DNA from: Paludibacter sp. 47-17
GTDB taxonomy: Bacteria; Bacteroidota; Bacteroidia; Bacteroidales; Paludibacteraceae
Length of the DNA: 64,000 nucleotides
Reading direction: 5' to 3'
Assembly: GCA_001898935.1 (NCBI GenBank)
Contig: MKVT01000008.1
Span: 310,001 to 374,000 of the forward strand
The notes below the pieces were generated by a model. The model saw only the letters and a program-made list of their open reading frames with translations, was not told where the DNA came from and did not search any database. Made by a program: the position numbers and the translations under genes. Shown here piece after piece: positions 1-64,000 of this stretch; positions within the stretch are counted from its first letter, which is position 1; the number at the start of each line of letters is the position of its first letter.

Positions 1-2450
1 ATGCCGGGTTGATTTTCAAAGAATTCAACCGCCTGATTGATGGTCATGTCGAGTACGTCGGCTATCGATTTACCTTTAAAGCGAACTTCGAGGGTTTCTT
101 TGTTGTAACGTTTGCCTCCACAGCTTTCGCAGGGAACATATACATCGGGCAGGAAGTTCATTTCGATGGTTTTATAGCCATTGCCGCTACATACTTCACA
201 GCGTCCTCCGGCGGTGTTGAACGAGAACCGTCCGGGCTTATAGGCCCTTATTTTTGCTTCCGGAAGCGATACGAACAGGTTACGGATATCGGAAAATACG
301 CCGGTATAGGTAGCCGGGTTGGATCGGGGAGTTCGTCCGATGGGTGCCTGATCCACTACTACCACCTTATCGATATGTTCGATACCTTCGATACTGTCGT
401 GGGGGAGCGGATCCTTGAGCGAATTGTAAAAACGCTGACTCAGGGCCGGTTGCAATGTTTCGTTAATCAGCGTCGATTTGCCGCTTCCCGACACTCCGGT
501 AACACAAATCATTTTTCCAAGGGGAAACGTTACATCCACATTTTTCAGGTTATTGCCCTTTGCTCCCCGGATGGTGAGCGTGTTTCCATTACCCTCGCGG
601 GGTGTTGTACGGCCTTCGATTTTTTGGGTGCCATTGAGAAACGAAGCGGTCATGCTGTCGGATTGCAGCATTTGCTGGGGTGTTCCTTCAAAAACCACTT
701 CCCCTCCGAGGCGACCGGCAAAAGGTCCCAGGTCGAGTATATAATCGGCCGACAGCATCATGTCCTTGTCGTGTTCCACCACTATGACAGAGTTACCCGT
801 GTCGCGTAACTTCCGGAGCGATTGAATGAGTCGTTCGTTGTCGCGTTGATGCAACCCGATGCTGGGTTCGTCGAGGATATACAGCACATTCACAAGCTGG
901 GTCCCGATTTGAGTAGCCAGCCTGATCCGCTGGCTTTCGCCGCCCGAAAGCGAATGCGAACTACGGTTGAGCGAGAGGTAATTGAGCCCCACGTCGAGCA
1001 GGAATTGCAACCGGGTGCGAATTTCTTTCAGGATTTCGGCTGCAATTGTTTTTTGTTTTTCCGACAGGAACTCTTCCACATTTTCCAGCCATTCCATCAA
1101 TTCGCTGATGTCCATGGCAGCCAGTTCGGCAATATTTTTATCGTGAATCCGGAAATGCAGCGATTCTTTGCGCAGCCGCCGTCCCTGGCATTCGGGGCAG
1201 GCAATTTCCTTGGAGAACTGGTTGGCCCATTTCTGTTCGGTGGCCGAAACCGAGCTTTCCTGTTGCATTTCGATGTATTTGATAATCCCATCGTAGTTCA
1301 GAAAATAATTGGAATTACCCAGCGACTGATTTTTGATATTCAGTCTTTCGTCGGTCCCGTTCATTATTTCGTCGATGGCTTCGTCGGGAAGTTCGCTGAT
1401 AGGCGTTTTCAGCGTACAGTCGTATTTTTCGAGTATGGCTTCTATCTGCCAGAAGATCGTCGAGTTTTTGTGCTTTCCGAGTGCCACGATACCTCCATTG
1501 TAAATACTTAGCTTGGGATCGGGGATGATTTTCTCGATATCAATTTTATGGATGATGCCGATGCCCTTGCATACAGGACAGGCACCCTGCGGCGAATTGA
1601 ACGAAAAATGGTGAGGTGCGGGTTCGTCGTATGAAATACCGGTGGTAGGGCACATCAGCAGTTTACTGAAGTAGCGTACCTCATTGCTGCCGGTTTCGAG
1701 CAACATTACCACACCATCGCCCTGCTGCATTGCTTTTTCGAGGGATTGTTTCAGGCGCTGACGGTCCTTCCCGGCCACCACCAGCCGGTCGATCACCAGT
1801 TCGATGTCGTGAATTTTGTAACGATCCACCTTCATCCCATGCGTGATTTCCTTCAGTTCGCCATCGATACGGATGTGCAGATAACCTTTTTTACGCACAT
1901 TTTCGAATAGTTCGCGGTAATGGCCTTTGCGACCCCGTACCAGGGGCGCCAGCAGGTACGTTTTTTTACCTTCGTAAGCCTTCAGAATGAGATCGACGAT
2001 TTGTTCTTCCGAATATTTCACCATCTTTTCGCCGGTAAGGTACGAATAAGCATCGCCGGCCCGGGCGTAGAGCAGACGCAGGAAATCGTAAATTTCGGTG
2101 GTAGTCCCCACCGTTGAGCGGGGGTTTTTATTGGTTGTTTTTTGCTCGATTGAAATAACCGGGCTCAATCCGGTAATCTTATCCACATCGGGCCGCTCCA
2201 GATTGCCCAGAAAGCTGCGGGCATAGGCCGAAAACGTTTCGATATAGCGTCGTTGGCCTTCCGCAAAAATAGTATCGAATGCCAGCGACGATTTTCCGCT
2301 GCCACTCAGTCCGGTGATAACCGTGAGCGCATTACGGGGAATGGTGACGTCGATATTTTTCAGATTATGCACCCGTGCGCCGGTCACTTCAATCGACTCA
2401 CGGGTCTCGATAGATGAGGGTAAATGCTCCTTTTTCAACTTCTTCTCCAT
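1..2450 (-). CDS. uvrA: Excinuclease ABC subunit A, 3' end outside window
   Basis: UvrA is the damage-recognition ATPase of nucleotide excision repair and works with UvrB in the cytoplasm. About 816 residues are visible from the ATG at 2448-2450. Seen: first Walker A (GLSGSGKSS) near residue 46, a CPVC...  zinc-binding loop, a second zinc region with CPEC, the ABC signature [13 protein letters not shown], the Walker B region [13 protein letters not shown], a second Walker A (GVSGSGKST) and the start of the C-terminal zinc finger (CEAC, CESC). The second ABC signature lies beyond base 1, so the gene is cut by the window edge, not broken. It is divergent from rplY. The promoter-like TAACTTTG lies only 12 bp upstream of the ATG, implying a very short leader. 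Identity is certain from motifs and order. Confidence 0.97.
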
Positions 2451-2461
2451 TTTTGAACCTG

Positions 2462-2469
2462 CAAAGTTA
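2462..2469 (-). promoter_or_regulatory. Promoter -7 element for uvrA
   Basis: TAACTTTG on the minus strand matches the Bacteroidota TAnnTTTG element. Transcription would start about 5-6 nt before the uvrA ATG, so the leader would be nearly absent. No clear -33 TTTG was found. Confidence 0.5.
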
Positions 2470-2545
2470 GCTAATTATTTTTAATAGAGGAAGAATAGAA
2501 GCCCCGGCAAATCGTAAAAAAGCCTACATTTTTACGAAATGAATC

Positions 2546-2576
2546 TTGGCTGATTCATAAAAATAGTGTATCTTTG
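2546..2576 (+). promoter_or_regulatory. Promoter for rplY
   Basis: TTG at 2546-2548 and TATCTTTG at 2569-2576, with 20 bp between them, match the Bacteroidota -33/-7 pattern. The expected start is near 2583, giving a leader of about 90 nt before rplY. The leader has no hairpin that I could resolve. Confidence 0.65.
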
Positions 2577-2674
2577 CACCGCTTTTTTGAAAAAGAAAGT
2601 GTGATGGGAAATAGAGCGACTAATCACTTAAAACAGAAACGCTTGAATTTTGAGTAACACAAAAAAACAAACCA

Positions 2675-3253
2675 ATGAAAGTATTTGAATTAAAAGGTAC
2701 GGTACGTACCGATCTTGGCAAGAAAGCCACGAAAGCCGATCGTGCAGGCGACAACGTACCTTGCGTATTGTATGGAGGTGCCGAAAATGTACATTTTACT
2801 GCTACAGCCTCTGATCTTCGCAAGTTGATCTATTCGCCTGAAGTATATATCGTCAACCTGTCGGTTGACGGCAAAACCTGCAAGGCAATTATGAAGTCGC
2901 TTCAATTCCACCCGGTATCGGACCGTGTATTACACATCGACTTCCTTGAAGTATCGGAAAGCAAACCGGTGGTGGTTGAAATTCCTGTTCAGCTCAACGG
3001 CCTGGCCGAAGGGGTGAAAGCGGGGGGTAAGCTGGCGCTTGAAATGCGTAAGCTGCGTGTAAAAGGTCTGTACACCAATTTCCCTGAAAAAATCAATATT
3101 GATGTAACTAGCCTCGGATTAGGTAAAACGATACAGGTAGGTGCGCTGAAGCTGGAGAACCTGGAAATCCTCAACGCTAAAAACGCTGTTGTGGCTCAGG
3201 TGAAACTGACGCGTGCTGCTCGTGGTGCCGCTGCTGCTGCCGCCAAGAAATAA
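2675..3253 (+). CDS. rplY: 50S ribosomal protein L25/Ctc family
   Basis: L25 binds 5S rRNA in the large ribosomal subunit. The 192-residue protein is the long Ctc-type form: an N-terminal L25 domain (about residues 1-90, starting [17 protein letters not shown]) followed by a beta domain (about 95-180) and an Ala/Lys-rich tail ending AAAAAAKK. It is first in a plus-strand run with pth 11 bp downstream, an arrangement common in bacteria. The start is fixed by the conserved N terminus. The general stress role of Ctc proteins is family knowledge and is not shown by this sequence. Confidence 0.96.
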
Positions 3254-3264
3254 CTTGTTCCGGA

Positions 3265-3828
3265 ATGAAATACCTGATCGTAGGGCTGGGTAATCCCGGG
3301 GCAGAGTACCAGGATACCCGGCACAACATAGGATTCACAATATTGGACGCTTTCGCAAGGGCGTCCAATGTTTTTTTTGAGGATCACCGCTACGGTTTTA
3401 CCTGCGAAGTGAAGCTCAAGGGGCATACGCTTGTATTGTTGAAACCCACTACTTTCATGAACCTGAGCGGGAATGCGGTGCGTTATTGGATGAACAAGGA
3501 GAAGATCGAGGATGATCGTCTGCTGGTGGTGGTCGACGATCTGGCCCTGCCTTTCGGAACGTTGCGGCTGAAGCCGAAAGGTTCGGATGCGGGGCACAAC
3601 GGCCTCCGGAATATCCAGGATGTGCTGGGACACAATAATTACGCCCGCATCCGTTTTGGCATCGGGAGTAATTTTCCGCGGGGCGGACAGGTACGTTACG
3701 TACTGGGCAAATGGGATAAAGAGGAAGCTGCCGCGCTGCCTGAAAGGACCGATGCGGCTGTGGAAATGATCCGGAGTTTTTGTCTGGCAGGCTTGCAGCT
3801 TACCATGACTCAATTTAATAATAAGTGA
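3265..3828 (+). CDS. pth: Peptidyl-tRNA hydrolase
   Basis: Pth cleaves the ester bond of peptidyl-tRNAs released prematurely from ribosomes and recycles the tRNA. The 187-residue length is normal. Visible active-site features are the N-terminal GLGNPG (Asn10), the catalytic His20 in DTRHNIGF, the TFMNLSG segment, the DDLALPFG loop carrying the conserved Asp, and GHNGLRNI. It sits 11 bp after rplY and its TGA overlaps the ATG of the next gene by one base, so the genes are probably translationally coupled. Confidence 0.97.
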
Positions 3829-4247
3829 TGAAGCAGGAAGTTCGTATCGATAAATGGCTGTGGGCCGTGCGTTTGTTTAAGACACGCAGCCTGGCTGCCG
3901 ATGCCTGTAAAAAGGGTAAGGTGTACGTCAACGGCGCATTGATAAAGCCTTCACGTTCGGTGAAAGTGGGCGATGTGGTGGGAGTGAAGCGGAATCCTGT
4001 TTTATTTTCGTTTAAAGTGCTGGCACTGGCCGAAAACCGGATGGGTGCGAAGTTGGTGCCCGACTTTATGGAAAATGTGACGACTCCCGATCAGCTCGAA
4101 CTGTACGAATTGGGTAAAATTGCCGCTCAACACAACCGCGACCGGGGAACCGGGCGGCCGACCAAAAAAGAGCGTCGCGATCTGGATGAGTTTTTTGAGC
4201 CTGTGTTTTTTGACGAACACGATTTTGATGATCCTGAACACGAATAA
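3828..4247 (+). CDS. S4-domain RNA-binding protein, HslR/Hsp15-like
   Basis: This 139-residue protein begins with an S4 RNA-binding domain (about residues 4-60: RIDKWLWAVRLFKTRSLAA through VKVGDVVGVKR) and ends in a charged, acidic tail (FFDEHDFDDPEHE). E. coli Hsp15 (HslR) binds stalled 50S subunits carrying nascent chains. Location next to pth, which deals with peptidyl-tRNA, fits a ribosome-rescue role, but that is inference. A GTG three bases upstream could extend it by one codon; I prefer the ATG at 3828, which overlaps the pth stop (TGATG). Confidence 0.88.
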   Translation: MKQEVRIDKWLWAVRLFKTRSLAADACKKGKVYVNGALIKPSRSVKVGDVVGVKRNPVLFSFKVLALAENRMGAKLVPDFMENVTTPDQLELYELGKIAAQHNRDRGTGRPTKKERRDLDEFFEPVFFDEHDFDDPEHE

Positions 4248-4250
4248 GTT

Positions 4251-4796
4251 ATGCTTACAGCTTCCCGTTTAAAGAAAACCAATATCTGCGAATACCTGCT
4301 CTATATGTGGCAGGTGGAAGATATGATAAGAGCATTGAAGTTCGATATGGATACGATCGAAAAGGTACTTGTAAACCAAGGCAGCTACAAGGATGCTGCC
4401 GAACGTAAACAGGTGCTGGAATGGTACGAAAGCCTGATCGATATGATGCGTTCGGAGCATGTTGCCGATAAGGGGCATATTCAGCTGAATAAGAATGTAT
4501 TGATCGATCTTGAAGAGGTGCATCTGCGTATTTTGAAATCGGGGCTGGTGCCGGCTTATACGGCCAAGTTTTTTCATGTATTGCCGCTCATCGGGCAATT
4601 ACGCCGGAAGTCGGATGCAGGACTTTCCGACCTGGAGCTTTGTTTCAATTTTCAGTATGGAATTTTATTATTGAAATTACAAAAGAAAGAAATAAGTGCC
4701 GGGACATTACAAACACAGGAAGAAATTGCGAAATTTATGGTGCTGTTGGCCGGAAATTATCATGCATATACCAACGGAGAGCTGGATTTAGAATAA
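4251..4796 (+). CDS. DUF4924 family protein
   Basis: This 181-residue protein, largely alpha-helical by composition, has no signal peptide or membrane segment. The N-terminal pattern (KKTNICEYLLYMWQVEDMIRA) and overall length match the Bacteroidota-restricted DUF4924 family, whose function is not known. It starts 3 bp after the S4 gene, so it probably belongs to the rplY-pth operon. I see no catalytic motif. The family name is recognised from memory and was not searched. Confidence 0.72.
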   Translation: MLTASRLKKTNICEYLLYMWQVEDMIRALKFDMDTIEKVLVNQGSYKDAAERKQVLEWYESLIDMMRSEHVADKGHIQLNKNVLIDLEEVHLRILKSGLVPAYTAKFFHVLPLIGQLRRKSDAGLSDLELCFNFQYGILLLKLQKKEISAGTLQTQEEIAKFMVLLAGNYHAYTNGELDLE

Positions 4797-4803
4797 AAAA
4801 GCG

Positions 4804-4811
4804 TATTTTTG
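4804..4811 (+). promoter_or_regulatory. Promoter -7 element for the rfb genes
   Basis: TATTTTTG lies just after the DUF4924 stop codon, about 25 bp before rfbA. It matches TAnnTTTG, but the -33 region is not convincing, so the rfb genes may also be read from upstream. Confidence 0.45.
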
Positions 4812-4835
4812 CGGCAATGACTTAAAATAATGAAC

Positions 4836-5711
4836 ATGAAAGGTATTATTCTAGCTGGTGGTTCAGGAACCCGTTTGTATCCCATCACCAAAAGTATTTC
4901 GAAGCAAATCATTCCGGTATACGATAAGCCGATGATTTATTACCCCTTGTCGGTTTTGATGCTGGCGGGTATCAAAGAAATCCTGATTATTTCGACTCCC
5001 CAGGATATTCATTTGTACGAAAATCTGCTGGGCGACGGCAGTGATCTGGGGATACAACTGGCCTATGCCATTCAGCCTTCGCCCGACGGACTGGCGCAGG
5101 CTTTTATCATCGGTGAAGCGTTTATCGGTAACGATTCGGTGTGTATGATTCTGGGCGATAATATTTTTTACGGATTCGATTTTTCGCGTACCTTGCGCGA
5201 AGCAGCCCGGTTGGACGACGGGGCGATCGTATTCGGGTATTATGTGAACGATCCCGAACGCTATGGGGTGGCCGATTTTGATGCCGATGGAAGGGTGTTG
5301 AGCCTGGAGGAAAAGCCGGAGCATCCTAAATCGAACTACGCGGTGACCGGTTTGTATTTCTACAGCAACGACGTGGTGGCCAAGGCCAAAAGCCTGAAAC
5401 CCTCCAAGCGGGGCGAGCTGGAGATCACCGATCTGAATCGCCTGTACCTGGAAGAAGGCCGTTTGAGTATGAAGATCATGGGCCGTGGTATGGCCTGGCT
5501 CGATACGGGAACGCACGACAGTCTGCTGGAAGCTTCCAATTTTATAGCCACCATCGAAAATCGTCAGGGACTGAAAGTGGCCTGTATCGAAGAGATTGCC
5601 TATCGTTACAGCTATATTACCAGGGAGCAATTGCTTCAGCTGGCCGAGCCTCTTCGCAAGAACCACTATGGTGAATACCTGATTAAAATTGCCAACGATA
5701 AAACGTTTTAG
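4836..5711 (+). CDS. rfbA: Glucose-1-phosphate thymidylyltransferase
   Basis: RfbA (RmlA) makes dTDP-glucose from dTTP and glucose-1-phosphate, the first step toward dTDP-L-rhamnose for surface polysaccharide. The nucleotidyltransferase signature [17 protein letters not shown] opens the protein, followed by [17 protein letters not shown], the magnesium-site segment LGDNIFYG and the [19 protein letters not shown] region. Length about 291 residues is typical. Two ATGs are possible (4830 and 4836); the second gives the usual MKGIILAGG start. It is followed after 6 bp by rfbC. Confidence 0.97.
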
Positions 5712-5717
5712 TACTGA

Positions 5718-6263
5718 ATGGAAATCATAGCCACCCCCATCGAGGGATTACTTATCGTGAAACCGCGCGTATTCGAAGATGCGCGTGGTTTCTTTTACGA
5801 ATCGTACAATCAGCAACGCTTCCGCGAACTCGGAGTTGATGCGTCGTTTTGTCAGGATAACCTTTCACGCTCGTCGTACGGCGTGGTGCGTGGGTTACAC
5901 TACCAGCTCATGCCGCATAGCCAGGCCAAACTGGTTTCGGCCGTAGTGGGCGCGGTATGGGATGTGGCCGTCGATTTACGAACCGATTCGCCTACTTTCG
6001 GACAATGGTATGGTATCGAGCTGTCGGAGCAAAATAAATTGCAATTCCTGATTCCCAAAGGGTTTGCCCATGGGTTTTCGGTAATTAGTCCGGTGGCGGT
6101 GTTCTCGTATAAATGCGACGATTTCTACAATCCCGCTCTCGAGCGGGGTATTCTTTACAACGATCCGGCCTTGAATATCGATTGGAAAATAGAGCCCGGA
6201 AAAATGCTGGTTTCGGCCAAGGATCAGGTACATCCCTCCTTTGCCGATGCCGATAAATTCTAA
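5718..6263 (+). CDS. rfbC: dTDP-4-dehydrorhamnose 3,5-epimerase
   Basis: RfbC epimerises C3 and C5 of dTDP-4-keto-6-deoxyglucose. The 181-residue cupin shows VFEDARGFFYESYN at the N terminus, the GVVRGLHYQ motif with the catalytic His, and the conserved IPKGFAHGFSV strand. It lies 6 bp after rfbA and 7 bp before rfbD, so the three form one operon. Confidence 0.96.
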   Translation: MEIIATPIEGLLIVKPRVFEDARGFFYESYNQQRFRELGVDASFCQDNLSRSSYGVVRGLHYQLMPHSQAKLVSAVVGAVWDVAVDLRTDSPTFGQWYGIELSEQNKLQFLIPKGFAHGFSVISPVAVFSYKCDDFYNPALERGILYNDPALNIDWKIEPGKMLVSAKDQVHPSFADADKF

Positions 6264-6270
6264 GAATAAA

Positions 6271-7134
6271 ATGACAACCGTATTAGTGACCGGAAGCAAT
6301 GGTCAGTTAGGGAACGAAATCAGGTTGGCTGCTGCAGCCTTTCCTCAATTCCGGTTTCTCTTTACCGATGTTCAGGAACTGGACATCACCAATGCCGAAG
6401 CGGTCGACCGTTACTTTGCATCCAACCCCATCGCGGCGATTATCAATTGTGCCGCCTATACAGCTGTCGACAAGGCTGAAGAAGATGAAGAACTGTGTTA
6501 CCGCATCAACAGTAGCGCCGTGGAGGTACTGGGCGCAGCAGCGGCTCGATACGGCGCTTCCATGATTCATGTTTCCACCGATTATGTGTTTGACGGTAAA
6601 AGCTATCTTCCTTATCGTGAAGATTTTCCGGTTGCTCCGGCCTCGGTGTACGGGAAGTCGAAGCTGGCCGGTGAGCAGGCATTGATGCAGGTCGATCCGC
6701 AGGCCGTCATTGTTCGGACGTCCTGGCTGTACTCGTCGTTTGGAAATAATTTTGTAAAAACCATGCTGAAGCTAGGCCGCGAACGCGAAGAGCTGAAAGT
6801 GGTGTTCGATCAGGTAGGTACGCCTACTTACGCGGCCGACCTGGCGGTAGCTTTGCTCCATATTCTCGCGCAAGGTGCATCGCATGCGGGGATTTTTCAT
6901 TTTTCCAACGAAGGAGTGTGCAGCTGGTACGATTTTACGATCAGTATTCATCAACTGGCAGGTATTACGACCTGCCGGGTGTTGCCCATCGAAAGCCGCG
7001 AGTACCCGGCAAAAACCCCACGTCCGCATTACAGCGTACTCAATAAAGCAAAAATCAAATCGGTGTACGGAGTACAGGTGCCGCATTGGGAGGAGGGTTT
7101 ACGGCGATGTCTGGAGGCGCTTTCCCGCCGGTAA
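6271..7134 (+). CDS. rfbD: dTDP-4-dehydrorhamnose reductase
   Basis: RfbD performs the last, NAD(P)H-dependent step to dTDP-L-rhamnose. It is a short-chain dehydrogenase of 287 residues with the Rossmann motif TGSNGQLG at residues 7-14, the catalytic Thr-Asp-Tyr segment STDYVFDG and the YGKSKLAGE motif carrying Tyr and Lys. I use the ATG at 6271; an upstream TTG in frame overlaps rfbC and is less likely. The dehydratase gene rfbB, needed between RfbA and RfbC, is not in this window. It converges on the carrier-protein gene. Confidence 0.96.
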   Translation: MTTVLVTGSNGQLGNEIRLAAAAFPQFRFLFTDVQELDITNAEAVDRYFASNPIAAIINCAAYTAVDKAEEDEELCYRINSSAVEVLGAAAARYGASMIHVSTDYVFDGKSYLPYREDFPVAPASVYGKSKLAGEQALMQVDPQAVIVRTSWLYSSFGNNFVKTMLKLGREREELKVVFDQVGTPTYAADLAVALLHILAQGASHAGIFHFSNEGVCSWYDFTISIHQLAGITTCRVLPIESREYPAKTPRPHYSVLNKAKIKSVYGVQVPHWEEGLRRCLEALSRR

Positions 7135-7185
7135 ACAGTACAGGTTCTCGAAGCAAGGTCCGGTTGTTTTCACTGTAAACCTTTG

Positions 7186-7419
7186 TCAGGCTTGTTTGGC
7201 CCGGATACTGGCAGCAATTTTCGACACACTGGTGAGCGTCGGTATTTCGTCGATAGGGAACGAGACCCCGAATTCGGCTTCCACCTGCATTATCAACCGC
7301 AATTGTCCCAGACTATCCCAGGCCTTGAGGTCTTCCTGCATCGATTCGTTGGTCAGGGTTGAAGCATCGACCGCGAAGGTCCGGGCAATTAGCTCGATAA
7401 GTTGTTGTTCAAGTTGCAT
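7186..7419 (-). CDS. Acyl carrier protein
   Basis: This 77-residue carrier protein has the phosphopantetheine attachment motif AWDSLGQLRL with Ser36 as the attachment site, followed by the typical helix FGVSFPIDEI. Frame analysis extends upstream, but the ATG at 7417-7419, 7 bp after the FkbH stop codon, gives a normal carrier start. Direct coupling to the FkbH-like gene suggests it receives the glyceryl unit that FkbH proteins load onto carriers; that is family knowledge applied by analogy. It is not the fatty-acid acpP, which is normally next to fabF. Confidence 0.88.
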   Translation of the reverse strand: MQLEQQLIELIARTFAVDASTLTNESMQEDLKAWDSLGQLRLIMQVEAEFGVSFPIDEIPTLTSVSKIAASIRAKQA

Positions 7420-7426
7420 ACAATTT

Positions 7427-8995
7427 TTAAATCTGAAGTTCGTATTCGTTGTTGTCGAGGGTTGTGAATCCATAGAGTTTATACACTGAAGCGGCGGGTT
7501 GGTTGCGCTCTCCTTCGGTGTAAGCGGCATTGATTTTTTTGAGCTGAAGTTGATGCAGCTGGTTTCTGAGCGCATCGAGCATTCTGAATTCCGCCCTTCG
7601 TCCTAATGCCCTGCAACTCAGCAGAAAATTGTCGATTCGGGCTTCATCACCGTTAATCTCGATTAAAAAGGTGCCTACAATTCCTTCATCCCCGAATTTA
7701 TCCCGGTAACGGCAGGTATATAATTTCCAGTCTGTCGAGTTGTACATCTGCTCTATTTCGGCTTCGGTATAGCGCCTCAGTGTCATGTTGAACTGATTGG
7801 TTTTTTGCGTCAGCTGCGCAATCCGCGCCAAGGTCGGTGCACTGGCCGCTTCCACTTCGATCTCGATTTTCAGGTTGGCGATAAAATCGTCGTAACTGAA
7901 GGAGTTGCGTTCGCTTTCGCGTGCGGCCCGGCGCTGGTATTGGGCTGTTTTATCGCGATCTTCGGAGGTGAAACTTGTTCGGGCGAAATAAGGGTAGATC
8001 ACCTCTTCGAGCATCCATTGCTGCAGGCGGGTAAGATCGGTGGGAAAGGCGGGCACCGCTACCGATGGTAAACTTTGTTGAACCAGGGCTCGTTCGACGG
8101 GACTGTCGTCGATCAACACGAAGGCATCGAGTCCCAGGTTTAATTCCAGGGCTATGGAGCGGAGGTTTTCGTCCTTGGGCAGCCAGTTGACCCGCGGGGC
8201 GACGAAGTCGTCCCAGTGGAGCTGCATGTGTTCGTTTCGCTCCAAAGCTTCGCGCACGTCGGCTTCGTTGTTTTTTGAACAGATGGAAAGCAGTACGCCC
8301 TGGCGGGAGAGCTGTACGATTAATTGCTGCAGCTCCTTGAAGATGAGTCCGGTACCTTCGTCGGAAAGCTGAAGGTGTTGCCAGCCGTCTTCTCCGAGTA
8401 CTCCTCCCCACAAGGTATTATCGAGATCGAGCACCAGCACTTTCCGGGTTTTCCCTTCGAGCGCCTGGATGATCCAGCGGATTTCGCGGGCAAGCAGGCG
8501 GTAGCCTTCCGCCGAAAGCTTCATGCGGCCCAGGTACCAGTATTTAGGATCGAAAAGCCGGGTGTAGCCATAGCCCTGAATCAATCGTGTAAAGGGGATA
8601 ATGCTGACGCGCGTTTCTTCTCCGGCCAGCCGGTACAGACTGTCGTTGGCCGAACGTTCAAAGCCGGAGGCCGGAGCGGTATAGGTACCTACATGAAGCG
8701 GATTGCACACCATGTCGCACAGCAGAATACTTCCATGGGGCCGGTTGGCCAGGTAATGTCTGATACTGTGAATGATTTCTCCGGCATCGGCATTTCCCTT
8801 CTGCCATTCTCCGGCATCGATATACATCACCACATAGTCGGCATTGGTTGCGTAGAGTCCCGACATAGGATTCAGCAGTTCCGTTTGCCACTGGTTGTAT
8901 CCGGCCACATAAACCTGCGCAAAACCTTCCTGCTGAAGCGTGTTCTGCAAGGGGGCCATATTGATATTGCTGAGTAAGGCTATCGATGCTTGCAT
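7427..8995 (-). CDS. FkbH-like HAD-superfamily protein
   Basis: FkbH-type proteins take the D-glyceryl group of 1,3-bisphosphoglycerate, dephosphorylate it and pass it to a carrier protein. This 522-residue protein has the expected three parts: an N-terminal SGNH-like region (about 1-180), a central HAD domain with the DLDNTLWGG motif (Asp190, Asp192, Thr194) and LIDDSPVER, and a C-terminal GNAT-like region (about 385-522). It starts 3 bp after the GNAT gene and ends 7 bp before the carrier protein. In known polyketide clusters this pair makes glyceryl- or methoxymalonyl-carrier; here no polyketide synthase is present, so transfer to a polysaccharide or lipid is more plausible. Confidence 0.9.
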   Translation of the reverse strand: MQASIALLSNINMAPLQNTLQQEGFAQVYVAGYNQWQTELLNPMSGLYATNADYVVMYIDAGEWQKGNADAGEIIHSIRHYLANRPHGSILLCDMVCNPLHVGTYTAPASGFERSANDSLYRLAGEETRVSIIPFTRLIQGYGYTRLFDPKYWYLGRMKLSAEGYRLLAREIRWIIQALEGKTRKVLVLDLDNTLWGGVLGEDGWQHLQLSDEGTGLIFKELQQLIVQLSRQGVLLSICSKNNEADVREALERNEHMQLHWDDFVAPRVNWLPKDENLRSIALELNLGLDAFVLIDDSPVERALVQQSLPSVAVPAFPTDLTRLQQWMLEEVIYPYFARTSFTSEDRDKTAQYQRRAARESERNSFSYDDFIANLKIEIEVEAASAPTLARIAQLTQKTNQFNMTLRRYTEAEIEQMYNSTDWKLYTCRYRDKFGDEGIVGTFLIEINGDEARIDNFLLSCRALGRRAEFRMLDALRNQLHQLQLKKINAAYTEGERNQPAASVYKLYGFTTLDNNEYELQI

Positions 8996-8998
8996 GGG

Positions 8999-10084
8999 TC
9001 AGGTAAATACAGAATCGCCTTCGCCTTCCTGCAACGCTTCCGCCGAGCACGAAAGACCCAGCGGAAATAAATAAGGTTGACGACGCTTGCGTTTAAGAAT
9101 ATAACGGCTGTTCAACTTCATGAAAAAGCGACACAGTCTGGCATCATAACACGTGATCACATCAATCTGTTCGGTTTTCACCAGATTGAAAATATAGGAA
9201 GCCAGGTCGGCGAGGTAACGATCGTCGGCATACAGGTACGATACGGTGAGCACATTGTCGCGGAGCTTCAGAAATGCAAAACCACTCAGCTGCTGCTGGT
9301 CGTATATACGCACCGGTACATAGTTGAACCGGTCGGAAACCGAGCTGAAAAAATAACGTTCGCTGTTCTTGTCTTTCTTACCTTCTTTTACCCACCGGTA
9401 ATCGTAGATCCATTTAAAGTACGACGCTCCCCGTTTGTTCAGATCGTGTTGAGTGGTGTATGTCGTCAGAAACTCGTCGAGTTCCTCGTCGAACCGCAGG
9501 TCGGCACTGATGTCGGGACTTACCTTTAAGCGGGGATGCAGCCATTGCCAGATCGAAAACACCTGATTCACCAGTCGTTCGGCGCCGGCAATCACCGGTT
9601 CCATTTTCACTAATTGTGGATATTTGCTGACTATCAGTTTGGTGAATCGTGCCCGGATGTAATAGTCGTATCCGTTTTTATACACCACAGGATGAAAAAT
9701 GCCCATGTTGAAGTAACTTTCTTCGAGCGAAAAAAGGAAGTTGGAAATCATCAGGTGGTGGCGATGTTCGCGCAGCACGGCCATCATTAAGGTCGAAGCT
9801 ACATTTCCTTTCCGGTGTTTTTCGTCGACCCAGAAACAACTCAGCCAGCAAATCCCGGCATCCAGTTGCGGTGTGTTCCACCGGTCGGGCAGTACGCCTA
9901 TATACCCAATGGTGGCTGCATTTTCGTACGCTACCCATAAAAGGACGTCGTCGTCGGTAAGAGCAGGGTTGTGCACCTGCGAAACAGCCCGGTGCGGACT
10001 GATGGGCACCTTCGATAAAATAGCGTAAAAATCGGATTCGATAAATGCGCTTAGCTCCTTGCGTGTATATGTTTTTATAACCAT
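8999..10084 (-). CDS. GNAT-family acyltransferase
   Basis: This 361-residue protein has an N-terminal GNAT fold: residues about 1-150 include the acetyl-CoA loop segment WVDEKHRKGNVASTLMMAVL. The C-terminal 200 residues have no motif I recognise. The start overlaps the deacetylase gene by 10 bp, and the FkbH gene follows after 3 bp. Since the neighbours are FkbH and a carrier protein, the substrate might be a carrier-bound acyl (glyceryl) group rather than acetyl-CoA. That is speculation from context only. Confidence 0.75.
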   Translation of the reverse strand: MVIKTYTRKELSAFIESDFYAILSKVPISPHRAVSQVHNPALTDDDVLLWVAYENAATIGYIGVLPDRWNTPQLDAGICWLSCFWVDEKHRKGNVASTLMMAVLREHRHHLMISNFLFSLEESYFNMGIFHPVVYKNGYDYYIRARFTKLIVSKYPQLVKMEPVIAGAERLVNQVFSIWQWLHPRLKVSPDISADLRFDEELDEFLTTYTTQHDLNKRGASYFKWIYDYRWVKEGKKDKNSERYFFSSVSDRFNYVPVRIYDQQQLSGFAFLKLRDNVLTVSYLYADDRYLADLASYIFNLVKTEQIDVITCYDARLCRFFMKLNSRYILKRKRRQPYLFPLGLSCSAEALQEGEGDSVFT

Positions 10085-11079
10085 TCGTGTCGTTGTATTG
10101 TACTTTTCCCGATTGTTTTCTTGATCAGGTGTAGCAGATATTGCATTTTAACTAATTGCTCCGCATCTTCTTTTCCCGGCAGCTCCATCGGTATGCGTTG
10201 GAAATTGGAGGCGATGCAGTCGCGTTTCAGATTGGCGGTTCCGAAACTGAGCAACACTTCCGGCCGTATGGCGTCGAAAAAGCCTGTCCCTATTTCATAA
10301 TCGGTATAGGGGAACGAAAACAAACCATCGTTCATCGAAAATTCCTTTTTAACCGTGCGTACACTTTCGAGCGTTTCCCTGATGCGTTCCTCCTGGCTAA
10401 GCGCCGGGAAATAGGGATGTGTTACCGAGTGTGCACCTACAGTAAATCCTTGTTGCCGCAAGCGATGTACCTGTTCGGTGGTTAAGTAGGGTTGTTCGTT
10501 GACCAGGTAGTGCTGAAAGTCGATCTCGGTTAACTCGTCCAGCAGCTGCTTTTGGCCTTCTGTGATGTTTTTTACATCCTGCGGCTGCCGGTATTCGATA
10601 CCGTAACGCTCACAGGCAGCTTTGACATCGTTTTCCAATGCTGTTGTTTTCGCGGTTAGTAATTGTTCGATCAGCAGACTCACCTTGAGCCGGTAAAACA
10701 TTGCCCGGTTGTCGATAAAGCCGGTGTTCAGAAAGAAGGTAGCCGGAATCCCCTTTCGCAACAGGATGGGAGCCACCACATCGTGCACCTGGCGCAAACC
10801 ATCGTCGAATGTAAGTATAAAATACCGGCCTTCGGGAAGCGATTCCCGTAACAAGATCTCGTACGATGCAGGCCGGTAGCGACGCAATAAAAAATCGAGC
10901 TGCTTTTCAAAAAGCCGCGTCGTTATAATAGGGTAGAGGTGTTTCAGATGAGGCAGGTCGACATCCGATACGGCATGGTAGAACGGCAACACCGTGCGCA
11001 CTCCCGTTAAGCGAATGAGCGACGACAGGGGAATAACCTGTACCGCTCCGGAAATGATATGTTGAAGTCGTTCTCTCAT
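10075..11079 (-). CDS. Polysaccharide deacetylase family protein
   Basis: This NodB-homology protein has the metal-binding motif ILTFDDGLRQVHD and, further on, GAHSVTHPYF with the His-x3-His metal ligands, as in carbohydrate esterase family 4. It lacks a signal peptide, which suggests a cytoplasmic or membrane-associated sugar substrate such as a polysaccharide precursor. Two starts are possible: ATG at 11077-11079 (MRERLQHII, used here) or GTG at 11113-11115, which adds 12 residues. It lies in the pheT operon between metY and the GNAT gene. Confidence 0.84.
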   Translation of the reverse strand: MRERLQHIISGAVQVIPLSSLIRLTGVRTVLPFYHAVSDVDLPHLKHLYPIITTRLFEKQLDFLLRRYRPASYEILLRESLPEGRYFILTFDDGLRQVHDVVAPILLRKGIPATFFLNTGFIDNRAMFYRLKVSLLIEQLLTAKTTALENDVKAACERYGIEYRQPQDVKNITEGQKQLLDELTEIDFQHYLVNEQPYLTTEQVHRLRQQGFTVGAHSVTHPYFPALSQEERIRETLESVRTVKKEFSMNDGLFSFPYTDYEIGTGFFDAIRPEVLLSFGTANLKRDCIASNFQRIPMELPGKEDAEQLVKMQYLLHLIKKTIGKSTIQRHEWL

Positions 11080-11126
11080 GATGGTGTACGTTGCAGTGAA
11101 CCACTCGCTGGTCACGCAGACCTTTC

Positions 11127-12362
11127 TCAGGCTTGCAGCGCCTGTTGTATGTCGTGCATCAGTTCATCCGCTTCTTCCAGTCCGACCGACAGGCGGATGG
11201 TAGTATCGTATACGTGCATCGCTGCTTTCGCTTCAGCGCTATAGTTGCCGTAGATGGTGGTGTAGGGATGAATGGCCAGCGTTTTATTGTCGAACAGATT
11301 GGTGGCCCTGTGGATGACTTTCAGTTGGTTCATCCAACGAAAACAGGCTTCCTGCGATGCCAGATCGAAAGTGAGCATGGCTCCCGGATGATCTCCGAAC
11401 TGTTTTTTGCTGATTTCATAAAACGGATTGCCGGGCAATCCACCGTAGGTAACACAGGTAACGCCTTCGGTTTTCTCCAGCCTGTGTGCGAGTTCGGTTG
11501 CAGTTCCGGAAGCGCGCCGGTAGCGCAGATCCATGGTTTCGAGCCCGAGTATTTGCATAGAGGCTGCCTGAGCCGGCATATAAGCACCCAGGTTACGGTG
11601 GATTTCTTTTTTCAGTTTGAAGGTGAAGGCATTGTTGCCCTGCTCGCCGGCCAGCCGCGCCAGACGTTGCGATTTCGACCAGTCGAACCGGCCATAGTCG
11701 AGAATAAGTCCGCCCATACTGGTGGCTCCTCCCGAGATATACTTGGTGCTCGACACTACTTCAATATCGATGCCCCAATCGCCCGCCCGGAATGCGCAGA
11801 ACGGTATAAGAGTGGTGTCGGCTACTACCGGTACACCCTTACGGTGTGCGATTTCGGCCAGTACCAGCAAATCGGCTACTTCCATCTGCGGGTTGGAAAT
11901 GATTTCCAGGAACAGGGCGGCTGTCGTGTCATCGATTGCTGCTTCCACTGCCGCAGGATTGGTGAGGTCGCAAAAACGGGTTTCCACGCCAAAATCGTTC
12001 AGCGTGGAAGTGAGCAGCGAATAGGTGTTGCCGAACAGATGCCGGGTGGTAACCACCGATGTGCCGCTTTTTACGATGGCAAAAAGGGCATTGCTGATGG
12101 CGGCCATTCCGGAGTTGAGTGCTGTTACACTATGCGCTCCGGTGATGGCTTTAACCTTCTCTTCGAAATAGCCGACCGTGGGATTGGAGATGCGTGAGTA
12201 TACATGCCCGGCAGTTTTTCCGGTGAAAGCCAGTTCCATGGCTTCGGCCGATTCGTATTCGAACGCTACACTGTTGTATACCGGCATGCTGATGGCACCG
12301 TGGGGGTCGCCGACCGCAAAAGGGGTATGCAGTGCTTTTTTGTTATAATCGTGTTGATTCAT
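11127..12362 (-). CDS. O-acetylhomoserine sulfhydrylase-type PLP enzyme
   Basis: This 411-residue Cys/Met-metabolism PLP enzyme shows the family pattern YSRISNPTVGYFEEKVKA, the PLP-phosphate segment ALNSGMAAI, VADTTLIPF, and the Schiff-base lysine in VSSTKYISGG. Closest fit is O-acetylhomoserine (thiol)-lyase, which makes homocysteine directly from O-acetylhomoserine and sulfide. It pairs logically with the MetA at 24675-25592, whose residue 111 predicts acetyl-CoA use. Cystathionine gamma-synthase or a gamma-lyase is the main alternative. It starts 4 bp after pheT. Confidence 0.85.
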   Translation of the reverse strand: MNQHDYNKKALHTPFAVGDPHGAISMPVYNSVAFEYESAEAMELAFTGKTAGHVYSRISNPTVGYFEEKVKAITGAHSVTALNSGMAAISNALFAIVKSGTSVVTTRHLFGNTYSLLTSTLNDFGVETRFCDLTNPAAVEAAIDDTTAALFLEIISNPQMEVADLLVLAEIAHRKGVPVVADTTLIPFCAFRAGDWGIDIEVVSSTKYISGGATSMGGLILDYGRFDWSKSQRLARLAGEQGNNAFTFKLKKEIHRNLGAYMPAQAASMQILGLETMDLRYRRASGTATELAHRLEKTEGVTCVTYGGLPGNPFYEISKKQFGDHPGAMLTFDLASQEACFRWMNQLKVIHRATNLFDNKTLAIHPYTTIYGNYSAEAKAAMHVYDTTIRLSVGLEEADELMHDIQQALQA

Positions 12363-12366
12363 TGAC

Positions 12367-14826
12367 CTAACGTAATTTAGCTCCCAGCTGCGTTTCGAAG
12401 TTGGTGAGCAGCTTCTTCATGATGGCTTCAATCTGACCGTCGGTAAGTGTTTTAGTCTCGTCCTGCAGTATAAAACTTACAGCATACGATTTCTTTCCGG
12501 CTTCCAGGTTTTTCCCTTCGTACACGTCGAACAGCGCCACCTCCTTCAGGAGTTTCTTTTCGGTGTCGAAGGCAATTTTTTCGATCTGAGCAAAACTTAC
12601 AGCCTTGTCGAGCAAGAGGGCTAAGTCGCGGCGTACCGCAGGGAAGCGGGGTATTTCACTGTAGCTTACCTTATGCTTGCGCAACTCTTTCAAAAGCTGG
12701 TTCCAGTTGATTTCGGCGAAATATACCGTTTGTTCCACATCCAGCTTCTTCGCGATGCGGGGATTCACAATTCCGTACACCGCCAACTGCTTGCCCGAAC
12801 GGGTAGTGAGCGCGATGGCCTGCGATAACAAATCGTTGCCGGTTTCGTGTTGAATAATAGTGCCCGGCCTGATCCCCAACCGGCGTAAAATATTTTCAAC
12901 ATAAGCTTTCAGTTCATATACGGACGTAGCTTGTTCCGGCACCGCCCACGATTGTGCGTGTTTGTCGCCGGTCAGCCAGATGCCCAGCCGGTAATCTTCG
13001 CTGTACGGTGCCAGCGCGTCCTCCTCCTTTTTATTTTCGGCATGGAAATAATAGCAATTTCCGAATTCGTACAACCTCAGATCGGCATTTTTCCGGTTGA
13101 TGTTGTGCGCGATGCTTTCCAGTCCGCCAAACAGTAAAGTCTGACGCATTACATTCAGGTCGTTGCTCAGCGCGTTGATTATTTTTACGCTATTCGATGC
13201 CGGATAGCTTTCCAGTCCTTCGTAATAGGCAGCTTTGGTAAGCGAGTTGTTCAGAATCTCGTTGAACCCCTGTGCTGTGAGCTGTTCCGAAATCAGTTGC
13301 TGCAGCTGATGACTGTCGGGGTGGCTGCCGAAGCTCAGGGTCGACATCAACTTTTCGCCGATTTCGATATTATTGTATCCGTAGATGCGCAGGATATCTT
13401 CAATTACATCCACATCACGCTCCACGTCGACCCGGTACAGCGGGATCCGGAGCCGGTACCCTTCGTCGTCGCTCGAAACGATCTCCATCTCCAGCGCCTT
13501 CAGAATCGTTTCAATGGTAGCGCGGCTCAATTCTTTCCCGATCAGCGCGTTGATTTTGCGAACCGTAACGTTTACTTCCTTCGGTTTGATTTCCTGAGGA
13601 TACACATCCACCACTTCGCTCGAAATCTCTCCGCCGGCCACCTGCCGGATCAGCATTGCACAGCGTTTCAAAATATAAATGGTATTCGACGGATCGCAAC
13701 CACGTTCGAAGCGGAACGAAGCATCGGTGTTTAACCCATGCCGGCGGGCCGTTTTACGAATGCTCACCGGATGGAAATAAGCACTTTCCAGAAATACGTT
13801 TTTAGTGGTTTCGGTCACGCCCGATGTTAATCCGCCGAACACCCCGCCGATACACATCGGACGATCGGCGTCGCAGATCATCAGGTCGGCGGCATTCAAT
13901 GTACGGTCGGTACCGTCGAGTGTTGTAAATGGCGTGCCTTCGGGCATCGTGCGAACACGCACCTGTTTACCGCCGATTCGGTCGGCATCGAACGCATGAA
14001 GCGGCTGACCCATTTCATGCAATACGTAATTGGTGCAATCCACTACATTATTAATAGGACGCAGCCCGATGGTAGTGAGAGCGTTTTTAAGCCAGTCGGG
14101 CGATTCGCCCACGGTAACATTCGAAATGGTTACCGCCGAGTAGCGCGGACACGCTTCCGGATTTTCGATGCTTACCGGAATCGTCAGCGATGTGTTCTGA
14201 ACCTTGAATTCATCTACCGTAGGCTTTGTGAGCTGGACCGATGGATCGACCAGGGCGAAATACGCTGCCAGGTCGCGGGCCACTCCGTAATGCGAAGCTG
14301 CATCTACCCGGTTGGGGGTAATATCTACTTCAATCAAATAATCGCTTTTAATATTGTAATATTCGCTGGCGGGCGTTCCCGGCACCGCATCGGCGGGCAG
14401 TACGATAATTCCATCGTGACTGGTACCAAGCCCGATTTCATCTTCGGCACATATCATCCCCATCGATTCCACACCGCGGATTTTCGATCGTTTAATGGTA
14501 AAGCTTTCGTCGCCGTTATACAATTTGGTACCCACTGTGGCTACCACCACTTTTTGTCCGGCAGCTACATTGGGAGCGCCGCAAACAATCTGGACGGGAT
14601 CGCCCGAACCCAGGTTTACCCTGGTTACATGCAGGTGGTCGGAATTCTCGTGGGCCATGCATTCGAGTACTTCCCCGATGACGATTCCTTCCAGACCGCC
14701 TTTGATGGTTTGTACTTCTTCCACGCTCCCTACTTCCAATCCGATGGAGGTTAAAATTTTACCCAGTTCCGCAGCAGGAAGATCAACATCGATATACTGT
14801 TTCAGCCAGTTGTAAGATATATTCAT
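12367..14826 (-). CDS. pheT: Phenylalanine-tRNA ligase beta subunit
   Basis: PheT forms the alpha2-beta2 synthetase that charges tRNA-Phe. All expected domains are present in 819 residues: the EMAP-like tRNA-binding domain (about 40-150, with VVIGEV/ENSDHLHVTRV type motifs), B3/B4 editing domain (about 210-380), B5 domain (about 400-475), the catalytic-like core and the C-terminal FDX-ACB anticodon-binding domain (from about 725, YSEIPRFPAVRRDLALL). pheS is not in this window, which is usual in Bacteroidota. It heads a run of six minus-strand genes with gaps of at most about 50 bp. Confidence 0.97.
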   Translation of the reverse strand: MNISYNWLKQYIDVDLPAAELGKILTSIGLEVGSVEEVQTIKGGLEGIVIGEVLECMAHENSDHLHVTRVNLGSGDPVQIVCGAPNVAAGQKVVVATVGTKLYNGDESFTIKRSKIRGVESMGMICAEDEIGLGTSHDGIIVLPADAVPGTPASEYYNIKSDYLIEVDITPNRVDAASHYGVARDLAAYFALVDPSVQLTKPTVDEFKVQNTSLTIPVSIENPEACPRYSAVTISNVTVGESPDWLKNALTTIGLRPINNVVDCTNYVLHEMGQPLHAFDADRIGGKQVRVRTMPEGTPFTTLDGTDRTLNAADLMICDADRPMCIGGVFGGLTSGVTETTKNVFLESAYFHPVSIRKTARRHGLNTDASFRFERGCDPSNTIYILKRCAMLIRQVAGGEISSEVVDVYPQEIKPKEVNVTVRKINALIGKELSRATIETILKALEMEIVSSDDEGYRLRIPLYRVDVERDVDVIEDILRIYGYNNIEIGEKLMSTLSFGSHPDSHQLQQLISEQLTAQGFNEILNNSLTKAAYYEGLESYPASNSVKIINALSNDLNVMRQTLLFGGLESIAHNINRKNADLRLYEFGNCYYFHAENKKEEDALAPYSEDYRLGIWLTGDKHAQSWAVPEQATSVYELKAYVENILRRLGIRPGTIIQHETGNDLLSQAIALTTRSGKQLAVYGIVNPRIAKKLDVEQTVYFAEINWNQLLKELRKHKVSYSEIPRFPAVRRDLALLLDKAVSFAQIEKIAFDTEKKLLKEVALFDVYEGKNLEAGKKSYAVSFILQDETKTLTDGQIEAIMKKLLTNFETQLGAKLR

Positions 14827-14855
14827 TGTTCAGACCTTTTTTTTGATAAGACCTG

Positions 14856-14863
14856 CAAAGATA
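14856..14863 (-). promoter_or_regulatory. Promoter -7 element for the pheT operon
   Basis: TATCTTTG on the minus strand lies 29 bp upstream of the pheT ATG. As the following gaps are tiny, this may be the only promoter for pheT, the sulfhydrylase and the deacetylase/GNAT/FkbH/carrier genes. Confidence 0.6.
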
Positions 14864-14890
14864 CACATTTTCGTTAAAAAAGCTGTTTTT

Positions 14891-14922
14891 TTTGATTTGA
14901 TAAAATTTATCTTCTATTTTTG
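14891..14922 (+). promoter_or_regulatory. Promoter for the acyl-CoA synthetase gene
   Basis: TTTG at 14891-14894 and TATTTTTG at 14915-14922 are separated by 20 bp, an excellent match to the Bacteroidota consensus. The start would be near 14929, 30 nt before the ATG. This excludes an in-frame TTG at 14920 as the start codon. Confidence 0.7.
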
Positions 14923-14958
14923 CACGGCTTTAAGATTTTAACAATCAACGGGGATATC

Positions 14959-16671
14959 ATGATACAACAAAACTTCATTCGTCTTTTCGAAGATGCTTTC
15001 CGGAAATACTGGGATCTTCCTGCTTACAGCAATTATGGTGAAGATCTGACACTTACTTATGCCGATGTGGCCAGCAAGGTAGCAAAGATGCACCTGCTGT
15101 TCGAGCAGTGCCAGATCAAGCCGGGCGATCGCATCGCCCTCATCGGACGCAACAATGCCAACTGGGCCATTGCCTATATCGGTACGGTTACTTATGGCGC
15201 GATTATCGTGCCCATTCTGCAGGATTTTAACTCCAACGATGTACATCACATTACCAATCATGCGGAAGCCAGGTTGTTATTTGCCAGCGATACGAACTGG
15301 GAAAACCTGGAAGAAGAAAAGCTGACGACGGTGGAAGCCGTTTTCTCGCTTACCAATTTCAACTGCCTGACGATTGTGAAACGGACCGGTGACGACGGAG
15401 CGTTGATTGCTCCTGCGTTCGACGAAGGTCAGCTGAAACACGATTTTATCAATTCCCTGTTTAAAGCCAAGTATCCCAACGGTTTTTACCGCGACCACGT
15501 GCGGTATATCGACAAGGACAATAAAGAACTGGTGTCTTATAACTACACTTCGGGCACGACCGGATTCAGCAAAGGGGTAATGACCAGCGGTAATGCCCTG
15601 GCCGGTAATATCATGTTTGCCATCGGAACCGGTATTATCAAAGAAGGCTATCGGATGATTTCGTTCCTGCCGCTTGCCCATTCTTATGGTTGTGCTTTTG
15701 AATTCCTTACCGCCACCTGCCTGGGTTGCCACATTCATTTTATCGGCAAAACCCCCTCCCCGAAAATACTATTGGGTGCCTTTGCGCAGGTTCGTCCGCA
15801 CGTCATTTTCCTGGTGCCGCTTATTATCGAGAAAATTTATAAGAAACAAATTCAGCCGCTCATTGCCAAGCCCACCATACGTTGGGTGCTCCGTATCCCG
15901 TTTCTCGATCAAACTATTTTGAACACCATCCGCAAGCGGCTTATCAATGCGTTCGGAGGCGAATTCGTACAGTTGGTGTGCGGCGGAGCTCCGCTCAATG
16001 CCGAAGTGGAAGATTTTCTGCAAAAAATCAAGTTTCCGTACACAGTAGGATACGGAATGACCGAATGCGCACCGCTCATCAGTTTCTCGCCGGCCGATCA
16101 GTTTATTCCCAAATCGTCGGGTAAAGTGATTCCCGTAATGGAGGTCAAGATCGACGATCCGGATCCGAATACCGGGATTGGCGAGATTTGCGTGAAAGGC
16201 GAAAATACAATGGCGGGTTATTATAAAAATCAGGAAGCTACCGCTATCATTTTCGATAAAGAAGGTTGGTTGCATACCGGCGACCTGGGTACGGTGGATG
16301 CCGAAGGGAATATATTCATCCGCGGTCGCAGTAAGTCGATGATCCTGGGAGCCAGCGGCCAGAATATTTACCCGGAAGAAATAGAAGCCAAACTGAATAA
16401 CATGCCTTTTGTGATGGAAAGTCTTGTGATCGAGAATAACGGCCGTTTGTATGCATTGGTTTATCCCGATTATGAAGCGGTGGATATGGAGAAACTCGAC
16501 CAGCAGCAGCTTGAAAAAGTAATGGAAGAAAATCGCCTGGCTCTCAATTCGATAGTCGCTTCGTACGAGTCGGTGGCCAAAATCAAACTCTACCCCAACG
16601 AATTCGAAAAAACACCCAAGAAAAGCATAAAAAGATACCTCTATCAGACTGCTTTTTCGAATGGTCAATAA
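14959..16671 (+). CDS. Long-chain acyl-CoA synthetase (AMP-forming)
   Basis: The enzyme activates fatty acids with ATP and CoA. The 570-residue protein has the AMP-binding motif YTSGTTGFSKGVM, the GYGMTECAPLI segment, the WLHTGDLG motif and the ILGASGQNIYPEEIE C-terminal hinge. There is no membrane segment. I chose the ATG at 14959, since the in-frame TTG upstream overlaps the promoter. It stands alone between the divergent pheT operon and a tiny lipoprotein gene with its own promoter. The exact substrate chain length cannot be read from sequence. Confidence 0.93.
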   Translation: MIQQNFIRLFEDAFRKYWDLPAYSNYGEDLTLTYADVASKVAKMHLLFEQCQIKPGDRIALIGRNNANWAIAYIGTVTYGAIIVPILQDFNSNDVHHITNHAEARLLFASDTNWENLEEEKLTTVEAVFSLTNFNCLTIVKRTGDDGALIAPAFDEGQLKHDFINSLFKAKYPNGFYRDHVRYIDKDNKELVSYNYTSGTTGFSKGVMTSGNALAGNIMFAIGTGIIKEGYRMISFLPLAHSYGCAFEFLTATCLGCHIHFIGKTPSPKILLGAFAQVRPHVIFLVPLIIEKIYKKQIQPLIAKPTIRWVLRIPFLDQTILNTIRKRLINAFGGEFVQLVCGGAPLNAEVEDFLQKIKFPYTVGYGMTECAPLISFSPADQFIPKSSGKVIPVMEVKIDDPDPNTGIGEICVKGENTMAGYYKNQEATAIIFDKEGWLHTGDLGTVDAEGNIFIRGRSKSMILGASGQNIYPEEIEAKLNNMPFVMESLVIENNGRLYALVYPDYEAVDMEKLDQQQLEKVMEENRLALNSIVASYESVAKIKLYPNEFEKTPKKSIKRYLYQTAFSNGQ

Positions 16672-16697
16672 GTTGGAAATCAAATAAGTAGATAATT

Positions 16698-16740
16698 GAA
16701 AAAAAATATTTGTAAAAAACCGAAAAAAATATTTGTAAAA
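16698..16740 (+). repeat. Two-copy AT-rich direct repeat
   Basis: The sequence GAAAAAAATATTTGTAAAA (19 bp) occurs at about 16698-16717 (with one extra A) and again at 16722-16740, just upstream of the -33 element of the small lipoprotein promoter. It may be an upstream promoter element or an operator; no protein is suggested by the sequence. Confidence 0.6.
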
Positions 16741-16743
16741 GTT

Positions 16744-16773
16744 TTTGCGGATTCAAAAATTGCTGTACCTTTG
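16744..16773 (+). promoter_or_regulatory. Promoter for the small lipoprotein gene
   Basis: TTTG at 16744-16747 and TACCTTTG at 16766-16773, 18 bp apart, precede the gene at 16826 by about 50 bp. Confidence 0.65.
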
Positions 16774-16825
16774 CATCGATTTTGAATTGCAAACCATATT
16801 GTCAAATTATTAAAGGTTTTAAAAA

Positions 16826-16996
16826 ATGAAAAAAGTAATTTTGTTCTTTGCTGTTGCTGCAATCTTCGTTGCTTGCGCACCTAAAGCTGCTGAAACTACC
16901 GAAGAAGTTGTTGATACTGTAGCTGTAGAAGAAGTTGTTGATAGCGTAGTAGTTGATACTACTGTTGTTGACACAACAGCTGTTGTAGCTCAGTAA
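16826..16996 (+). CDS. Small Val/Thr/Asp/Glu-rich lipoprotein
   Basis: This 56-codon gene begins MKKVILFFAVAAIFVAC, a short lipoprotein signal peptide with Cys17 in the lipobox FVAC. The mature part, about 40 residues, is almost entirely Ala, Val, Thr, Glu and Asp with repeats such as EEVVDTVAVEEVVDSVVVD and no positive charge after Lys20. It has its own promoter and is followed at 17023 by a strong terminator, so it is a self-contained transcription unit. Many Bacteroidota carry similar tiny acidic lipoproteins of unknown role. I do not know a function. An abundant cell-envelope component is one possibility, judged only from the strong-looking transcription signals. Confidence 0.8.
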   Translation: MKKVILFFAVAAIFVACAPKAAETTEEVVDTVAVEEVVDSVVVDTTVVDTTAVVAQ

Positions 16997-17022
16997 TCTG
17001 AGACAGCAATCAGAAAAAGATT

Positions 17023-17053
17023 AAGTCCGTTCTTGTAACGGACTTTTCTTTTT
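17023..17053 (+). terminator. Rho-independent terminator
   Basis: Perfect 9-bp stem AAGTCCGTT / AACGGACTT (17023-17031 and 17037-17045) with a 5-nt loop, followed by TTCTTTTTT. It ends the small lipoprotein transcript. Confidence 0.88.
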
Positions 17054-17061
17054 TATATACT

Positions 17062-17090
17062 TTTGATACCGGTATTTTTTTGTATTTTTG
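17062..17090 (+). promoter_or_regulatory. Promoter for hisG
   Basis: TTTG at 17062-17065 and TATTTTTG at 17083-17090 (17 bp apart) lie 27 bp before the hisG ATG. Confidence 0.6.
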
Positions 17091-17117
17091 CAGCTCACAA
17101 AAAGTAAATACAACAGA

Positions 17118-17969
17118 ATGTTACGAATTGCAGTACAAGCCAAAGGCCGATTGTTTGAAGAAACCATGGCCCTTTTACACGAAACAGGTATAAAGCTCGA
17201 ATCAGGGAAGCGGTTGTTGCTGGTGCCTTCCCGTAATTTTCCCATAGAAGTTTTATTTTTACGCGACGACGATATCCCGCAGTCGGTTGCCGACGGTGTT
17301 GCCGATGTTGGCATCGTAGGCGAAAACGAATACGCCGAGAAGAAAAAGCAGGTGTTGATTACCAAACGCTTGGGGTTCAGTAAATGCCGGTTGTCGCTGG
17401 CTATTCCCAAGGAGATGGAATACAAAGGTGTCGAGTGGTTCAACGGCAAGGTGATTGCCACTTCCTATCCGGCCATTCTGACCGATTTTTTAAATTTACA
17501 CCAGGTTAAAGCCGATATACATGTGATTACCGGTTCGGTCGAAATTGCTCCGGGCATAGGGTTGGCCGATGCTATTTTCGATATTGTCAGTTCGGGAAGC
17601 ACGCTGGTAACCAACCACCTGAAAGAAGTGGAAACGGTGATGAAATCGGAAGCCGTATTCATTGAGAATCCCGGCTTGACCGACGCAAAAAGGGTGATTC
17701 TGAACGAATTGTTGTTTCGCATCGAAGCCGTGAAGATGGCCGAAGATAAGAAATATGTGCTGATGAACGTTCCTACCGGTAATATTCATGCCATTACCGA
17801 GGTGTTGCCCGGCATTAAAAGCCCGACCATACTTCCCCTGGCGAAAGAAGGATGGAGTTCGCTGCATGCGGTGATCAGCGAGAAAGAATTTTGGGACATC
17901 ATCGGAAAATTGCGCACGCTTGGCGCCGAAGGTATTTTGGTAGTGCCCATTGAAAAAATGATTCTCTAA
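17118..17969 (+). CDS. hisG: ATP phosphoribosyltransferase, long form
   Basis: HisG catalyses the first, feedback-regulated step of histidine synthesis (PRPP + ATP). At 283 residues this is the long form that carries its own C-terminal ACT-like regulatory domain (about 210-283) and needs no HisZ. The conserved RIAVQAKGRL opening, the DVGIVGENEY segment and the PRPP-binding region DIVSSGSTLVTN are visible. The start is the ATG at 17118; an in-frame TTG lies inside the promoter. The other his genes are absent nearby; coaX follows after 12 bp. Confidence 0.96.
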   Translation: MLRIAVQAKGRLFEETMALLHETGIKLESGKRLLLVPSRNFPIEVLFLRDDDIPQSVADGVADVGIVGENEYAEKKKQVLITKRLGFSKCRLSLAIPKEMEYKGVEWFNGKVIATSYPAILTDFLNLHQVKADIHVITGSVEIAPGIGLADAIFDIVSSGSTLVTNHLKEVETVMKSEAVFIENPGLTDAKRVILNELLFRIEAVKMAEDKKYVLMNVPTGNIHAITEVLPGIKSPTILPLAKEGWSSLHAVISEKEFWDIIGKLRTLGAEGILVVPIEKMIL

Positions 17970-17981
17970 AGATGTTGCGGC

Positions 17982-18707
17982 ATGAATTTGTGTGTCGATC
18001 GGGGAAATACATTGGTGAAGCTGGCTGTTTTCGAAGGGGAGCGGTTGGTCTACGAGTCGGGCGCCGAAAAGCTTAGCGAGGAGCAGCTTACCTTAGTGCT
18101 GGACCGGTTTCCTGTGAAGCACTGCATTGCCTCCTCTACGGCTGTACTTCCCGGCTTTTTAGCCGCAAGTTGCGGGCAAAGAGGGATCGGTTTTCTGGAG
18201 TTGTCGCACCTCACTCCCTTGCCCTTTCGCAATGCATACAAAACGCCTGCCACCCTCGGAAAAGACAGGCTTGCCGGGGTTGCCGGCGCAATGACCCTGA
18301 AGCCGGCCACCGACGTGTTGGTCGTGGATGCGGGAACTGCTATTACGTTTGATTTTCTGGATGCGGACGGAGTGTACCGGGGAGGTAATATTGCCCCGGG
18401 AGTAGCGATGCGTGCCCGAGCGCTTCATGAGTTTACCAGCCGTTTGCCGCTGATCGATCTGTATACGCCCGGGGAGCTCCTGGGCGACGATACGCGTTCG
18501 GCAATTAATAACGGAGTTGTGTATGGTGCTGTATTCGAGATTGATGGCTATATAGATTCTTTAGTGCTAAAATATCCTAAACTTTCTACTTTTTTAACGG
18601 GTGGAAGTAGTTTTTACTTTGATAACAAGCTAAAAAATCGCACCTTTGCAGTCAAAAATTTAGTATTAACGGGTTTAAACAGAATTTTAAATTTTAATGT
18701 TCAATAA
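17982..18707 (+). CDS. coaX: Type III pantothenate kinase
   Basis: CoaX phosphorylates pantothenate, the first step of CoA synthesis. The 241-residue protein has the ASKHA-fold phosphate-1 motif in the variant form DRGNT (usually DxGNT), the GKDRLAGVAGA motif and the VVDAGTAITFD motif. The end overlaps the next gene by 11 bp. A hisG-coaX pair has no pathway logic, so this is likely an operon of convenience. Confidence 0.94.
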   Translation: MNLCVDRGNTLVKLAVFEGERLVYESGAEKLSEEQLTLVLDRFPVKHCIASSTAVLPGFLAASCGQRGIGFLELSHLTPLPFRNAYKTPATLGKDRLAGVAGAMTLKPATDVLVVDAGTAITFDFLDADGVYRGGNIAPGVAMRARALHEFTSRLPLIDLYTPGELLGDDTRSAINNGVVYGAVFEIDGYIDSLVLKYPKLSTFLTGGSSFYFDNKLKNRTFAVKNLVLTGLNRILNFNVQ

Positions 18708-19941
18708 ACACTTTCTTTTTGCTGTTGTTTTGTTGGTAGTTGGTGCGGGAGTGTATGCGCAAAACAACACCAATTCACCTTATACCCGTTTTGGATACGG
18801 AGAGTTAGTCGATACCTATTCAGCCGAACAACGTGCCATGGGAGGTGTTGCAATCGCCGGTCGTAATAACCTGGGCATTAATACCGTCAATCCGGCCTCG
18901 TACTCGTCGGTCGATTCGCTTACGTTTATGTTCGATGTGGGGCTCAGCGGGCTTATTTCACGTTTCAGCGATCCCCAGGGAGTGAACAGTAAGTTTACCT
19001 CGAACCTCGAGTACATCACCATGCAGTTTCCGCTGAGTCGTTCGTTGGCGATGAGTGCCGGTTTATTACCGTTCTCGTTTTCAGGCTATTCGTTTTACCG
19101 TAACGATTCGTTGCCGGTATACGGTCATCAGAATTCGGGGAACAAAGTCTATTACCAGCAATCCTTCAGTGGCAACGGGGGTATCACCCAGGTTTATACG
19201 GGTTTGAGTCTTAAATTGCTGCGGCATTTTTCGTTAGGAGTGAATGCATACTATATGTTCGGCGATGTAAGCAATAAACGGGCTACTTTGTTTAATTCCG
19301 GCGGAACGAGCGCCGAGCAGGACAATTTTATTCATGTGGGGAGTTATCGTTTCCGGTATGGTTTGCAGTATTTCCGGACTTTTGCTTCGAAGCATACCTT
19401 GCAGGCCGGTTTAATTTACGAGAACAAGTCGGTGCTTAAAAGTGAAGCCCGTCAGATCAACAGCGGGATTCCCTCCGACACCCTCCTGTTTGGCGATGCG
19501 TTCGATATGCCGGTGATGTTCGGTGCGGGATTGAATTATACCTTCGACGAGAAACTGACGCTGGCTGTTGATTATGTACAGCAACAATGGAGCGACAGCC
19601 GGTTTTACAATAAAACCGACAGTCTGACCAACCGGACGCGGCTCTCGATCGGCGCAGAGTATATACCCGATATCAGGGGCCGGAGTTATTTCGACAGGGT
19701 GCGGTACCGCGCAGGTTTAACCTTGAGCGATCCGTATTACAAAATCGCGGGTCAACAGCAATCGCGCAACTATGGTATAAGTTTTGGTGTAGGATTGCCG
19801 TTGCGAACCAGTAATACTATGATCAACGTCGCGGTAGAATATGGTAAAACAGGTGAAAGAAGCATGTTCAGAGAAGACTATTTCAAGTTTACCCTGAATA
19901 CAACCTTCAGCGAAAACTGGTTCTTCAAACGAAAATTATAA
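18697..19941 (+). CDS. Outer-membrane beta-barrel protein
   Basis: A 414-residue protein with a clear signal peptide (FLFAVVLLVVGAGVYAQ, cleavage after AQ) and many alternating hydrophobic/aromatic strands. It starts TNSPYTRFGYGELVD, a beginning I associate with a Bacteroidota OmpP1/FadL-related barrel family, and ends in NTTFSENWFFKRKL. It overlaps coaX by 11 bp and is followed by a TPR lipoprotein, LptC and a second porin, so it belongs to an envelope-building run. Substrate unknown. Confidence 0.78.
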   Translation: MFNKHFLFAVVLLVVGAGVYAQNNTNSPYTRFGYGELVDTYSAEQRAMGGVAIAGRNNLGINTVNPASYSSVDSLTFMFDVGLSGLISRFSDPQGVNSKFTSNLEYITMQFPLSRSLAMSAGLLPFSFSGYSFYRNDSLPVYGHQNSGNKVYYQQSFSGNGGITQVYTGLSLKLLRHFSLGVNAYYMFGDVSNKRATLFNSGGTSAEQDNFIHVGSYRFRYGLQYFRTFASKHTLQAGLIYENKSVLKSEARQINSGIPSDTLLFGDAFDMPVMFGAGLNYTFDEKLTLAVDYVQQQWSDSRFYNKTDSLTNRTRLSIGAEYIPDIRGRSYFDRVRYRAGLTLSDPYYKIAGQQQSRNYGISFGVGLPLRTSNTMINVAVEYGKTGERSMFREDYFKFTLNTTFSENWFFKRKL

Positions 19942-19970
19942 AAACAGTTCCATAAATTACAATGATTAGT

Positions 19971-21368
19971 ATGAAAAGGTTAGTTTTAATGGTTCTGAGT
20001 GTAGTGCTGATTACCGGTTGCTATGCTCAGAAAGAAAGTAAGAAAGATAAAAAGAACAAGAAAGAGCAAACGGAACAGGTTCAGGCTCCGGAGGCCGCAC
20101 AACCGGCAGCCGAAGAGAGTGTGGTAACCGAAGAATGTATTATGAATATCAGTTTGTTCAACGAATCGGCAAAGAACAAACAATTTGCAGATGCACTGGA
20201 GCCCTGGAACATGGTTTTTGAAACCTGTCCGTCGGCCAATCGGGTAATCTACAGCCAGGGACGTAACATCGTGCAGTGGGAGCTTACCCAGCAGAAAGAC
20301 GATGCTTCGTACCAGAAAGTATTCGCCAAGTTGATGAAAATGTACGATCAGCGTATTAAGTATTTTGGCGACGACGAACGTTACCCGACTCCCTGGATCA
20401 AAGGGATTAAAGCACTCGACTACCTGATTTATTCGAAAAGCGAAAACATTCAGCCGGCCTACGAATGGTTGGAAGAAGCGGTTGATGGACTGGGCGAAAA
20501 AGCCGATATCGAATTTGTTCGTCAGTTTGTAGTTCTTTCCGATAAGAAATACGCGGCCGACAAGGCGCATGCTGAAAAATACATCGCCGATTATCTGAAA
20601 GCCAATGCATTGCTCGAGGCAATGGCGGCCGATCAGACCAATACTCAGCAAGCCGAGCAGGCTGCGCAGTACAAAAACGGAATCGATGTATTGTTTGCTC
20701 AAAGTGGTGCTGCCGACTGTAGCACCCTCGATCAGTTGTATGCCGAAAAAGTGAAAACCAACAACAAGGATTTAAGCTACCTGAACAAGGTAATCTCGTT
20801 TTACCGTCGTGTGAGATGTACCGAATCGGAAGTGTATTTCAGTGCAGCCGTCGATGCTTACAAAATTCAGCCCGATGCCGAATCGGCAGCCGCACTGGCA
20901 GCCATGTCGTTCAAGAAAGAAGATTTTGCCCAGGCTATCAAGTATTATATTTCAGCTTCCGAACTGAGCACTTCGAATGCCGATAAAGCCGATTATTTAT
21001 ATACCATCGCGCAAATCAATTATTCGAAATTATCGAACTTCCCGCAAACCAAAACCTATGCACTTCGTTCGCTCGAATTAAATCCCAACAACGGAGGAGC
21101 ATACCTGATTATCGGCTTGGCTTATGCCAGTGCACGCGGTATTTTTGACGATCCGATTCTTCAGAAATCGGTATTCTGGGCTGCTGTTGACAAGTTTAAT
21201 AAAGCCAAACAAGTCGATCCTTCGTTGACCGAAGACGCCAACAAACTGATCGCCACGTATAGCCGCCACTATCCTACCAAAGAAGATATTTTTATGCATC
21301 CCGATATGCAGGCAGGTAAAACCTTCTTCGTAGGCGGATGGATTAGTGAAAGTACTACTGCAAGATGA
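19971..21368 (+). CDS. TPR-containing lipoprotein
   Basis: The protein has an N-terminal lipoprotein signal (MKRLVLMVLSVVLITGC, Cys17), a Lys-rich then Glu/Ala/Pro-rich linker (about 20-60) and a long helical region with degenerate tetratricopeptide repeats. The clearest is near the C terminus (ALRSLELNPNNGGAYLIIGLAYASA). It is presumably a scaffold at the inner face of the outer membrane or the periplasm. An ATG at 19962 would add three residues; I use 19971 because it gives a canonical signal start. Its stop overlaps the lptC start (ATGA). Confidence 0.8.
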   Translation: MKRLVLMVLSVVLITGCYAQKESKKDKKNKKEQTEQVQAPEAAQPAAEESVVTEECIMNISLFNESAKNKQFADALEPWNMVFETCPSANRVIYSQGRNIVQWELTQQKDDASYQKVFAKLMKMYDQRIKYFGDDERYPTPWIKGIKALDYLIYSKSENIQPAYEWLEEAVDGLGEKADIEFVRQFVVLSDKKYAADKAHAEKYIADYLKANALLEAMAADQTNTQQAEQAAQYKNGIDVLFAQSGAADCSTLDQLYAEKVKTNNKDLSYLNKVISFYRRVRCTESEVYFSAAVDAYKIQPDAESAAALAAMSFKKEDFAQAIKYYISASELSTSNADKADYLYTIAQINYSKLSNFPQTKTYALRSLELNPNNGGAYLIIGLAYASARGIFDDPILQKSVFWAAVDKFNKAKQVDPSLTEDANKLIATYSRHYPTKEDIFMHPDMQAGKTFFVGGWISESTTAR

Positions 21369-21958
21369 TACCGACAGGTAATACAACTCGCAACGATTTG
21401 ACAATCAATTATCGCATGACAACCGCCCTTTTGGTGGTTGTCGTGCTTTTTTCGTTCATCTCCTGTGGGAGTAAAGATACTGAGCTCGCCGAAGCCGTAA
21501 GCGACCGGGCCACATTGCCTCAGCTTCATGCACAGGCAATAACGACTGTAATTTCCGACTCGGGCATTACCCGCTACCGCATCAATACGCCTCAATGGGA
21601 TATTTTCGACAAAGCTGCTCAGCCCTATTGGGAGTTCCCGGTCGGCATCCACCTCGAACGTTTCGATGAGCAATTAAATGTGGATGCCAACGTGCATTGC
21701 TTATATGCCCGGTTTTACGAGCGCGAGCAGCTTTGGGAACTGAAAGGGAAGGTGAGAGCCACCAATATCCAGGGAGAGCTGTTCGAAACCGAATTGTTGT
21801 TCTGGGACCAGCGTATGGAGAAAATCTATTCCGATAGTCTGATTAAAATTACGACTGCCGAATACATCATTATTGGCATGGGGTTCGATTCCAATCAGGA
21901 AATGACAAAATATAATGTTCGACAAACACAATATGTTTTTCCGGTTCAGGATGAATAG
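21365..21958 (+). CDS. lptC: LPS export periplasmic protein LptC
   Basis: LptC is the bitopic/periplasmic link that moves lipopolysaccharide from LptBFG toward LptA. About 197 residues; a hydrophobic segment with Cys (TALLVVVVLFSFISC) near the N terminus is followed by the single LptC beta-jellyroll domain, with the typical segment AQWD-like TPQWDIFDKAAQPYWEFP and an ELKGKVRATNIQGE strand. It may be lipidated at the Cys. The ATG at 21365 overlaps the TPR stop; a start at 21416 would place the hydrophobic segment at the very N terminus. The 3' end overlaps the porin gene. Confidence 0.86.
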   Translation: MIPTGNTTRNDLTINYRMTTALLVVVVLFSFISCGSKDTELAEAVSDRATLPQLHAQAITTVISDSGITRYRINTPQWDIFDKAAQPYWEFPVGIHLERFDEQLNVDANVHCLYARFYEREQLWELKGKVRATNIQGELFETELLFWDQRMEKIYSDSLIKITTAEYIIIGMGFDSNQEMTKYNVRQTQYVFPVQDE

Positions 21959-23849
21959 CAGACAGGATATGAAAAGCGGAATTATTGTAGTTTTGCTCTT
22001 GATGAGCGCGTGGCTGGTAGCCGGTGATTCGATACAGGCGCCTGCTCAGGTGTTTCTGAAAACCTGGAAAGTGACGGGTATGCAGGCAACCGTCGATACG
22101 ATTCCTGTGGATACCGCACATCTCAATTTTCAACTCGATAATGCTATCGACCGCTTCAGTATTGCCAATTCCTATCGTGGCAATCTTGGATCGCCTATTC
22201 AATCCAAATTGTATTTCGACCGGCCGCAACAGCACGAATTTATATTTGCCGATGCCTATTATCCTTATCTTCATCAGCTCGAATCGACCACATTTTACAA
22301 TACCAAAACCCCTTTCAGTAGTTTGTATTACCTGACCGGAGGAACCAATTATTACGAAGATGAGCAATTCCGGTTTTTATTCACTGCCAATGCCAACCGT
22401 AAGTTTAATATGGGGATAGTGCTCGATTATCTGTTTGCGCGCGGCGAGTATACGAGCCTGGCATCCAAACGCTTCGGAGGAAGTATTTTCGGCACCTACT
22501 CGGGTAAAAACTATTCGGCAACGGGAGTGGTTACCACCAATAATCACAGTAATTATGAAAACGGCGGTATTACGGATACCGCTTATATTAATGGCTCTAT
22601 CAATTATCCTCCTCAGAACATCCCGGTCAATATAAGGGGATTCTCGAATCTGAAACTCAATCAGCTTTTTTATAACCACAGTTACTCCCTGGGCATCGAG
22701 CGTCCGGTACGTATCAACGAAGACTCGGTGCGGATGGAGTACGTGCCGGTGACTATTTTTGCACACACCTTAAACATATCCGACTATCGGAAACGTTATT
22801 TCGAACCGTCGGTCGAAAAGGATTTTTATGAAAACACCTTTTTCGAGGGAAAAGAGACCAATGATACGGCAGCTTACCGGTCGATATCCAACCGGGTGTC
22901 GGTGAGCATGGCGGAAGAATTTAACAAATGGCTGAAGTTCGGTTTGTCGGCTTATCTCGAAAACGGGATCGAACGTTTTGTTTATCAGGTTGATACGATT
23001 GTATGGAATCATACCAACTCCAGTACCAAGGCAGGAGCTATCCTCTCCAGGGACAACGGGAAATTCCTCCGGTATAATTTTTCCGGAGAATTGACCTTTT
23101 TAGGCCGCCGGGCAGGCGATTTTGCGCTTAATGCCAGCCTGAAAGGGACGATCCCCCTTGGTAAGCACCAGCTCAATTTAGATGCCAGCGGACTTGTACG
23201 GAGCGAAACCCCGTCGTATTTTACAAGCTATTATCATTCCAATCACTTTAAATGGGATGCCGATTTTGAAAAGCTGTACCGTACGCAACTGAACGGCCGG
23301 CTGTCTGTCCCCGTGTTGCGCTTTGCGCTTAAGGCTTCGGTTGAAAATGTCAGTAACCTGATTTATTTCGATCGTAAAGCCATGCCTGTTCAATTTACCG
23401 GAAACGTGCAGGTGCTGGCCGCAAATTTAAAGCAGGATTTTAAAGCCGGTAAATTTACCCTGGAGAATAATGTAGTATATCAATTGAGTTCGCATCAGGA
23501 GTATTTGCCGCTGCCTACCCTCACGCTCTTTCATAATTTGTATTACGACGGGCTATGGTTCAAGGTGTTGTCGGTTCAGATGGGGGTCGACCTGAGGTAT
23601 CATACCCTGTATTATGCTCCGTCGTATATGCCGGCTACCGGACAATTCCATGTTCAGGATCAAAAGAGAATCGGCAATTATCCGCTGATGAATGTGTATG
23701 TGAATGCCCACTTAAAGCGCACCCGTTTTTTTGCGCAATATTACCATATCAATAATTTATTCATGAAAGGTGATTACTATTCGATGCCTTACTATCCCTT
23801 GTATCCGGCTCAATTTCGGATGGGACTCACCTGGAATTTTTACGATTAA
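21951..23849 (+). CDS. Putative outer-membrane porin
   Basis: A 632-residue secreted protein with an N-terminal signal (SGIIVVLLLMSAWLVAGDS) and a long beta-rich region ending in an aromatic-terminated strand (FRMGLTWNFYD), typical of outer-membrane barrels. Length and style fit the Bacteroidota putative porin family (Porin_10), recalled and not searched. It begins inside the last codons of lptC; an alternative ATG at 21969 would remove the overlap. Being coupled to lptC suggests co-ordinated supply of LPS and outer-membrane protein, but no direct role in LPS export should be assumed. Confidence 0.8.
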   Translation: MNSRQDMKSGIIVVLLLMSAWLVAGDSIQAPAQVFLKTWKVTGMQATVDTIPVDTAHLNFQLDNAIDRFSIANSYRGNLGSPIQSKLYFDRPQQHEFIFADAYYPYLHQLESTTFYNTKTPFSSLYYLTGGTNYYEDEQFRFLFTANANRKFNMGIVLDYLFARGEYTSLASKRFGGSIFGTYSGKNYSATGVVTTNNHSNYENGGITDTAYINGSINYPPQNIPVNIRGFSNLKLNQLFYNHSYSLGIERPVRINEDSVRMEYVPVTIFAHTLNISDYRKRYFEPSVEKDFYENTFFEGKETNDTAAYRSISNRVSVSMAEEFNKWLKFGLSAYLENGIERFVYQVDTIVWNHTNSSTKAGAILSRDNGKFLRYNFSGELTFLGRRAGDFALNASLKGTIPLGKHQLNLDASGLVRSETPSYFTSYYHSNHFKWDADFEKLYRTQLNGRLSVPVLRFALKASVENVSNLIYFDRKAMPVQFTGNVQVLAANLKQDFKAGKFTLENNVVYQLSSHQEYLPLPTLTLFHNLYYDGLWFKVLSVQMGVDLRYHTLYYAPSYMPATGQFHVQDQKRIGNYPLMNVYVNAHLKRTRFFAQYYHINNLFMKGDYYSMPYYPLYPAQFRMGLTWNFYD

Positions 23850-23865
23850 ATGAAAGAAGGCGGAG

Positions 23866-24669
23866 ATGAAGAAGGGAATTTTTATCATAGGATCATTTGT
23901 TTTGGTGGTGTCGGTCATTCTTGTGGTGATTACCCGTCATCAGGGCGATCGCGATCTACCCGACATTTTAAGCGACGGCCGGCTCACTGTGTTGATCGAT
24001 AGCGGGGAGCACGGATTTACAAAGGATAGTGCAAAAGTATATGGTTTTCAGTATGAAGTAGTGAAGCGGTTTGCCGATGAGCTGGGGGTAGAGTTGGCGA
24101 TTATACAGGAACCCGACCACCTGCAGGGGAACAAGGAACTGACAGAGGGGGGATGCGATATTATTGTTTCGATGCAGCCCCTGCTTCCCGATAGCGGCCG
24201 GCAGATTGTTTCGGTTCACCCGCTGGTGGAAACCAATCTGATGCTGGTGCAGCTGCCCGATTCGGCCGGTAATCTGACCGTGTCGACACAGTACCAGTTG
24301 GATAGCTGCGAAATAGTTGTGGTGAAAGCCTCGCCCTTCAGCTCTCTGTTGTCGTATCTTGCCGACGACCTGGCCATTCATCCGGTGGTAAGCGAAAGTA
24401 ACTACACCACCCTCGATGAGTTGGTAAAAGGGGTTGCTTCCGGCGAAATCCGCTATACAATTTGCCCGGCGTATTTAACAAAAAGGTTGCAGAAGCGTTA
24501 TCCTGAAGTCGACATGTCGCTTCCTCTTACTTTCCACCTTCAGTTGGGATGGACGGTACGCGGCACGGCGGTCGAGCTAAAAAGTAAATTGGATGAGTTT
24601 ATTCGTAATTTTGTAGGCACAGCCGATTATCAGACCCTTTTCAATACCTATTTCGAACTCAAAAATTAG
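23866..24669 (+). CDS. Family 3 solute-binding-like periplasmic protein
   Basis: This 267-residue protein has an N-terminal membrane anchor ([17 protein letters not shown]) without a lipobox Cys and then a periplasmic binding-protein fold: [12 protein letters not shown]... opening, [19 protein letters not shown], and a C-terminal FNTYFELKN. This resembles the sensor half of MltF lytic transglycosylases and amino-acid binding proteins, but the catalytic transglycosylase domain is absent and no ABC permease is nearby. A regulatory or peptidoglycan-sensing role is possible. It sits 16 bp after the porin and 5 bp before metA. Confidence 0.72.
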
Positions 24670-24674
24670 AAATT

Positions 24675-25592
24675 ATGCCAGTTAATATACCCGTTACCTT
24701 ACCCGCAGTTGACGTACTCAGAAACGAGAATATCTTCGTAATGGATTCCGACAGGGCTTCCCATCAGGAAATAAGGCCCCTGAAAATCGTGATTCTTAAT
24801 TTAATGCCTCTGAAGATAACCACCGAAACCGACTTAATACGTTTGCTTTCCAATAGTCCGCTTCAGATAGAGCTCGATTTTCTGCAGCTCGACAGCCATA
24901 CTTCCCGCAATACGCCCATCGAGCATATGCTGGCATTTTATAAAAAGTTCGACGAAATAAGCAAAAGCAATTACGACGGAATGATTATCACCGGAGCTCC
25001 GGTGGAGCATTTACCGTTCGAAGAAGTGGATTATTGGCCCGAAATGGTTAAGATTATGGACTGGGCCCGCAAGCATGTTACCTCTACGCTGTACATTTGT
25101 TGGGCTTCGCAGGCCGGTTTATACCATTATTACGGAATTCCGAAATACCCGCTGCCCGAAAAGATGTTTGGGGTGTTTGAGCACCATACCCATAACCCCC
25201 TGAATCCCATTTTCCGTGGTTTCGACGATGTGTTTTTTGTGCCTCACAGCCGGCATACCGAAGTACGTGCCGACGATATCCGCCGGGTAGCCGAGCTCAC
25301 GATACTTTCCGAATCGCCCGAATCGGGGGTGTACATGGTGATGGGACGCAACGGGCGCGAATTCTTTATTACCGGTCATTCGGAATACTCGCCCAATACC
25401 TTGCACGAAGAATACATGCGGGATGTGTCGAAAGGGCTCGAAATTCAGATTCCACGCAATTATTACCTGAACAACGATCCGGCCCAGGGGGTGGTAGTGC
25501 GTTGGCGAAGTCATGCCAATCTGATGATTACCAACTGGCTCAACTATTTCGTATATCAGGAAACGCCTTACGACCTGACAAAGATTCAATAG
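24675..25592 (+). CDS. metA: Homoserine O-acyltransferase, predicted acetyl-CoA-using
   Basis: MetA acylates L-homoserine in methionine synthesis. The 305-residue protein has the catalytic Cys142 ([14 protein letters not shown]) and the His-x-Glu of ITGHSEYS. Residue 111, in [16 protein letters not shown], is Glu. In family studies Glu at this position marks acetyl-CoA users (Bacillus type), while E. coli, which uses succinyl-CoA, has Gly. So O-acetylhomoserine is the predicted product despite the common annotation as succinyltransferase. The sulfhydrylase at 11127-12362 would consume it. Confidence 0.95.
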
Positions 25593-25598
25593 CAACCG

Positions 25599-27416
25599 AT
25601 GAGAAAAATCGAATTACTCGCTCCGGCAAAAAATCTGGAATGTGGTAAGGCTGCAGTCGATCATGGTGCCGATGCTGTGTATATCGGTGCGGCTCAGTTC
25701 AGTGCACGGGCAGCTGCAGGTAATTCGGTCGACGATATTGCCGAACTGGTTCGCTATGCCCACCGCTTTGGGGTTAAAGTGTATGTCGCCATTAATACGG
25801 TGCTCACCGATAGTCAGTTGCCGGCAGCCCGGGAGCTGATCGGGCAGGTATACGAGGCCGGAGTGGATGCAATTATTATTCAGGATATGGGCATCATGCA
25901 GCTCGATTTGCCGCCCGTCGCTATACATGCCAGTACGCAGACCGACAACAGAACCCTGGAAAAGGTGCAGTTTCTTGCCGCATCCGGTTTTTCGCGGGTG
26001 GTACTGGCCCGGGAGCTTAGCTTGAAACAAATACAACGGATTGCGGCTGCTACGGAGGTTGAGCTGGAAGTATTCGTACATGGCGCTTTGTGCGTCAGCT
26101 ACAGTGGCCAGTGTTACATCAGTCAGGCCATGAGCGGGCGCAGTGCCAATCGGGGCGAATGCGCCCAGTATTGCCGGTTGGCCTACGATTTACACGATGG
26201 AGAAGGAAACCGGCTTCAAAAATCGAAGCATTTACTTTCGCTGAAGGATCTTGATTTGTCGGATTCGTTGGATGAGTTGTTGGAAGCGGGGGTTACTTCG
26301 CTCAAAATTGAAGGTCGGCTCAAAGATATTGATTATGTAAAAAACATCACTGCCTATTATCGCCGCAAACTGGATCGGATTATCGATGCTTCGGCAGGGA
26401 AGTACGGCAGAGCTTCGTCGGGGACGACCCGGATTTTCATTGAGCCCGATCCCGGGAAGAGCTTCCGCCGGTCGGCCACCGATTATTTTTTGCACGGTCG
26501 GCATCGCGCGATTCATCAGCCCGAAACTCCTAAGTCGCTGGGCGAGCCGATCGGGAAAGTAACGGGTTTGGGACGGAATTACATTGATATCGACACCGAT
26601 CGCCGGTTGCATACAGCCGATGGGTTGTGTTTTGTGGCTTCGGATGGAACGTTGAAGGGATTTCTGGTGAACGGGGTTGAAAACAACAGGCGTGTGGTGC
26701 CGCATTGGATGCCGCAACTGGAGGTTGGAACGATGTTGTACCGCAATCAGGATCATGTGTTCGACAAGTTGCTGAAAGGAAAAACCGCGGAACGGAAAAT
26801 AGCGGTCGCGATGAAGCTGACCGAGCAGGACGGTGGGTTTAGCCTGACCCTTACAGATGAAGACGGAGTAGAGATTCGCTCATTTATAGCAGCCGGTAAA
26901 CAGGAAGCAAGGCGCTCGGATGGTGTGCAGGAGGAAATCCGCCGGCAATTGGGAAAGTTAGGAACCACCATTTTCGAAGCATCTGCTATAGAACTTGAAC
27001 TTTCGAAAAACTGGTTTATTCCCACCTCTGTTTTAAACGAAGGGCGGCGAAGGGCGGTAGAGCAATTGGAAGCACAACGCATGCTCAGTTATGAGCGGGA
27101 AAAACCGGCTGTGCGACAACCGGCCGGGTTTCCCCTGAAAAAACTCACTTACCTGGGTAATGTCACCAATAAACTTGCGCATCGGTTTTACACCGAACAT
27201 GGAGTACAGGAGGTGTTGCCAGGTTTTGAGATCAAAGGAGAAGAAGAGGCGGTGCTGATGTTTACAAAACATTGCGTGAAATATGAAATGGGTTGGTGTC
27301 CGCGCGAAGGACAAACCATGCCCGTGGCCGGGCCTTTGGTTCTTTCGCACGGTCAGCAGCGTTTCCGGCTCGAATTCGATTGCCGCAACTGCGAAATGCA
27401 TGTTTTGAAGGCCTGA
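25599..27416 (+). CDS. Peptidase U32 family protein
   Basis: A 605-residue member of the U32 family. It has the family signature in EVFVHGALCVSYSGQCYIS followed by SGRSANRGECAQYCR, whose cysteines bind an iron-sulfur cluster in studied relatives. The N terminus (ELLAPAKNLECGKAAVDHGADAVYIG) is diagnostic. Relatives in E. coli (RlhA, TrhP) install hydroxylations on 23S rRNA or tRNA, so the protease label is probably historical. The C-terminal 200 residues contain a further domain. It starts 6 bp after metA. Confidence 0.9.
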   Translation: MRKIELLAPAKNLECGKAAVDHGADAVYIGAAQFSARAAAGNSVDDIAELVRYAHRFGVKVYVAINTVLTDSQLPAARELIGQVYEAGVDAIIIQDMGIMQLDLPPVAIHASTQTDNRTLEKVQFLAASGFSRVVLARELSLKQIQRIAAATEVELEVFVHGALCVSYSGQCYISQAMSGRSANRGECAQYCRLAYDLHDGEGNRLQKSKHLLSLKDLDLSDSLDELLEAGVTSLKIEGRLKDIDYVKNITAYYRRKLDRIIDASAGKYGRASSGTTRIFIEPDPGKSFRRSATDYFLHGRHRAIHQPETPKSLGEPIGKVTGLGRNYIDIDTDRRLHTADGLCFVASDGTLKGFLVNGVENNRRVVPHWMPQLEVGTMLYRNQDHVFDKLLKGKTAERKIAVAMKLTEQDGGFSLTLTDEDGVEIRSFIAAGKQEARRSDGVQEEIRRQLGKLGTTIFEASAIELELSKNWFIPTSVLNEGRRRAVEQLEAQRMLSYEREKPAVRQPAGFPLKKLTYLGNVTNKLAHRFYTEHGVQEVLPGFEIKGEEEAVLMFTKHCVKYEMGWCPREGQTMPVAGPLVLSHGQQRFRLEFDCRNCEMHVLKA

Positions 27417-27473
27417 GCCGGATTGCAGGCCCTGGTCGGGGTGTTAAATTTTTATGAACCCGATGGCAGACGA

Positions 27474-27503
27474 TTGTTTTTCACATTTTATTCTTTACAT
27501 TTG
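27474..27503 (+). promoter_or_regulatory. Promoter for bcp-ppa
   Basis: TTG at 27474-27476 and TACATTTG at 27496-27503, 19 bp apart, 50 bp before bcp. Confidence 0.65.
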
Positions 27504-27553
27504 CACAACTGATTTTTTATTGAATAATTTTAACGATTAAACACAGCTTTCGT

Positions 27554-28006
27554 ATGGCATTACAAGTAGGCGACCGGGCACCGGAAATTCTGGGTCTGAA
27601 TCAGGATGGACAAGAGCTGAAGCTCTCCGATTATAAAGGCAAAAAAGTGGTATTGTATTTTTATCCCAAAGACAACACCTCGGGTTGTACGGCTCAGGCA
27701 TGTAATCTGCGCGATAATTACAGTGAGTTGCGTAAGGCAGGCTATGTTGTTATCGGAGTAAGTGCTGATAGTGCAAAGTCGCACAAAGGATTTATAGCGA
27801 AACAAGAGTTGCCCTTCGATTTAATTGCCGATACCGGGACTACCCTGTCGCAATTGTTTGGAACCTGGGGCGAAAAATCGATGTATGGACGCAAGTATAT
27901 GGGAATGTTTCGTACAACCTTTATTATCAACGAAGAAGGAATCATCGAGCGTATCATTTCACCCAAAGAAGTAAAAACCGGCGATCATACAGCACAAATA
28001 TTATGA
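27554..28006 (+). CDS. bcp: Thioredoxin-dependent thiol peroxidase (BCP/PrxQ)
   Basis: This peroxiredoxin reduces peroxides using thioredoxin. In 150 residues it has the peroxidatic Cys45 and a resolving Cys50 five residues later (TSGCTAQAC), the alpha2-type BCP arrangement, the [11 protein letters not shown] active-site loop, and the partner Arg in MFRTTFIIN. The end overlaps the ppa start (ATGA), so the two are coupled. Confidence 0.95.
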
Positions 28007-28566
28007 GAAGTAATTTTAATCCCTGGCATCAGGTAGTACCCCAAACCTCGAACACCGATATTGTAAAAGGAATCATCGAAATCCCCAAAGGCAACCGTGC
28101 CAAATACGAACTGGATAAAGACAGCGGTTTGCTCCGGCTCGACCGGGTGTTGTATTCTTCGGTATACTATCCTCATAATTATGGTTTTATACCTCAAACC
28201 TATTGCGACGATAAAGACCCGCTGGATATTATGATTTTGTCACGTATCGAAGTCGTGCCGTTGTGTATCGTGGAAGCAAAAGTGATCGGTGTAATGCGCA
28301 TGCTCGATAACGGCGAAGCCGACGATAAAATCATTGCCGTAGCTGCGGGCGATCCCAGTGTGTCGCATTACAACGACGTGTCGGACCTTCCTCCGCACGT
28401 GATGCAGGAAACCATGAGTTTTTTCGAAGATTATACCAAGTTGGAGAATAAAACCGTGGTGGTGGAGAAGTTTTTTGATAAAGCTACGGCCCTTCAGATT
28501 ATCGACGATGCCTATAAAATGTACCGTGATCATTACGGAGAATTGCACAAATTCTTCTTCGGATAA
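28003..28566 (+). CDS. ppa: Inorganic pyrophosphatase, family I
   Basis: Hydrolyses pyrophosphate and so drives biosynthetic reactions. The 187-residue soluble enzyme has [11 protein letters not shown] and the metal-binding [12 protein letters not shown] loop; the family signature usually has a small residue where this one has Lys (DKDPLD). Other ligands ([15 protein letters not shown]) are intact. It overlaps bcp and is followed by a strong terminator. Confidence 0.95.
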
Positions 28567-28586
28567 ATATTTCTTTTGATGGTTGA

Positions 28587-28631
28587 GAAACAGTTGCCGG
28601 CATCCCAATGCCGGCAACTGTTTCGTTTTTG
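28587..28631 (+). terminator. Terminator after ppa
   Basis: Perfect 17-bp inverted repeat GAAACAGTTGCCGGCAT (28587-28603) and its complement (28608-28624) around a CCCA loop, followed by GTTTTTGTT. A strong intrinsic terminator. Confidence 0.92.
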
Positions 28632-28678
28632 TTGTAACTAATTACCGTTTGCTGCTTCCGATTTTGGGGGATTTTGAC

Positions 28679-28686
28679 TATCTTTG
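28679..28686 (+). promoter_or_regulatory. Promoter -7 element for purL
   Basis: TATCTTTG 30 bp before the purL ATG. The -33 region is not clear. No purine-riboswitch-like fold could be recognised in the short leader. Confidence 0.55.
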
Positions 28687-28716
28687 CACCCTGAAAAATC
28701 ATTCGAAAAAAACATC

Positions 28717-31700
28717 ATGATTCAATTTTTCCGTACTGCCCAGCAAGTGGTATTCGCTGTGCATTCTCCCCAGCCGCTCGATGCCGCGGCAACCGAACGT
28801 TTAGTGTGGCTTTTTGGTGATGCCGAGGTAGTTCCGGTCGCTATAGTCGAAGGTAACTTTATCGGTCCGCGCCGTGAAATGATTACTCCCTGGAGTACCA
28901 ATGCCGTTGAAATCACTCAAAATATGGGGATTCGCGGCATTTTACGTATCGAAGAGTTCCGTCCGGTACCTTCTATTCCTTCGGTTCAGGGTGCCATGCA
29001 GTACGATCCTATGCTTGAGCGTATTTATCCTGTTTTGAATCAGGATTTATTTACCATCGACAAACAGCCGGAGCCTATTTTGCCGGTCGACGATATTGCC
29101 GCTTATAACGCACAGGAAGGGTTGGCATTAAGCGCCGACGAAATCGAATACCTCAACGAGGTGAGCCGTAAGGTAGGCCGTAAACTTACCGACTCGGAAG
29201 TATTCGGCTTCTCGCAGGTAAACTCGGAGCATTGCCGGCATAAAATCTTTAACGGTACTTTCGTGATCGATGGGGAAGAGAAAGAAGCATCGTTGTTTCA
29301 GTTAATACGCAAGACCTCGGAAGAAAATCCCAACCGGCTGGTGTCGGCCTATAAAGATAATGTGGCATTTAATGCAGGGCCTCAAATAGAACAGTTTGCT
29401 CCTGCTTCGGGCGACAAACCCGACTTTTTTACCACAAAACAGATTGAATCGGTCATCTCACTGAAAGCCGAAACCCATAATTTCCCTACTACCGTGGAGC
29501 CTTTCAATGGCGCCGCGACCGGCACGGGAGGCGAAATCCGCGATCGTCTCGGAGGGGGAAAAGCGAGTTTGCCCATTGCCGGAACGGCTGTATACATGAC
29601 CTCCTATCCCCGCAATAGCCCTAAAGCCTGGGAGTCGGCTATCGAAGCCCGCAAGTGGCTGTACCAGACTCCGGAGCAAATTCTTATTAAGGCTTCGAAC
29701 GGAGCTTCCGATTTTGGAAATAAATTCGGTCAGCCGCTTATTTGTGGTTCGTTGCTGACCTTCGAACACGAAGAAAACGATAAGAAATACGGGTACGATA
29801 AAGTAATTATGCTGGCCGGCGGAGTGGGCTTCGGTAATCGTAAGGATGCACTGAAAGGCACTCCCGAGGTGGGTGAGAAGGTGGTTGTGATGGGGGGCGA
29901 CAACTACCGTATCGGGATGGGCGGCGGTGCCGTATCGTCGGTAGAAACCGGACATTACGCCAATGCCGTAGAACTCAACGCGGTACAGCGTGCCAACCCT
30001 GAAATGCAGAAACGTGTGGCGAATGTAATCCGAACCCTGGCCGAATCGGACCATAACCCTATCGTGTCCATCCATGATCACGGTGCGGGAGGTCATCTCA
30101 ACTGCCTCTCGGAATTGGTGGAGACTACCGGTGGCAAAATTGAAGTGGATAAGCTGCCCGTGGGTGATCCTACGTTGAGCGCCAAGGAGATTGTGGGCAA
30201 CGAAAGCCAGGAACGCATGGGTTTATTGATGAAAGAAGACGACCTGGCGCTGGTGCAACGTATTGCCGAACGCGAACGGGCTCCGATGTACGTGGTAGGC
30301 GAAACTACCGGCGATATGGAATTTGTATTCGAACAGGCCGACGGGCAAAAGCCCATCGATCTGCGTCTGGATTATATGTTTGGCAAGCCGCCCAAAACGA
30401 TCATTACCGATACTACGCTTGATGAGCAGTTTGCTCCGGTTGAAATCACTGAAGATCTGCTGCAGACTTACCTCGAAAATGTATTGCAGGTAGAGTCGGT
30501 TGCGTGTAAGGACTGGTTGACCAACAAGGTCGACCGTTCGATTACCGGAAAAATTGCCCGTCAGCAATGTGCCGGCGAAATACAACTGCCGCTGAACGAC
30601 CTGGGTGTGGTAGCATTGGATTACCGCGGACAGGCGGGAATTGCCACTTCCATCGGACATGCGCCGCTGGCTGCATTGGCCGATCCGGCGGCCGGATCGG
30701 TACTGGCTGTTGCCGAAGCTCTTACCAACCTGGTGTGGGCTCCGCTGAAAGACGGGATGGAAACGATTTCGCTCAGTGCCAACTGGATGTGGCCCAGCAA
30801 GAATCCGGGCGAAGATGCCCGCCTCTATAAGGCGGTGGAAGCCTGCAGCGATTTTGCCTGCCAGCTGGGAATCAATATTCCCACCGGAAAAGATTCGTTG
30901 TCGATGACCCAGAAATACGACGACGGGAAAGTATTCTCGCCCGGAACCGTCATTATTTCCGCCGCCGCCGAAGTTACCGATGTTAAAAAAACAGTTAGCC
31001 CGGTGGTGGTCAACGATCCGAAAACAACCCTGTATTATGTCGATTTCTCGTTCGACCGGCAGAAGTTGGGCGGTTCGGTGCTGGCGCAGACCCTCAATAA
31101 AATCGGAAACGAAGTGCCCACCGTTCAAGAACCCGAATATTTCAAGGCAGCTTTCGAAGCTATCCAGGAGCTGATCGCCCACAACCTGATTTTATCCGGT
31201 CACGATATTTCCGAAGGCGGATTAATCACTGCACTGGCCGAAATGTGTTTTGCCAATGCCAAAGGAGGCTTGGCCGTCAATTTGGATCAGTTGGCAGGTA
31301 CTTCGTTAGTAACCAATTTATTTGCCGAGAATCCCGGAGTGATTATCCAGGTGAAAGACCGCAAGCCGGTCGAGAAGCTTCTGGAGGCCGCGGGTGTCGG
31401 CTATGCCAGAATAGCTGTTCCCATCGAAGAGCGCCGGTTGGAAGTTACCAAGAAAAAGGTAAGCTATACGTTCTCTATAAACGACTTACGCGATACCTGG
31501 TATCGATCGTCGTACCTGCTCGATCGTCGTCAGAGTGGCGAAGCACAGGCTTTGGCCCGTTATACCAATTATAAGCAACAGCCGTTGCAATTCCAGTTCA
31601 ATCCTTCTTTTAAAGGAAAATTATCGCAATTCGGGCTGTCGCCCGATCGCCGGCCTTCGGGAATAAAAGCGGCAATCATCCGCGAGAAAGGCACCAATGG

Positions 31701-32415
31701 CGAGCGTGAAATGGCCTATGCACTTTACCTGGCCGGTTTCGATGTCAAAGATGTGCACATGACCGACCTGGCAACGGGGCGCGAGACACTCGACGATGTG
31801 AATATGATCGTATTCTGCGGCGGCTTCTCCAATTCCGATGTATTGGGTTCGGCCAAGGGCTGGGCCGGGGCTTTCCTCTACAACGAACAATCCAAAGCTA
31901 CGCTCGATCGTTATTACCAGCGTCAGGATACGCTGAGTCTAGGTATCTGTAACGGATGCCAGCTGATGGTGGAACTCGGTCTCCTGACCTCCGGCCACGA
32001 ACAGCAACCCCGCATGCTGCACAACGACTCGCATAAGTTTGAATCAGGCTTTGTGGGATTGACCATACCGGTGAATAACTCGGTGATGTTTGGCTCGCTT
32101 TCGGGCAGCAAGTTGGGGGTTTGGGTGGCCCATGGCGAAGGAAAATTCTCGTTGCCTTACGACGAAAGCAAGTATGCGATAATCGCCAAATACAGCTACG
32201 AAGGATATCCGGCCAACCCGAATGGTTCGGATTACAATACTGCTGGTATCGCCTCGGCCGATGGGCGTCATCTGGCAATGATGCCTCATCTGGAGCGAGC
32301 CATTTTCCCCTGGCAGTGGGCGCATTACCCGGCCGGACGTAAAAACTCGGATCAGATTACTCCGTGGGTCGAAGCATTTGTGAATGCCCGTAAGTGGGTG
32401 GAACAACTCCAATAA
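28717..32415 (+). CDS. purL: Phosphoribosylformylglycinamidine synthase, large single-chain type
   Basis: Catalyses the ATP- and glutamine-dependent fourth step of purine synthesis (FGAR to FGAM). At 1232 residues it is the fused type found in Gammaproteobacteria and Bacteroidota: N-terminal domain, linker (FGFSQVNSEHCRHKIFNG), two AIRS-like synthetase halves (from about 250 and 640), and a C-terminal class I glutaminase with the nucleophile in LGICNGCQLM and the His/Glu pair in HGEGKF. The start is the ATG at 28717; an in-frame TTG at 28684 lies within the promoter. Confidence 0.97.
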   Translation: MIQFFRTAQQVVFAVHSPQPLDAAATERLVWLFGDAEVVPVAIVEGNFIGPRREMITPWSTNAVEITQNMGIRGILRIEEFRPVPSIPSVQGAMQYDPMLERIYPVLNQDLFTIDKQPEPILPVDDIAAYNAQEGLALSADEIEYLNEVSRKVGRKLTDSEVFGFSQVNSEHCRHKIFNGTFVIDGEEKEASLFQLIRKTSEENPNRLVSAYKDNVAFNAGPQIEQFAPASGDKPDFFTTKQIESVISLKAETHNFPTTVEPFNGAATGTGGEIRDRLGGGKASLPIAGTAVYMTSYPRNSPKAWESAIEARKWLYQTPEQILIKASNGASDFGNKFGQPLICGSLLTFEHEENDKKYGYDKVIMLAGGVGFGNRKDALKGTPEVGEKVVVMGGDNYRIGMGGGAVSSVETGHYANAVELNAVQRANPEMQKRVANVIRTLAESDHNPIVSIHDHGAGGHLNCLSELVETTGGKIEVDKLPVGDPTLSAKEIVGNESQERMGLLMKEDDLALVQRIAERERAPMYVVGETTGDMEFVFEQADGQKPIDLRLDYMFGKPPKTIITDTTLDEQFAPVEITEDLLQTYLENVLQVESVACKDWLTNKVDRSITGKIARQQCAGEIQLPLNDLGVVALDYRGQAGIATSIGHAPLAALADPAAGSVLAVAEALTNLVWAPLKDGMETISLSANWMWPSKNPGEDARLYKAVEACSDFACQLGINIPTGKDSLSMTQKYDDGKVFSPGTVIISAAAEVTDVKKTVSPVVVNDPKTTLYYVDFSFDRQKLGGSVLAQTLNKIGNEVPTVQEPEYFKAAFEAIQELIAHNLILSGHDISEGGLITALAEMCFANAKGGLAVNLDQLAGTSLVTNLFAENPGVIIQVKDRKPVEKLLEAAGVGYARIAVPIEERRLEVTKKKVSYTFSINDLRDTWYRSSYLLDRRQSGEAQALARYTNYKQQPLQFQFNPSFKGKLSQFGLSPDRRPSGIKAAIIREKGTNGEREMAYALYLAGFDVKDVHMTDLATGRETLDDVNMIVFCGGFSNSDVLGSAKGWAGAFLYNEQSKATLDRYYQRQDTLSLGICNGCQLMVELGLLTSGHEQQPRMLHNDSHKFESGFVGLTIPVNNSVMFGSLSGSKLGVWVAHGEGKFSLPYDESKYAIIAKYSYEGYPANPNGSDYNTAGIASADGRHLAMMPHLERAIFPWQWAHYPAGRKNSDQITPWVEAFVNARKWVEQLQ

Positions 32416-32489
32416 ATAAAGAGCGCCGCTGAAGGGCTGTGATCGTTAGCGCGGTTCAGTTCTCTCCGGTTAGGAAGCGAACATCAAAT

Positions 32490-33575
32490 ATGGCAGAAAA
32501 GACATTAGTAGAAAAATTAGAAGGATTACAACATAAATTCGAAGAAATATCGACCCTGATTACCGATCCTTCGGTGATTTCGGATCAGAAGCGCTTCGTG
32601 AAACTCAACAAGGAATACCGGGAGCTGGAGGACCTGCTGACGGCCAGAAATGCATATGAACTGGCATTGTCGCATTATGCCGAGGCAAAAGAGATTCTGA
32701 ACAGTGAATCGGATGCCGAAATGCGGGAAATGGCAAAGGCCGAACTCGACGAGTTGGAAGAGCGTATCCCGCAGATGGAAGAAGAAATCAAGCTGCTGTT
32801 GATCCCGGCCGACCCCGAAGACAATAAAAACGCGATCGTGGAAATCAGGGGAGGTACGGGAGGCGACGAAGCGGCTATTTTCGCCGGCGATTTGTTTAAG
32901 ATGTATACCCGTTATTGCGAGTCGAAAGGCTGGAAGGTGGAGGTTACCAATGTGTCGGAAGGAACTTCGGGAGGTTTTAAAGAAATCATTTTCACCGTTT
33001 CGGGCGATAAAGTGTATGGTACCTTGAAATATGAATCGGGGGTGCACCGGGTACAACGGGTACCTCAAACCGAGACTCAGGGACGGGTACATACTTCGGC
33101 TGCTACGGTGGCTGTTTTGCCCGAAGCCGAAGAGTTCGATATCGAACTGAAAGAGTCGGACGTTCGGGTGGATACGTTTTGCTCGTCGGGTGCAGGCGGT
33201 CAGTCGGTAAACACTACCTATTCGGCCATACGCCTGGTGCATATTCCTACGGGAATCACGGTGCAATGCCAGGACGAAAAGTCGCAGCACAAGAACAAGG
33301 CAAAGGCGATGATTGAACTTCGGTCGCGTATTTACGCCATTGAGCATCAGAAGTACTTAGACGAGATCGGATCAAAACGTAAAACCATGGTTTCTACCGG
33401 CGACCGCTCGGCAAAGATTCGTACGTACAACTATCCGCAGGGCCGAATTACGGATCACCGCATCAATTTTACGATTTACAACCTGGCCGCTTTTATGAAC
33501 GGCGATGTCCAGTCGGTAATCGACCAGCTGATTGTAGCCGAAAATGCCGAACGTTTAAAAGAAAGTGAAATATAA
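32490..33575 (+). CDS. prfA: Peptide chain release factor 1
   Basis: RF1 reads UAA and UAG and triggers peptide release. The 361-residue protein has the GGQ motif in [15 protein letters not shown] and ends with the expected C-terminal region. The stop-codon recognition segment is [13 protein letters not shown], i.e. PQT where E. coli has PAT; RF1-specific context is otherwise kept. The ATG at 32490 is used; an upstream extension of 17 codons has no conserved sequence. pyrF follows after 4 bp. Confidence 0.96.
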
Positions 33576-33579
33576 CAAC

Positions 33580-34410
33580 ATGAACAGAAAACAACTTTTT
33601 GAAAATATTCAACGCAAGCGATCGTTTCTTTGTGTCGGACTCGATACCGATCTGCAAAAAATTCCCGAGTTTCTTTTCGACGAAAGTCAGGACACGGTTT
33701 TTGAGTTTAATAAGGCCATTATCGATGCCACTGCCGATTTGTGCGTAGCGTACAAGCCTAACCTGGCTTTTTACGAAAGTCAAGGCCTGCCGGGCTGGGA
33801 AGCGCTGGAGCGCACGGTGGATTATATTCGCGAGAATTATCCCGATCAATTTATTATTGCCGATGCCAAACGCGGAGATATTGGGAATACGTCGGCCATG
33901 TATGCCCGTACTTTTTTCGGGAATATGGAGTTTGATGCGGTAACCGTAGCACCCTATATGGGCGAAGACTCGGTATTGCCGTTTCTTACGTACGAGGATA
34001 AATGGGTGATATTGCTGGCGTTGACATCGAACAAAGGAGCGTTTGATTTTCAGCTTACAAGCGACGATAAAGGGGAGAAACTGTACGAAAAAGTACTCAA
34101 AACTTCACAAAAATGGGGTACGGGCGATAACCTGATGTATGTAGTAGGAGCCACCAAGGCCGAAATGCTCGCAGGTATCCGTACGCTTGTTCCCGATCAC
34201 TTTTTATTGGTGCCGGGTGTAGGCGCCCAGGGCGGTAGCCTGGAAGAAGTGGCCCGTTATGGGATGAACAGTCGGTGCGGGTTGCTGGTGAATTCGTCGC
34301 GTCAGATTATATATGCTTCATCGGGAACCGACTTTGCCGGAGCAGCAAGGGTAGAAGCCCGGAAGGTTCAGCAGGAAATGGATGAGCTGTTGAAAAGATC
34401 GGGTTTGTAA
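33580..34410 (+). CDS. pyrF: Orotidine 5'-phosphate decarboxylase, type 2
   Basis: Makes UMP from OMP in pyrimidine synthesis. The 276-residue length and the active-site motif [20 protein letters not shown] place it in the type 2 subfamily common in Bacteroidota and Actinobacteria. The [12 protein letters not shown] opening and the C-terminal phosphate-binding region VPGVGAQGG are present. The start is the ATG at 33580, 4 bp after prfA. An inverted repeat at 34497 probably ends the transcript. Confidence 0.96.
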
Positions 34411-34496
34411 GATTTTTATGAATTGAAGTGTAAACAAAGTAGGTTTTTTACGTTTTGATACCCTTTTTGTTTACCGGTTAACCTTCGGAAGGGAGT

Positions 34497-34539
34497 AAAA
34501 AACTGTATTTTTGCATTCAGTGAAAATACAGTTTTTTTT
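34497..34539 (+). promoter_or_regulatory. Inverted repeat combining terminator and GH2 promoter
   Basis: A perfect 15-bp inverted repeat (AAAAAACTGTATTTT at 34497-34511 and AAAATACAGTTTTTT at 34523-34537, 11-nt loop) ends two bases before the GH2 ATG at 34540. The -7 element TATTTTTG (34506-34513) lies in its left arm and the expected start near 34520 lies in its loop. Read-through RNA from pyrF would fold it as a U-tailed hairpin; RNA started at the local promoter would lack the left arm and could not fold it. Confidence 0.7.
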
Positions 34540-37035
34540 ATGATGAGCATTATACTCCGGCTTGTAATCGTATTTGGTTTAGTACTTCCTTTGGCAGCGC
34601 CGGCCCAGGGGCGGCAGGTAATCGGTTTTAATTCCGGTTGGAAGTTTCTGAATCAGGACGTCGCTCCAGCTTTTCAACCCGGTTATGATGATAGTAGATG
34701 GCGGAGTTTGAACCTGCCGCACGATTGGAGCATCGAATCCGATTTTAGCGAACATTATCCGGCCACGCCCGGCGGAGGTGCATTGCCCGGTGGTGTAGGG
34801 TGGTACCGGAAAACGTTTGATTGCCCCAAAGGCAAGTACAGCCAGGTTTTTATCGATTTCGACGGCGTGTACCGCAACAGCGAAGTATGGATAAACGGTC
34901 ATTACCTTGGAAAGCGGCCGTTTGGCTATATTGGTTTTCGGTATTGTTTGACTCCCTATTTAAAATTTGAAGGTGCTAATGTGTTGGCGGTGAGGGTCGA
35001 TAATTCCATGCAGCCCAATTCGCGCTGGTATTCGGGTTCGGGTATTTACCGCAATGTGTGGTTGGTAACCACCAATGATGTTCATGTGGCGCATTGGGGT
35101 ACGTATGTTACAACGCCGGAAGTGTCGGCGGAAAAAGCCTTGCTGAAGGTCGAGACCAGGCTGGAAAACCGGTCGGCAGAAGACCGGACCGTGGAAGTGA
35201 GGCAGCGATTGCTGGATGCGAAAAGGAAGGTGGTGGCGGGAGCACGTGAGTTTGCGAGGGTGAAAGAAGGGGATATCCTGGCGGTAACACAGCAATTGAA
35301 GCTTACCGCTCCGCACCTGTGGTCGGTCGACGATCCGGCGATGTACAGGCTGGAGACTTTGGTCTACGAATCGGGTCGCTTGATGGATAGTTATATCACC
35401 GAGCTTGGTTTGCGCTGGTTTACGTTTGATGCCGGACGGGGTTTTTCTCTTAACGGGAAGCCGATCAAAATCAACGGAGTGTGTATGCATCACGATCTGG
35501 GAGCGTTGGGGGCTGCTATCAACACGAGGGCGCTGGAGCGGCAGTTGGAGTTGTTGAAGGCGATGGGAGTGAATGGGATCCGGACGGCACATAATCCGCC
35601 GGCGCCGGAATTACTTCAATTGTGCGATAGGATGGGCTTTATTGTTCAGGATGAAGCGTTTGATGTGTGGCGTAAAGGCAAATCGGCTTTTGATTACTCA
35701 CTCGATTTTCCCGGATGGTTCGAGCGCGATTTATCGGATCTGGTGTTACGCGACCGGAACCACCCTTCGGTATTTATGTGGAGTATAGGTAACGAGGTTC
35801 AGGAGCAATGGCTCGACGAGCAACGTGATACCTTGAGTTTGAAGGAAGCGAATGTAATGCTGAATGTTACGCGTACGATCAATCCTGAGGAGTACAAGGG
35901 GGGCCGGGCTTCGGTGAATGCACTGATTACCAAACGCCTGTCCGAGATTGTGAAGCGCTTGGATCCGACCCGTCCGGTGACGGCCGGGAGTAATGAAACG
36001 CGTGATATCAACTTTCTGTTTCAATCGGATGCATTGGATCTGATTGGATTTAATTACCATGAACAGGAGTATGCCGGTGTGCCCGGACGTTTTCCGGGTA
36101 AGCCGTTTATTGTCACCGAGTCGGTTTCGTCGCTTCATACACGTGGCTACTACGTACAGCCCTCGGATAGCATGGTGATTGCACCCAGGCGTTGGGATAT
36201 CCCGTATTCCGATCCGTCGCAGCAATGTTCGTCGTACGACAACAGTCATGTACCCTGGGGATCGACTCATGCCCGTACGCTCCGGATTGTGGAGCAATAT
36301 CCGCATATTGCCGGCCAATACATCTGGACCGGGTTCGATTATCTGGGTGAACCAACGCCTTACTGGTGGCCTTCGCGCAGTTCGTATTTCGGGTTGGTCG
36401 ACCTTGCCGGGTTTCCGAAGGATAGTTATTATTTGTACCAAAGTCAATGGACTCACCGGCCGATGTTACATGTTTTTCCGCACTGGAATTGGCAGGCGGG
36501 CGATACCATCGATGTATGGGCCTATTACAACCAGGCCGATGCAGTGGAACTTTTCCTGAACGACCGGTCGCTGGGACGCAAATCGAAAGGAGAGGCCATG
36601 CAGGTAGTGTGGAGGGTGCCTTTCGAATCCGGCACAATCAAGGCTATTAGTTTTAAAGAAGGGACGCCAGTGCTGGTTCAGGAGCGAAAAACCGCCGGAC
36701 AACCCGTGGCAATAAGGGCTGTTCCCGACCGTAACCGGTTGAAAGCCGACGGAAAGGATCTTTCGTTTGTTACCGTCGAATTGGTAGATGCCGATGGGAA
36801 TGCCTGTCCGCTGGCCACTAATCTGGTTCGTTTCTCGGTTGAAGGCGAAGGTTTTATTGCCGGTTCCGATAATGGAAATCAGAACGATCACCATTCGTTG
36901 AGCAAACCGCAGCGGAACTTGTTCTATGGGAAATGCATGGCGATTGTACAGAACAAGGGGAAAAAGGGTTTGTTGAAAGTAAAGGTGGAAGTGGACGGTT
37001 TACCGGCTGTAGTCGTAAAGTTAAAGGTAGGTTGA
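34540..37035 (+). CDS. Glycoside hydrolase family 2 (beta-galactosidase-like), secreted
   Basis: A retaining glycosidase predicted to reach the periplasm or outer membrane: N-terminal signal (LRLVIVFGLVLPLAAPAQG), sugar-binding domain (about 25-185, LPHDWSIE), immunoglobulin-like domain, TIM barrel (about 300-590) with the acid/base Glu419 in WSIGNEV and the nucleophile Glu527 in IVTESVSS, then C-terminal beta domains (DUF4982-like about 640-700 and a GH2 C5-like domain). 831 residues. It is not in a SusCD polysaccharide locus; it stands alone, with its stop codon four bases from that of the convergent HlyD gene. Substrate (galactoside versus other) is not certain. Confidence 0.92.
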   Translation: MMSIILRLVIVFGLVLPLAAPAQGRQVIGFNSGWKFLNQDVAPAFQPGYDDSRWRSLNLPHDWSIESDFSEHYPATPGGGALPGGVGWYRKTFDCPKGKYSQVFIDFDGVYRNSEVWINGHYLGKRPFGYIGFRYCLTPYLKFEGANVLAVRVDNSMQPNSRWYSGSGIYRNVWLVTTNDVHVAHWGTYVTTPEVSAEKALLKVETRLENRSAEDRTVEVRQRLLDAKRKVVAGAREFARVKEGDILAVTQQLKLTAPHLWSVDDPAMYRLETLVYESGRLMDSYITELGLRWFTFDAGRGFSLNGKPIKINGVCMHHDLGALGAAINTRALERQLELLKAMGVNGIRTAHNPPAPELLQLCDRMGFIVQDEAFDVWRKGKSAFDYSLDFPGWFERDLSDLVLRDRNHPSVFMWSIGNEVQEQWLDEQRDTLSLKEANVMLNVTRTINPEEYKGGRASVNALITKRLSEIVKRLDPTRPVTAGSNETRDINFLFQSDALDLIGFNYHEQEYAGVPGRFPGKPFIVTESVSSLHTRGYYVQPSDSMVIAPRRWDIPYSDPSQQCSSYDNSHVPWGSTHARTLRIVEQYPHIAGQYIWTGFDYLGEPTPYWWPSRSSYFGLVDLAGFPKDSYYLYQSQWTHRPMLHVFPHWNWQAGDTIDVWAYYNQADAVELFLNDRSLGRKSKGEAMQVVWRVPFESGTIKAISFKEGTPVLVQERKTAGQPVAIRAVPDRNRLKADGKDLSFVTVELVDADGNACPLATNLVRFSVEGEGFIAGSDNGNQNDHHSLSKPQRNLFYGKCMAIVQNKGKKGLLKVKVEVDGLPAVVVKLKVG

Positions 37036-37039
37036 TCCC

Positions 37040-38347
37040 TTAGTGCAACACCTTGGACCGGTTTACTAAATAGTTGACAGGCGACAGGAGGCGGGCCATC
37101 AGGCTTCGTTTGTTGGTAATGATTTCGGCCCTACCGTTTAGTTCGCCCTGTAGGTGCAACTTTTTGCCGGTGGTGGTGATCAAACCCTGCTCAAATACAA
37201 TTTCGACAGCATAATACTGCTTGTCGGGCACAAGAGAGCTTTTCCCGACGCTGCCCCGAAGCATTCCGAATTCGAGATAGGGATAATCGTCGACCTTTAC
37301 CAATACGAGCTGCCCGCTTTCCACCTTTCCGGCGCCGGCTGCCGGCATCAGCATTCGACCGGTTATGGTAGAGAGGCTATCGGTTACCACAGCCATCATT
37401 TTCTGATCTTTGGCAATGTATTGCTGCTCGTTCCAGATCCCATTAAAACTGAGGGTGCCCGATGCAGGAGCTGTGAGTAAAAAGTTGTACTGCCAGTTGC
37501 TGAGTGCCGTTTCCAGTTCCATTAACGACGATTTTAATGCCGCATACAGCTGGTTTTTCTCTCGCTGCTGCTCGATCGATAATTTTTGTAACGAACCTGT
37601 AAGTTGCGACGATTCTATATTCTCGAGTGAGGCGGTGGTTTTTAGTTGTTCCAATTCGTTCTGCCGGCTTAAAAGCAATTGTTCGGCCTGTTCCAGCTCC
37701 GACTCGGCCAGTACTTTTTGATCGTACAGCTGTTTGTCGCGTAAATAAACCGATCGTGCAATCTCAACTTCCTTTTCTTTGTTCGCGATCTGACTCCATA
37801 CAATCTTGCGGTAATCGCCACGGTTTTTCAACTGCTGGCTAATGATACTTTGTTCTTTTTCCGACAGGTTCAGTTGCAGGAAATTGCGGTAGGCTATCGC
37901 ATTGTTTACAAATTGCGAATAAGCCGGCTGCATGGTGCCCAACTCAAAGCGTTCGTTCAGCAATTGTTCCGGATAACTTACTTTGTTTTCTTCAAAAACA
38001 GTCTCCTGCAACAACGAACGTATGCGCAGCACATCCTGAGTGTTGGCCGGATTGTCGATAACAGCCAGTGCGTCGCCCTTCGCCACATACTCCTGGTCGG
38101 AACAGAAGAGCTGACTCAACATTCCTTCCGACCGTGCCACTACCCATACCGGAGGCGAACTGCTGCTGATGGAAACGGTTCCTTCGACCCGGTCGGGGTA
38201 GATAAAGAAAAAGCCGGCTATAAGGACTGAAAGCACGATCAGGCCGATGAGCATAATGCCGTAGCGAATAAGGGCATGCGGCGGACGACTCAATATTTCC
38301 TGAACCTCGTGGCTTCGTAGGTGTAGTTGATCTGCTTTTTTACTCAT
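37040..38347 (-). CDS. HlyD-family membrane fusion protein of peptide exporter
   Basis: Periplasmic adaptor that links an inner-membrane ABC exporter to an outer-membrane channel. The 435-residue protein has a short cytoplasmic N terminus, one transmembrane segment (about 28-50, YGIMLIGLIVLSVLIAGFFF), a barrel-sandwich start (VEGTVSIS, VAKGDALAVID), a long coiled-coil (about 110-300, Gln/Glu/Leu-rich) and a C-terminal beta domain (YYAVEIVFEQGL). Its start overlaps the end of the C39 exporter gene by 4 bp (ATGA). No TolC-like gene is nearby; a shared outer-membrane channel elsewhere is assumed. Confidence 0.92.
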   Translation of the reverse strand: MSKKADQLHLRSHEVQEILSRPPHALIRYGIMLIGLIVLSVLIAGFFFIYPDRVEGTVSISSSSPPVWVVARSEGMLSQLFCSDQEYVAKGDALAVIDNPANTQDVLRIRSLLQETVFEENKVSYPEQLLNERFELGTMQPAYSQFVNNAIAYRNFLQLNLSEKEQSIISQQLKNRGDYRKIVWSQIANKEKEVEIARSVYLRDKQLYDQKVLAESELEQAEQLLLSRQNELEQLKTTASLENIESSQLTGSLQKLSIEQQREKNQLYAALKSSLMELETALSNWQYNFLLTAPASGTLSFNGIWNEQQYIAKDQKMMAVVTDSLSTITGRMLMPAAGAGKVESGQLVLVKVDDYPYLEFGMLRGSVGKSSLVPDKQYYAVEIVFEQGLITTTGKKLHLQGELNGRAEIITNKRSLMARLLSPVNYLVNRSKVLH

Positions 38348-40536
38348 ACGTCCAATTGATTTTTTACCAGCCGGTAGTAAGCTCCTTCCTTTTTTAGCAA
38401 TTCTTCGTGGGTTCCTTGTTCCACGATTGCACCCTGGTCGATCACCACGATCTGGTCGGCATTACGAACCGTACTCAGGCGGTGGGCTACCACGATGGAG
38501 GTACGTCCGTTCATAAAACGTTCGAGTTGTTGCATGATAGCCCGTTCGTTGTTGGTGTCGAGCGCATTGGTCGCTTCATCGAGGAAAACCACTTCGGGAT
38601 CTTTGTAAATAGCCCGTGCGATCAGAATACGCTGTTTCTGTCCCTGACTCAGCCCGATTCCTTCCTGACCGATTTTTGTATTGTACCCCAAGGGCAAGGA
38701 TTCGATATAGTCCCTGATATGGGCAGCCTCTACCGCATTCAGTAATTTTTCCTGGTCGATACTTTCCCCGCCGGGAGCAATATTACGGGCAATAGAGTCG
38801 GAAAATAAGAATCCATCCTGCATCACCACGCCGCATTTTTTACGCCATTCGCGCATGCTGTATGTGTTGAGACGTTGGTTGCCCAGCCATATTTCACCCT
38901 GTTGAAGCGGGTAGAAGCCCAGCATGAGTTTCACCAGTGTTGTTTTGCCGCTTCCGCTGCTCCCCACGATAGCGGTTTGTTTGCCGGCAGGTATATGCAA
39001 GTCGATACCGCGGATAACCGGCGATCCCATGCGGGTCGTGTCGTATCCGAAAACAACATTTCGCAATACAATATCCTGCCTGGCCGGAATTTTCTGTATC
39101 CCGGGATGCAGAGCCGGTTCTTCCTCTTCTTTTTCGTGGATCTCACCCAGGCGTTCGAGACTCAGTTTTGCATCCTGACTTTCGCGTAAAAAATTAATGA
39201 GTTGGTCGACCGGGCTATTGAGCTGTCCGATTATATACTGAACTGCCAGCATCATCCCCAGCGTCATCGTTCCGTCGATCACCAGTTTGGCAACCAAAGC
39301 GGTGATAAGCAGGTTTTTTGTCTGGTTAATCAGAACTCCGCCCGAATCCTGGTATTGCGCCAGTGCCAGCCCTTTTATCCGAAGCCTGAACATACGCGCC
39401 TGCAACCGCTCCCACTCCCAGCGTTTTTGCTGTTCACATCCATTCAGTCTGATCTCCTGCATGCCGTTGACCAGCTGGATTACATTGCTTTGGTTGGCCG
39501 ATTGAAGCGCGAAATTCTTGTGATCCAATGCTTCACGGCGCTTCATGAATATCCATACCCAGCTGAAGTACAGCACACTGCCCACGACGAATATGCTGAA
39601 TACGGCTAAGTTGTAAAGGAGTAAAACGATGCTGAATAGAACGATGGTAAAGGCCGAGAAAAGAATGTTCAGACTCGAATTGGTAAGGTAGTGCTGAATG
39701 CGCGTATGATCGTTGATACGTTGCAGTATATCGCCCGTCATTTTTGTATCGAAATACCCCATGGGTAAGCGCATCAACTTGATAAGAAAATCGGAAATAA
39801 GTGCTATATTGACTCTGGTGCCCAGGTGGAGAAGGATCCAGCCGCGGATAAACTCGGTCGCGGTGGAGCTGATAATAAGCATTAGCTGAGCAATAAGTAC
39901 GAGCCAGATATAGCTGATGTCGTTGGTGGCTACCCCCACATCCACGATAGACTGGGTAAGGAAGGGAAGGATGAGTTGCAACAGGCTTCCGATCACCAAT
40001 CCGATCATCACCTGGGTGATGAAACTCCGGTAGGGACGTATGTAGTTGAGTAAGAATGAAAATCCGCGCCGGTTGACACGATCGCCTTCCTGGGCATAAA
40101 ATTCGGGAGAAGGTTCGAGGAGCAGCGCGATCCCCACTGGTTTATCATCGTGGCCGGAGCTGATCCAACACCGGCAAAACTCATCTTTCGTATACCGTTG
40201 TTTCCCGCCTGCCGGATCGGCCACATCCACATAGCTTTTCCCCTTTCTGGTGGTCATATTGTACACCACGACAAAATGCTCCTGATTCCAATGTACTATA
40301 CAGGGCAGGGGAGCCGTTGTCAGTTCGTCGAAACTCACCAGTACGCCGGTCGAACGCAGTCCTATCGTATCGGCAGCCTCGCTGATTCCCAGAAGCGAAA
40401 CGCCCTCGCGACTCAGGTGCGCCCGCTCGCGTAAGCCTTCGAGCGAAAAAAAACGACCATGGAAGGCCGCCACCATTCGCAGGCAGGCAGGACCGCAATC
40501 CATGGCGTCGTGTTGAGCGAAAAAAGGGAATTGCAT
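38344..40536 (-). CDS. C39-peptidase-containing ABC exporter
   Basis: Cleaves double-glycine leader peptides and exports the core. N-terminal C39 domain (1-140): Gln8, catalytic Cys14 (DCGPACLRM), His87 (EHFVVVY) and Asp107 (VADPAGG). Then a six-helix transmembrane domain (about 160-450) and an ATP-binding domain (about 480-730) with Walker A GSSGSGKTTLV, signature LSQGQKQRILIARA and Walker B VVFLDEATNALD. All catalytic residues are intact, so it should both process and transport. Its probable substrate is the peptide encoded at 41505-41633. It is transcribed with the HlyD gene and has its own -7-like TAATATTG. Confidence 0.95.
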   Translation of the reverse strand: MQFPFFAQHDAMDCGPACLRMVAAFHGRFFSLEGLRERAHLSREGVSLLGISEAADTIGLRSTGVLVSFDELTTAPLPCIVHWNQEHFVVVYNMTTRKGKSYVDVADPAGGKQRYTKDEFCRCWISSGHDDKPVGIALLLEPSPEFYAQEGDRVNRRGFSFLLNYIRPYRSFITQVMIGLVIGSLLQLILPFLTQSIVDVGVATNDISYIWLVLIAQLMLIISSTATEFIRGWILLHLGTRVNIALISDFLIKLMRLPMGYFDTKMTGDILQRINDHTRIQHYLTNSSLNILFSAFTIVLFSIVLLLYNLAVFSIFVVGSVLYFSWVWIFMKRREALDHKNFALQSANQSNVIQLVNGMQEIRLNGCEQQKRWEWERLQARMFRLRIKGLALAQYQDSGGVLINQTKNLLITALVAKLVIDGTMTLGMMLAVQYIIGQLNSPVDQLINFLRESQDAKLSLERLGEIHEKEEEEPALHPGIQKIPARQDIVLRNVVFGYDTTRMGSPVIRGIDLHIPAGKQTAIVGSSGSGKTTLVKLMLGFYPLQQGEIWLGNQRLNTYSMREWRKKCGVVMQDGFLFSDSIARNIAPGGESIDQEKLLNAVEAAHIRDYIESLPLGYNTKIGQEGIGLSQGQKQRILIARAIYKDPEVVFLDEATNALDTNNERAIMQQLERFMNGRTSIVVAHRLSTVRNADQIVVIDQGAIVEQGTHEELLKKEGAYYRLVKNQLDV

Positions 40537-40567
40537 GCTATAAAATCAGTTTTTGAGTTTTGAGCTG

Positions 40568-40575
40568 CAATATTA
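40568..40575 (-). promoter_or_regulatory. Promoter -7-like element for the exporter genes
   Basis: TAATATTG, within TATAATATTG, lies 31 bp before the exporter ATG. The same variant element precedes the peptide gene (41664-41671). No GTGAG repeats were found upstream of this copy. Confidence 0.45.
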
Positions 40576-40652
40576 TATAAAAAATAGCAGGTGAAGGAAG
40601 GTATGTAAAAATTACAGTCAAATAATAATATCTTTATTGTAAAGAATGTAAA

Positions 40653-41090
40653 TTAAAATGATCCGATAATGGCGTAGTCAACGGCAGGGTATTCCTCGGC
40701 TTTACTCCGGTTGTTCTGCCATTGCAAAGGCTGCAGGTTGCTCAGGTCGTCGGTGCCACCTTTCGATACAGGTTTGATATGGTCGATTTCCCAACCAACA
40801 CCATTTTCCGATATAAAACCAAATTTATCATATTGCATCCAAGCTCCACAGCTATCTTTGCGATACTTGTCGGGATCGAAACCATGAATAATTTGCCCCT
40901 TATTCCAAACAGCTTTTACGATTTTCTCGGGCCACTGGTTTCCATTTATATCAGTATTCCTATAACGTGCCATCTTAGCTTTTTTTTCTGAACGAATTCC
41001 TCGCACATCGTTGATAATATTCAAAGGCTGAAACACCTGTTCCTGTGTACAAGGTTCCATGAGTGTAAACTGTAAATCAGATGTTTGCAT
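40653..41090 (-). CDS. Small HNH endonuclease-like protein
   Basis: A 145-residue protein with a C-terminal HNH motif: GWEIDHIKPVSKGGTDDLSN followed by LQPLQWQNNRSKAE, giving the metal/catalytic His and Asn residues. The middle part (ARYRNTDINGNQWPEKIVKAVWNKG) is shared by many small Bacteroidota HNH proteins, which often start at the Met at 40973; that start would give 106 residues. Starts at 41090 and 41060 are alternatives. No signal peptide or double-glycine leader is present. It lies downstream of one of the GTGAG arrays and upstream of the exporter. Its role in this locus is unknown. Confidence 0.75.
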   Translation of the reverse strand: MQTSDLQFTLMEPCTQEQVFQPLNIINDVRGIRSEKKAKMARYRNTDINGNQWPEKIVKAVWNKGQIIHGFDPDKYRKDSCGAWMQYDKFGFISENGVGWEIDHIKPVSKGGTDDLSNLQPLQWQNNRSKAEEYPAVDYAIIGSF

Positions 41091-41257
41091 TACGTTTCAA
41101 TTTTTATTTGAAGTAGTTTATGCCCCTGTGAGTCGCAACGCTAACCAGAAGACAACTATTTTTAAACAAACAAATAAATCCTTTATAATTCCGATTTATG
41201 AACAATTCCTTTTTGACAAGGATGAGAAATAATGGTTATTAATGCTTTTTGATATTG

Positions 41258-41265
41258 CAGGTATA
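41258..41265 (-). promoter_or_regulatory. Possible activated promoter upstream of HNH
   Basis: TATACCTG on the minus strand lies 27 bp from the first base of the proximal array unit, exactly the distance seen between array and -7 element at the peptide gene. It matches TAnnTTTG only partly, as expected for an activator-dependent promoter. Confidence 0.4.
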
Positions 41266-41283
41266 CACTTAAAATCGATAAGT

Positions 41284-41327
41284 AGTTCTCACGCGCTTCT
41301 ACTAAGCTTCTACCAAAGTTCTCACTG
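41284..41327 (-). promoter_or_regulatory. 11-bp repeat array upstream of HNH
   Basis: Four consecutive 11-bp units, given on the plus strand: AGTTCTCACGC, GCTTCTACTAA, GCTTCTACCAA, AGTTCTCACTG. TTCT is fixed in all four and TTCTCAC in the outer two (GTGAGAA on the minus strand, pointing toward HNH). The period is one DNA turn, as in operators for OmpR-type regulators. Confidence 0.7.
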
Positions 41328-41412
41328 GTTGTTTAATGTATATTAACAAAATAACAGATGCTTTGCGGGCGCTCCATCGGTATCCCGGAGCTGTGCTGAA
41401 GACGGGTGGAGT

Positions 41413-41462
41413 ATAAAATCGAACGGCAAACAATACGCCGATTGTTTGCCGTTCGATTTTAT
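41413..41462 (-). terminator. Terminator after the peptide gene
   Basis: A 22-bp perfect stem (41413-41434 with 41441-41462; core TCGAACGGCAAACAAT) around the loop ACGCCG. On the minus strand it is followed by a short T run within the arm and lies 42 nt after the peptide stop codon. The A/T ends make it potentially bidirectional. Confidence 0.8.
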
Positions 41463-41479
41463 TGCTTCAGCGAAGCAAT
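41461..41479 (-). other. Short hairpin next to the terminator
   Basis: ATTGCTTC and GAAGCAAT separated by AGC form an 8-bp stem sharing two bases with the large terminator stem. The two folds compete only at their junction. It lies 25 nt after the peptide stop and may stabilise the 3' end of the short mRNA. Confidence 0.55.
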
Positions 41480-41504
41480 GGATAATCTTCAATAAATATG
41501 CAAT

Positions 41505-41633
41505 TTATAGCCAAACAGTAGTTGTGCGACCGTCGGAAGTTTTAATACGTAACCAATAACCACCTTTAACTTCGTTCATCTGTGCTGCGTTCAATGTTGT
41601 GAATTCTGCTGCTTTTTTGTTAGTTGTTTTCAT
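41505..41633 (-). CDS. Double-glycine leader peptide precursor (42 residues)
   Basis: A 42-codon gene with a classical export leader. The first 25 residues begin MKTTNKKAAEF and end QMNEVKGG. Counting back from the GG cleavage site, hydrophobic residues occupy exactly the positions used by C39 peptidases: Val22 (-4), Met19 (-7), Leu14 (-12) and Phe11 (-15). The 17-residue core is YWLRIKTSDGRTTTVWL: cationic (two Arg, one Lys, one Asp), no Cys, and with Trp near each end. No lanthionine, radical SAM or other modifying enzyme is close, so the product is probably linear and unmodified. The matching C39 exporter and HlyD protein are encoded 1 kb downstream on the same strand. A signal peptide (pheromone) or small bacteriocin are the main options. 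Too short for usual gene finding. Confidence 0.85.
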   Translation of the reverse strand: MKTTNKKAAEFTTLNAAQMNEVKGGYWLRIKTSDGRTTTVWL

Positions 41634-41663
41634 ATGCGTATTTGTTTGTTTTTAATTACCTTA

Positions 41664-41671
41664 CAATATTA
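41664..41671 (-). promoter_or_regulatory. Promoter -7-like element for the peptide gene
   Basis: TAATATTG, in context TATAATATTG, lies 30 bp before the peptide ATG. The proximal GTGAG unit of the array overlaps the -33 position, which fits activation by a regulator touching sigma. Confidence 0.55.
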
Positions 41672-41691
41672 TAGTATAATTTGACGCGTTG

Positions 41692-41731
41692 AGCTCACGG
41701 GGTTCTCACAAAGTTCTCACAAAGTTCTCAT
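41692..41731 (-). promoter_or_regulatory. 11-bp repeat array upstream of the peptide gene
   Basis: On the minus strand, four units start every 11 bp: ATGAGAACTTT, GTGAGAACTTT, GTGAGAACCCC, GTGAGCT (the plus-strand copies of CTCAC/CTCAT are at 41694, 41705, 41716 and 41727). Two units are identical over 9 bases. This is the best-preserved of the three arrays and the likely binding site of the response regulator encoded at 43423-44091. Confidence 0.82.
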
Positions 41732-41903
41732 TTTGGACATAAAAAAAGCTAAATAATTTTGATAAAATGCGTCATTTATAATATTTCTTAATGTTTTTGG
41801 ATTATTATTCTTCAAATTGTCTCATTTTTTGTACTTTTGGGCATTCAAAAAGTTCACAAAGATTTCTGCATTACTACAACTGACAGCGATTTGTGTGAAA
41901 AAT

Positions 41904-41936
41904 GTGAGTTATTAGTGAGTAATTTGTGAGGTTCTG
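41904..41936 (+). promoter_or_regulatory. 11-bp repeat array upstream of the kinase gene
   Basis: GTGAGTTATTA, GTGAGTAATTT and GTGAGGTTCTG begin at 41904, 41915 and 41926, exactly 11 bp apart and on the coding strand of the kinase. A weaker GTGAA lies at 41895. Same motif, period and orientation rule as the arrays before the peptide and HNH genes. A matching -7 element at the expected distance is poor (TACCCCCT), so this array might act on a downstream weak promoter or repress the basal TACTTTTG promoter. Confidence 0.72.
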
Positions 41937-42036
41937 AAATTTTCGGGTGGGTACCCCCTCCCCATGTTCGGAAAAAAGCGTAATTTTATACCCACAATCA
42001 ACCCCGATTTTATCCATAATTTGATTATCGTCCTGT

Positions 42037-43386
42037 ATGTCGTCTAAAACTGTCTTTTTGTTGGTATTGCTTTCCTTTATTCTGATTTTCGGAACGCAGG
42101 TTTTTTTGATCATCGATTATTACAATACCACGCGTGCGGCATGGATTAAAGAGTCAAATACGGTGATTGAAGAAGCTTTCAGGGCGGACTTGTCACTTCG
42201 GAATATTGAATATCGAAATTCACTTAATGATGATGATTTGGTTGTAGCTCCAGTTCCGCCCAGTGAGGATAATACTTCGTATGTAGATATAAGTAATGTA
42301 TCTACTAAAAGTGTAATCAGTGTGCTTGACATGGCGATACATAAACATTTAAGCAATCAGGTGCCTCTTCAACTCCATCAGCTCGACAGCATTATTTCCA
42401 CCATATTAGAAGCACGTGAGATTCACAGTAAATTTACGGTTAATCTGGTACGCATTGCATCGGGTGAAATCATAGAAGCGTCGCGCGATAACTGGAAGTC
42501 GTCGTTATTCCTCATTTCGAGCGAGCCGATGCTGATCGATGCAGAAGCAGGGATTGCGCTTCAGTTGCATCTTATCAATCCTTTTCAGATCATCATAAAG
42601 CGGATGGGGCTTATGCTTGCCTCTTCGCTGATTTTATCGCTTATTTGTATACTGGCTTTTGCTTATTTATTAAAAGTACTGGCAAGGCAGAAGCAATTGG
42701 TGGCATTCAAGAATGAGTTTCTGGGTACCATTGCTCACGAGTTGAAACGGCCGGTTTCGAGTCTTACCTTCAATCTCGACTGTCTTAGTATGTCGGGCGC
42801 TCCGCTTGCGACACCTCAGAATACCTTGTTGTTGAATAATTCAATTCGCGCCACCGACGAATTAAATGAATCGATTAATATGATTGTAACCTTATCGAAG
42901 CACGAAGAGGGGATGTTGGTATTAAACAATCTGAATATCGATTTGCCGGGTATGCTGGAAGAATTGCGCGATAAATTCAGCGAGCAACGCTTTAAGAATA
43001 AGGAAGTGTCGATTTCGCTCGAGGTAGCCGGGCAGCTGCCGCCGTTGGTAGGCGACCGGCAATTGCTGATGCAATGCTTTGCCAATCTGATCGATAACGC
43101 CATTAAATATTCGGGCGACACGGTGGAGATTCAGATCAGGCTGGTGCCTGAGGGGAATTGGGTCCGTACCAGTATCCGCGATAACGGATTTGGTATTCCC
43201 GCGGAAAAAATCGACATGGTATTCGATAAATACAGCCGTGTACATTTGGGAAAAACCCAGATCAAAGGCTTTGGAATCGGGCTCAACTATGTTAAGAATA
43301 TTGTTGAAAAGCACCGTGGCGAAGTGCAGGTGGCCAGTGAAGCCGGGAAAGGCAGTGAATTTAGTGTGTTGCTGCCGGTAAGTTAA
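42037..43386 (+). CDS. Sensor histidine kinase
   Basis: A 449-residue membrane kinase. Transmembrane 1 (about 5-26), a periplasmic sensor of about 160 residues (27-188) that matches no domain I recognise, transmembrane 2 (about 190-213), a HisKA domain with the phospho-acceptor His234 in GTIAHELKRPVSS, and a HATPase domain with N box NLIDNAIKYSG, G1 DNGFGIP and G2 FGIGLNYV. No HAMP or PAS domain separates membrane and catalytic parts. The overall build resembles Bacteroidota RprX-like kinases. With the regulator gene 36 bp downstream and the peptide/exporter genes divergent, the secreted peptide is a candidate ligand; this is inference. Confidence 0.92.
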   Translation: MSSKTVFLLVLLSFILIFGTQVFLIIDYYNTTRAAWIKESNTVIEEAFRADLSLRNIEYRNSLNDDDLVVAPVPPSEDNTSYVDISNVSTKSVISVLDMAIHKHLSNQVPLQLHQLDSIISTILEAREIHSKFTVNLVRIASGEIIEASRDNWKSSLFLISSEPMLIDAEAGIALQLHLINPFQIIIKRMGLMLASSLILSLICILAFAYLLKVLARQKQLVAFKNEFLGTIAHELKRPVSSLTFNLDCLSMSGAPLATPQNTLLLNNSIRATDELNESINMIVTLSKHEEGMLVLNNLNIDLPGMLEELRDKFSEQRFKNKEVSISLEVAGQLPPLVGDRQLLMQCFANLIDNAIKYSGDTVEIQIRLVPEGNWVRTSIRDNGFGIPAEKIDMVFDKYSRVHLGKTQIKGFGIGLNYVKNIVEKHRGEVQVASEAGKGSEFSVLLPVS

Positions 43387-43422
43387 AGTTAATAAGAAGA
43401 ATCAGGTAAAATTAAATAAAAT

Positions 43423-44091
43423 ATGTACAAGGTATTATTAATCGAAGATGATTTAAATTTGGGTACTACACTGAGAGGGGCGCTGGAAGAACGTAAATTT
43501 TCGGTACGTTATTTATCAGGGGGCACCAACGTAATGAAGGAGTTTGCTGATTTTCAGCCCGATATTGTTTTGCTTGATGTGAACCTGAACGAGGAGCTCG
43601 ATGGTTTTGCCATCAGTAGGAAAATACGCGAAGTAAGTCCCGTGCCCTTACTCTTCACCACTTCCCGTGACGAGAATACCGATTTCGATCAAGCCTTCAG
43701 CATCCCCAATACCGATTATGTTCGCAAACCCTATCGCCTGGCCGAAGTGTTGAAGCGTATCGAAAAGTTGGTGGTTAAAGAAGCGTCGGCCGAAAAGTTT
43801 GATATAGGCCGGTACGAGTTTTATCCTTCACAGCATAAACTGGTTATTCAGGAGGAGGAGATTTATCTTAATAATTATGCTTCGGAAGTACTGAATGTTC
43901 TGTGTAAAAATGCCGGAAATTTTGTTAAACGTCCGCTGATGATCGAAACGGTGTGGAAAACCAAGGATATCCGCACGAAAGAAGGGTCGCTCAATAATAT
44001 TATGAGCATGTTGCGAAAATACTTCGAAAATGAGGAAGGCGTGATTTTAGAAAGTCGTATTAAACTGGGGGTACGGTTAAAAGTGGATTGA
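43423..44091 (+). CDS. OmpR-family response regulator
   Basis: A 222-residue DNA-binding regulator: receiver domain (1-118) with the acidic pair Glu9/Asp10, phospho-acceptor Asp52 (IVLLDVNL), Thr79/80 and Lys102 (VRKPYR), followed by a winged-helix effector domain (about 128-222; YLNNYASEVLNVLCKNAGNFVKRPLMIETVW). OmpR-type domains bind tandem direct repeats spaced about one helical turn, which is what the three GTGAG arrays are. It forms an operon with the kinase and is followed by a terminator. Confidence 0.94.
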   Translation: MYKVLLIEDDLNLGTTLRGALEERKFSVRYLSGGTNVMKEFADFQPDIVLLDVNLNEELDGFAISRKIREVSPVPLLFTTSRDENTDFDQAFSIPNTDYVRKPYRLAEVLKRIEKLVVKEASAEKFDIGRYEFYPSQHKLVIQEEEIYLNNYASEVLNVLCKNAGNFVKRPLMIETVWKTKDIRTKEGSLNNIMSMLRKYFENEEGVILESRIKLGVRLKVD

Positions 44092-44143
44092 GACACTCTA
44101 CGGCGGGTGTCGCACAACTATACTGAGCACTCCGGGAAGTTAC

Positions 44144-44193
44144 AAAAAGAGCCATACCTAACTCTGATAATGAGTACTGATATGGCTCTTTTT
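44144..44193 (+). terminator. Terminator after the response regulator
   Basis: Stem AAAAAGAGCCATA (44144-44156) with TATGGCTCTTTTT (44181-44193); the 24-nt loop holds a small inner ACTC/GAGT stem. Flanking A and T runs make it bidirectional. Confidence 0.85.
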
Positions 44194-44201
44194 AGTGTTT
44201 T

Positions 44202-44236
44202 GAAAGCGGTCAACTTTTCAATTAAAAGTTGCTTTC
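44202..44236 (-). terminator. Possible terminator after asnB
   Basis: CAACTTTT / AAAAGTTG (44211-44218, 44224-44231) with an outer GAAAGC / GCTTTC arm interrupted by a 3-nt bulge. It lies 41 nt after the asnB stop codon on the minus strand. Confidence 0.6.
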
Positions 44237-44276
44237 TTCTGAATTTGAGTTTGGACACATTCTCATTCGGAGCGGT

Positions 44277-45941
44277 CTAATAAGCCTGTTCGTGCACATT
44301 GGCCACCGCCCGTCCCGATGGATCGTTTTGCTTTTTGAAAGCCTCGTCCCATTCGAGTGCCACAGGTGTCGAGCAGGCTACCGAAGGTACCGAAGGCACG
44401 CAGGCTGCCGCCTGTTCCGAACCAAAATGTTCTCTGAATATACTTCTGTAATAGTATTCTTCTTTTGATAAAGGAGGATTTACCGGGAAGGTTTCGGTTA
44501 CCCGGGCCATCATTTCGTCGGTCACCTGCGACGAGGTGATCGCTTTCAATGTGTCGATCCAGCTGTATCCGACACCATCCGAAAACTGTTCTTTCTGTCG
44601 CCAGGCAATACTTTCAGGAAGGTATTCCTCGAAGGCTTTGCGAAGCACCCATTTCTCGATTTTTCCTTTTCCGGCCATTTTATCCTGCGGATTCAGGCGC
44701 ATCGCCACATCCATGAATTCCTTGTCGAGAAACGGTACGCGCCCTTCTACTCCCCAGGCAGCTAGCGATTTGTTGGCCCGCAGGCAGTCGTATTGATGTA
44801 ACTTGCCGAGTTTACGAACGGTTTCTTTGTGAAATTCTTCTGCATTCGGGGCCTTGTGGAAATACAGGTATCCTCCGAAAATTTCATCGGCTCCTTCGCC
44901 CGAAAGCACCATTTTAACCCCCATCGATTTGATGACGCGTGCCAGTAAATACATGGGTGTACTGGCTCTTACGGTGGTTACGTCGTAGGTTTCGATGTGG
45001 TAGATTACATCGCGGATAGCGTCGAGCCCTTCCTGCACCGTAAAATTGATTTCGTGATGCACGGTGCCGATGTGTTCGGCTACTTTACGGGCCGCTGTTA
45101 AATCGGGAGAGCCGGTTAGTCCTACGGCAAACGAATGCAATTGCGGCCACCAGGCTTGTTCTTTATTTCCCGATTCGATGCGCATGGGCGCTTTTCGTTT
45201 GGCAATGGCCGAAATGATCGATGAATCGAGTCCGCCGGAGAGTAGTACCCCATACGGCACATCGGACATCAACTGGCGTTCGACCGCGTCTTCCAATGCT
45301 TTGCGCAATTCGTCGATGTCGGTCGGATTGTTTTTTACAGCATCAAATTCCATCCAATCGCGTTGGTACCATTTGACCGGAGCTCCATCGGGACTATAAT
45401 AATATTGTCCGGGAAGAAACTCTTCGATGCGGGTGCAATAACCTTCGAGGGCTTTGAGTTCCGACGCCACATAGTAGGTGCCGTTTGCATCCCAGCCCTG
45501 GTACAAAGGTATGATGCCGATATGATCGCGGCCGATGAGGAAAACATCTCTGGCCACATCGTACAGGGCAAAGGCAAAAATGCCATTCAGGTCTTCCAGA
45601 AAATCCTTTCCCTTGTCCTGATAGAGCGCCAGGATTACTTCACAGTCCGACTGGGTCTGAAACTCGTAGCGGCCTTCGTAGCGCTTACGGATTTCGCGGT
45701 GGTTGTAGATTTCGCCGTTCACAGCCAGTACCAGGTTGCCGTCCTTGCTATACTGAGGTTGTTTTCCGGAGGCCGGATCGACAATGGCCAGGCGTTCGTG
45801 AGCAAGGATAGCCCGTTCGTTGGCAAAGATTCCCGACCAGTCGGGACCGCGGTGACGGATGGTTTTCGACTGCTGCAATACTTGCTGTCGCAGCTGGGCG
45901 CTATCTTGTTGTATGTTGAAGGTACAAACTATTCCGCACAT
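44277..45941 (-). CDS. asnB: Asparagine synthase (glutamine-hydrolysing)
   Basis: Makes asparagine from aspartate, ATP and glutamine. The 554-residue protein starts MCGIVC with the N-terminal nucleophile Cys2, has the glutaminase segment RHRGPDWSG and AVNGEIYNH, and a synthetase domain with the pyrophosphate loop VLLSGGLDSSI and SGEGADEIFGGY. Last gene of gltB-gltD-asnB, starting 4 bp after gltD, so glutamine and glutamate use are transcribed together. Confidence 0.97.
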   Translation of the reverse strand: MCGIVCTFNIQQDSAQLRQQVLQQSKTIRHRGPDWSGIFANERAILAHERLAIVDPASGKQPQYSKDGNLVLAVNGEIYNHREIRKRYEGRYEFQTQSDCEVILALYQDKGKDFLEDLNGIFAFALYDVARDVFLIGRDHIGIIPLYQGWDANGTYYVASELKALEGYCTRIEEFLPGQYYYSPDGAPVKWYQRDWMEFDAVKNNPTDIDELRKALEDAVERQLMSDVPYGVLLSGGLDSSIISAIAKRKAPMRIESGNKEQAWWPQLHSFAVGLTGSPDLTAARKVAEHIGTVHHEINFTVQEGLDAIRDVIYHIETYDVTTVRASTPMYLLARVIKSMGVKMVLSGEGADEIFGGYLYFHKAPNAEEFHKETVRKLGKLHQYDCLRANKSLAAWGVEGRVPFLDKEFMDVAMRLNPQDKMAGKGKIEKWVLRKAFEEYLPESIAWRQKEQFSDGVGYSWIDTLKAITSSQVTDEMMARVTETFPVNPPLSKEEYYYRSIFREHFGSEQAAACVPSVPSVACSTPVALEWDEAFKKQNDPSGRAVANVHEQAY

Positions 45942-45945
45942 AATA

Positions 45946-47361
45946 TTAACAATTAATCGTTGAATGAATATCTTCCGCTACTTTCCGGCCGAGAGCAATG
46001 GCGCGTACCACCAGGCTGGCTCCGATTTGGGCGTCGCCGGTGGCAAATACCTTAGCCACATTGCTCCGCGATTGTTTGTCGGTAGCCACATTTCCCCGGC
46101 CGTCGAATGCCACTCCCAGTTCGGTGAGCAGTCCCTCGTGCACCGGATGTACGAATCCCAGCGCCAGAAATACCAGGTCGGCCTTGATGGTTTCGGTTTT
46201 CCCTGTCGGAACCATGGTGAATTTGCCATTTTCGTTTTTCCATTCCACTTCTTCAACCAGCACTTCGGTCACCTTACCGTTTTTGCCGGTAAATTGCCGG
46301 GTGTTCAGACTCCACTTACGCGTGCACCCTTCGAGGTGCGAACTCGAAGTTTTCAGGATATTGGGATAGTAAGGCCAGGGAGTGGCCGGATTTTTACCTG
46401 CAGGCGGCTGGGGTAAGATCTCGATTTGAGTAATGGCGGCGGCGCCCTGACGGACAGCGGTCCCCACGCAGTCGGATCCGGTATCGCCGCCACCTATCAC
46501 CAACACATGCTTGCCTTTGGCATTAATCAGTTTGCGCTCGTCGACCGGTTCTCCCATAATAAGCTGGTTGGCCTGCGAGAGATATTCCATCGCAAAGTGA
46601 ATCCCTTTCAATTCGCGACCGGCCGGGCTAATATCGCGGGGTTTCCCGGCGCCGATGGCAATACAAACCGCATCGAATTCATTCATGATTTGAGTTCCCG
46701 GTACGGAAACGCCCACTTCTGTATTTGTTTTGAAAATAATCCCCTCGGCTTCGAGTTGTTCGATACGCCTGTCGATTACATTCTTATTCAGCTTGAAATT
46801 CGGAATGCCGTAACGCATCAATCCGCCCACATGCTGATCTTTTTCAAATACGGTGACCCAATGTCCCTTGCGGTTGAGTTGCTGGGCAGCAGCCAATCCG
46901 GCAGGACCGGAGCCGATCACGGCAATTTTCTTTCCTGTGCGTGTTTTCGGCGGTTGCGGCTTGATCATGCCTTCGAGAAAGGCGACCTCGGTCACTGCAG
47001 CTTCGTTTTCACGAATGGTTACAGGGGCGTCGTGCAATGCCAGTACACAGCTTTTCTCACAGGGAGCCGGACAGATACGGCCTGTGAAATCGGGGAAATT
47101 ATTGGTTTCGTGCAGTACTTCCACACCTTCTTTCCATTTCCCTTTGTAAATAAGGTCCTGCCATTCGGGCATCTTATTGCCCAGCGGACAAGCCCAGTGG
47201 CAGAAAGGGATTCCGCAATCCATACAGCGTGAGGCCTGCAGTTTGCGGTCTTCCCGGTTCAATGTTTGTTCTACCTCGCCGAAGTCGTAAATACGTTCGC
47301 TGACCGGCCGGTAACCCGCTTCCTTGCGGGGTATATAGGTGAATGCTTTCGGATTTCCCAT
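45946..47361 (-). CDS. gltD: Glutamate synthase small subunit
   Basis: The FAD- and NADPH-binding subunit passes electrons to GltB. In 471 residues it has the N-terminal cysteine clusters for 4Fe-4S centres (CMDCGIPFCHWACP and GRICPAPCEKSC), the FAD motif VIGSGPAGLAAA and the NADPH motif VIGGGDTGSDC, ending in a FAD-binding FATGDAQIGASLVV. It lies 8 bp after gltB. Confidence 0.97.
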   Translation of the reverse strand: MGNPKAFTYIPRKEAGYRPVSERIYDFGEVEQTLNREDRKLQASRCMDCGIPFCHWACPLGNKMPEWQDLIYKGKWKEGVEVLHETNNFPDFTGRICPAPCEKSCVLALHDAPVTIRENEAAVTEVAFLEGMIKPQPPKTRTGKKIAVIGSGPAGLAAAQQLNRKGHWVTVFEKDQHVGGLMRYGIPNFKLNKNVIDRRIEQLEAEGIIFKTNTEVGVSVPGTQIMNEFDAVCIAIGAGKPRDISPAGRELKGIHFAMEYLSQANQLIMGEPVDERKLINAKGKHVLVIGGGDTGSDCVGTAVRQGAAAITQIEILPQPPAGKNPATPWPYYPNILKTSSSHLEGCTRKWSLNTRQFTGKNGKVTEVLVEEVEWKNENGKFTMVPTGKTETIKADLVFLALGFVHPVHEGLLTELGVAFDGRGNVATDKQSRSNVAKVFATGDAQIGASLVVRAIALGRKVAEDIHSTINC

Positions 47362-47369
47362 TGTCGTAA

Positions 47370-50300
47370 TTAATAATCGCGTTGTACTTGTGCTATCTTC
47401 TTGTTGATGGCTTCCATCTTCTCTTCCTGCAATACTTTTTTGTATTCGATCGGAACTACTTTGATGAATTTATCCACTGCCTCGCGCCAGTTGTCGAGAA
47501 TCTCTTTGGCCCGCACACTTCCTGTATACTGATAATGACGGGTAATCAGGCTGTGCAGCTCTTTACTGTCCATGCTGTCCTCGATGAGCGAGAGTTCCAC
47601 CATTTCCATATTACAATAGAAATCGAAATCGCCGTTTTCGTCGTACACATAAGCCACTCCACCACTCATACCGGCGGCAAAGTTGCGGCCCGTGGCGCCC
47701 AGTACGACGGTACGGCCGCCCGTCATGTATTCGCAGCAATGATCGCCGGCACCTTCCACCACGGCTATCGCCCCGGAGTTACGCACACAGAAACGTTCGC
47801 CGGCCACACCATTAATAAACACCTCGCCCGAGGTAGCGCCGTACAGCATCGTATTACCGGCTATGATGTTTTTTTCCGGGCGGAAAGTATGTCCCGAAGG
47901 AGGGACAACAATGATGCGTCCGCCCGACAGCCCTTTGCCCAGGTAGTCGTTGGCATCGCCTTCCAGGCGGAAGGTAGCTCCCTTGCTCAGGAAGGCGCCA
48001 AAACTCTGACCTGCCGACCCTTCGAACGAAGCCGTTATCGTTCCTTCCGGCAACCCGGCCTGACCGTAACGTTTGGCTATTTCGCCCGAAAGCATAGCGC
48101 CCACCGAACGGTCGGTATTTTTCACTTCACTCCTGATCTCTACCGGAACACATAAGTCGAGTGCAGGCAAGGCTTTCTTGATGAGTTGTATATCCAATAC
48201 CTTGTCGATTTTATGTTCCTGATTTTTCACGTGCTTCAGCGCCGCTTCAGGATTAACCGGTTTGAAGCCGGTGATGCGCGACAAATCGACTTTCGCGATT
48301 TTTGCCGGACCGTCCACCTGCCGGCGTTTCAAAAGATCGGCACGGCCAATGATCTCGTCGAGCGAGCGATAACCCATTTGCGCCAGGTGTTCGCGTACGT
48401 CCTCGGCCAGGAACTTAAAGAAATTGACCAGGTATTCGTGCCGTCCGGTAAAATGCTTGCGCAAATCTTCATCCTGGGTCGCAATACCAACGGGACAGGT
48501 ATTGAGGTGGCATTTACGCATGATCACGCAGCCCAGTACGATGAGTGCGCTGGTGGCGAATCCGAATTCCTCGGCACCCAGCAGGGCTGCCATCACGATA
48601 TCGCGGCCGGTTTTCAGCTGGCCATCGGCCTGCAATACGATTTGTCCGCGAAGGTTGTTGAGCACCAGCGTCTGCTGAGTCTCGGCCAGACCGATTTCCA
48701 TGGGCAGGCCCGCGTGTTTGATGGAGCTCGACGGACTTGCGCCGGTTCCCCCTTCGTACCCGCTGATCAGAATCAGATCGGCTTTTGCTTTTGCCACACC
48801 GGCGGCAATGGTTCCCACGCCGCTTTCCGAAACCAGTTTCACGCTGATTACCGCCGCAGGATTGATATTCTTCAGGTCGAAAATCAATTGCGCCAAATCC
48901 TCGATCGAATAAATATCGTGGTGGGGCGGGGGGGAGATAAGCGAAATCCCCGGGATGGAGTGACGTGTTTTAGCGATAATTTTATCCACTTTATGCCCCG
49001 GAAGCTGACCCCCTTCGCCCGGTTTTGCACCCTGGGCGATTTTGATCTGAATTTCGTCGGCATTCACCAGGTATTCGGCCGTGACCCCAAAGCGTCCCGA
49101 TGCCACCTGCTTGATAGCCGAGCGCGCGCTCAGTCCGTCGGCCCTCTTCTTATAACGTTCGGGATCTTCGCCCCCTTCGCCGGTATTCGACCGTCCTCCC
49201 AGGAGATTCATGGCCATTGCCATGGCTTCGTGAGCTTCACGGCTGATGGAACCGTAGGACATCGCCCCGGTAACAAAACGCCGGTAAATATTTTCAATGG
49301 GTTCTACCTCGTTGATGTCGATCGGGTTGCGCTCGTATTCGAGCAAGTCGCGGATAAATACCGGCGCCGCTTTTTCGTCGGCCGACTTCACGTATTCTTT
49401 GTATTTATCGTAACTGCCGGTCTTGGTCGCAATTTGCAACCGGGCGATCGTTTCAGGGTTCCAGGCGTGATGTTCGCCTTCGACCCTGTAGGCGTACTGG
49501 CCCAGGTTCAGCAGTTTGACTTCTTCGCCTTCTTTTGGGAAAAAGGCATGGGTGTGAGGTTGGAGTACTTCCCCGGCAATATCGTCCAAATCGATCCCTT
49601 CTATTTTCGATACCAGGCCTTTGAAGTAAGTACTTACCACCTGATTCGAAATTCCGATGGCTTCGAAAATCTGAGCGCCCCGGTAACTGCGAACGGTTGA
49701 AATTCCCATTTTCGACATCACCTTGAGCAGCCCTTTGTTGATGGCCTTGATATAGTTTTTCTCGGCCGTATGGAAGTCAAGTTGCAGGTCGCCCGATTTA
49801 ATTTGTTGATTCAGAATGGCAAAGGCGAGATAAGGATTCACCGCGTTGGCGCCAAATCCGAAGAGCAATGCAAAATGCATTACCTCGCGCGGTTCGGCAG
49901 TTTCCACCACGATATCGGTTTGCATGCGTTTGCGTTTGTCGATCAGGTAATGATGTACCGCCGATACCGCCAGCAACGATGGGATGGGCGCCTGGTCGGC
50001 GTTTACGCCCCGGTCGCTCAGCACGATGTAATTCTTGCCCTCGTCAACAGCTTTTTCCACTGCGATGCAAAGTTCTTTGATTGCTTTCTCCAGCCCCTTT
50101 TTACCCTCTTTGGCCTTGAAATGCATCGGCAGTATAGCCGTCGAAAAGCCTTTGTAGCGCAGGTTCAGCAGGATGTCGAACTGGGTGTTGGTGAGTACCG
50201 GGCTCTTCAGCTTTACCATTTTACAGATTTCGGGTGCCGGTTCCAGCAGGTTGTTGTGAACCGAGCCCACGTAGGACGTGAGCGACATCACCAGCTCTTC

Positions 50301-51896
50301 GCGGATGGGGTCGATAGGAGGGTTGGTTACCTGGGCGAACTGCTGACGGAAGTAGTTGAACAGGCGTTGCGGTTTCGACGAGAACACCGATAAAGCCACG
50401 TCATTGCCCATCGACGATACAGGTTCCTGGCCGGCTTCGGCCATCGGTATCATCAGCTTTTCAATATCTTCGCGCGAATAACCGAAGGCCGTCAGCATTT
50501 TATCGTATTCCGGGCATTCGGTTTTAACCGATCGTCCCGACGATATTTCTTCCAGGTTGATACGGTTTTTGTCGAGCCATTCCTTGTAAGGAAACGCTTT
50601 TGCCAATCCTTCTTTCAGTTCGCGGTCGTAATAAATTTCACCCCGTTCGGTATCGATCATGATCATCTTTCCCGGTTTCAGGCGTCCTTTTTCCTTGATG
50701 CGCGGAGCTTCGATGGGGATTGTTCCCGTTTCGGATGCGATGATCATCAGGTCGTCGTGCGTTATCAGGTAGCGTGCCGGTCGCAGGCCGTTGCGGTCGA
50801 GCATACCTCCGGCATAGCGGCCGTCGCTGAAGAGTAAAGTGGCCGGACCGTCCCAGGGCTCCATAAAAATGGAGTGGTATTCGTAAAATGCTTTCAGATT
50901 GTCGGAAATCGGATTCTTGGAGTTCCAGCTTTCGGGAACCAGCATTGCCATGGCATGAGGCAGACTTTTGCCCGACATGACCAGAAACTCCAGCACATTA
51001 TCGAGCGATGCCGAATCGCTCATGCCCGGCTGTACTACCGGCATCAACTCTTTTAAGTCGCCCAGCAGGTCCGATTTCAATACACTTTCGCGGGCTTCCA
51101 TCCAAAAACGGTTGCCGCGTATGGTGTTGATTTCTCCGTTATGTCCCAGCATACGGAAAGGCTGGGCCAAATCCCAGGTAGGGAAGGTGTTGGTGCTGAA
51201 ACGCGAGTGCACCAATGCAATGCCGGAAGTGAAATTGGGATTGATAAGATCGGGGTAGTAGTCGCGAAGCTGCAAGGAAGTCAGCATCCCTTTGTATACC
51301 ATCTGGCGGGTGGAAAGGGTGACGATATAAAAACTACGTTCCTTTGCCAGGTTCGATTTGGCAATTGCACCTTCAATTTTTTTACGTACAATATATAATT
51401 TATGCTCCAGTTCCGACTGGTTGGAAGCGCCGGTAATGAAAAGCTGTTTGATGAGTGGTTCGTTGGAAGCCGAAATTTCGCCCAGAATCTCGCTGTTGGT
51501 AGGCACATCGCGAACAGCCAGGAGTTGCAGGCCTTCTTTCTCGATGTTTTCGCGGATTACATTCAGGCACAACGATGCCTTTTTATCGTCTTTGGGAAGA
51601 AATACCAGCCCGGTTCCGTATTTACCTTTGGCCGGAACGGGAATGCCTTGAAGCAAGATAAATTCGTGCGGAATCTGCACCAGGATTCCCGCGCCGTCGC
51701 CGGTTTTGTTGTCGGCGCTTTCGGCGCCGCGGTGCACCATATTTTCGAGGACTTGCAAGCCTTTTTCGACTATTTCATGCGATTTTTCTCCGTAGAGATT
51801 CAATACAAGTCCTACTCCGCATGCGTCGTGTTCGTGTTGAGATGAGTACAGCGTACGCTGTTCAACTTCGTCTAGTTGTAGGGGACTTAAACTCAT
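47370..51896 (-). CDS. gltB: Glutamate synthase large subunit
   Basis: Converts glutamine and 2-oxoglutarate into two glutamates. The 1508-residue protein has a short propeptide and then the glutaminase nucleophile Cys26 (HDACGVGLV), the central and FMN-binding synthase domain (GGRSNTGEGGEDPERY; PHHDIYSIEDLAQLI), the 3Fe-4S cysteines in CVIMRKCHLNTCPVG and the C-terminal beta-helix with repeated G-rich turns (MSGGVAYVYDENGDF). No TAnnTTTG element was seen in the 139-bp gap from glnA, so it may be partly read through from glnA. Confidence 0.97.
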   Translation of the reverse strand: MSLSPLQLDEVEQRTLYSSQHEHDACGVGLVLNLYGEKSHEIVEKGLQVLENMVHRGAESADNKTGDGAGILVQIPHEFILLQGIPVPAKGKYGTGLVFLPKDDKKASLCLNVIRENIEKEGLQLLAVRDVPTNSEILGEISASNEPLIKQLFITGASNQSELEHKLYIVRKKIEGAIAKSNLAKERSFYIVTLSTRQMVYKGMLTSLQLRDYYPDLINPNFTSGIALVHSRFSTNTFPTWDLAQPFRMLGHNGEINTIRGNRFWMEARESVLKSDLLGDLKELMPVVQPGMSDSASLDNVLEFLVMSGKSLPHAMAMLVPESWNSKNPISDNLKAFYEYHSIFMEPWDGPATLLFSDGRYAGGMLDRNGLRPARYLITHDDLMIIASETGTIPIEAPRIKEKGRLKPGKMIMIDTERGEIYYDRELKEGLAKAFPYKEWLDKNRINLEEISSGRSVKTECPEYDKMLTAFGYSREDIEKLMIPMAEAGQEPVSSMGNDVALSVFSSKPQRLFNYFRQQFAQVTNPPIDPIREELVMSLTSYVGSVHNNLLEPAPEICKMVKLKSPVLTNTQFDILLNLRYKGFSTAILPMHFKAKEGKKGLEKAIKELCIAVEKAVDEGKNYIVLSDRGVNADQAPIPSLLAVSAVHHYLIDKRKRMQTDIVVETAEPREVMHFALLFGFGANAVNPYLAFAILNQQIKSGDLQLDFHTAEKNYIKAINKGLLKVMSKMGISTVRSYRGAQIFEAIGISNQVVSTYFKGLVSKIEGIDLDDIAGEVLQPHTHAFFPKEGEEVKLLNLGQYAYRVEGEHHAWNPETIARLQIATKTGSYDKYKEYVKSADEKAAPVFIRDLLEYERNPIDINEVEPIENIYRRFVTGAMSYGSISREAHEAMAMAMNLLGGRSNTGEGGEDPERYKKRADGLSARSAIKQVASGRFGVTAEYLVNADEIQIKIAQGAKPGEGGQLPGHKVDKIIAKTRHSIPGISLISPPPHHDIYSIEDLAQLIFDLKNINPAAVISVKLVSESGVGTIAAGVAKAKADLILISGYEGGTGASPSSSIKHAGLPMEIGLAETQQTLVLNNLRGQIVLQADGQLKTGRDIVMAALLGAEEFGFATSALIVLGCVIMRKCHLNTCPVGIATQDEDLRKHFTGRHEYLVNFFKFLAEDVREHLAQMGYRSLDEIIGRADLLKRRQVDGPAKIAKVDLSRITGFKPVNPEAALKHVKNQEHKIDKVLDIQLIKKALPALDLCVPVEIRSEVKNTDRSVGAMLSGEIAKRYGQAGLPEGTITASFEGSAGQSFGAFLSKGATFRLEGDANDYLGKGLSGGRIIVVPPSGHTFRPEKNIIAGNTMLYGATSGEVFINGVAGERFCVRNSGAIAVVEGAGDHCCEYMTGGRTVVLGATGRNFAAGMSGGVAYVYDENGDFDFYCNMEMVELSLIEDSMDSKELHSLITRHYQYTGSVRAKEILDNWREAVDKFIKVVPIEYKKVLQEEKMEAINKKIAQVQRDY

Positions 51897-51972
51897 AGCG
51901 TGACTTCGTTTTTTAGTTTTTTGGGGATATAAAGGGGGAAGGATACATCAGGCGATGCATCGTAAGATATTG

Positions 51973-52014
51973 ATTGTCAGTGGAGGGGCTTGTTATGCTC
52001 CAGCCACTGACAAT
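51973..52014 (-). other. Hairpin in the glnA-gltB gap
   Basis: An 11-bp perfect stem ATTGTCAGTGG (51973-51983) with CCACTGACAAT (52004-52014) and a partly paired 20-nt loop, 21 nt after the glnA stop. No T-run follows on the minus strand, so it is a poor terminator; an attenuator or mRNA-processing hairpin controlling read-through into gltB is possible. A separate palindrome CGATGCATCG lies at 51953-51962. Confidence 0.55.
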
Positions 52015-52035
52015 GTATGATTACTATTTGAACAA

Positions 52036-54231
52036 TTACCGGATGAAGAGTAATTCGCGGTATTTAGGCAATGTCCACATTTCGTTGTCGACAATTAATT
52101 CGAGTTTGTCCACGTCGTAGCGGATTTTATCGAGATAGGGGAACACGTCATCGTGGTACGCTTTGGCCTTATCGTATTCATGGTCAATTTTGTTGGCTAC
52201 TTTACGGGCCTCGATCATTGCATCCACATTGTTCTTGATATTGGTAATACGACGGGCGATTTCTTCAATAAGGCATTTGTTCATGCTGGCCAGTTCTGCC
52301 GCTTTTTCGGCCGGATAGATCGCGTAGATTTTCGCTACATTGTCGAGCAGCAACGACTGGTATTTGGTAACCACCGGAATGATGTGATTCATGCAGAGAT
52401 CGCCGAGCACACGTGCTTCGATCTGAATTTTCTTGGTGTAAATCTCCCATTTAACTTCATTACGGGCATGGAGTTCCTTTTCGGACAATACGCCGGTTTT
52501 GGCAAACATGGCCACCGAGTCGGGTGTGGTATAGGCTTTATAGATTTCGGGAACACTGGTTTCGCAATCGAGACCGCGGGCTGCAGCTTCAATTTTCCAT
52601 TCATCGCTGTAGCCGTTGCCGTCGAACCGGATGGGTTTCGAAATCTTGATGTATTCCTTCAGTACTTCGAAGATGGCTTTTTCTTTCGTTTTTCCCGAAG
52701 CCATTTTAGCATCCACTTCGGCTTTGAATTCGGTAAGTTGTGCGGCTACGGCGCTGTTGAGTGCGATAAGGGCCGATGCACAGTTGGCCGACGAACCTAC
52801 GGCCCGGAACTCAAACCGGTTGCCGGTAAAGGCAAAGGGTGAAGTACGGTTGCGGTCGGTGTTGTCGAGCAATACTTCCGGAATATGCGGAATGCCGAGG
52901 CTCAGGCGTTTTTTTGCATCCATCACGATGGCTTCGTCGGTCGTGCTGGCTTCCAGTTTGTTGAGCACAGCGGTGATTTGTGAACCCAGGAAAGCTGATA
53001 CGATGGCCGGAGGAGCTTCGTTGGCACCCAGGCGGTGGGCGTTGTTGGCAGTCATGATCGACGCTTTCAGTAACGCGTTGTTTTTATAAACGGCCATCAA
53101 AACGTTCACGAGGAAGGTGATGAACTGCAGGTTTTCCTCGGGAGTTTTTCCCGGAGTAAGCAGTCCCACACCGGTGTCGGTGCCCAACGACCAGTTATTG
53201 TGTTTACCCGAACCGTTTACGCCGGCAAATGGCTTTTCGTGAAGCAGCAAACGGAAGCCATGGCGACGGGCTACTTTTTTCATCAGCGACATGACAAGCA
53301 GGTTCTGGTCGTTCGATAAATTGGCTTCTCCGAAAATAGGAGCTAGCTCGAACTGATTGGGCGCTACCTCGTTGTGCCGGGTTTTCAGAGGAATGGCATA
53401 TTTGTAGGCCTCGAATTCGAGGTCTTTCATATAGGCTGCCACACGCGAAGGTACGGCGCCGAAATAGTGATCTTCCAACTGTTGGTTTTTAGCCGATTCG
53501 TGTCCTAACAGGGTGCGACCCGTAAGAGCCAGGTCGGGACGGGTGGCATACAGGCTTTCGTCTACTAAGAAATATTCCTGTTCCCAGCCCAGGAAACTTA
53601 CGACTTTTTTCACCGTCGGATCGAAATACTGACAAACTGCGGTGGCAGCTTTGTCGACCGCATTCAATGCTTTGAGCAGCGGCGCTTTTAAATCGAGCGA
53701 CTCGCCGGTATAGGAAATAAAAATGGTCGGGATACACAGGGTGTCGTCCATTACAAAAGCAGGCGAAGAAGGATCCCAGGCGGTGTAACCGCGTGCTTCG
53801 AAGGTGCTGCGGATGCCGCCGTTGGGAAACGACGATGCGTCAGGTTCCTGTTGTGCAAGCAGTTTGCCCGAAAAATCCTCGATAACATTGCCTCCGGGGG
53901 CGCCTTCGTACTCAATGAAGGAGTCGTGCTTCTCGGCAGTACCGTCGGTCAACGGCTGAAACCAGTGCGTGTAGTGGGTTGCACCCATTTCCATGGCCCA
54001 ACGTTTCATGCCTGCAGCCACGTGATCGGCTATGTCGCGATCGAGTACCTGGCCTTTGTCAACAGCATTCTGAATGGCTTCCATCGTGTCCTTAGCTAAG
54101 TATTTCGCCATGGCTGTGCGCGAAAATACATACTTTCCATAATACTCAGAGGTGAGTTTGCCCGGGGCTTCCACACAGATCGCTTTCTTCTTGAAAGCTT
54201 CTTCTACTGCTTTAAAACGTAGTGATGACAT
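52036..54231 (-). CDS. glnA: Glutamine synthetase type III
   Basis: Assimilates ammonium into glutamine. At 731 residues it is the large GSIII type (GlnN), found mainly in Bacteroidota and some cyanobacteria. Family motifs: an N-terminal region with KRWAMEMGATHYTHWFQPLT and KHDSF, the NGSGKHNNWSLGT segment of the active site, and the C-terminal region characteristic of GSIII. Two promoter-like elements precede it. It converges functionally with the GltBD and AmtB genes next door. Confidence 0.97.
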   Translation of the reverse strand: MSSLRFKAVEEAFKKKAICVEAPGKLTSEYYGKYVFSRTAMAKYLAKDTMEAIQNAVDKGQVLDRDIADHVAAGMKRWAMEMGATHYTHWFQPLTDGTAEKHDSFIEYEGAPGGNVIEDFSGKLLAQQEPDASSFPNGGIRSTFEARGYTAWDPSSPAFVMDDTLCIPTIFISYTGESLDLKAPLLKALNAVDKAATAVCQYFDPTVKKVVSFLGWEQEYFLVDESLYATRPDLALTGRTLLGHESAKNQQLEDHYFGAVPSRVAAYMKDLEFEAYKYAIPLKTRHNEVAPNQFELAPIFGEANLSNDQNLLVMSLMKKVARRHGFRLLLHEKPFAGVNGSGKHNNWSLGTDTGVGLLTPGKTPEENLQFITFLVNVLMAVYKNNALLKASIMTANNAHRLGANEAPPAIVSAFLGSQITAVLNKLEASTTDEAIVMDAKKRLSLGIPHIPEVLLDNTDRNRTSPFAFTGNRFEFRAVGSSANCASALIALNSAVAAQLTEFKAEVDAKMASGKTKEKAIFEVLKEYIKISKPIRFDGNGYSDEWKIEAAARGLDCETSVPEIYKAYTTPDSVAMFAKTGVLSEKELHARNEVKWEIYTKKIQIEARVLGDLCMNHIIPVVTKYQSLLLDNVAKIYAIYPAEKAAELASMNKCLIEEIARRITNIKNNVDAMIEARKVANKIDHEYDKAKAYHDDVFPYLDKIRYDVDKLELIVDNEMWTLPKYRELLFIR

Positions 54232-54310
54232 AATTGTGTATTTTAATTTATTATCTATCTTTTTTATACTTAAATATGGTTTGAGCTAACTTTTTGCTAA
54301 TCTTTGTTTG

Positions 54311-54318
54311 CAAATATA
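54311..54318 (-). promoter_or_regulatory. Proximal promoter -7 element for glnA
   Basis: TATATTTG followed by GC, 80 bp before the glnA ATG; the -33 region is weak. Confidence 0.55.
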
Positions 54319-54492
54319 GTTATAGTGTAAAGAAATCGGCTAATTTTTTTTGTTAATAGTTAGAATTAAAATCTTTCGGTTTCAATTTGTAATCATTAAT
54401 AGCATTAGTGCTTACAGTTTGAAATATATAAAGGAAAATATGTTATAAAACATAAATTCCAATGGTTTTGTTCGCTGCTTTTTTTTAACCTG

Positions 54493-54500
54493 CAAATATA
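54493..54500 (-). promoter_or_regulatory. Distal promoter -7 element for glnA
   Basis: A second TATATTTG followed by GC, 260 bp before glnA and just after the amtB terminator. Tandem identical elements suggest that glnA is read from two starts, possibly under different nitrogen supply. Confidence 0.45.
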
Positions 54501-54527
54501 CATACTTTTTAGCTTTTTTGGTTAAAT

Positions 54528-54557
54528 GGCAGGCCATTTCTCACGAAGTGGCCTGCC
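54528..54557 (-). terminator. Terminator after amtB
   Basis: A 13-bp stem (GGCAGGCCA at 54528-54536 with TGGCCTGCC at 54549-54557, extended inward by four pairs including one G-T) around the loop TCAC. The T tract on the minus side is short. Confidence 0.72.
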
Positions 54558-54585
54558 GGAAACAATAAAACTAAAAAACACACGA

Positions 54586-55818
54586 TTAATTATAAGCAGT
54601 TTCACCGTGTTCGTAAATATCGAGTCCTTCTTCTTCAACGCGGCGCGAAACGCGAAGGATTTTTGCTTTTTTCAGGATATAGAACAGGATGAGTCCTGTG
54701 CCGAAGGCCCAGACAAAAAAGACTGCCACGCCCAGGGCCTGAATTCCCAGCTGCGTCCATCCGCCTCCGTAAAAGAGTCCTTTCTCGGTCGAGAAGAGTC
54801 CCACCATCAGTGTTCCGAATGCTCCCGAAACTCCGTGTACCGAAATGGCGCCTACGGGATCGTCGACTTTCAGAATACGGTCGAAAAATTCGACGGCAAA
54901 AGGAAGGAGTATACCGGCCAGTGTGCCTATTATAACTGCACCCACCGGATCCACGACATTTGCTCCGGCCGTGATAGCTACCAATCCTGCCAGTGCGCCG
55001 TTGAGCGAGAACGACAGTTCGGGGCGTTTGTACCGGATCCACGACACAAACATAGCGGCAATTGCTCCTGCGGCAGCAGCCAGATTGGTAGTGACGGCGA
55101 TATGGCCGATGGCTACTGCATTTTCGGTGCCCGAGGCTGCGAGCTGCGATCCGGGATTAAATCCGAACCATCCGAACCAGAGGATAAATACGCCCAGCGC
55201 TCCCAGCAGCAGGTTGTGCCCGGGGATGGCATTGGGTTTTCCCTGTTTGTTGTATTTGCCGATCCGCGGGCCTATCATCGCCGCTCCGGCCAGTCCTACC
55301 CATGCACCCACCGAGTGTACGATCGACGAACCTGCGAAATCGTGGAATCCTAACTGGCTCAGCCAGCCTCCGCCCCAGGTCCAGTGGCCCGAAATCGGAT
55401 AAATCAATACCGAGATGACGACGGTAAAAATCAGATAGGCTTTAAATTCGGTGCGCTCGGCCATTGCTCCGGAAACGATGGTGGCTGCTGTGGCGCAGAA
55501 TACGGTTTGGAAAAATAAGTCGGAATAATCGGCGTAATTATCTCCAAAGCCGTCGCTCATGTAGAATAAATCGGGGATGCCTATTAAGCCGGCAACCGAG
55601 TCGCCGTACATCAGGGTGAATCCGATTACCCAATACAGTATGGATCCGATTGCGAAATCCATCAGGTTTTTCATCAGGATATTGGCTGTATTTTTCGAAC
55701 GGGTGAATCCTGCTTCAACCAGTGCAAAGCCAGGTTGCATAAACATGACCAGAAATCCGGCGATGAGCAACCACATATTGTCGAGACCTATTTGCAGGCC
55801 AGTAATTGTTTCTTCCAT
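54586..55818 (-). CDS. amtB: Ammonium transporter
   Basis: Inner-membrane channel for ammonium uptake, blocked by P-II protein in known systems. 410 residues with eleven hydrophobic segments; the periplasmic-side segment FMQPGFALVEAGFTR and the conserved pore-lining His regions (SIVHSVGAWVGL, AISVHGVSGAFGTLMVG) are present. There is no cleavable signal. It follows glnB by 14 bp in the same operon. Confidence 0.96.
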   Translation of the reverse strand: MEETITGLQIGLDNMWLLIAGFLVMFMQPGFALVEAGFTRSKNTANILMKNLMDFAIGSILYWVIGFTLMYGDSVAGLIGIPDLFYMSDGFGDNYADYSDLFFQTVFCATAATIVSGAMAERTEFKAYLIFTVVISVLIYPISGHWTWGGGWLSQLGFHDFAGSSIVHSVGAWVGLAGAAMIGPRIGKYNKQGKPNAIPGHNLLLGALGVFILWFGWFGFNPGSQLAASGTENAVAIGHIAVTTNLAAAAGAIAAMFVSWIRYKRPELSFSLNGALAGLVAITAGANVVDPVGAVIIGTLAGILLPFAVEFFDRILKVDDPVGAISVHGVSGAFGTLMVGLFSTEKGLFYGGGWTQLGIQALGVAVFFVWAFGTGLILFYILKKAKILRVSRRVEEEGLDIYEHGETAYN

Positions 55819-55832
55819 ATACCTTAAATTTA

Positions 55833-56189
55833 TTAATGTTCGTTTTCAGCATTGTAAAGGGCGATGTCGCCTCGTTCGTTGGTACGTATCCTGATGGCAT
55901 CTTCGACATTGATGATGAAGATGCGTCCGTCGCCGATTTCTCCTGTAAAGGCTGCCTGTTGAATAGCCTTAACGGTTTTCTCGGTGTTTTTATCGCGCAC
56001 GATTATGCTGATCAGTGTTCTTTCGATGTAGCTGGTGTCGTAAACCACACCACGGTAAATCCGGCCCTGGCGCGCTTTTCCCACGCCGCGAACATCGTAG
56101 TACGAAAACCATTCGATATCGATCGCATCGAGTGCTTCTTTTACTTCGTCGAATTTGGTTTTGCGGATAATTGCTTCAATTTTTTTCAT
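55833..56189 (-). CDS. Nitrogen regulatory protein P-II
   Basis: A 118-residue trimeric sensor of 2-oxoglutarate, ATP and ADP that gates AmtB. The fold is recognisable from MKKIEAIIRKTKFDEVKEAL, the T-loop region GKARQGRIYRGVVYDTSY (a Tyr aligns with the uridylylation site) and the C-loop TGEIGDGRIFIINVEDAIRIRTNERG. Being directly before amtB it is the GlnK type. No GlnD-like uridylyltransferase is in this window, so covalent control is unproved. Confidence 0.93.
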   Translation of the reverse strand: MKKIEAIIRKTKFDEVKEALDAIDIEWFSYYDVRGVGKARQGRIYRGVVYDTSYIERTLISIIVRDKNTEKTVKAIQQAAFTGEIGDGRIFIINVEDAIRIRTNERGDIALYNAENEH

Positions 56190-56247
56190 ATTTTTTATTT
56201 TTAAAGAGAATGAATGAAAAACAAGGTGTTCATCTCCTGTGAATAAA

Positions 56248-56901
56248 TTACAGGCTAATGGCTGCTACAATGTGCAATTGCTGGGTGGTGGGATTCAGAA
56301 TCAGGCTTCCGGCAAGCGGGAGGCTGAAATTATCGGTAATTTTCACCTCTTTTTGAGTGCTGATGCCTACGTTTACGACTCCGAATTTACCATCGGGGGT
56401 GTGCCATCCGCTGCCTGCGCCGGCAAATAAACTAAAGTGTTTGAAGGCGTAGCCTGCTTCGAAATACATGTCGCCGCCTGCCGTGAGTGCGCCGCCTGCT
56501 TCGTTGAGCATATAATTGGCCGATAGGCTGAAGTCCTTCAGTGCGTAGCCCAGGTTGACTTCAAATCCGTGCGCTCCTGTGGCTTTCGATACATCGAAAT
56601 ACTGGGTGCCGGGGAAGTAATAGTCGGTAAGCCCGAGGCTTAATCCGAAATTGAAGGCATAGCTGGCAAACAAGTCGGCTTCGAGAAAGGTTCCGTCGAA
56701 GCCGGTCGATCCCCATGCTCCGGCCGAAAATCCTCCGTTGGTGTAGGTGATGCCGGGTTGTACCGACGCGCCTGCAAATTTAGTCCCACGCCATACATAC
56801 GAACTTACGATGTCGGCATTTACCTCCAGATTCTGAGCCTTTACTCCTGTAATTGTTACTACTGCAATCGCTGCGATTGCCATCATTTTCATCTTATTCA
56901 T
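56248..56901 (-). CDS. TorF-family (Gcw_chp) putative porin
   Basis: A 217-residue outer-membrane protein: signal peptide MMAIAAIAVVTITGVKAQ, then NLEVNADIVSSYVWRGTKFAGASVQPG, the typical start of the Gcw_chp/TorF family, and repeated amphipathic strands ending TQQLHIVAAISL. It heads the operon with P-II and AmtB (gaps 58 and 14 bp). The grouping suggests an outer-membrane passage for ammonium or a related nitrogen compound. That function is inferred. Confidence 0.85.
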   Translation of the reverse strand: MNKMKMMAIAAIAVVTITGVKAQNLEVNADIVSSYVWRGTKFAGASVQPGITYTNGGFSAGAWGSTGFDGTFLEADLFASYAFNFGLSLGLTDYYFPGTQYFDVSKATGAHGFEVNLGYALKDFSLSANYMLNEAGGALTAGGDMYFEAGYAFKHFSLFAGAGSGWHTPDGKFGVVNVGISTQKEVKITDNFSLPLAGSLILNPTTQQLHIVAAISL

Positions 56902-56994
56902 ACTTATACAATTTAAATAAACATTAAACCTAAAAAAACTAATACCTAAAAACTATTTTATAAGATGAACGTCAGGAGTTCCCGGGCCCTGGGA

Positions 56995-58215
<1,221 letters not shown>

Positions 58216-58221
58216 TGTTTT

Positions 58222-59067
58222 TTATTGTTGTATTGTTTCACCTTCGAATACGAAACTCGCCGGACCAGTGAGGTACACGTGATTGTCGAGTGCATTCCAC
58301 TCGATCTGAAGTTCTCCGCCTTTGAGCTCGACGGTTACTTTTCGCGCCGTTTTTCCGTTTACTACGCCGGCTACTACCGAAGCGCAGGCGCCTGTGCCGC
58401 ATGCCAGCGTTTCGCCCGAACCGCGTTCCCACACCCGCATTTTAATTCGATCGGGACTCGAAATTTCAATAAATTCGGTGTTCACCCGCTGAGGGAATAC
58501 TGCTGAATTTTCGATGATCGGACCGGTCGCTTCCAGGTCGATGAGGTGAATTTTATCGGTGAAGATTACTGCATGAGGGTTGCCCATCGATACAGCCGTC
58601 ACGTTGTATTTTAGGTTTTTCCCGAATTGGAGCGGCCGGTTGATTAATTCGTCGTACTCGGTAAGTACCGGTATTAATCCGGCCTGAAGTTTGGGTTCGC
58701 CCATATCGACCGTTACCGATTCGACTTTTCCTGTCGTTTTGTCGGGAAACAGCTTTAATGTTTTTACGCCGGCCTTCGTTTCCAGTGTTACTGTCGTTTT
58801 GCGGGTTAGTCCCTTGTCGTAAACGTATTTGCCGATGCAACGCGATGCATTTCCGCACATTTCCGATTCCGATCCGTCGGCATTGAACATTCGCATTCTG
58901 AAATCGCAGGTTTCGGAAGGTAGGATGAGTACCAGTCCGTCCGACCCTATGCCCGTGTGCCGATCACTCCATTTTCGGGCAGTTTCTTCCGGGTTGTCAA
59001 TTTGCTCTTTAAAACCATTAACGTATATATAATCGTTACCAGTTCCGTGCATTTTAGTAAATTTCAT
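58222..59067 (-). CDS. dapF: Diaminopimelate epimerase
   Basis: Interconverts LL- and meso-diaminopimelate by a two-cysteine mechanism. Both cysteine motifs are intact in 281 residues: MCGNASRCIGKYV and LACGTGACASVVAG. The N terminus FTKMHGTGNDYIYVNG is diagnostic. It is the first gene of dapF-dapL, with a well-formed promoter 49 bp upstream. Confidence 0.97.
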   Translation of the reverse strand: MKFTKMHGTGNDYIYVNGFKEQIDNPEETARKWSDRHTGIGSDGLVLILPSETCDFRMRMFNADGSESEMCGNASRCIGKYVYDKGLTRKTTVTLETKAGVKTLKLFPDKTTGKVESVTVDMGEPKLQAGLIPVLTEYDELINRPLQFGKNLKYNVTAVSMGNPHAVIFTDKIHLIDLEATGPIIENSAVFPQRVNTEFIEISSPDRIKMRVWERGSGETLACGTGACASVVAGVVNGKTARKVTVELKGGELQIEWNALDNHVYLTGPASFVFEGETIQQ

Positions 59068-59421
59068 CTTTTAAAATTGCTTATAAAGTTTCAAAATGAA
59101 TTATTGTTTCCGATGCAAAATTACGGATGCGACGGGAAGGGGGCAAATATTTTTGCTACTGAATATGAAAAAATATTTGGAAGTGATAGATTGTAAGCTG
59201 TGAGGTGTTGTTGCTTACAAATAAAAACCCAGGCATTGGGTAATCGGCTTGATTGTAATTTGCCGGAGATGTAAATGGAGAAATTTAAATCTGATTTAAA
59301 TAAAATAAATGAATAAAAGTTTATTTATTTATTGATATTGCATCAATATATTTTAAATAAACCTATGTGTATGTCAAAATGATTTATAAGTAGTGAAATA
59401 TGTGATAAAATGATAATTTGA
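59068..59421. other. Intergenic region, dapF to symporter gene
   Basis: 354 bp, AT-rich. Apart from the dapF promoter it holds a plus-strand TATTTTTG (59148-59155) with no gene behind it, and a stretch of simple AAATAAA/TTTATTTAT-like sequence (59283-59360). No coding region, RNA gene or clear terminator for the symporter was recognised. Confidence 0.55.
59116..59147 (-). promoter_or_regulatory. Promoter for dapF-dapL
   Basis: On the minus strand TTTG (59144-59147) and TAATTTTG (59116-59123) are separated by 20 bp, one of the best consensus matches in the window. Confidence 0.72.
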
Positions 59422-60684
59422 TTATTTTTTCTTTTTATCCATTAATTTTGCAACAAACACGTCGCCCGATACATTTACAACTGTACGGAGCATATCGAGC
59501 GGGCGATCGATACCGAGAATAATCACCAGGCCTTCGGTGGGAATTCCGACGCTGGACAGTACCATCACGGTCATAACGATGCTGCCTCCGGGGACGCCCG
59601 GGGTGCCGATAGAAGCCAGTACGGTGAGTAGCAAAATGCTGATGAGCTGGGCTGTCGTGAGGTCGATTCCGTAGAGTTGGGCAATGAAAAGGATGGACAC
59701 GGCCTGGTAGGCGCTGGTGCCATCCATATTGATCGTAGCTCCGACAGGAAATACGAACGATGCTGTTTCTTCGCTGATTCCCAGTTTTTTCTGGGCATGT
59801 TCCATGGTGAATGGAAGGGTGGCGGCGCTGGAGCTGGTGGAAAAGGCCAGCAATTGTATGGGGAAAATTCCTTTCATGAATTCACGGCCCGGGTACCGTG
59901 CCAGTAGTTGCACGGCCAGCGGATAGACTAAAAATGCAAGTATGCCTAAGGCCAGTACGACGGTTAAGGCATAGAGACCCAGCGAACTGAAAATAGCGGT
60001 GTCGCCGGCAAAGTCGGTTACCATACCTGCCATCAGTGCAAACACCCCCAGGGGAGCATACAGCATTATAAAATCTACTATTTTTAGTATAACTGCATTG
60101 GCTGCGTCGATAACCGGTAGCAGGGGCGCTGCTTTTTCGTGGCCGATCGCGATAAGGGCAATGCCGGCTATAAGTGCTACAAAGATAATCTGCAGCATTT
60201 TTGAATTGTCGGTGGCCGCCATGGCCAGGTTTTCGGGGATGATGTCGACGATAAACTGAAGCGGACCGGTTTCCTGCATTACGTCGGCCTGTGCTACCTT
60301 GTCGCCGAGGTTGTCCCGGTATGCTTTGTTGAGCTCGGCCGTTTTTTCGGCCGGCAGGAGGCTGCCGGGACGAATGATGCCTACCAGCGACATTCCCAGG
60401 CTCACCGCAAGCAAGGTGGTTACGATATATGTCGATACGGTTTTGAGTCCCAGCTGTGTGAGTCGGGTGAGGTCGCCCATTTGGCTTACCCCCTTGATGA
60501 GCGATACAAAGACCAGCGGGACGGCTATCAGTTTCAGCAGCCGTATGAAGATGGTTCCCCAGGGTTTAATCCAGTGGGTAACCAGGGTTGTGAAGCCGGT
60601 GGTGAGCAGCACATAGCCTGCCAGGGCTCCCAATGCCATGGCGATAAGTATTTGAAGATACAAAGGGATTCGACGCAGGTTCAT
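59422..60684 (-). CDS. Dicarboxylate/amino acid:cation symporter
   Basis: A DAACS-family (GltP/GltT) secondary transporter of glutamate, aspartate or C4-dicarboxylates using sodium or protons. 420 residues, about eight transmembrane helices plus two re-entrant loops; the serine-rich loop AFSTSSSAATLPFT and the NMDGTSAYQAV segment of the substrate/cation site are intact. The ATG at 60684 is preferred to an in-frame TTG at 60690. It is monocistronic, with its own promoter. Confidence 0.94.
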   Translation of the reverse strand: MNLRRIPLYLQILIAMALGALAGYVLLTTGFTTLVTHWIKPWGTIFIRLLKLIAVPLVFVSLIKGVSQMGDLTRLTQLGLKTVSTYIVTTLLAVSLGMSLVGIIRPGSLLPAEKTAELNKAYRDNLGDKVAQADVMQETGPLQFIVDIIPENLAMAATDNSKMLQIIFVALIAGIALIAIGHEKAAPLLPVIDAANAVILKIVDFIMLYAPLGVFALMAGMVTDFAGDTAIFSSLGLYALTVVLALGILAFLVYPLAVQLLARYPGREFMKGIFPIQLLAFSTSSSAATLPFTMEHAQKKLGISEETASFVFPVGATINMDGTSAYQAVSILFIAQLYGIDLTTAQLISILLLTVLASIGTPGVPGGSIVMTVMVLSSVGIPTEGLVIILGIDRPLDMLRTVVNVSGDVFVAKLMDKKKK

Positions 60685-60699
60685 CGGCAATAAAAAAAG

Positions 60700-60715
60700 T
60701 TTGGCGCCAAAATTA
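60700..60715 (-). promoter_or_regulatory. Symporter promoter with overlapping palindrome
   Basis: TAATTTTG (60708-60715, minus strand) lies 23 bp before the ATG. It overlaps the perfect 12-bp palindrome TTTGGCGCCAAA (60700-60711), which covers the region between -7 element and start; a repressor could bind there. Confidence 0.55.
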
Positions 60716-60721
60716 TTAAAA

Positions 60722-60763
60722 AAAACGGATAAATCGGGATCCTAGTCCCGATTTATCCGTTTT
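60722..60763 (-). terminator. Terminator after the OmpA-like gene
   Basis: An 18-bp perfect stem (AAAACGGATAAATCGGGA at 60722-60739 with its complement at 60746-60763) around TCCTAG, with A/T-rich ends, 19 nt after the stop codon. It lies right against the symporter promoter. Confidence 0.9.
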
Positions 60764-60782
60764 AAAGTAATCCGGCGGATCC

Positions 60783-61478
60783 TTATTTGGCTTCCGCTTC
60801 GGCTTCTTTAATCATTTTTTCGCTGGCATACATATAAATTTCTACCCTGCGGTTTTGGGCTCGTCCTGCAGCTGTCGAATTGTCGGCAACCGGCATCGAA
60901 AAATCCTTGCCCACGATTTCTTTGAACTGGGTTTCCGACACCTTCTTTGATTGAAGGAAATTGGCTACCGATTGCGCACGTTCCAGCGAAAGGCGCTGGT
61001 TGACTGCCAATGAACCTGTATTGTCGGTATGGCCCATGATGGTGATGTCCATATCGTTGTTTTCGTTCAGGATTTTGGCAAAATCGGTCAGCGCTTTTTG
61101 TGAGGCCGTATTCAGCGTGCTCATGTTGGTTTGGAATAAAATTCCCGAATCAAATGTTACCAGTACGGCTTTCAGGTTGTTGGCATCTCTGATGCTGTCG
61201 ACTCTGGCTCCTTCGATACGGGCCGCCTCTTCGGCTGCTTTGTCCATTTTTTTACCGATAATCACTCCGGCGGTAGTGCCCACTGCACCTCCTACAGCTG
61301 CTCCGATCGCAGCGCCGGTTGTGCTTTTGCCTACCAGCACGCCTACGCCTGCACCGATTACAGCTCCGGTTGAACCTCCGATAATACCACCCTTGGCCGC
61401 ATTGCTCAAGCTTGAACAACCCTGTAAAATAATTCCAAGGATCACTAATAAAGCCAGACTTTTTACTGCTGTTTTCAT
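60783..61478 (-). CDS. OmpA-family lipoprotein with glycine zipper
   Basis: A 231-residue outer-membrane lipoprotein. Signal peptide ending in the lipobox LQGC (Cys21), a glycine-zipper segment (about 28-75, repeated GxxxG such as GGIIGGSTGAVIGAGVG), then an OmpA C-terminal peptidoglycan-binding domain (about 100-220) with ITIMGHTDNTGSLAVNQRLSLERAQSVANFL and the GRAQNRRVEIYM end. It anchors the outer membrane to the cell wall. Similar to E. coli YiaD in layout. Confidence 0.92.
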   Translation of the reverse strand: MKTAVKSLALLVILGIILQGCSSLSNAAKGGIIGGSTGAVIGAGVGVLVGKSTTGAAIGAAVGGAVGTTAGVIIGKKMDKAAEEAARIEGARVDSIRDANNLKAVLVTFDSGILFQTNMSTLNTASQKALTDFAKILNENNDMDITIMGHTDNTGSLAVNQRLSLERAQSVANFLQSKKVSETQFKEIVGKDFSMPVADNSTAAGRAQNRRVEIYMYASEKMIKEAEAEAK

Positions 61479-61562
61479 TATAAATATTACTTTAATTGAT
61501 TAATAACTTTATTTTTGTTCTGTAAAAACGCAGGTAAAAGTACTGATTTTCTCTGTCCGATT

Positions 61563-61570
61563 CAAATGTA
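61563..61570 (-). promoter_or_regulatory. Promoter -7 element for the OmpA-like gene
   Basis: TACATTTG on the minus strand, 84 bp before the ATG; no clear -33 element. Confidence 0.45.
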
Positions 61571-61634
61571 TAAAGGTTAAAAATACAGTTTTCGGACTAA
61601 AATCCATGTTTTTTCAGTAGAAGATCGATTTCTT

Positions 61635-61727
61635 TCAGCATTTTGTCAGCATCAGGGGTTTATTTCCTTCGGCATTTGTAAGACGGACGAAATACATCCC
61701 ATTTTGATTGAACGTTCGGTACGAAGC
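61635..61727 (-). pseudogene. Sorting-domain-like remnant after the sulfatase
   Basis: Directly after the sulfatase TGA, in the same frame, about 30 sense codons continue to a second TGA at 61635-61637. The translation includes FNQNGMYFVRLTNAEGNKP and ends LMLTKC. The pattern (Gly, then YFVRL, then a short turn and KLhhhK-like end) resembles the last two strands of a type IX secretion C-terminal domain, as in the neighbouring secreted protein (KGAFIAVVKTSGNTYFTYKLMK has the same layout). It could be a relic of a lost gene or of the sulfatase's own tail cut off by a stop codon. Too short for certainty. Confidence 0.4.
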
Positions 61728-63128
61728 TCATCGTCCGAAATTAAAAAGTGCCGAAGGAGTTCGGGCTCCGTCCATGATGTTGACAAGCTCCTGAACTTTG
61801 TCGGGGTATTTTAAGTACAGATTGGTTGTTTCGTACAAGTCTTCGTCGAGATTGTATAATTCCAGCGAAGGAGCGTTTTTGATATTTTGCCGCAACAGTT
61901 TCCAGGGACCTTGTCGCACGGCCTGGCGTCCGTTCTCTTCGTGAAATTCCCAATACAGGTAATCGTGAACAGCTTGCGTACCCTCGTTGGTGAGGGTAGG
62001 AAGAATGGAGATGCCGTCGGTGCGTTGCGTCCAGGTCTCCTGTTGTCCGGTGAGGTCGGCGAAGGTCGGCATCATATCGTAAAATGCGCCTATGTGATGA
62101 TTGATGCTGCCCGGAGCCACTTTTTTATCCCAGCGTACAATGAAAGGCATCCGTATTCCTCCTTCATACAGGGCGCGTTTGTAGCCTTTGAGTCTTTTTT
62201 CGGTATTGAAGAATTCGGGATCGGCTCCTCCTTCGTTATGCGGGCCGTTGTCGCTGGTGAAAATGATCATTGTATTTTCCAGGATGCCCGATTTTTCCAG
62301 TTCTGCAAGGATTTCGCCCACATAGGTATCGAGGCGGGTCACCATTCCGGCAAACTGAGCCCTGGGTTTGGCGGCCGAAGTGTAATGGCTGCCATTGTAG
62401 GGTGTTTCGCAGTATTTGTCGGCATATTTCTGATAGATGCTATCGTTGGGTTGTTCGAGCGAAGCATGTGGAATGATGTAGGCAAAATAACCGAAAAAGG
62501 GTTGGTCCTTATGGTTGCGGATAAACTGAAGCGCCTGTTGGTGGATTACATCCTGTGAGTAGGTTTTGCCGTCCAGGGCGATTTTGGTTTTGTTATCGTA
62601 GAGCCAGGTGGGATAATAGAAGTGCGCCTGTCGCTGGCAGTTGTAGCCGTAAAACCTATCGAATCCCACATCGGTAGGTTCCGATCCCGATCCCGGGAAT
62701 CCCATTCCCCACTTTCCGAATCCTCCGGTTGCATAGCCTGCTTTTTTGAATAAGTGGGCTATTGTTTTCACGGTTGTGTCGAGGGGCGCCTGGCCTTCGG
62801 GGCTGATTTCGATATGTCCTCTGATTTTGGTCCGGCCCGTATGTTCGCCCGTCATCAGCGAGGCGCGGGTTGGGCCGCTTACCGTCGACGAAGCATACAT
62901 TTGCGTAAACGACATGCCGTTCTTGGCCAGTTTGTTGATGTTGGGTGTCGATATGTGTTGATTGCCATAGGCCTCGATGTCGGCAAATCCGAGATCATCG
63001 CACAAAATGAAAATCACGTTGGGACGTTCGCTTTGTTGCGCCGGTAACGTAGTGGCGGCGGCCAGTCCTGCCAGGGCGGTAAGATAGCTGGTTCTGATCC
63101 GGGTATGTATGGTTGGAATGTTTTTCAT
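61728..63128 (-). CDS. Sulfatase, serine-type, secreted
   Basis: An arylsulfatase-family enzyme of 466 residues with an N-terminal signal (about 1-31, ending LPAQQ), metal ligands in FILCDDLGFADI, and the formylglycine motif SGPTR with Ser84, so it needs an anaerobic sulfatase-maturating enzyme (not seen here). Further motifs: GFGKWGMG and the TSDNGPHNEGG metal site. The closing segment ARTPSALFNFGR is typical of family C termini. It follows the secreted protein gene by 2 bp, so sulfated-glycan use by both products is likely. Substrate unknown. Confidence 0.93.
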   Translation of the reverse strand: MKNIPTIHTRIRTSYLTALAGLAAATTLPAQQSERPNVIFILCDDLGFADIEAYGNQHISTPNINKLAKNGMSFTQMYASSTVSGPTRASLMTGEHTGRTKIRGHIEISPEGQAPLDTTVKTIAHLFKKAGYATGGFGKWGMGFPGSGSEPTDVGFDRFYGYNCQRQAHFYYPTWLYDNKTKIALDGKTYSQDVIHQQALQFIRNHKDQPFFGYFAYIIPHASLEQPNDSIYQKYADKYCETPYNGSHYTSAAKPRAQFAGMVTRLDTYVGEILAELEKSGILENTMIIFTSDNGPHNEGGADPEFFNTEKRLKGYKRALYEGGIRMPFIVRWDKKVAPGSINHHIGAFYDMMPTFADLTGQQETWTQRTDGISILPTLTNEGTQAVHDYLYWEFHEENGRQAVRQGPWKLLRQNIKNAPSLELYNLDEDLYETTNLYLKYPDKVQELVNIMDGARTPSALFNFGR

Positions 63129-63130
63129 GA

Positions 63131-64000
63131 TTATTTCATCAGTTTATATGTAAAATAAGTATTGCCGGAGGTCTTTACTACTGCAATGAACGCTCCTTTG
63201 GGGGTAAATGGTTGGATGTGAGACGTATGTGAAGCGGTAAATTGGAGTAAAGCATGTCCCGAAACGGAATAGAGGGCTATGCTGCTCCCCGGTGTAAGCC
63301 GGGCGCAATGTAGTTCGTCGCCGGCAAAGCTTACCAGCGGTTTGTCGTACGATGTAGGGCGGACGGAAGTCGACAGATCGGGAACCCGGTAAAAATACCA
63401 TCCCGAACCCGTTCCCACCCCGGCATTGTACAATACCACGTTGAACGAGAGTCCTCCGTTAAGCAGTTGCGTCGCATTGTTGTTGTATTTGATCGAGTAG
63501 CTGCCGTTGGCATGTCCGCTGGGATCGATTTTAAAGTCGGAGCCGTTGATTTGTACGTTGAGCGCAGTGTTGAGTGTTCCGTCGGCTGCCACCTGCATGG
63601 CTGTTCCTTTGTTGACGAGTTTTACCATTCCGTTGGCCGATGGTTCGAGCCTCCAGAGGAACGGATCGCTGAAGTCCTCCGGTTTTTCGATACGCAGGGC
63701 GGTTGTGTAGCCGGCGGGGATGGTGGCGCTGTAGGCCAGAAACCGGTTCAGGCGGGTGTCGGTCTGCGCGTTTTTGATCTGGTACCAGATGGGTTCATTT
63801 GCAGTGCTGGTTTGCGGTGCCTCCAGGCTTGCGGTTGCGGTTTTAAAAATGCCCACCAGGAAGAGTGTTGCGTTGGCGGTGGTGGTGTATTCGGCAGAAG
63901 TACTTACCAGCTCTGTCCCATCGCTCCATCCTATAAATTCGACTGCTCCCTGCCGCAGGGCTTTGAATGTGACCGCAGTTCCGGTAGGGTAGCGGCCGTT
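63131..64000 (-). CDS. Secreted multidomain protein, 5' end outside window
   Basis: The last 290 codons of a gene that enters from beyond base 64000. First visible is an InlB-repeat-like segment (GTAVTFKALRQGAVEFIGWSDG, to about 63855), then a ricin-like beta-trefoil or glycan-binding region (WYQIKNAQTDTRLNRFLAY, VKLVNKGTAMQVAADG, GGLSFNVVLYNAG), and a C terminus (GSSIALYSVSGHALLQF... KLMK) that looks like a type A type IX sorting domain. A GTG at 63854 could be taken as a start, but the frame and homologous sequence continue upstream, so it is internal. It is probably an exported glycan-active or glycan-binding protein, co-transcribed with the sulfatase. Confidence 0.72.
   Translation of the reverse strand, partial: NGRYPTGTAVTFKALRQGAVEFIGWSDGTELVSTSAEYTTTANATLFLVGIFKTATASLEAPQTSTANEPIWYQIKNAQTDTRLNRFLAYSATIPAGYTTALRIEKPEDFSDPFLWRLEPSANGMVKLVNKGTAMQVAADGTLNTALNVQINGSDFKIDPSGHANGSYSIKYNNNATQLLNGGLSFNVVLYNAGVGTGSGWYFYRVPDLSTSVRPTSYDKPLVSFAGDELHCARLTPGSSIALYSVSGHALLQFTASHTSHIQPFTPKGAFIAVVKTSGNTYFTYKLMK

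Follow-up and report, generated by a model that had tools for sequence, protein, structure and literature searches.

A short minus-strand open reading frame (ORF) beside an exporter operon raises the question of whether it encodes a genuine secreted peptide and, if so, what role such a peptide might play in the window, meaning the whole 64,000-nucleotide stretch of DNA analysed here. The ORF translates as MKTTNKKAAEFTTLNAAQMNEVKGGYWLRIKTSDGRTTTVWL followed by a stop codon, with the leader MKTTNKKAAEFTTLNAAQMNEVKGG and a 17-residue core, YWLRIKTSDGRTTTVWL, from which cysteine is absent (Table 1). A preliminary description of this DNA had reported a double-glycine (GG) leader, and we indeed found Val at -4, Met at -7, Leu at -12 and Phe at -15 from the second glycine. 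The linked C39 exporter that it named contains the corresponding domains and shares both strand and upstream repeat with the peptide gene, and, as also described, no modifying enzyme was recognised by eye among the neighbouring ORFs. The peptide is likewise unannotated, all of its Pfam and NCBIfam matches lying below cut-off; a ComC match in Pfam reached 12.8 bits (cut-off 20.4), and a T9SS tail match (13.5 bits, cut-off 23) was regarded as chance. Overlooked in that description were a divergent kinase/regulator pair, the hairpin plan of the core, a set of 11-bp repeats and the recurrence of the arrangement in other families.

Table 1. Features of the peptide locus, in window coordinates.
Feature	Position	Strand	Remarks
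Double-glycine precursor, 42 aa	41505-41633	-	Leader 1-25, core YWLRIKTSDGRTTTVWL with a 7 + SDG + 7 plan
Probable terminator, 22-bp perfect hairpin 3' of the peptide gene	41413-41462	-	-31.3 kcal/mol, z -8.12
-7-like element TATAATATTG	41664-41673	-	20 bp past the last repeat core, 30 bp before the ATG
Four 11-bp direct repeats (ATGAG/GTGAG...) upstream of the peptide gene	41694-41731	-	Candidate regulator boxes
Weaker 11-bp repeats, kinase side	41904-41930	+	3 mismatches
Sensor histidine kinase, divergent from the peptide gene	42037-43386	+	Proposed receptor; HisKA 38.3 bits (cut-off 26.9), HATPase_c 95.8
Response regulator, OmpR-type DNA-binding domain	43423-44091	+	Trans_reg_C 27.5 bits (cut-off 26.2)
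Same 11-bp repeats upstream of the HNH-C39-HlyD genes	41288-41325	-	
-7-like sequence TGTATACCTG	41258-41267	-	Weak; 20 bp beyond the HNH-C39-HlyD repeats
Small HNH-domain protein	40653-41090	-	First gene past the second repeat block; HNH 30.3 bits
C39 peptidase-containing ABC exporter	38344-40536	-	Peptidase_C39 105.9 bits, ABC_tran 109, ABC_membrane 94.3
HlyD-family adaptor	37040-38347	-	Profile matches

The GG-leader motif by itself is not significant and could have arisen by chance, one motif ORF being present in the window against a mean of 0.47 per Markov-resampled window, with at least one in 36 of 100 resamplings. We regard the ORF as real because it is conserved and because it has a promoter element of its own. 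Two congeners carry copies that are 74% and 69% identical over residues 1-42, the outcome of a check on leader and core conservation that the preliminary description had proposed. In three comparisons among the host genome (G000), G024 and G027, pN was 0.03-0.10 against a pS of 0.44-0.71 for the leader, and 0.20-0.35 against 0.45-0.91 for the core; the leader is tightly constrained, and the core drifts under constraint. The 42-codon ORF, which is the sole match in its own genome (4.18 Mb, 39 contigs), is genuine and conserved, and this conservation rejects a chance ORF.

A peptide match at E<=1 was present in 16 of 48 genomes of the genus, and individual reading identified a complete GG peptide whose core has a D/N-G turn near its middle in 12 of the 16, the host included (G000, G024, G027, G033, G038, G007, G029, G010, G009, G012, G004 and G025). 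The matches of this search in G011, G013, G028 and G040 were not GG hairpin ORFs; G040 and G013 nevertheless have a peptide elsewhere. The plan of the core is GG, seven residues, a turn and seven further residues, the turn comprising either two residues (DG, NG, HG) or three (SDG, ADG, PDG, PNG), with exceptions in G012 (short second strand), G004 (extra Tyr), G009, G010, G004 and G040 (C-terminal tails) and G521 (longer loop and tail). The turn glycine is invariant in 20 of 20 aligned rows, all picked as members. Five members from the genus (G000, G024, G027, G033 and G007) have tryptophan at both position 2 and position 16 of the core, where the two side chains would oppose each other across the three-residue loop; a predicted model places strands at residues 27-31 and 37-41, at low confidence (mean pLDDT 59.3). 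The core had previously been called cationic, which holds for the window core (net +2) but not for the family, since net charge runs from -1 to +5 across 15 cores (those of G009 and G040 were trimmed one Gly short for this count, which leaves their charge unaffected). This range rules out a cationic antimicrobial as the conserved property. From the earlier reading we thus keep a real GG precursor tied to a C39 exporter and give up the cationic core as a conserved trait; what is conserved in the core is a beta-hairpin plan and not charge.

The peptide gene lies head-to-head with the genes of a histidine kinase and a response regulator. Searching the genus with this kinase at E<=1e-60 returned 25 rows in 22 of the 48 genomes, which correspond to 24 kinases, as two G027 rows share an overlap of 201 nt, 95% identical, where their contigs end; the second of these continues into the regulator and AsnB, as in the window. 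The kinases of G044:C553 and G034 end at a contig edge, leaving 22 that are readable. Fourteen of these face an intact GG hairpin peptide (G000, G024, G027, G033, G038, G040, G007, G009, G012, G025, G029, G004, G010 and G031:C9), and three face an altered one, with the core kept and GG lost in G002, the core in another frame in G013 and internal stops in G001. G002, a one-contig genome, retains the promoter as well as the hairpin core IWVLIPNADGTSTWVWV behind its leader without GG (L216). Intact pairs reach down to 35% kinase identity within the genus (G031:C9), and G012:C33 holds a second peptide/kinase pair whose kinase is just 27% identical.

The other 5 of the 22 readable genus kinases (G037, G016, G014, G031:C55 and G044:C79) face no peptide, and all five retain the promoter element described below at 25/25 positions; the system can therefore persist without the hairpin peptide. 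The circuit can thus lose or exchange its peptide; these cases may be read as natural loss of the signal or, alternatively, as a sign that the main role of the system is a different one. The G037 locus, with kinase, regulator, a 25/25 element and no peptide seen behind it (L172:6002-6039), is a natural signal-less case.

The kinase is a better predictor of the peptide than the exporter is. A C39 protein at least 69% identical occurs in 12 genus genomes, the host included, and among these G011 and G044 have no peptide match and G001 has a broken peptide; conservation in relatives that keep the exporter, whose absence the preliminary description had named as grounds for refuting its reading, thus gave a mixed result. 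Hairpin peptides were found at just 4 of 80 named C39 loci (L023, L034, L036 and L066), from which it would follow that the C39 transporters of this clade serve many peptides, and kinase matches longer than 60 aa were also found at four (L023, L036, L066 and L083, the last of 115 aa at 34%). The hairpin peptide itself associates with the kinase.

Core and sensor region may co-diverge beyond kinase-domain divergence (partial r 0.59 given kinase-domain distance, p 0.001, 15 pairs); this is suggestive at most because the leader control correlates too (0.45, p 0.001). Within the genus, core and leader both gave 0.58; in a thinned set of 11, the core gave 0.30 (p 0.044) and the leader -0.01. In a fold search with the kinase, the 50 matches considered out of 694 consisted of histidine kinases plus a small number of related signalling proteins, and the sensor region had no separate match among them.

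Several features of the exporter and its surroundings were also seen. Several of the named contigs closest by their C39 gene belong to Paludibacter MAGs, and the host is accordingly taken as Paludibacter-like. The HNH-domain gene between repeats and C39 gene is present in G024 and G027 as well. Two separate ORFs encode the C39 exporter in G010 and G004, one for the peptidase (168 aa) and one for the ABC portion (556 aa) (L107:6569-8772, L110:10190-12393). The host genome has a second C39 exporter, 45% identical (L139:6544-8730), whose cluster, inspected by eye, includes genes resembling those of glycosyltransferases as well as one for a 181-aa protein that carries a GG motif around residue 31. 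In five genomes (L103:1056-1760, L104:3724-4488, L105:4440-5141, L108:8656-9366 and L109:8457-9254), the peptide gene has a DUF6261 gene downstream.

Beyond the genus, the peptide/kinase pairing recurs in other Bacteroidales families, in G301, G516, G431, G650 and G521. A single-sequence kinase search of 393 genomes of the order at E<=1e-75, with the best 4 candidates per genome scored, returned besides the host G301 and G516, both of another family, whose kinases (38-39% identity) both face hairpin peptides. A kinase profile run against 267 genomes of the order, with the best 6 candidates per genome scored, gave 10 rows in nine genomes, and the four best (host, G301, G516 and G431; E<1e-100) each lie opposite a hairpin peptide, G431 alone being independent in this test because the other three were profile rows. 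The six weaker rows (G403 twice, G318, G554, G357 and G462; E 1e-72 to 1e-86) had no hairpin peptide opposite in the stretches examined. Using the peptide profile, we obtained matches in at least 14 of the 393 genomes, the host included; among the 13 others, G301, G516, G650, G431 and G521 combine a hairpin core with a divergent kinase, and in G521 a C39 exporter gene (61%) directly follows the peptide gene. The peptide is also present in G596, on a contig that gives 757 bp upstream and is too short to judge the kinase, while the matches in G378, G483, G380, G432 and G471 are other GG peptides, and none of the ORFs listed for G402 and G311 had the form searched for. A class-wide peptide search matched at least 13 of 395 genomes, the host included, in 18 rows; of these, 17 came from genomes other than the host (L265-L281), and they showed no kinase within the stretches examined (tblastn E<=1e-4) and no hairpin core of 16-19 residues, being other GG peptides, some adjoining a C39 gene. 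Weak members can escape these kinase and peptide searches, since scoring was limited in each genome to the best candidates, at most 18 in the order-wide and class-wide peptide searches.

PhoB/OmpR-type regulators bind 11-bp direct repeats, and Bacteroidota promoters possess a -7 element. In the 4.18-Mb host genome, the pattern GKKAGNNSYTTGKKAGNNSYTTGKKAG is matched four times with at most 2 mismatches, the three sites being the promoters of the peptide gene and of the HNH-C39-HlyD operon and, third, C14:120575, against 0 for the reversed control; within the window, five repeat matches at <=3 mismatches compare with 0.03 expected. The third site (L138:5565-5602) precedes a pectate lyase/CBM77 gene and has no -7 element at 20 bp. 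Across the genus there were 38 repeat matches in 14 of 48 genomes, most at the peptide/kinase system or related promoters; those in G016:C5, inside a large ORF, and those in G041:C51 are not known to belong there. The reversed control gave 74 matches in 8 genomes, outnumbering the pattern because of G031, G036 and G043, which hold 69 of them, with 5 elsewhere.

Scoring a looser consensus that joins repeats and -7-like element at a spacing of 20, we found that 16 of 25 kinase-upstream regions reached at least 22/25, compared to resampled maxima of 17-19; this spacing was the best in 15 of the 25 and tied in G009, with a mean best score of 21.84 against 17.7-19.0 at 20 other spacings. High scores in the closest promoters are partly by construction, because several of them were used to draw up the consensus by eye; the rarity in the host genome and the C39 site of G038 are not products of this construction. 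In G038 the C39 gene lies on a different contig from the peptide, yet it is preceded by the element with 20-bp spacing, at 33/33 consensus positions against a resampled maximum of 21. Nine regions scored below 22 (G033, G029, G010, G004, G025, G516, G012b, G013 and G031b); the G516 stretch stopped short of the peptide promoter, which when scored separately gave 24/33 (resampled maximum 21), and in the G029/G010/G004/G025 clade the scoring of upstream regions found no promoter element. Upstream of C39 genes, 4 of 9 regions exceeded resampled maxima (host, G024, G027 and G038), and the element was absent from the 450 nt scanned before the C39 or HNH gene in the other five (G011, G044, G040, G001 and G012), of which G011, G044 and G001 have the C39 gene closely behind another gene. 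The strict element, searched with its promoter geometry, occurred in 11 of 48 genus genomes at <=3 mismatches and in the host at the peptide promoter alone; rows in G011, G014, G027:C86 and G032 lie away from the system and probably reflect chance, and the reversed controls gave one match in each of 6 genomes.

Two further settings of the repeats were noted. In G027, an identical repeat and -7-like element (L174:6012-6038; 30/33, resampled maximum 23) precede a 497-aa gene with no Pfam match above cut-off. In G004, G010, G025 and G029, the same repeats are divergent from a lone response regulator gene (L167:6030-6067, L168:5978-6015, L169:5976-6002 and L170:5970-5996), and by eye a -7-like element lies 20 bp on, followed by a stretch without a convincing ORF, which makes these stretches a candidate regulator-controlled small RNA. 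The folds of two of them were not significant (z -1.5 and -1.9), and Rfam gave no match at the four loci.

Streptococcal double-glycine pheromones of the ComC/BlpC type work with a ComAB exporter and a ComDE-type two-component system, in which an HPK10 kinase (no HisKA, many transmembrane helices) is combined with a LytTR regulator. The window system resembles these in its GG leader with hydrophobic residues at -4/-7/-12/-15, its C39 ABC exporter and accessory protein, linked or co-regulated though not in every relative, its adjacent kinase/regulator pair and its direct repeats common to peptide and exporter promoters; one of 20 hairpin-family members also matches NF033214 ComC (E 0.0005). It differs in its Gram-negative host, its D/N-G-turn hairpin core, a HisKA kinase with a predicted region between two membrane helices in place of a multi-TM HPK10, and a regulator with Trans_reg_C in place of LytTR. 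As the HPK10 and LytTR features are lacking, we do not place it in the ComC/ComAB/ComDE family and propose by analogy that it may work like one. Designed tryptophan-zipper hairpins have a cross-strand Trp pair flanking a tight turn, as the window core is predicted to have; unlike them, the window peptide is natural and genome-encoded, and Trp 2/16 occurs in part of the family only.

Within Bacteroidota, bacteroidetocins likewise have a GG leader and an ABC exporter with a double-glycine peptidase domain, according to the excerpted accounts (PMC6671954; PMC8546649). The two founding members are there given as mature 42-aa peptides with four Cys, with thiol oxidoreductase and 5-TM genes alongside (PMC6671954). 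The window peptide was rejected as a bacteroidetocin, its 17-aa core without Cys falling outside the 35-50 aa and at least 2 Cys given in the same excerpt, and its neighbours being HlyD, C39, HNH, kinase and regulator genes, with no thiol oxidoreductase/TM gene. The Bacteroidales RiPP cluster BGC5 has a two-component system beside it and is one of two without a C39 transporter, as far as its excerpted description goes (PMC10352776); the window kinase and regulator similarly adjoin a putative peptide gene, with the difference that the window has a C39 transporter, a hairpin family and a promoter element, the latter two not appearing in that excerpt. Among titles and the opening parts of abstracts, mostly from outside the subscription literature, we found no description of such a system.

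The gene, its conservation, its pairing with one kinase clade, the shared repeats and the fixed promoter geometry are direct observations, and peptide, kinase/regulator and exporter on one repeat element, together with a fast-evolving core, have what looks like the anatomy of an autoinducing peptide circuit. We consider it reasonably probable that the peptide is an autoinducing hairpin pheromone. The C39/HlyD transporter would cut the precursor after GG and export it; the freed 17-mer would fold as a beta-hairpin (strand 1-7, turn S-D-G, strand 11-17, with Trp2 opposite Trp16) and be sensed by the divergent kinase through its periplasmic region; and the phosphorylated OmpR-type regulator would bind the 11-bp direct repeats and switch on both peptide gene and exporter operon, giving positive feedback. 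This reading draws on the kinase pairing in the genus (14 of 22 intact plus 3 altered) and in the five genomes of other families, the invariant turn glycine, the repeats at three places in the host genome, the element at the unlinked C39 gene of G038 and the hairpin model. Speaking against it are the peptide-less kinases, the loss of GG in G002, the co-divergence of the leader, the 5 of 9 C39 regions and the four-genome clade without the element, the excess of the reversed control and the low pLDDT.

The main rival, which we hold to be rather unlikely, is a two-component-regulated antimicrobial, whereby the kinase would sense stress or competitors and the exported hairpin peptide would kill or inhibit neighbours. 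Such a role would fit tandem peptide copies in G301 (three), G010 and G025, the DUF6261 gene, which could confer immunity, and the precedent of C39-exported short Bacteroidales peptides that are known toxins, namely the bacteroidetocins as excerpted (PMC6671954); the variable charge of the cores, the Cys-free window core, the tighter pairing with the kinase than with the exporter and the failure to recognise an immunity gene beside the window peptide argue otherwise. A local feedback modulator, acting on the kinase of its own cell in the periplasm with no cell-to-cell signalling, would predict the same gene arrangement, and no close C39 gene was seen in the stretches around the G038, G009 and G040 peptides or on the 4.8-kb contig of G033; we judge it improbable, since the leader argues for export and the C39 exporter shares its upstream element with the peptide in the window, G024, G027 and G038. 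It is very improbable that the peptide is a RiPP modified by an enzyme encoded elsewhere in the genome. Its leader is weakly similar to the class I lanthipeptide family NF038153 (17.6 bits, below the curated cut-off of 22, so that this assignment was rejected), which matches 3 of 20 hairpin-family members at E<=0.01, and TIGR04149 matches 1 of 20; NCBIfam matches of the other hairpin-family members were all weak, each NCBIfam family reaching at most 3 of 20 members, with a best E of 4.8e-05. No modifying gene was recognised by eye beside the window peptide, nor any dehydratase or cyclase gene among the ORFs over 30000-50000, six window ORFs having been profile-searched, and a plain hairpin accounts for the conserved residues. 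A chance intergenic ORF, though such motifs arise 0.47 times per resampled window, is already contradicted by conservation, codon constraint, promoter, terminator and kinase pairing, and its probability is negligible.

Peptide quorum sensing through two-component systems is textbook knowledge in Gram-positive bacteria. Gram-negatives are described as using small molecules in an excerpted review (PMC8895600). The arrangement reported here, read as a pheromone circuit, suggests a peptide-based cell-to-cell signal in Gram-negative bacteria. We give an even chance to the fuller proposal that the Bacteroidales pheromone is a natural tryptophan-zipper-like hairpin, 16-17 residues long, which a dedicated kinase reads through its periplasmic region, that the core sequence sets pherotypes, and that the regulator governs the peptide and the exporter as well as, in one clade, the candidate small RNA. 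Because the 17-mer is short, plain and synthesizable, and the kinase, regulator, candidate operator and promoter that go with it are defined, the question is directly testable, and, if true, the pheromone reading would make a peptide language accessible to genetic tracing in a large group of anaerobes.
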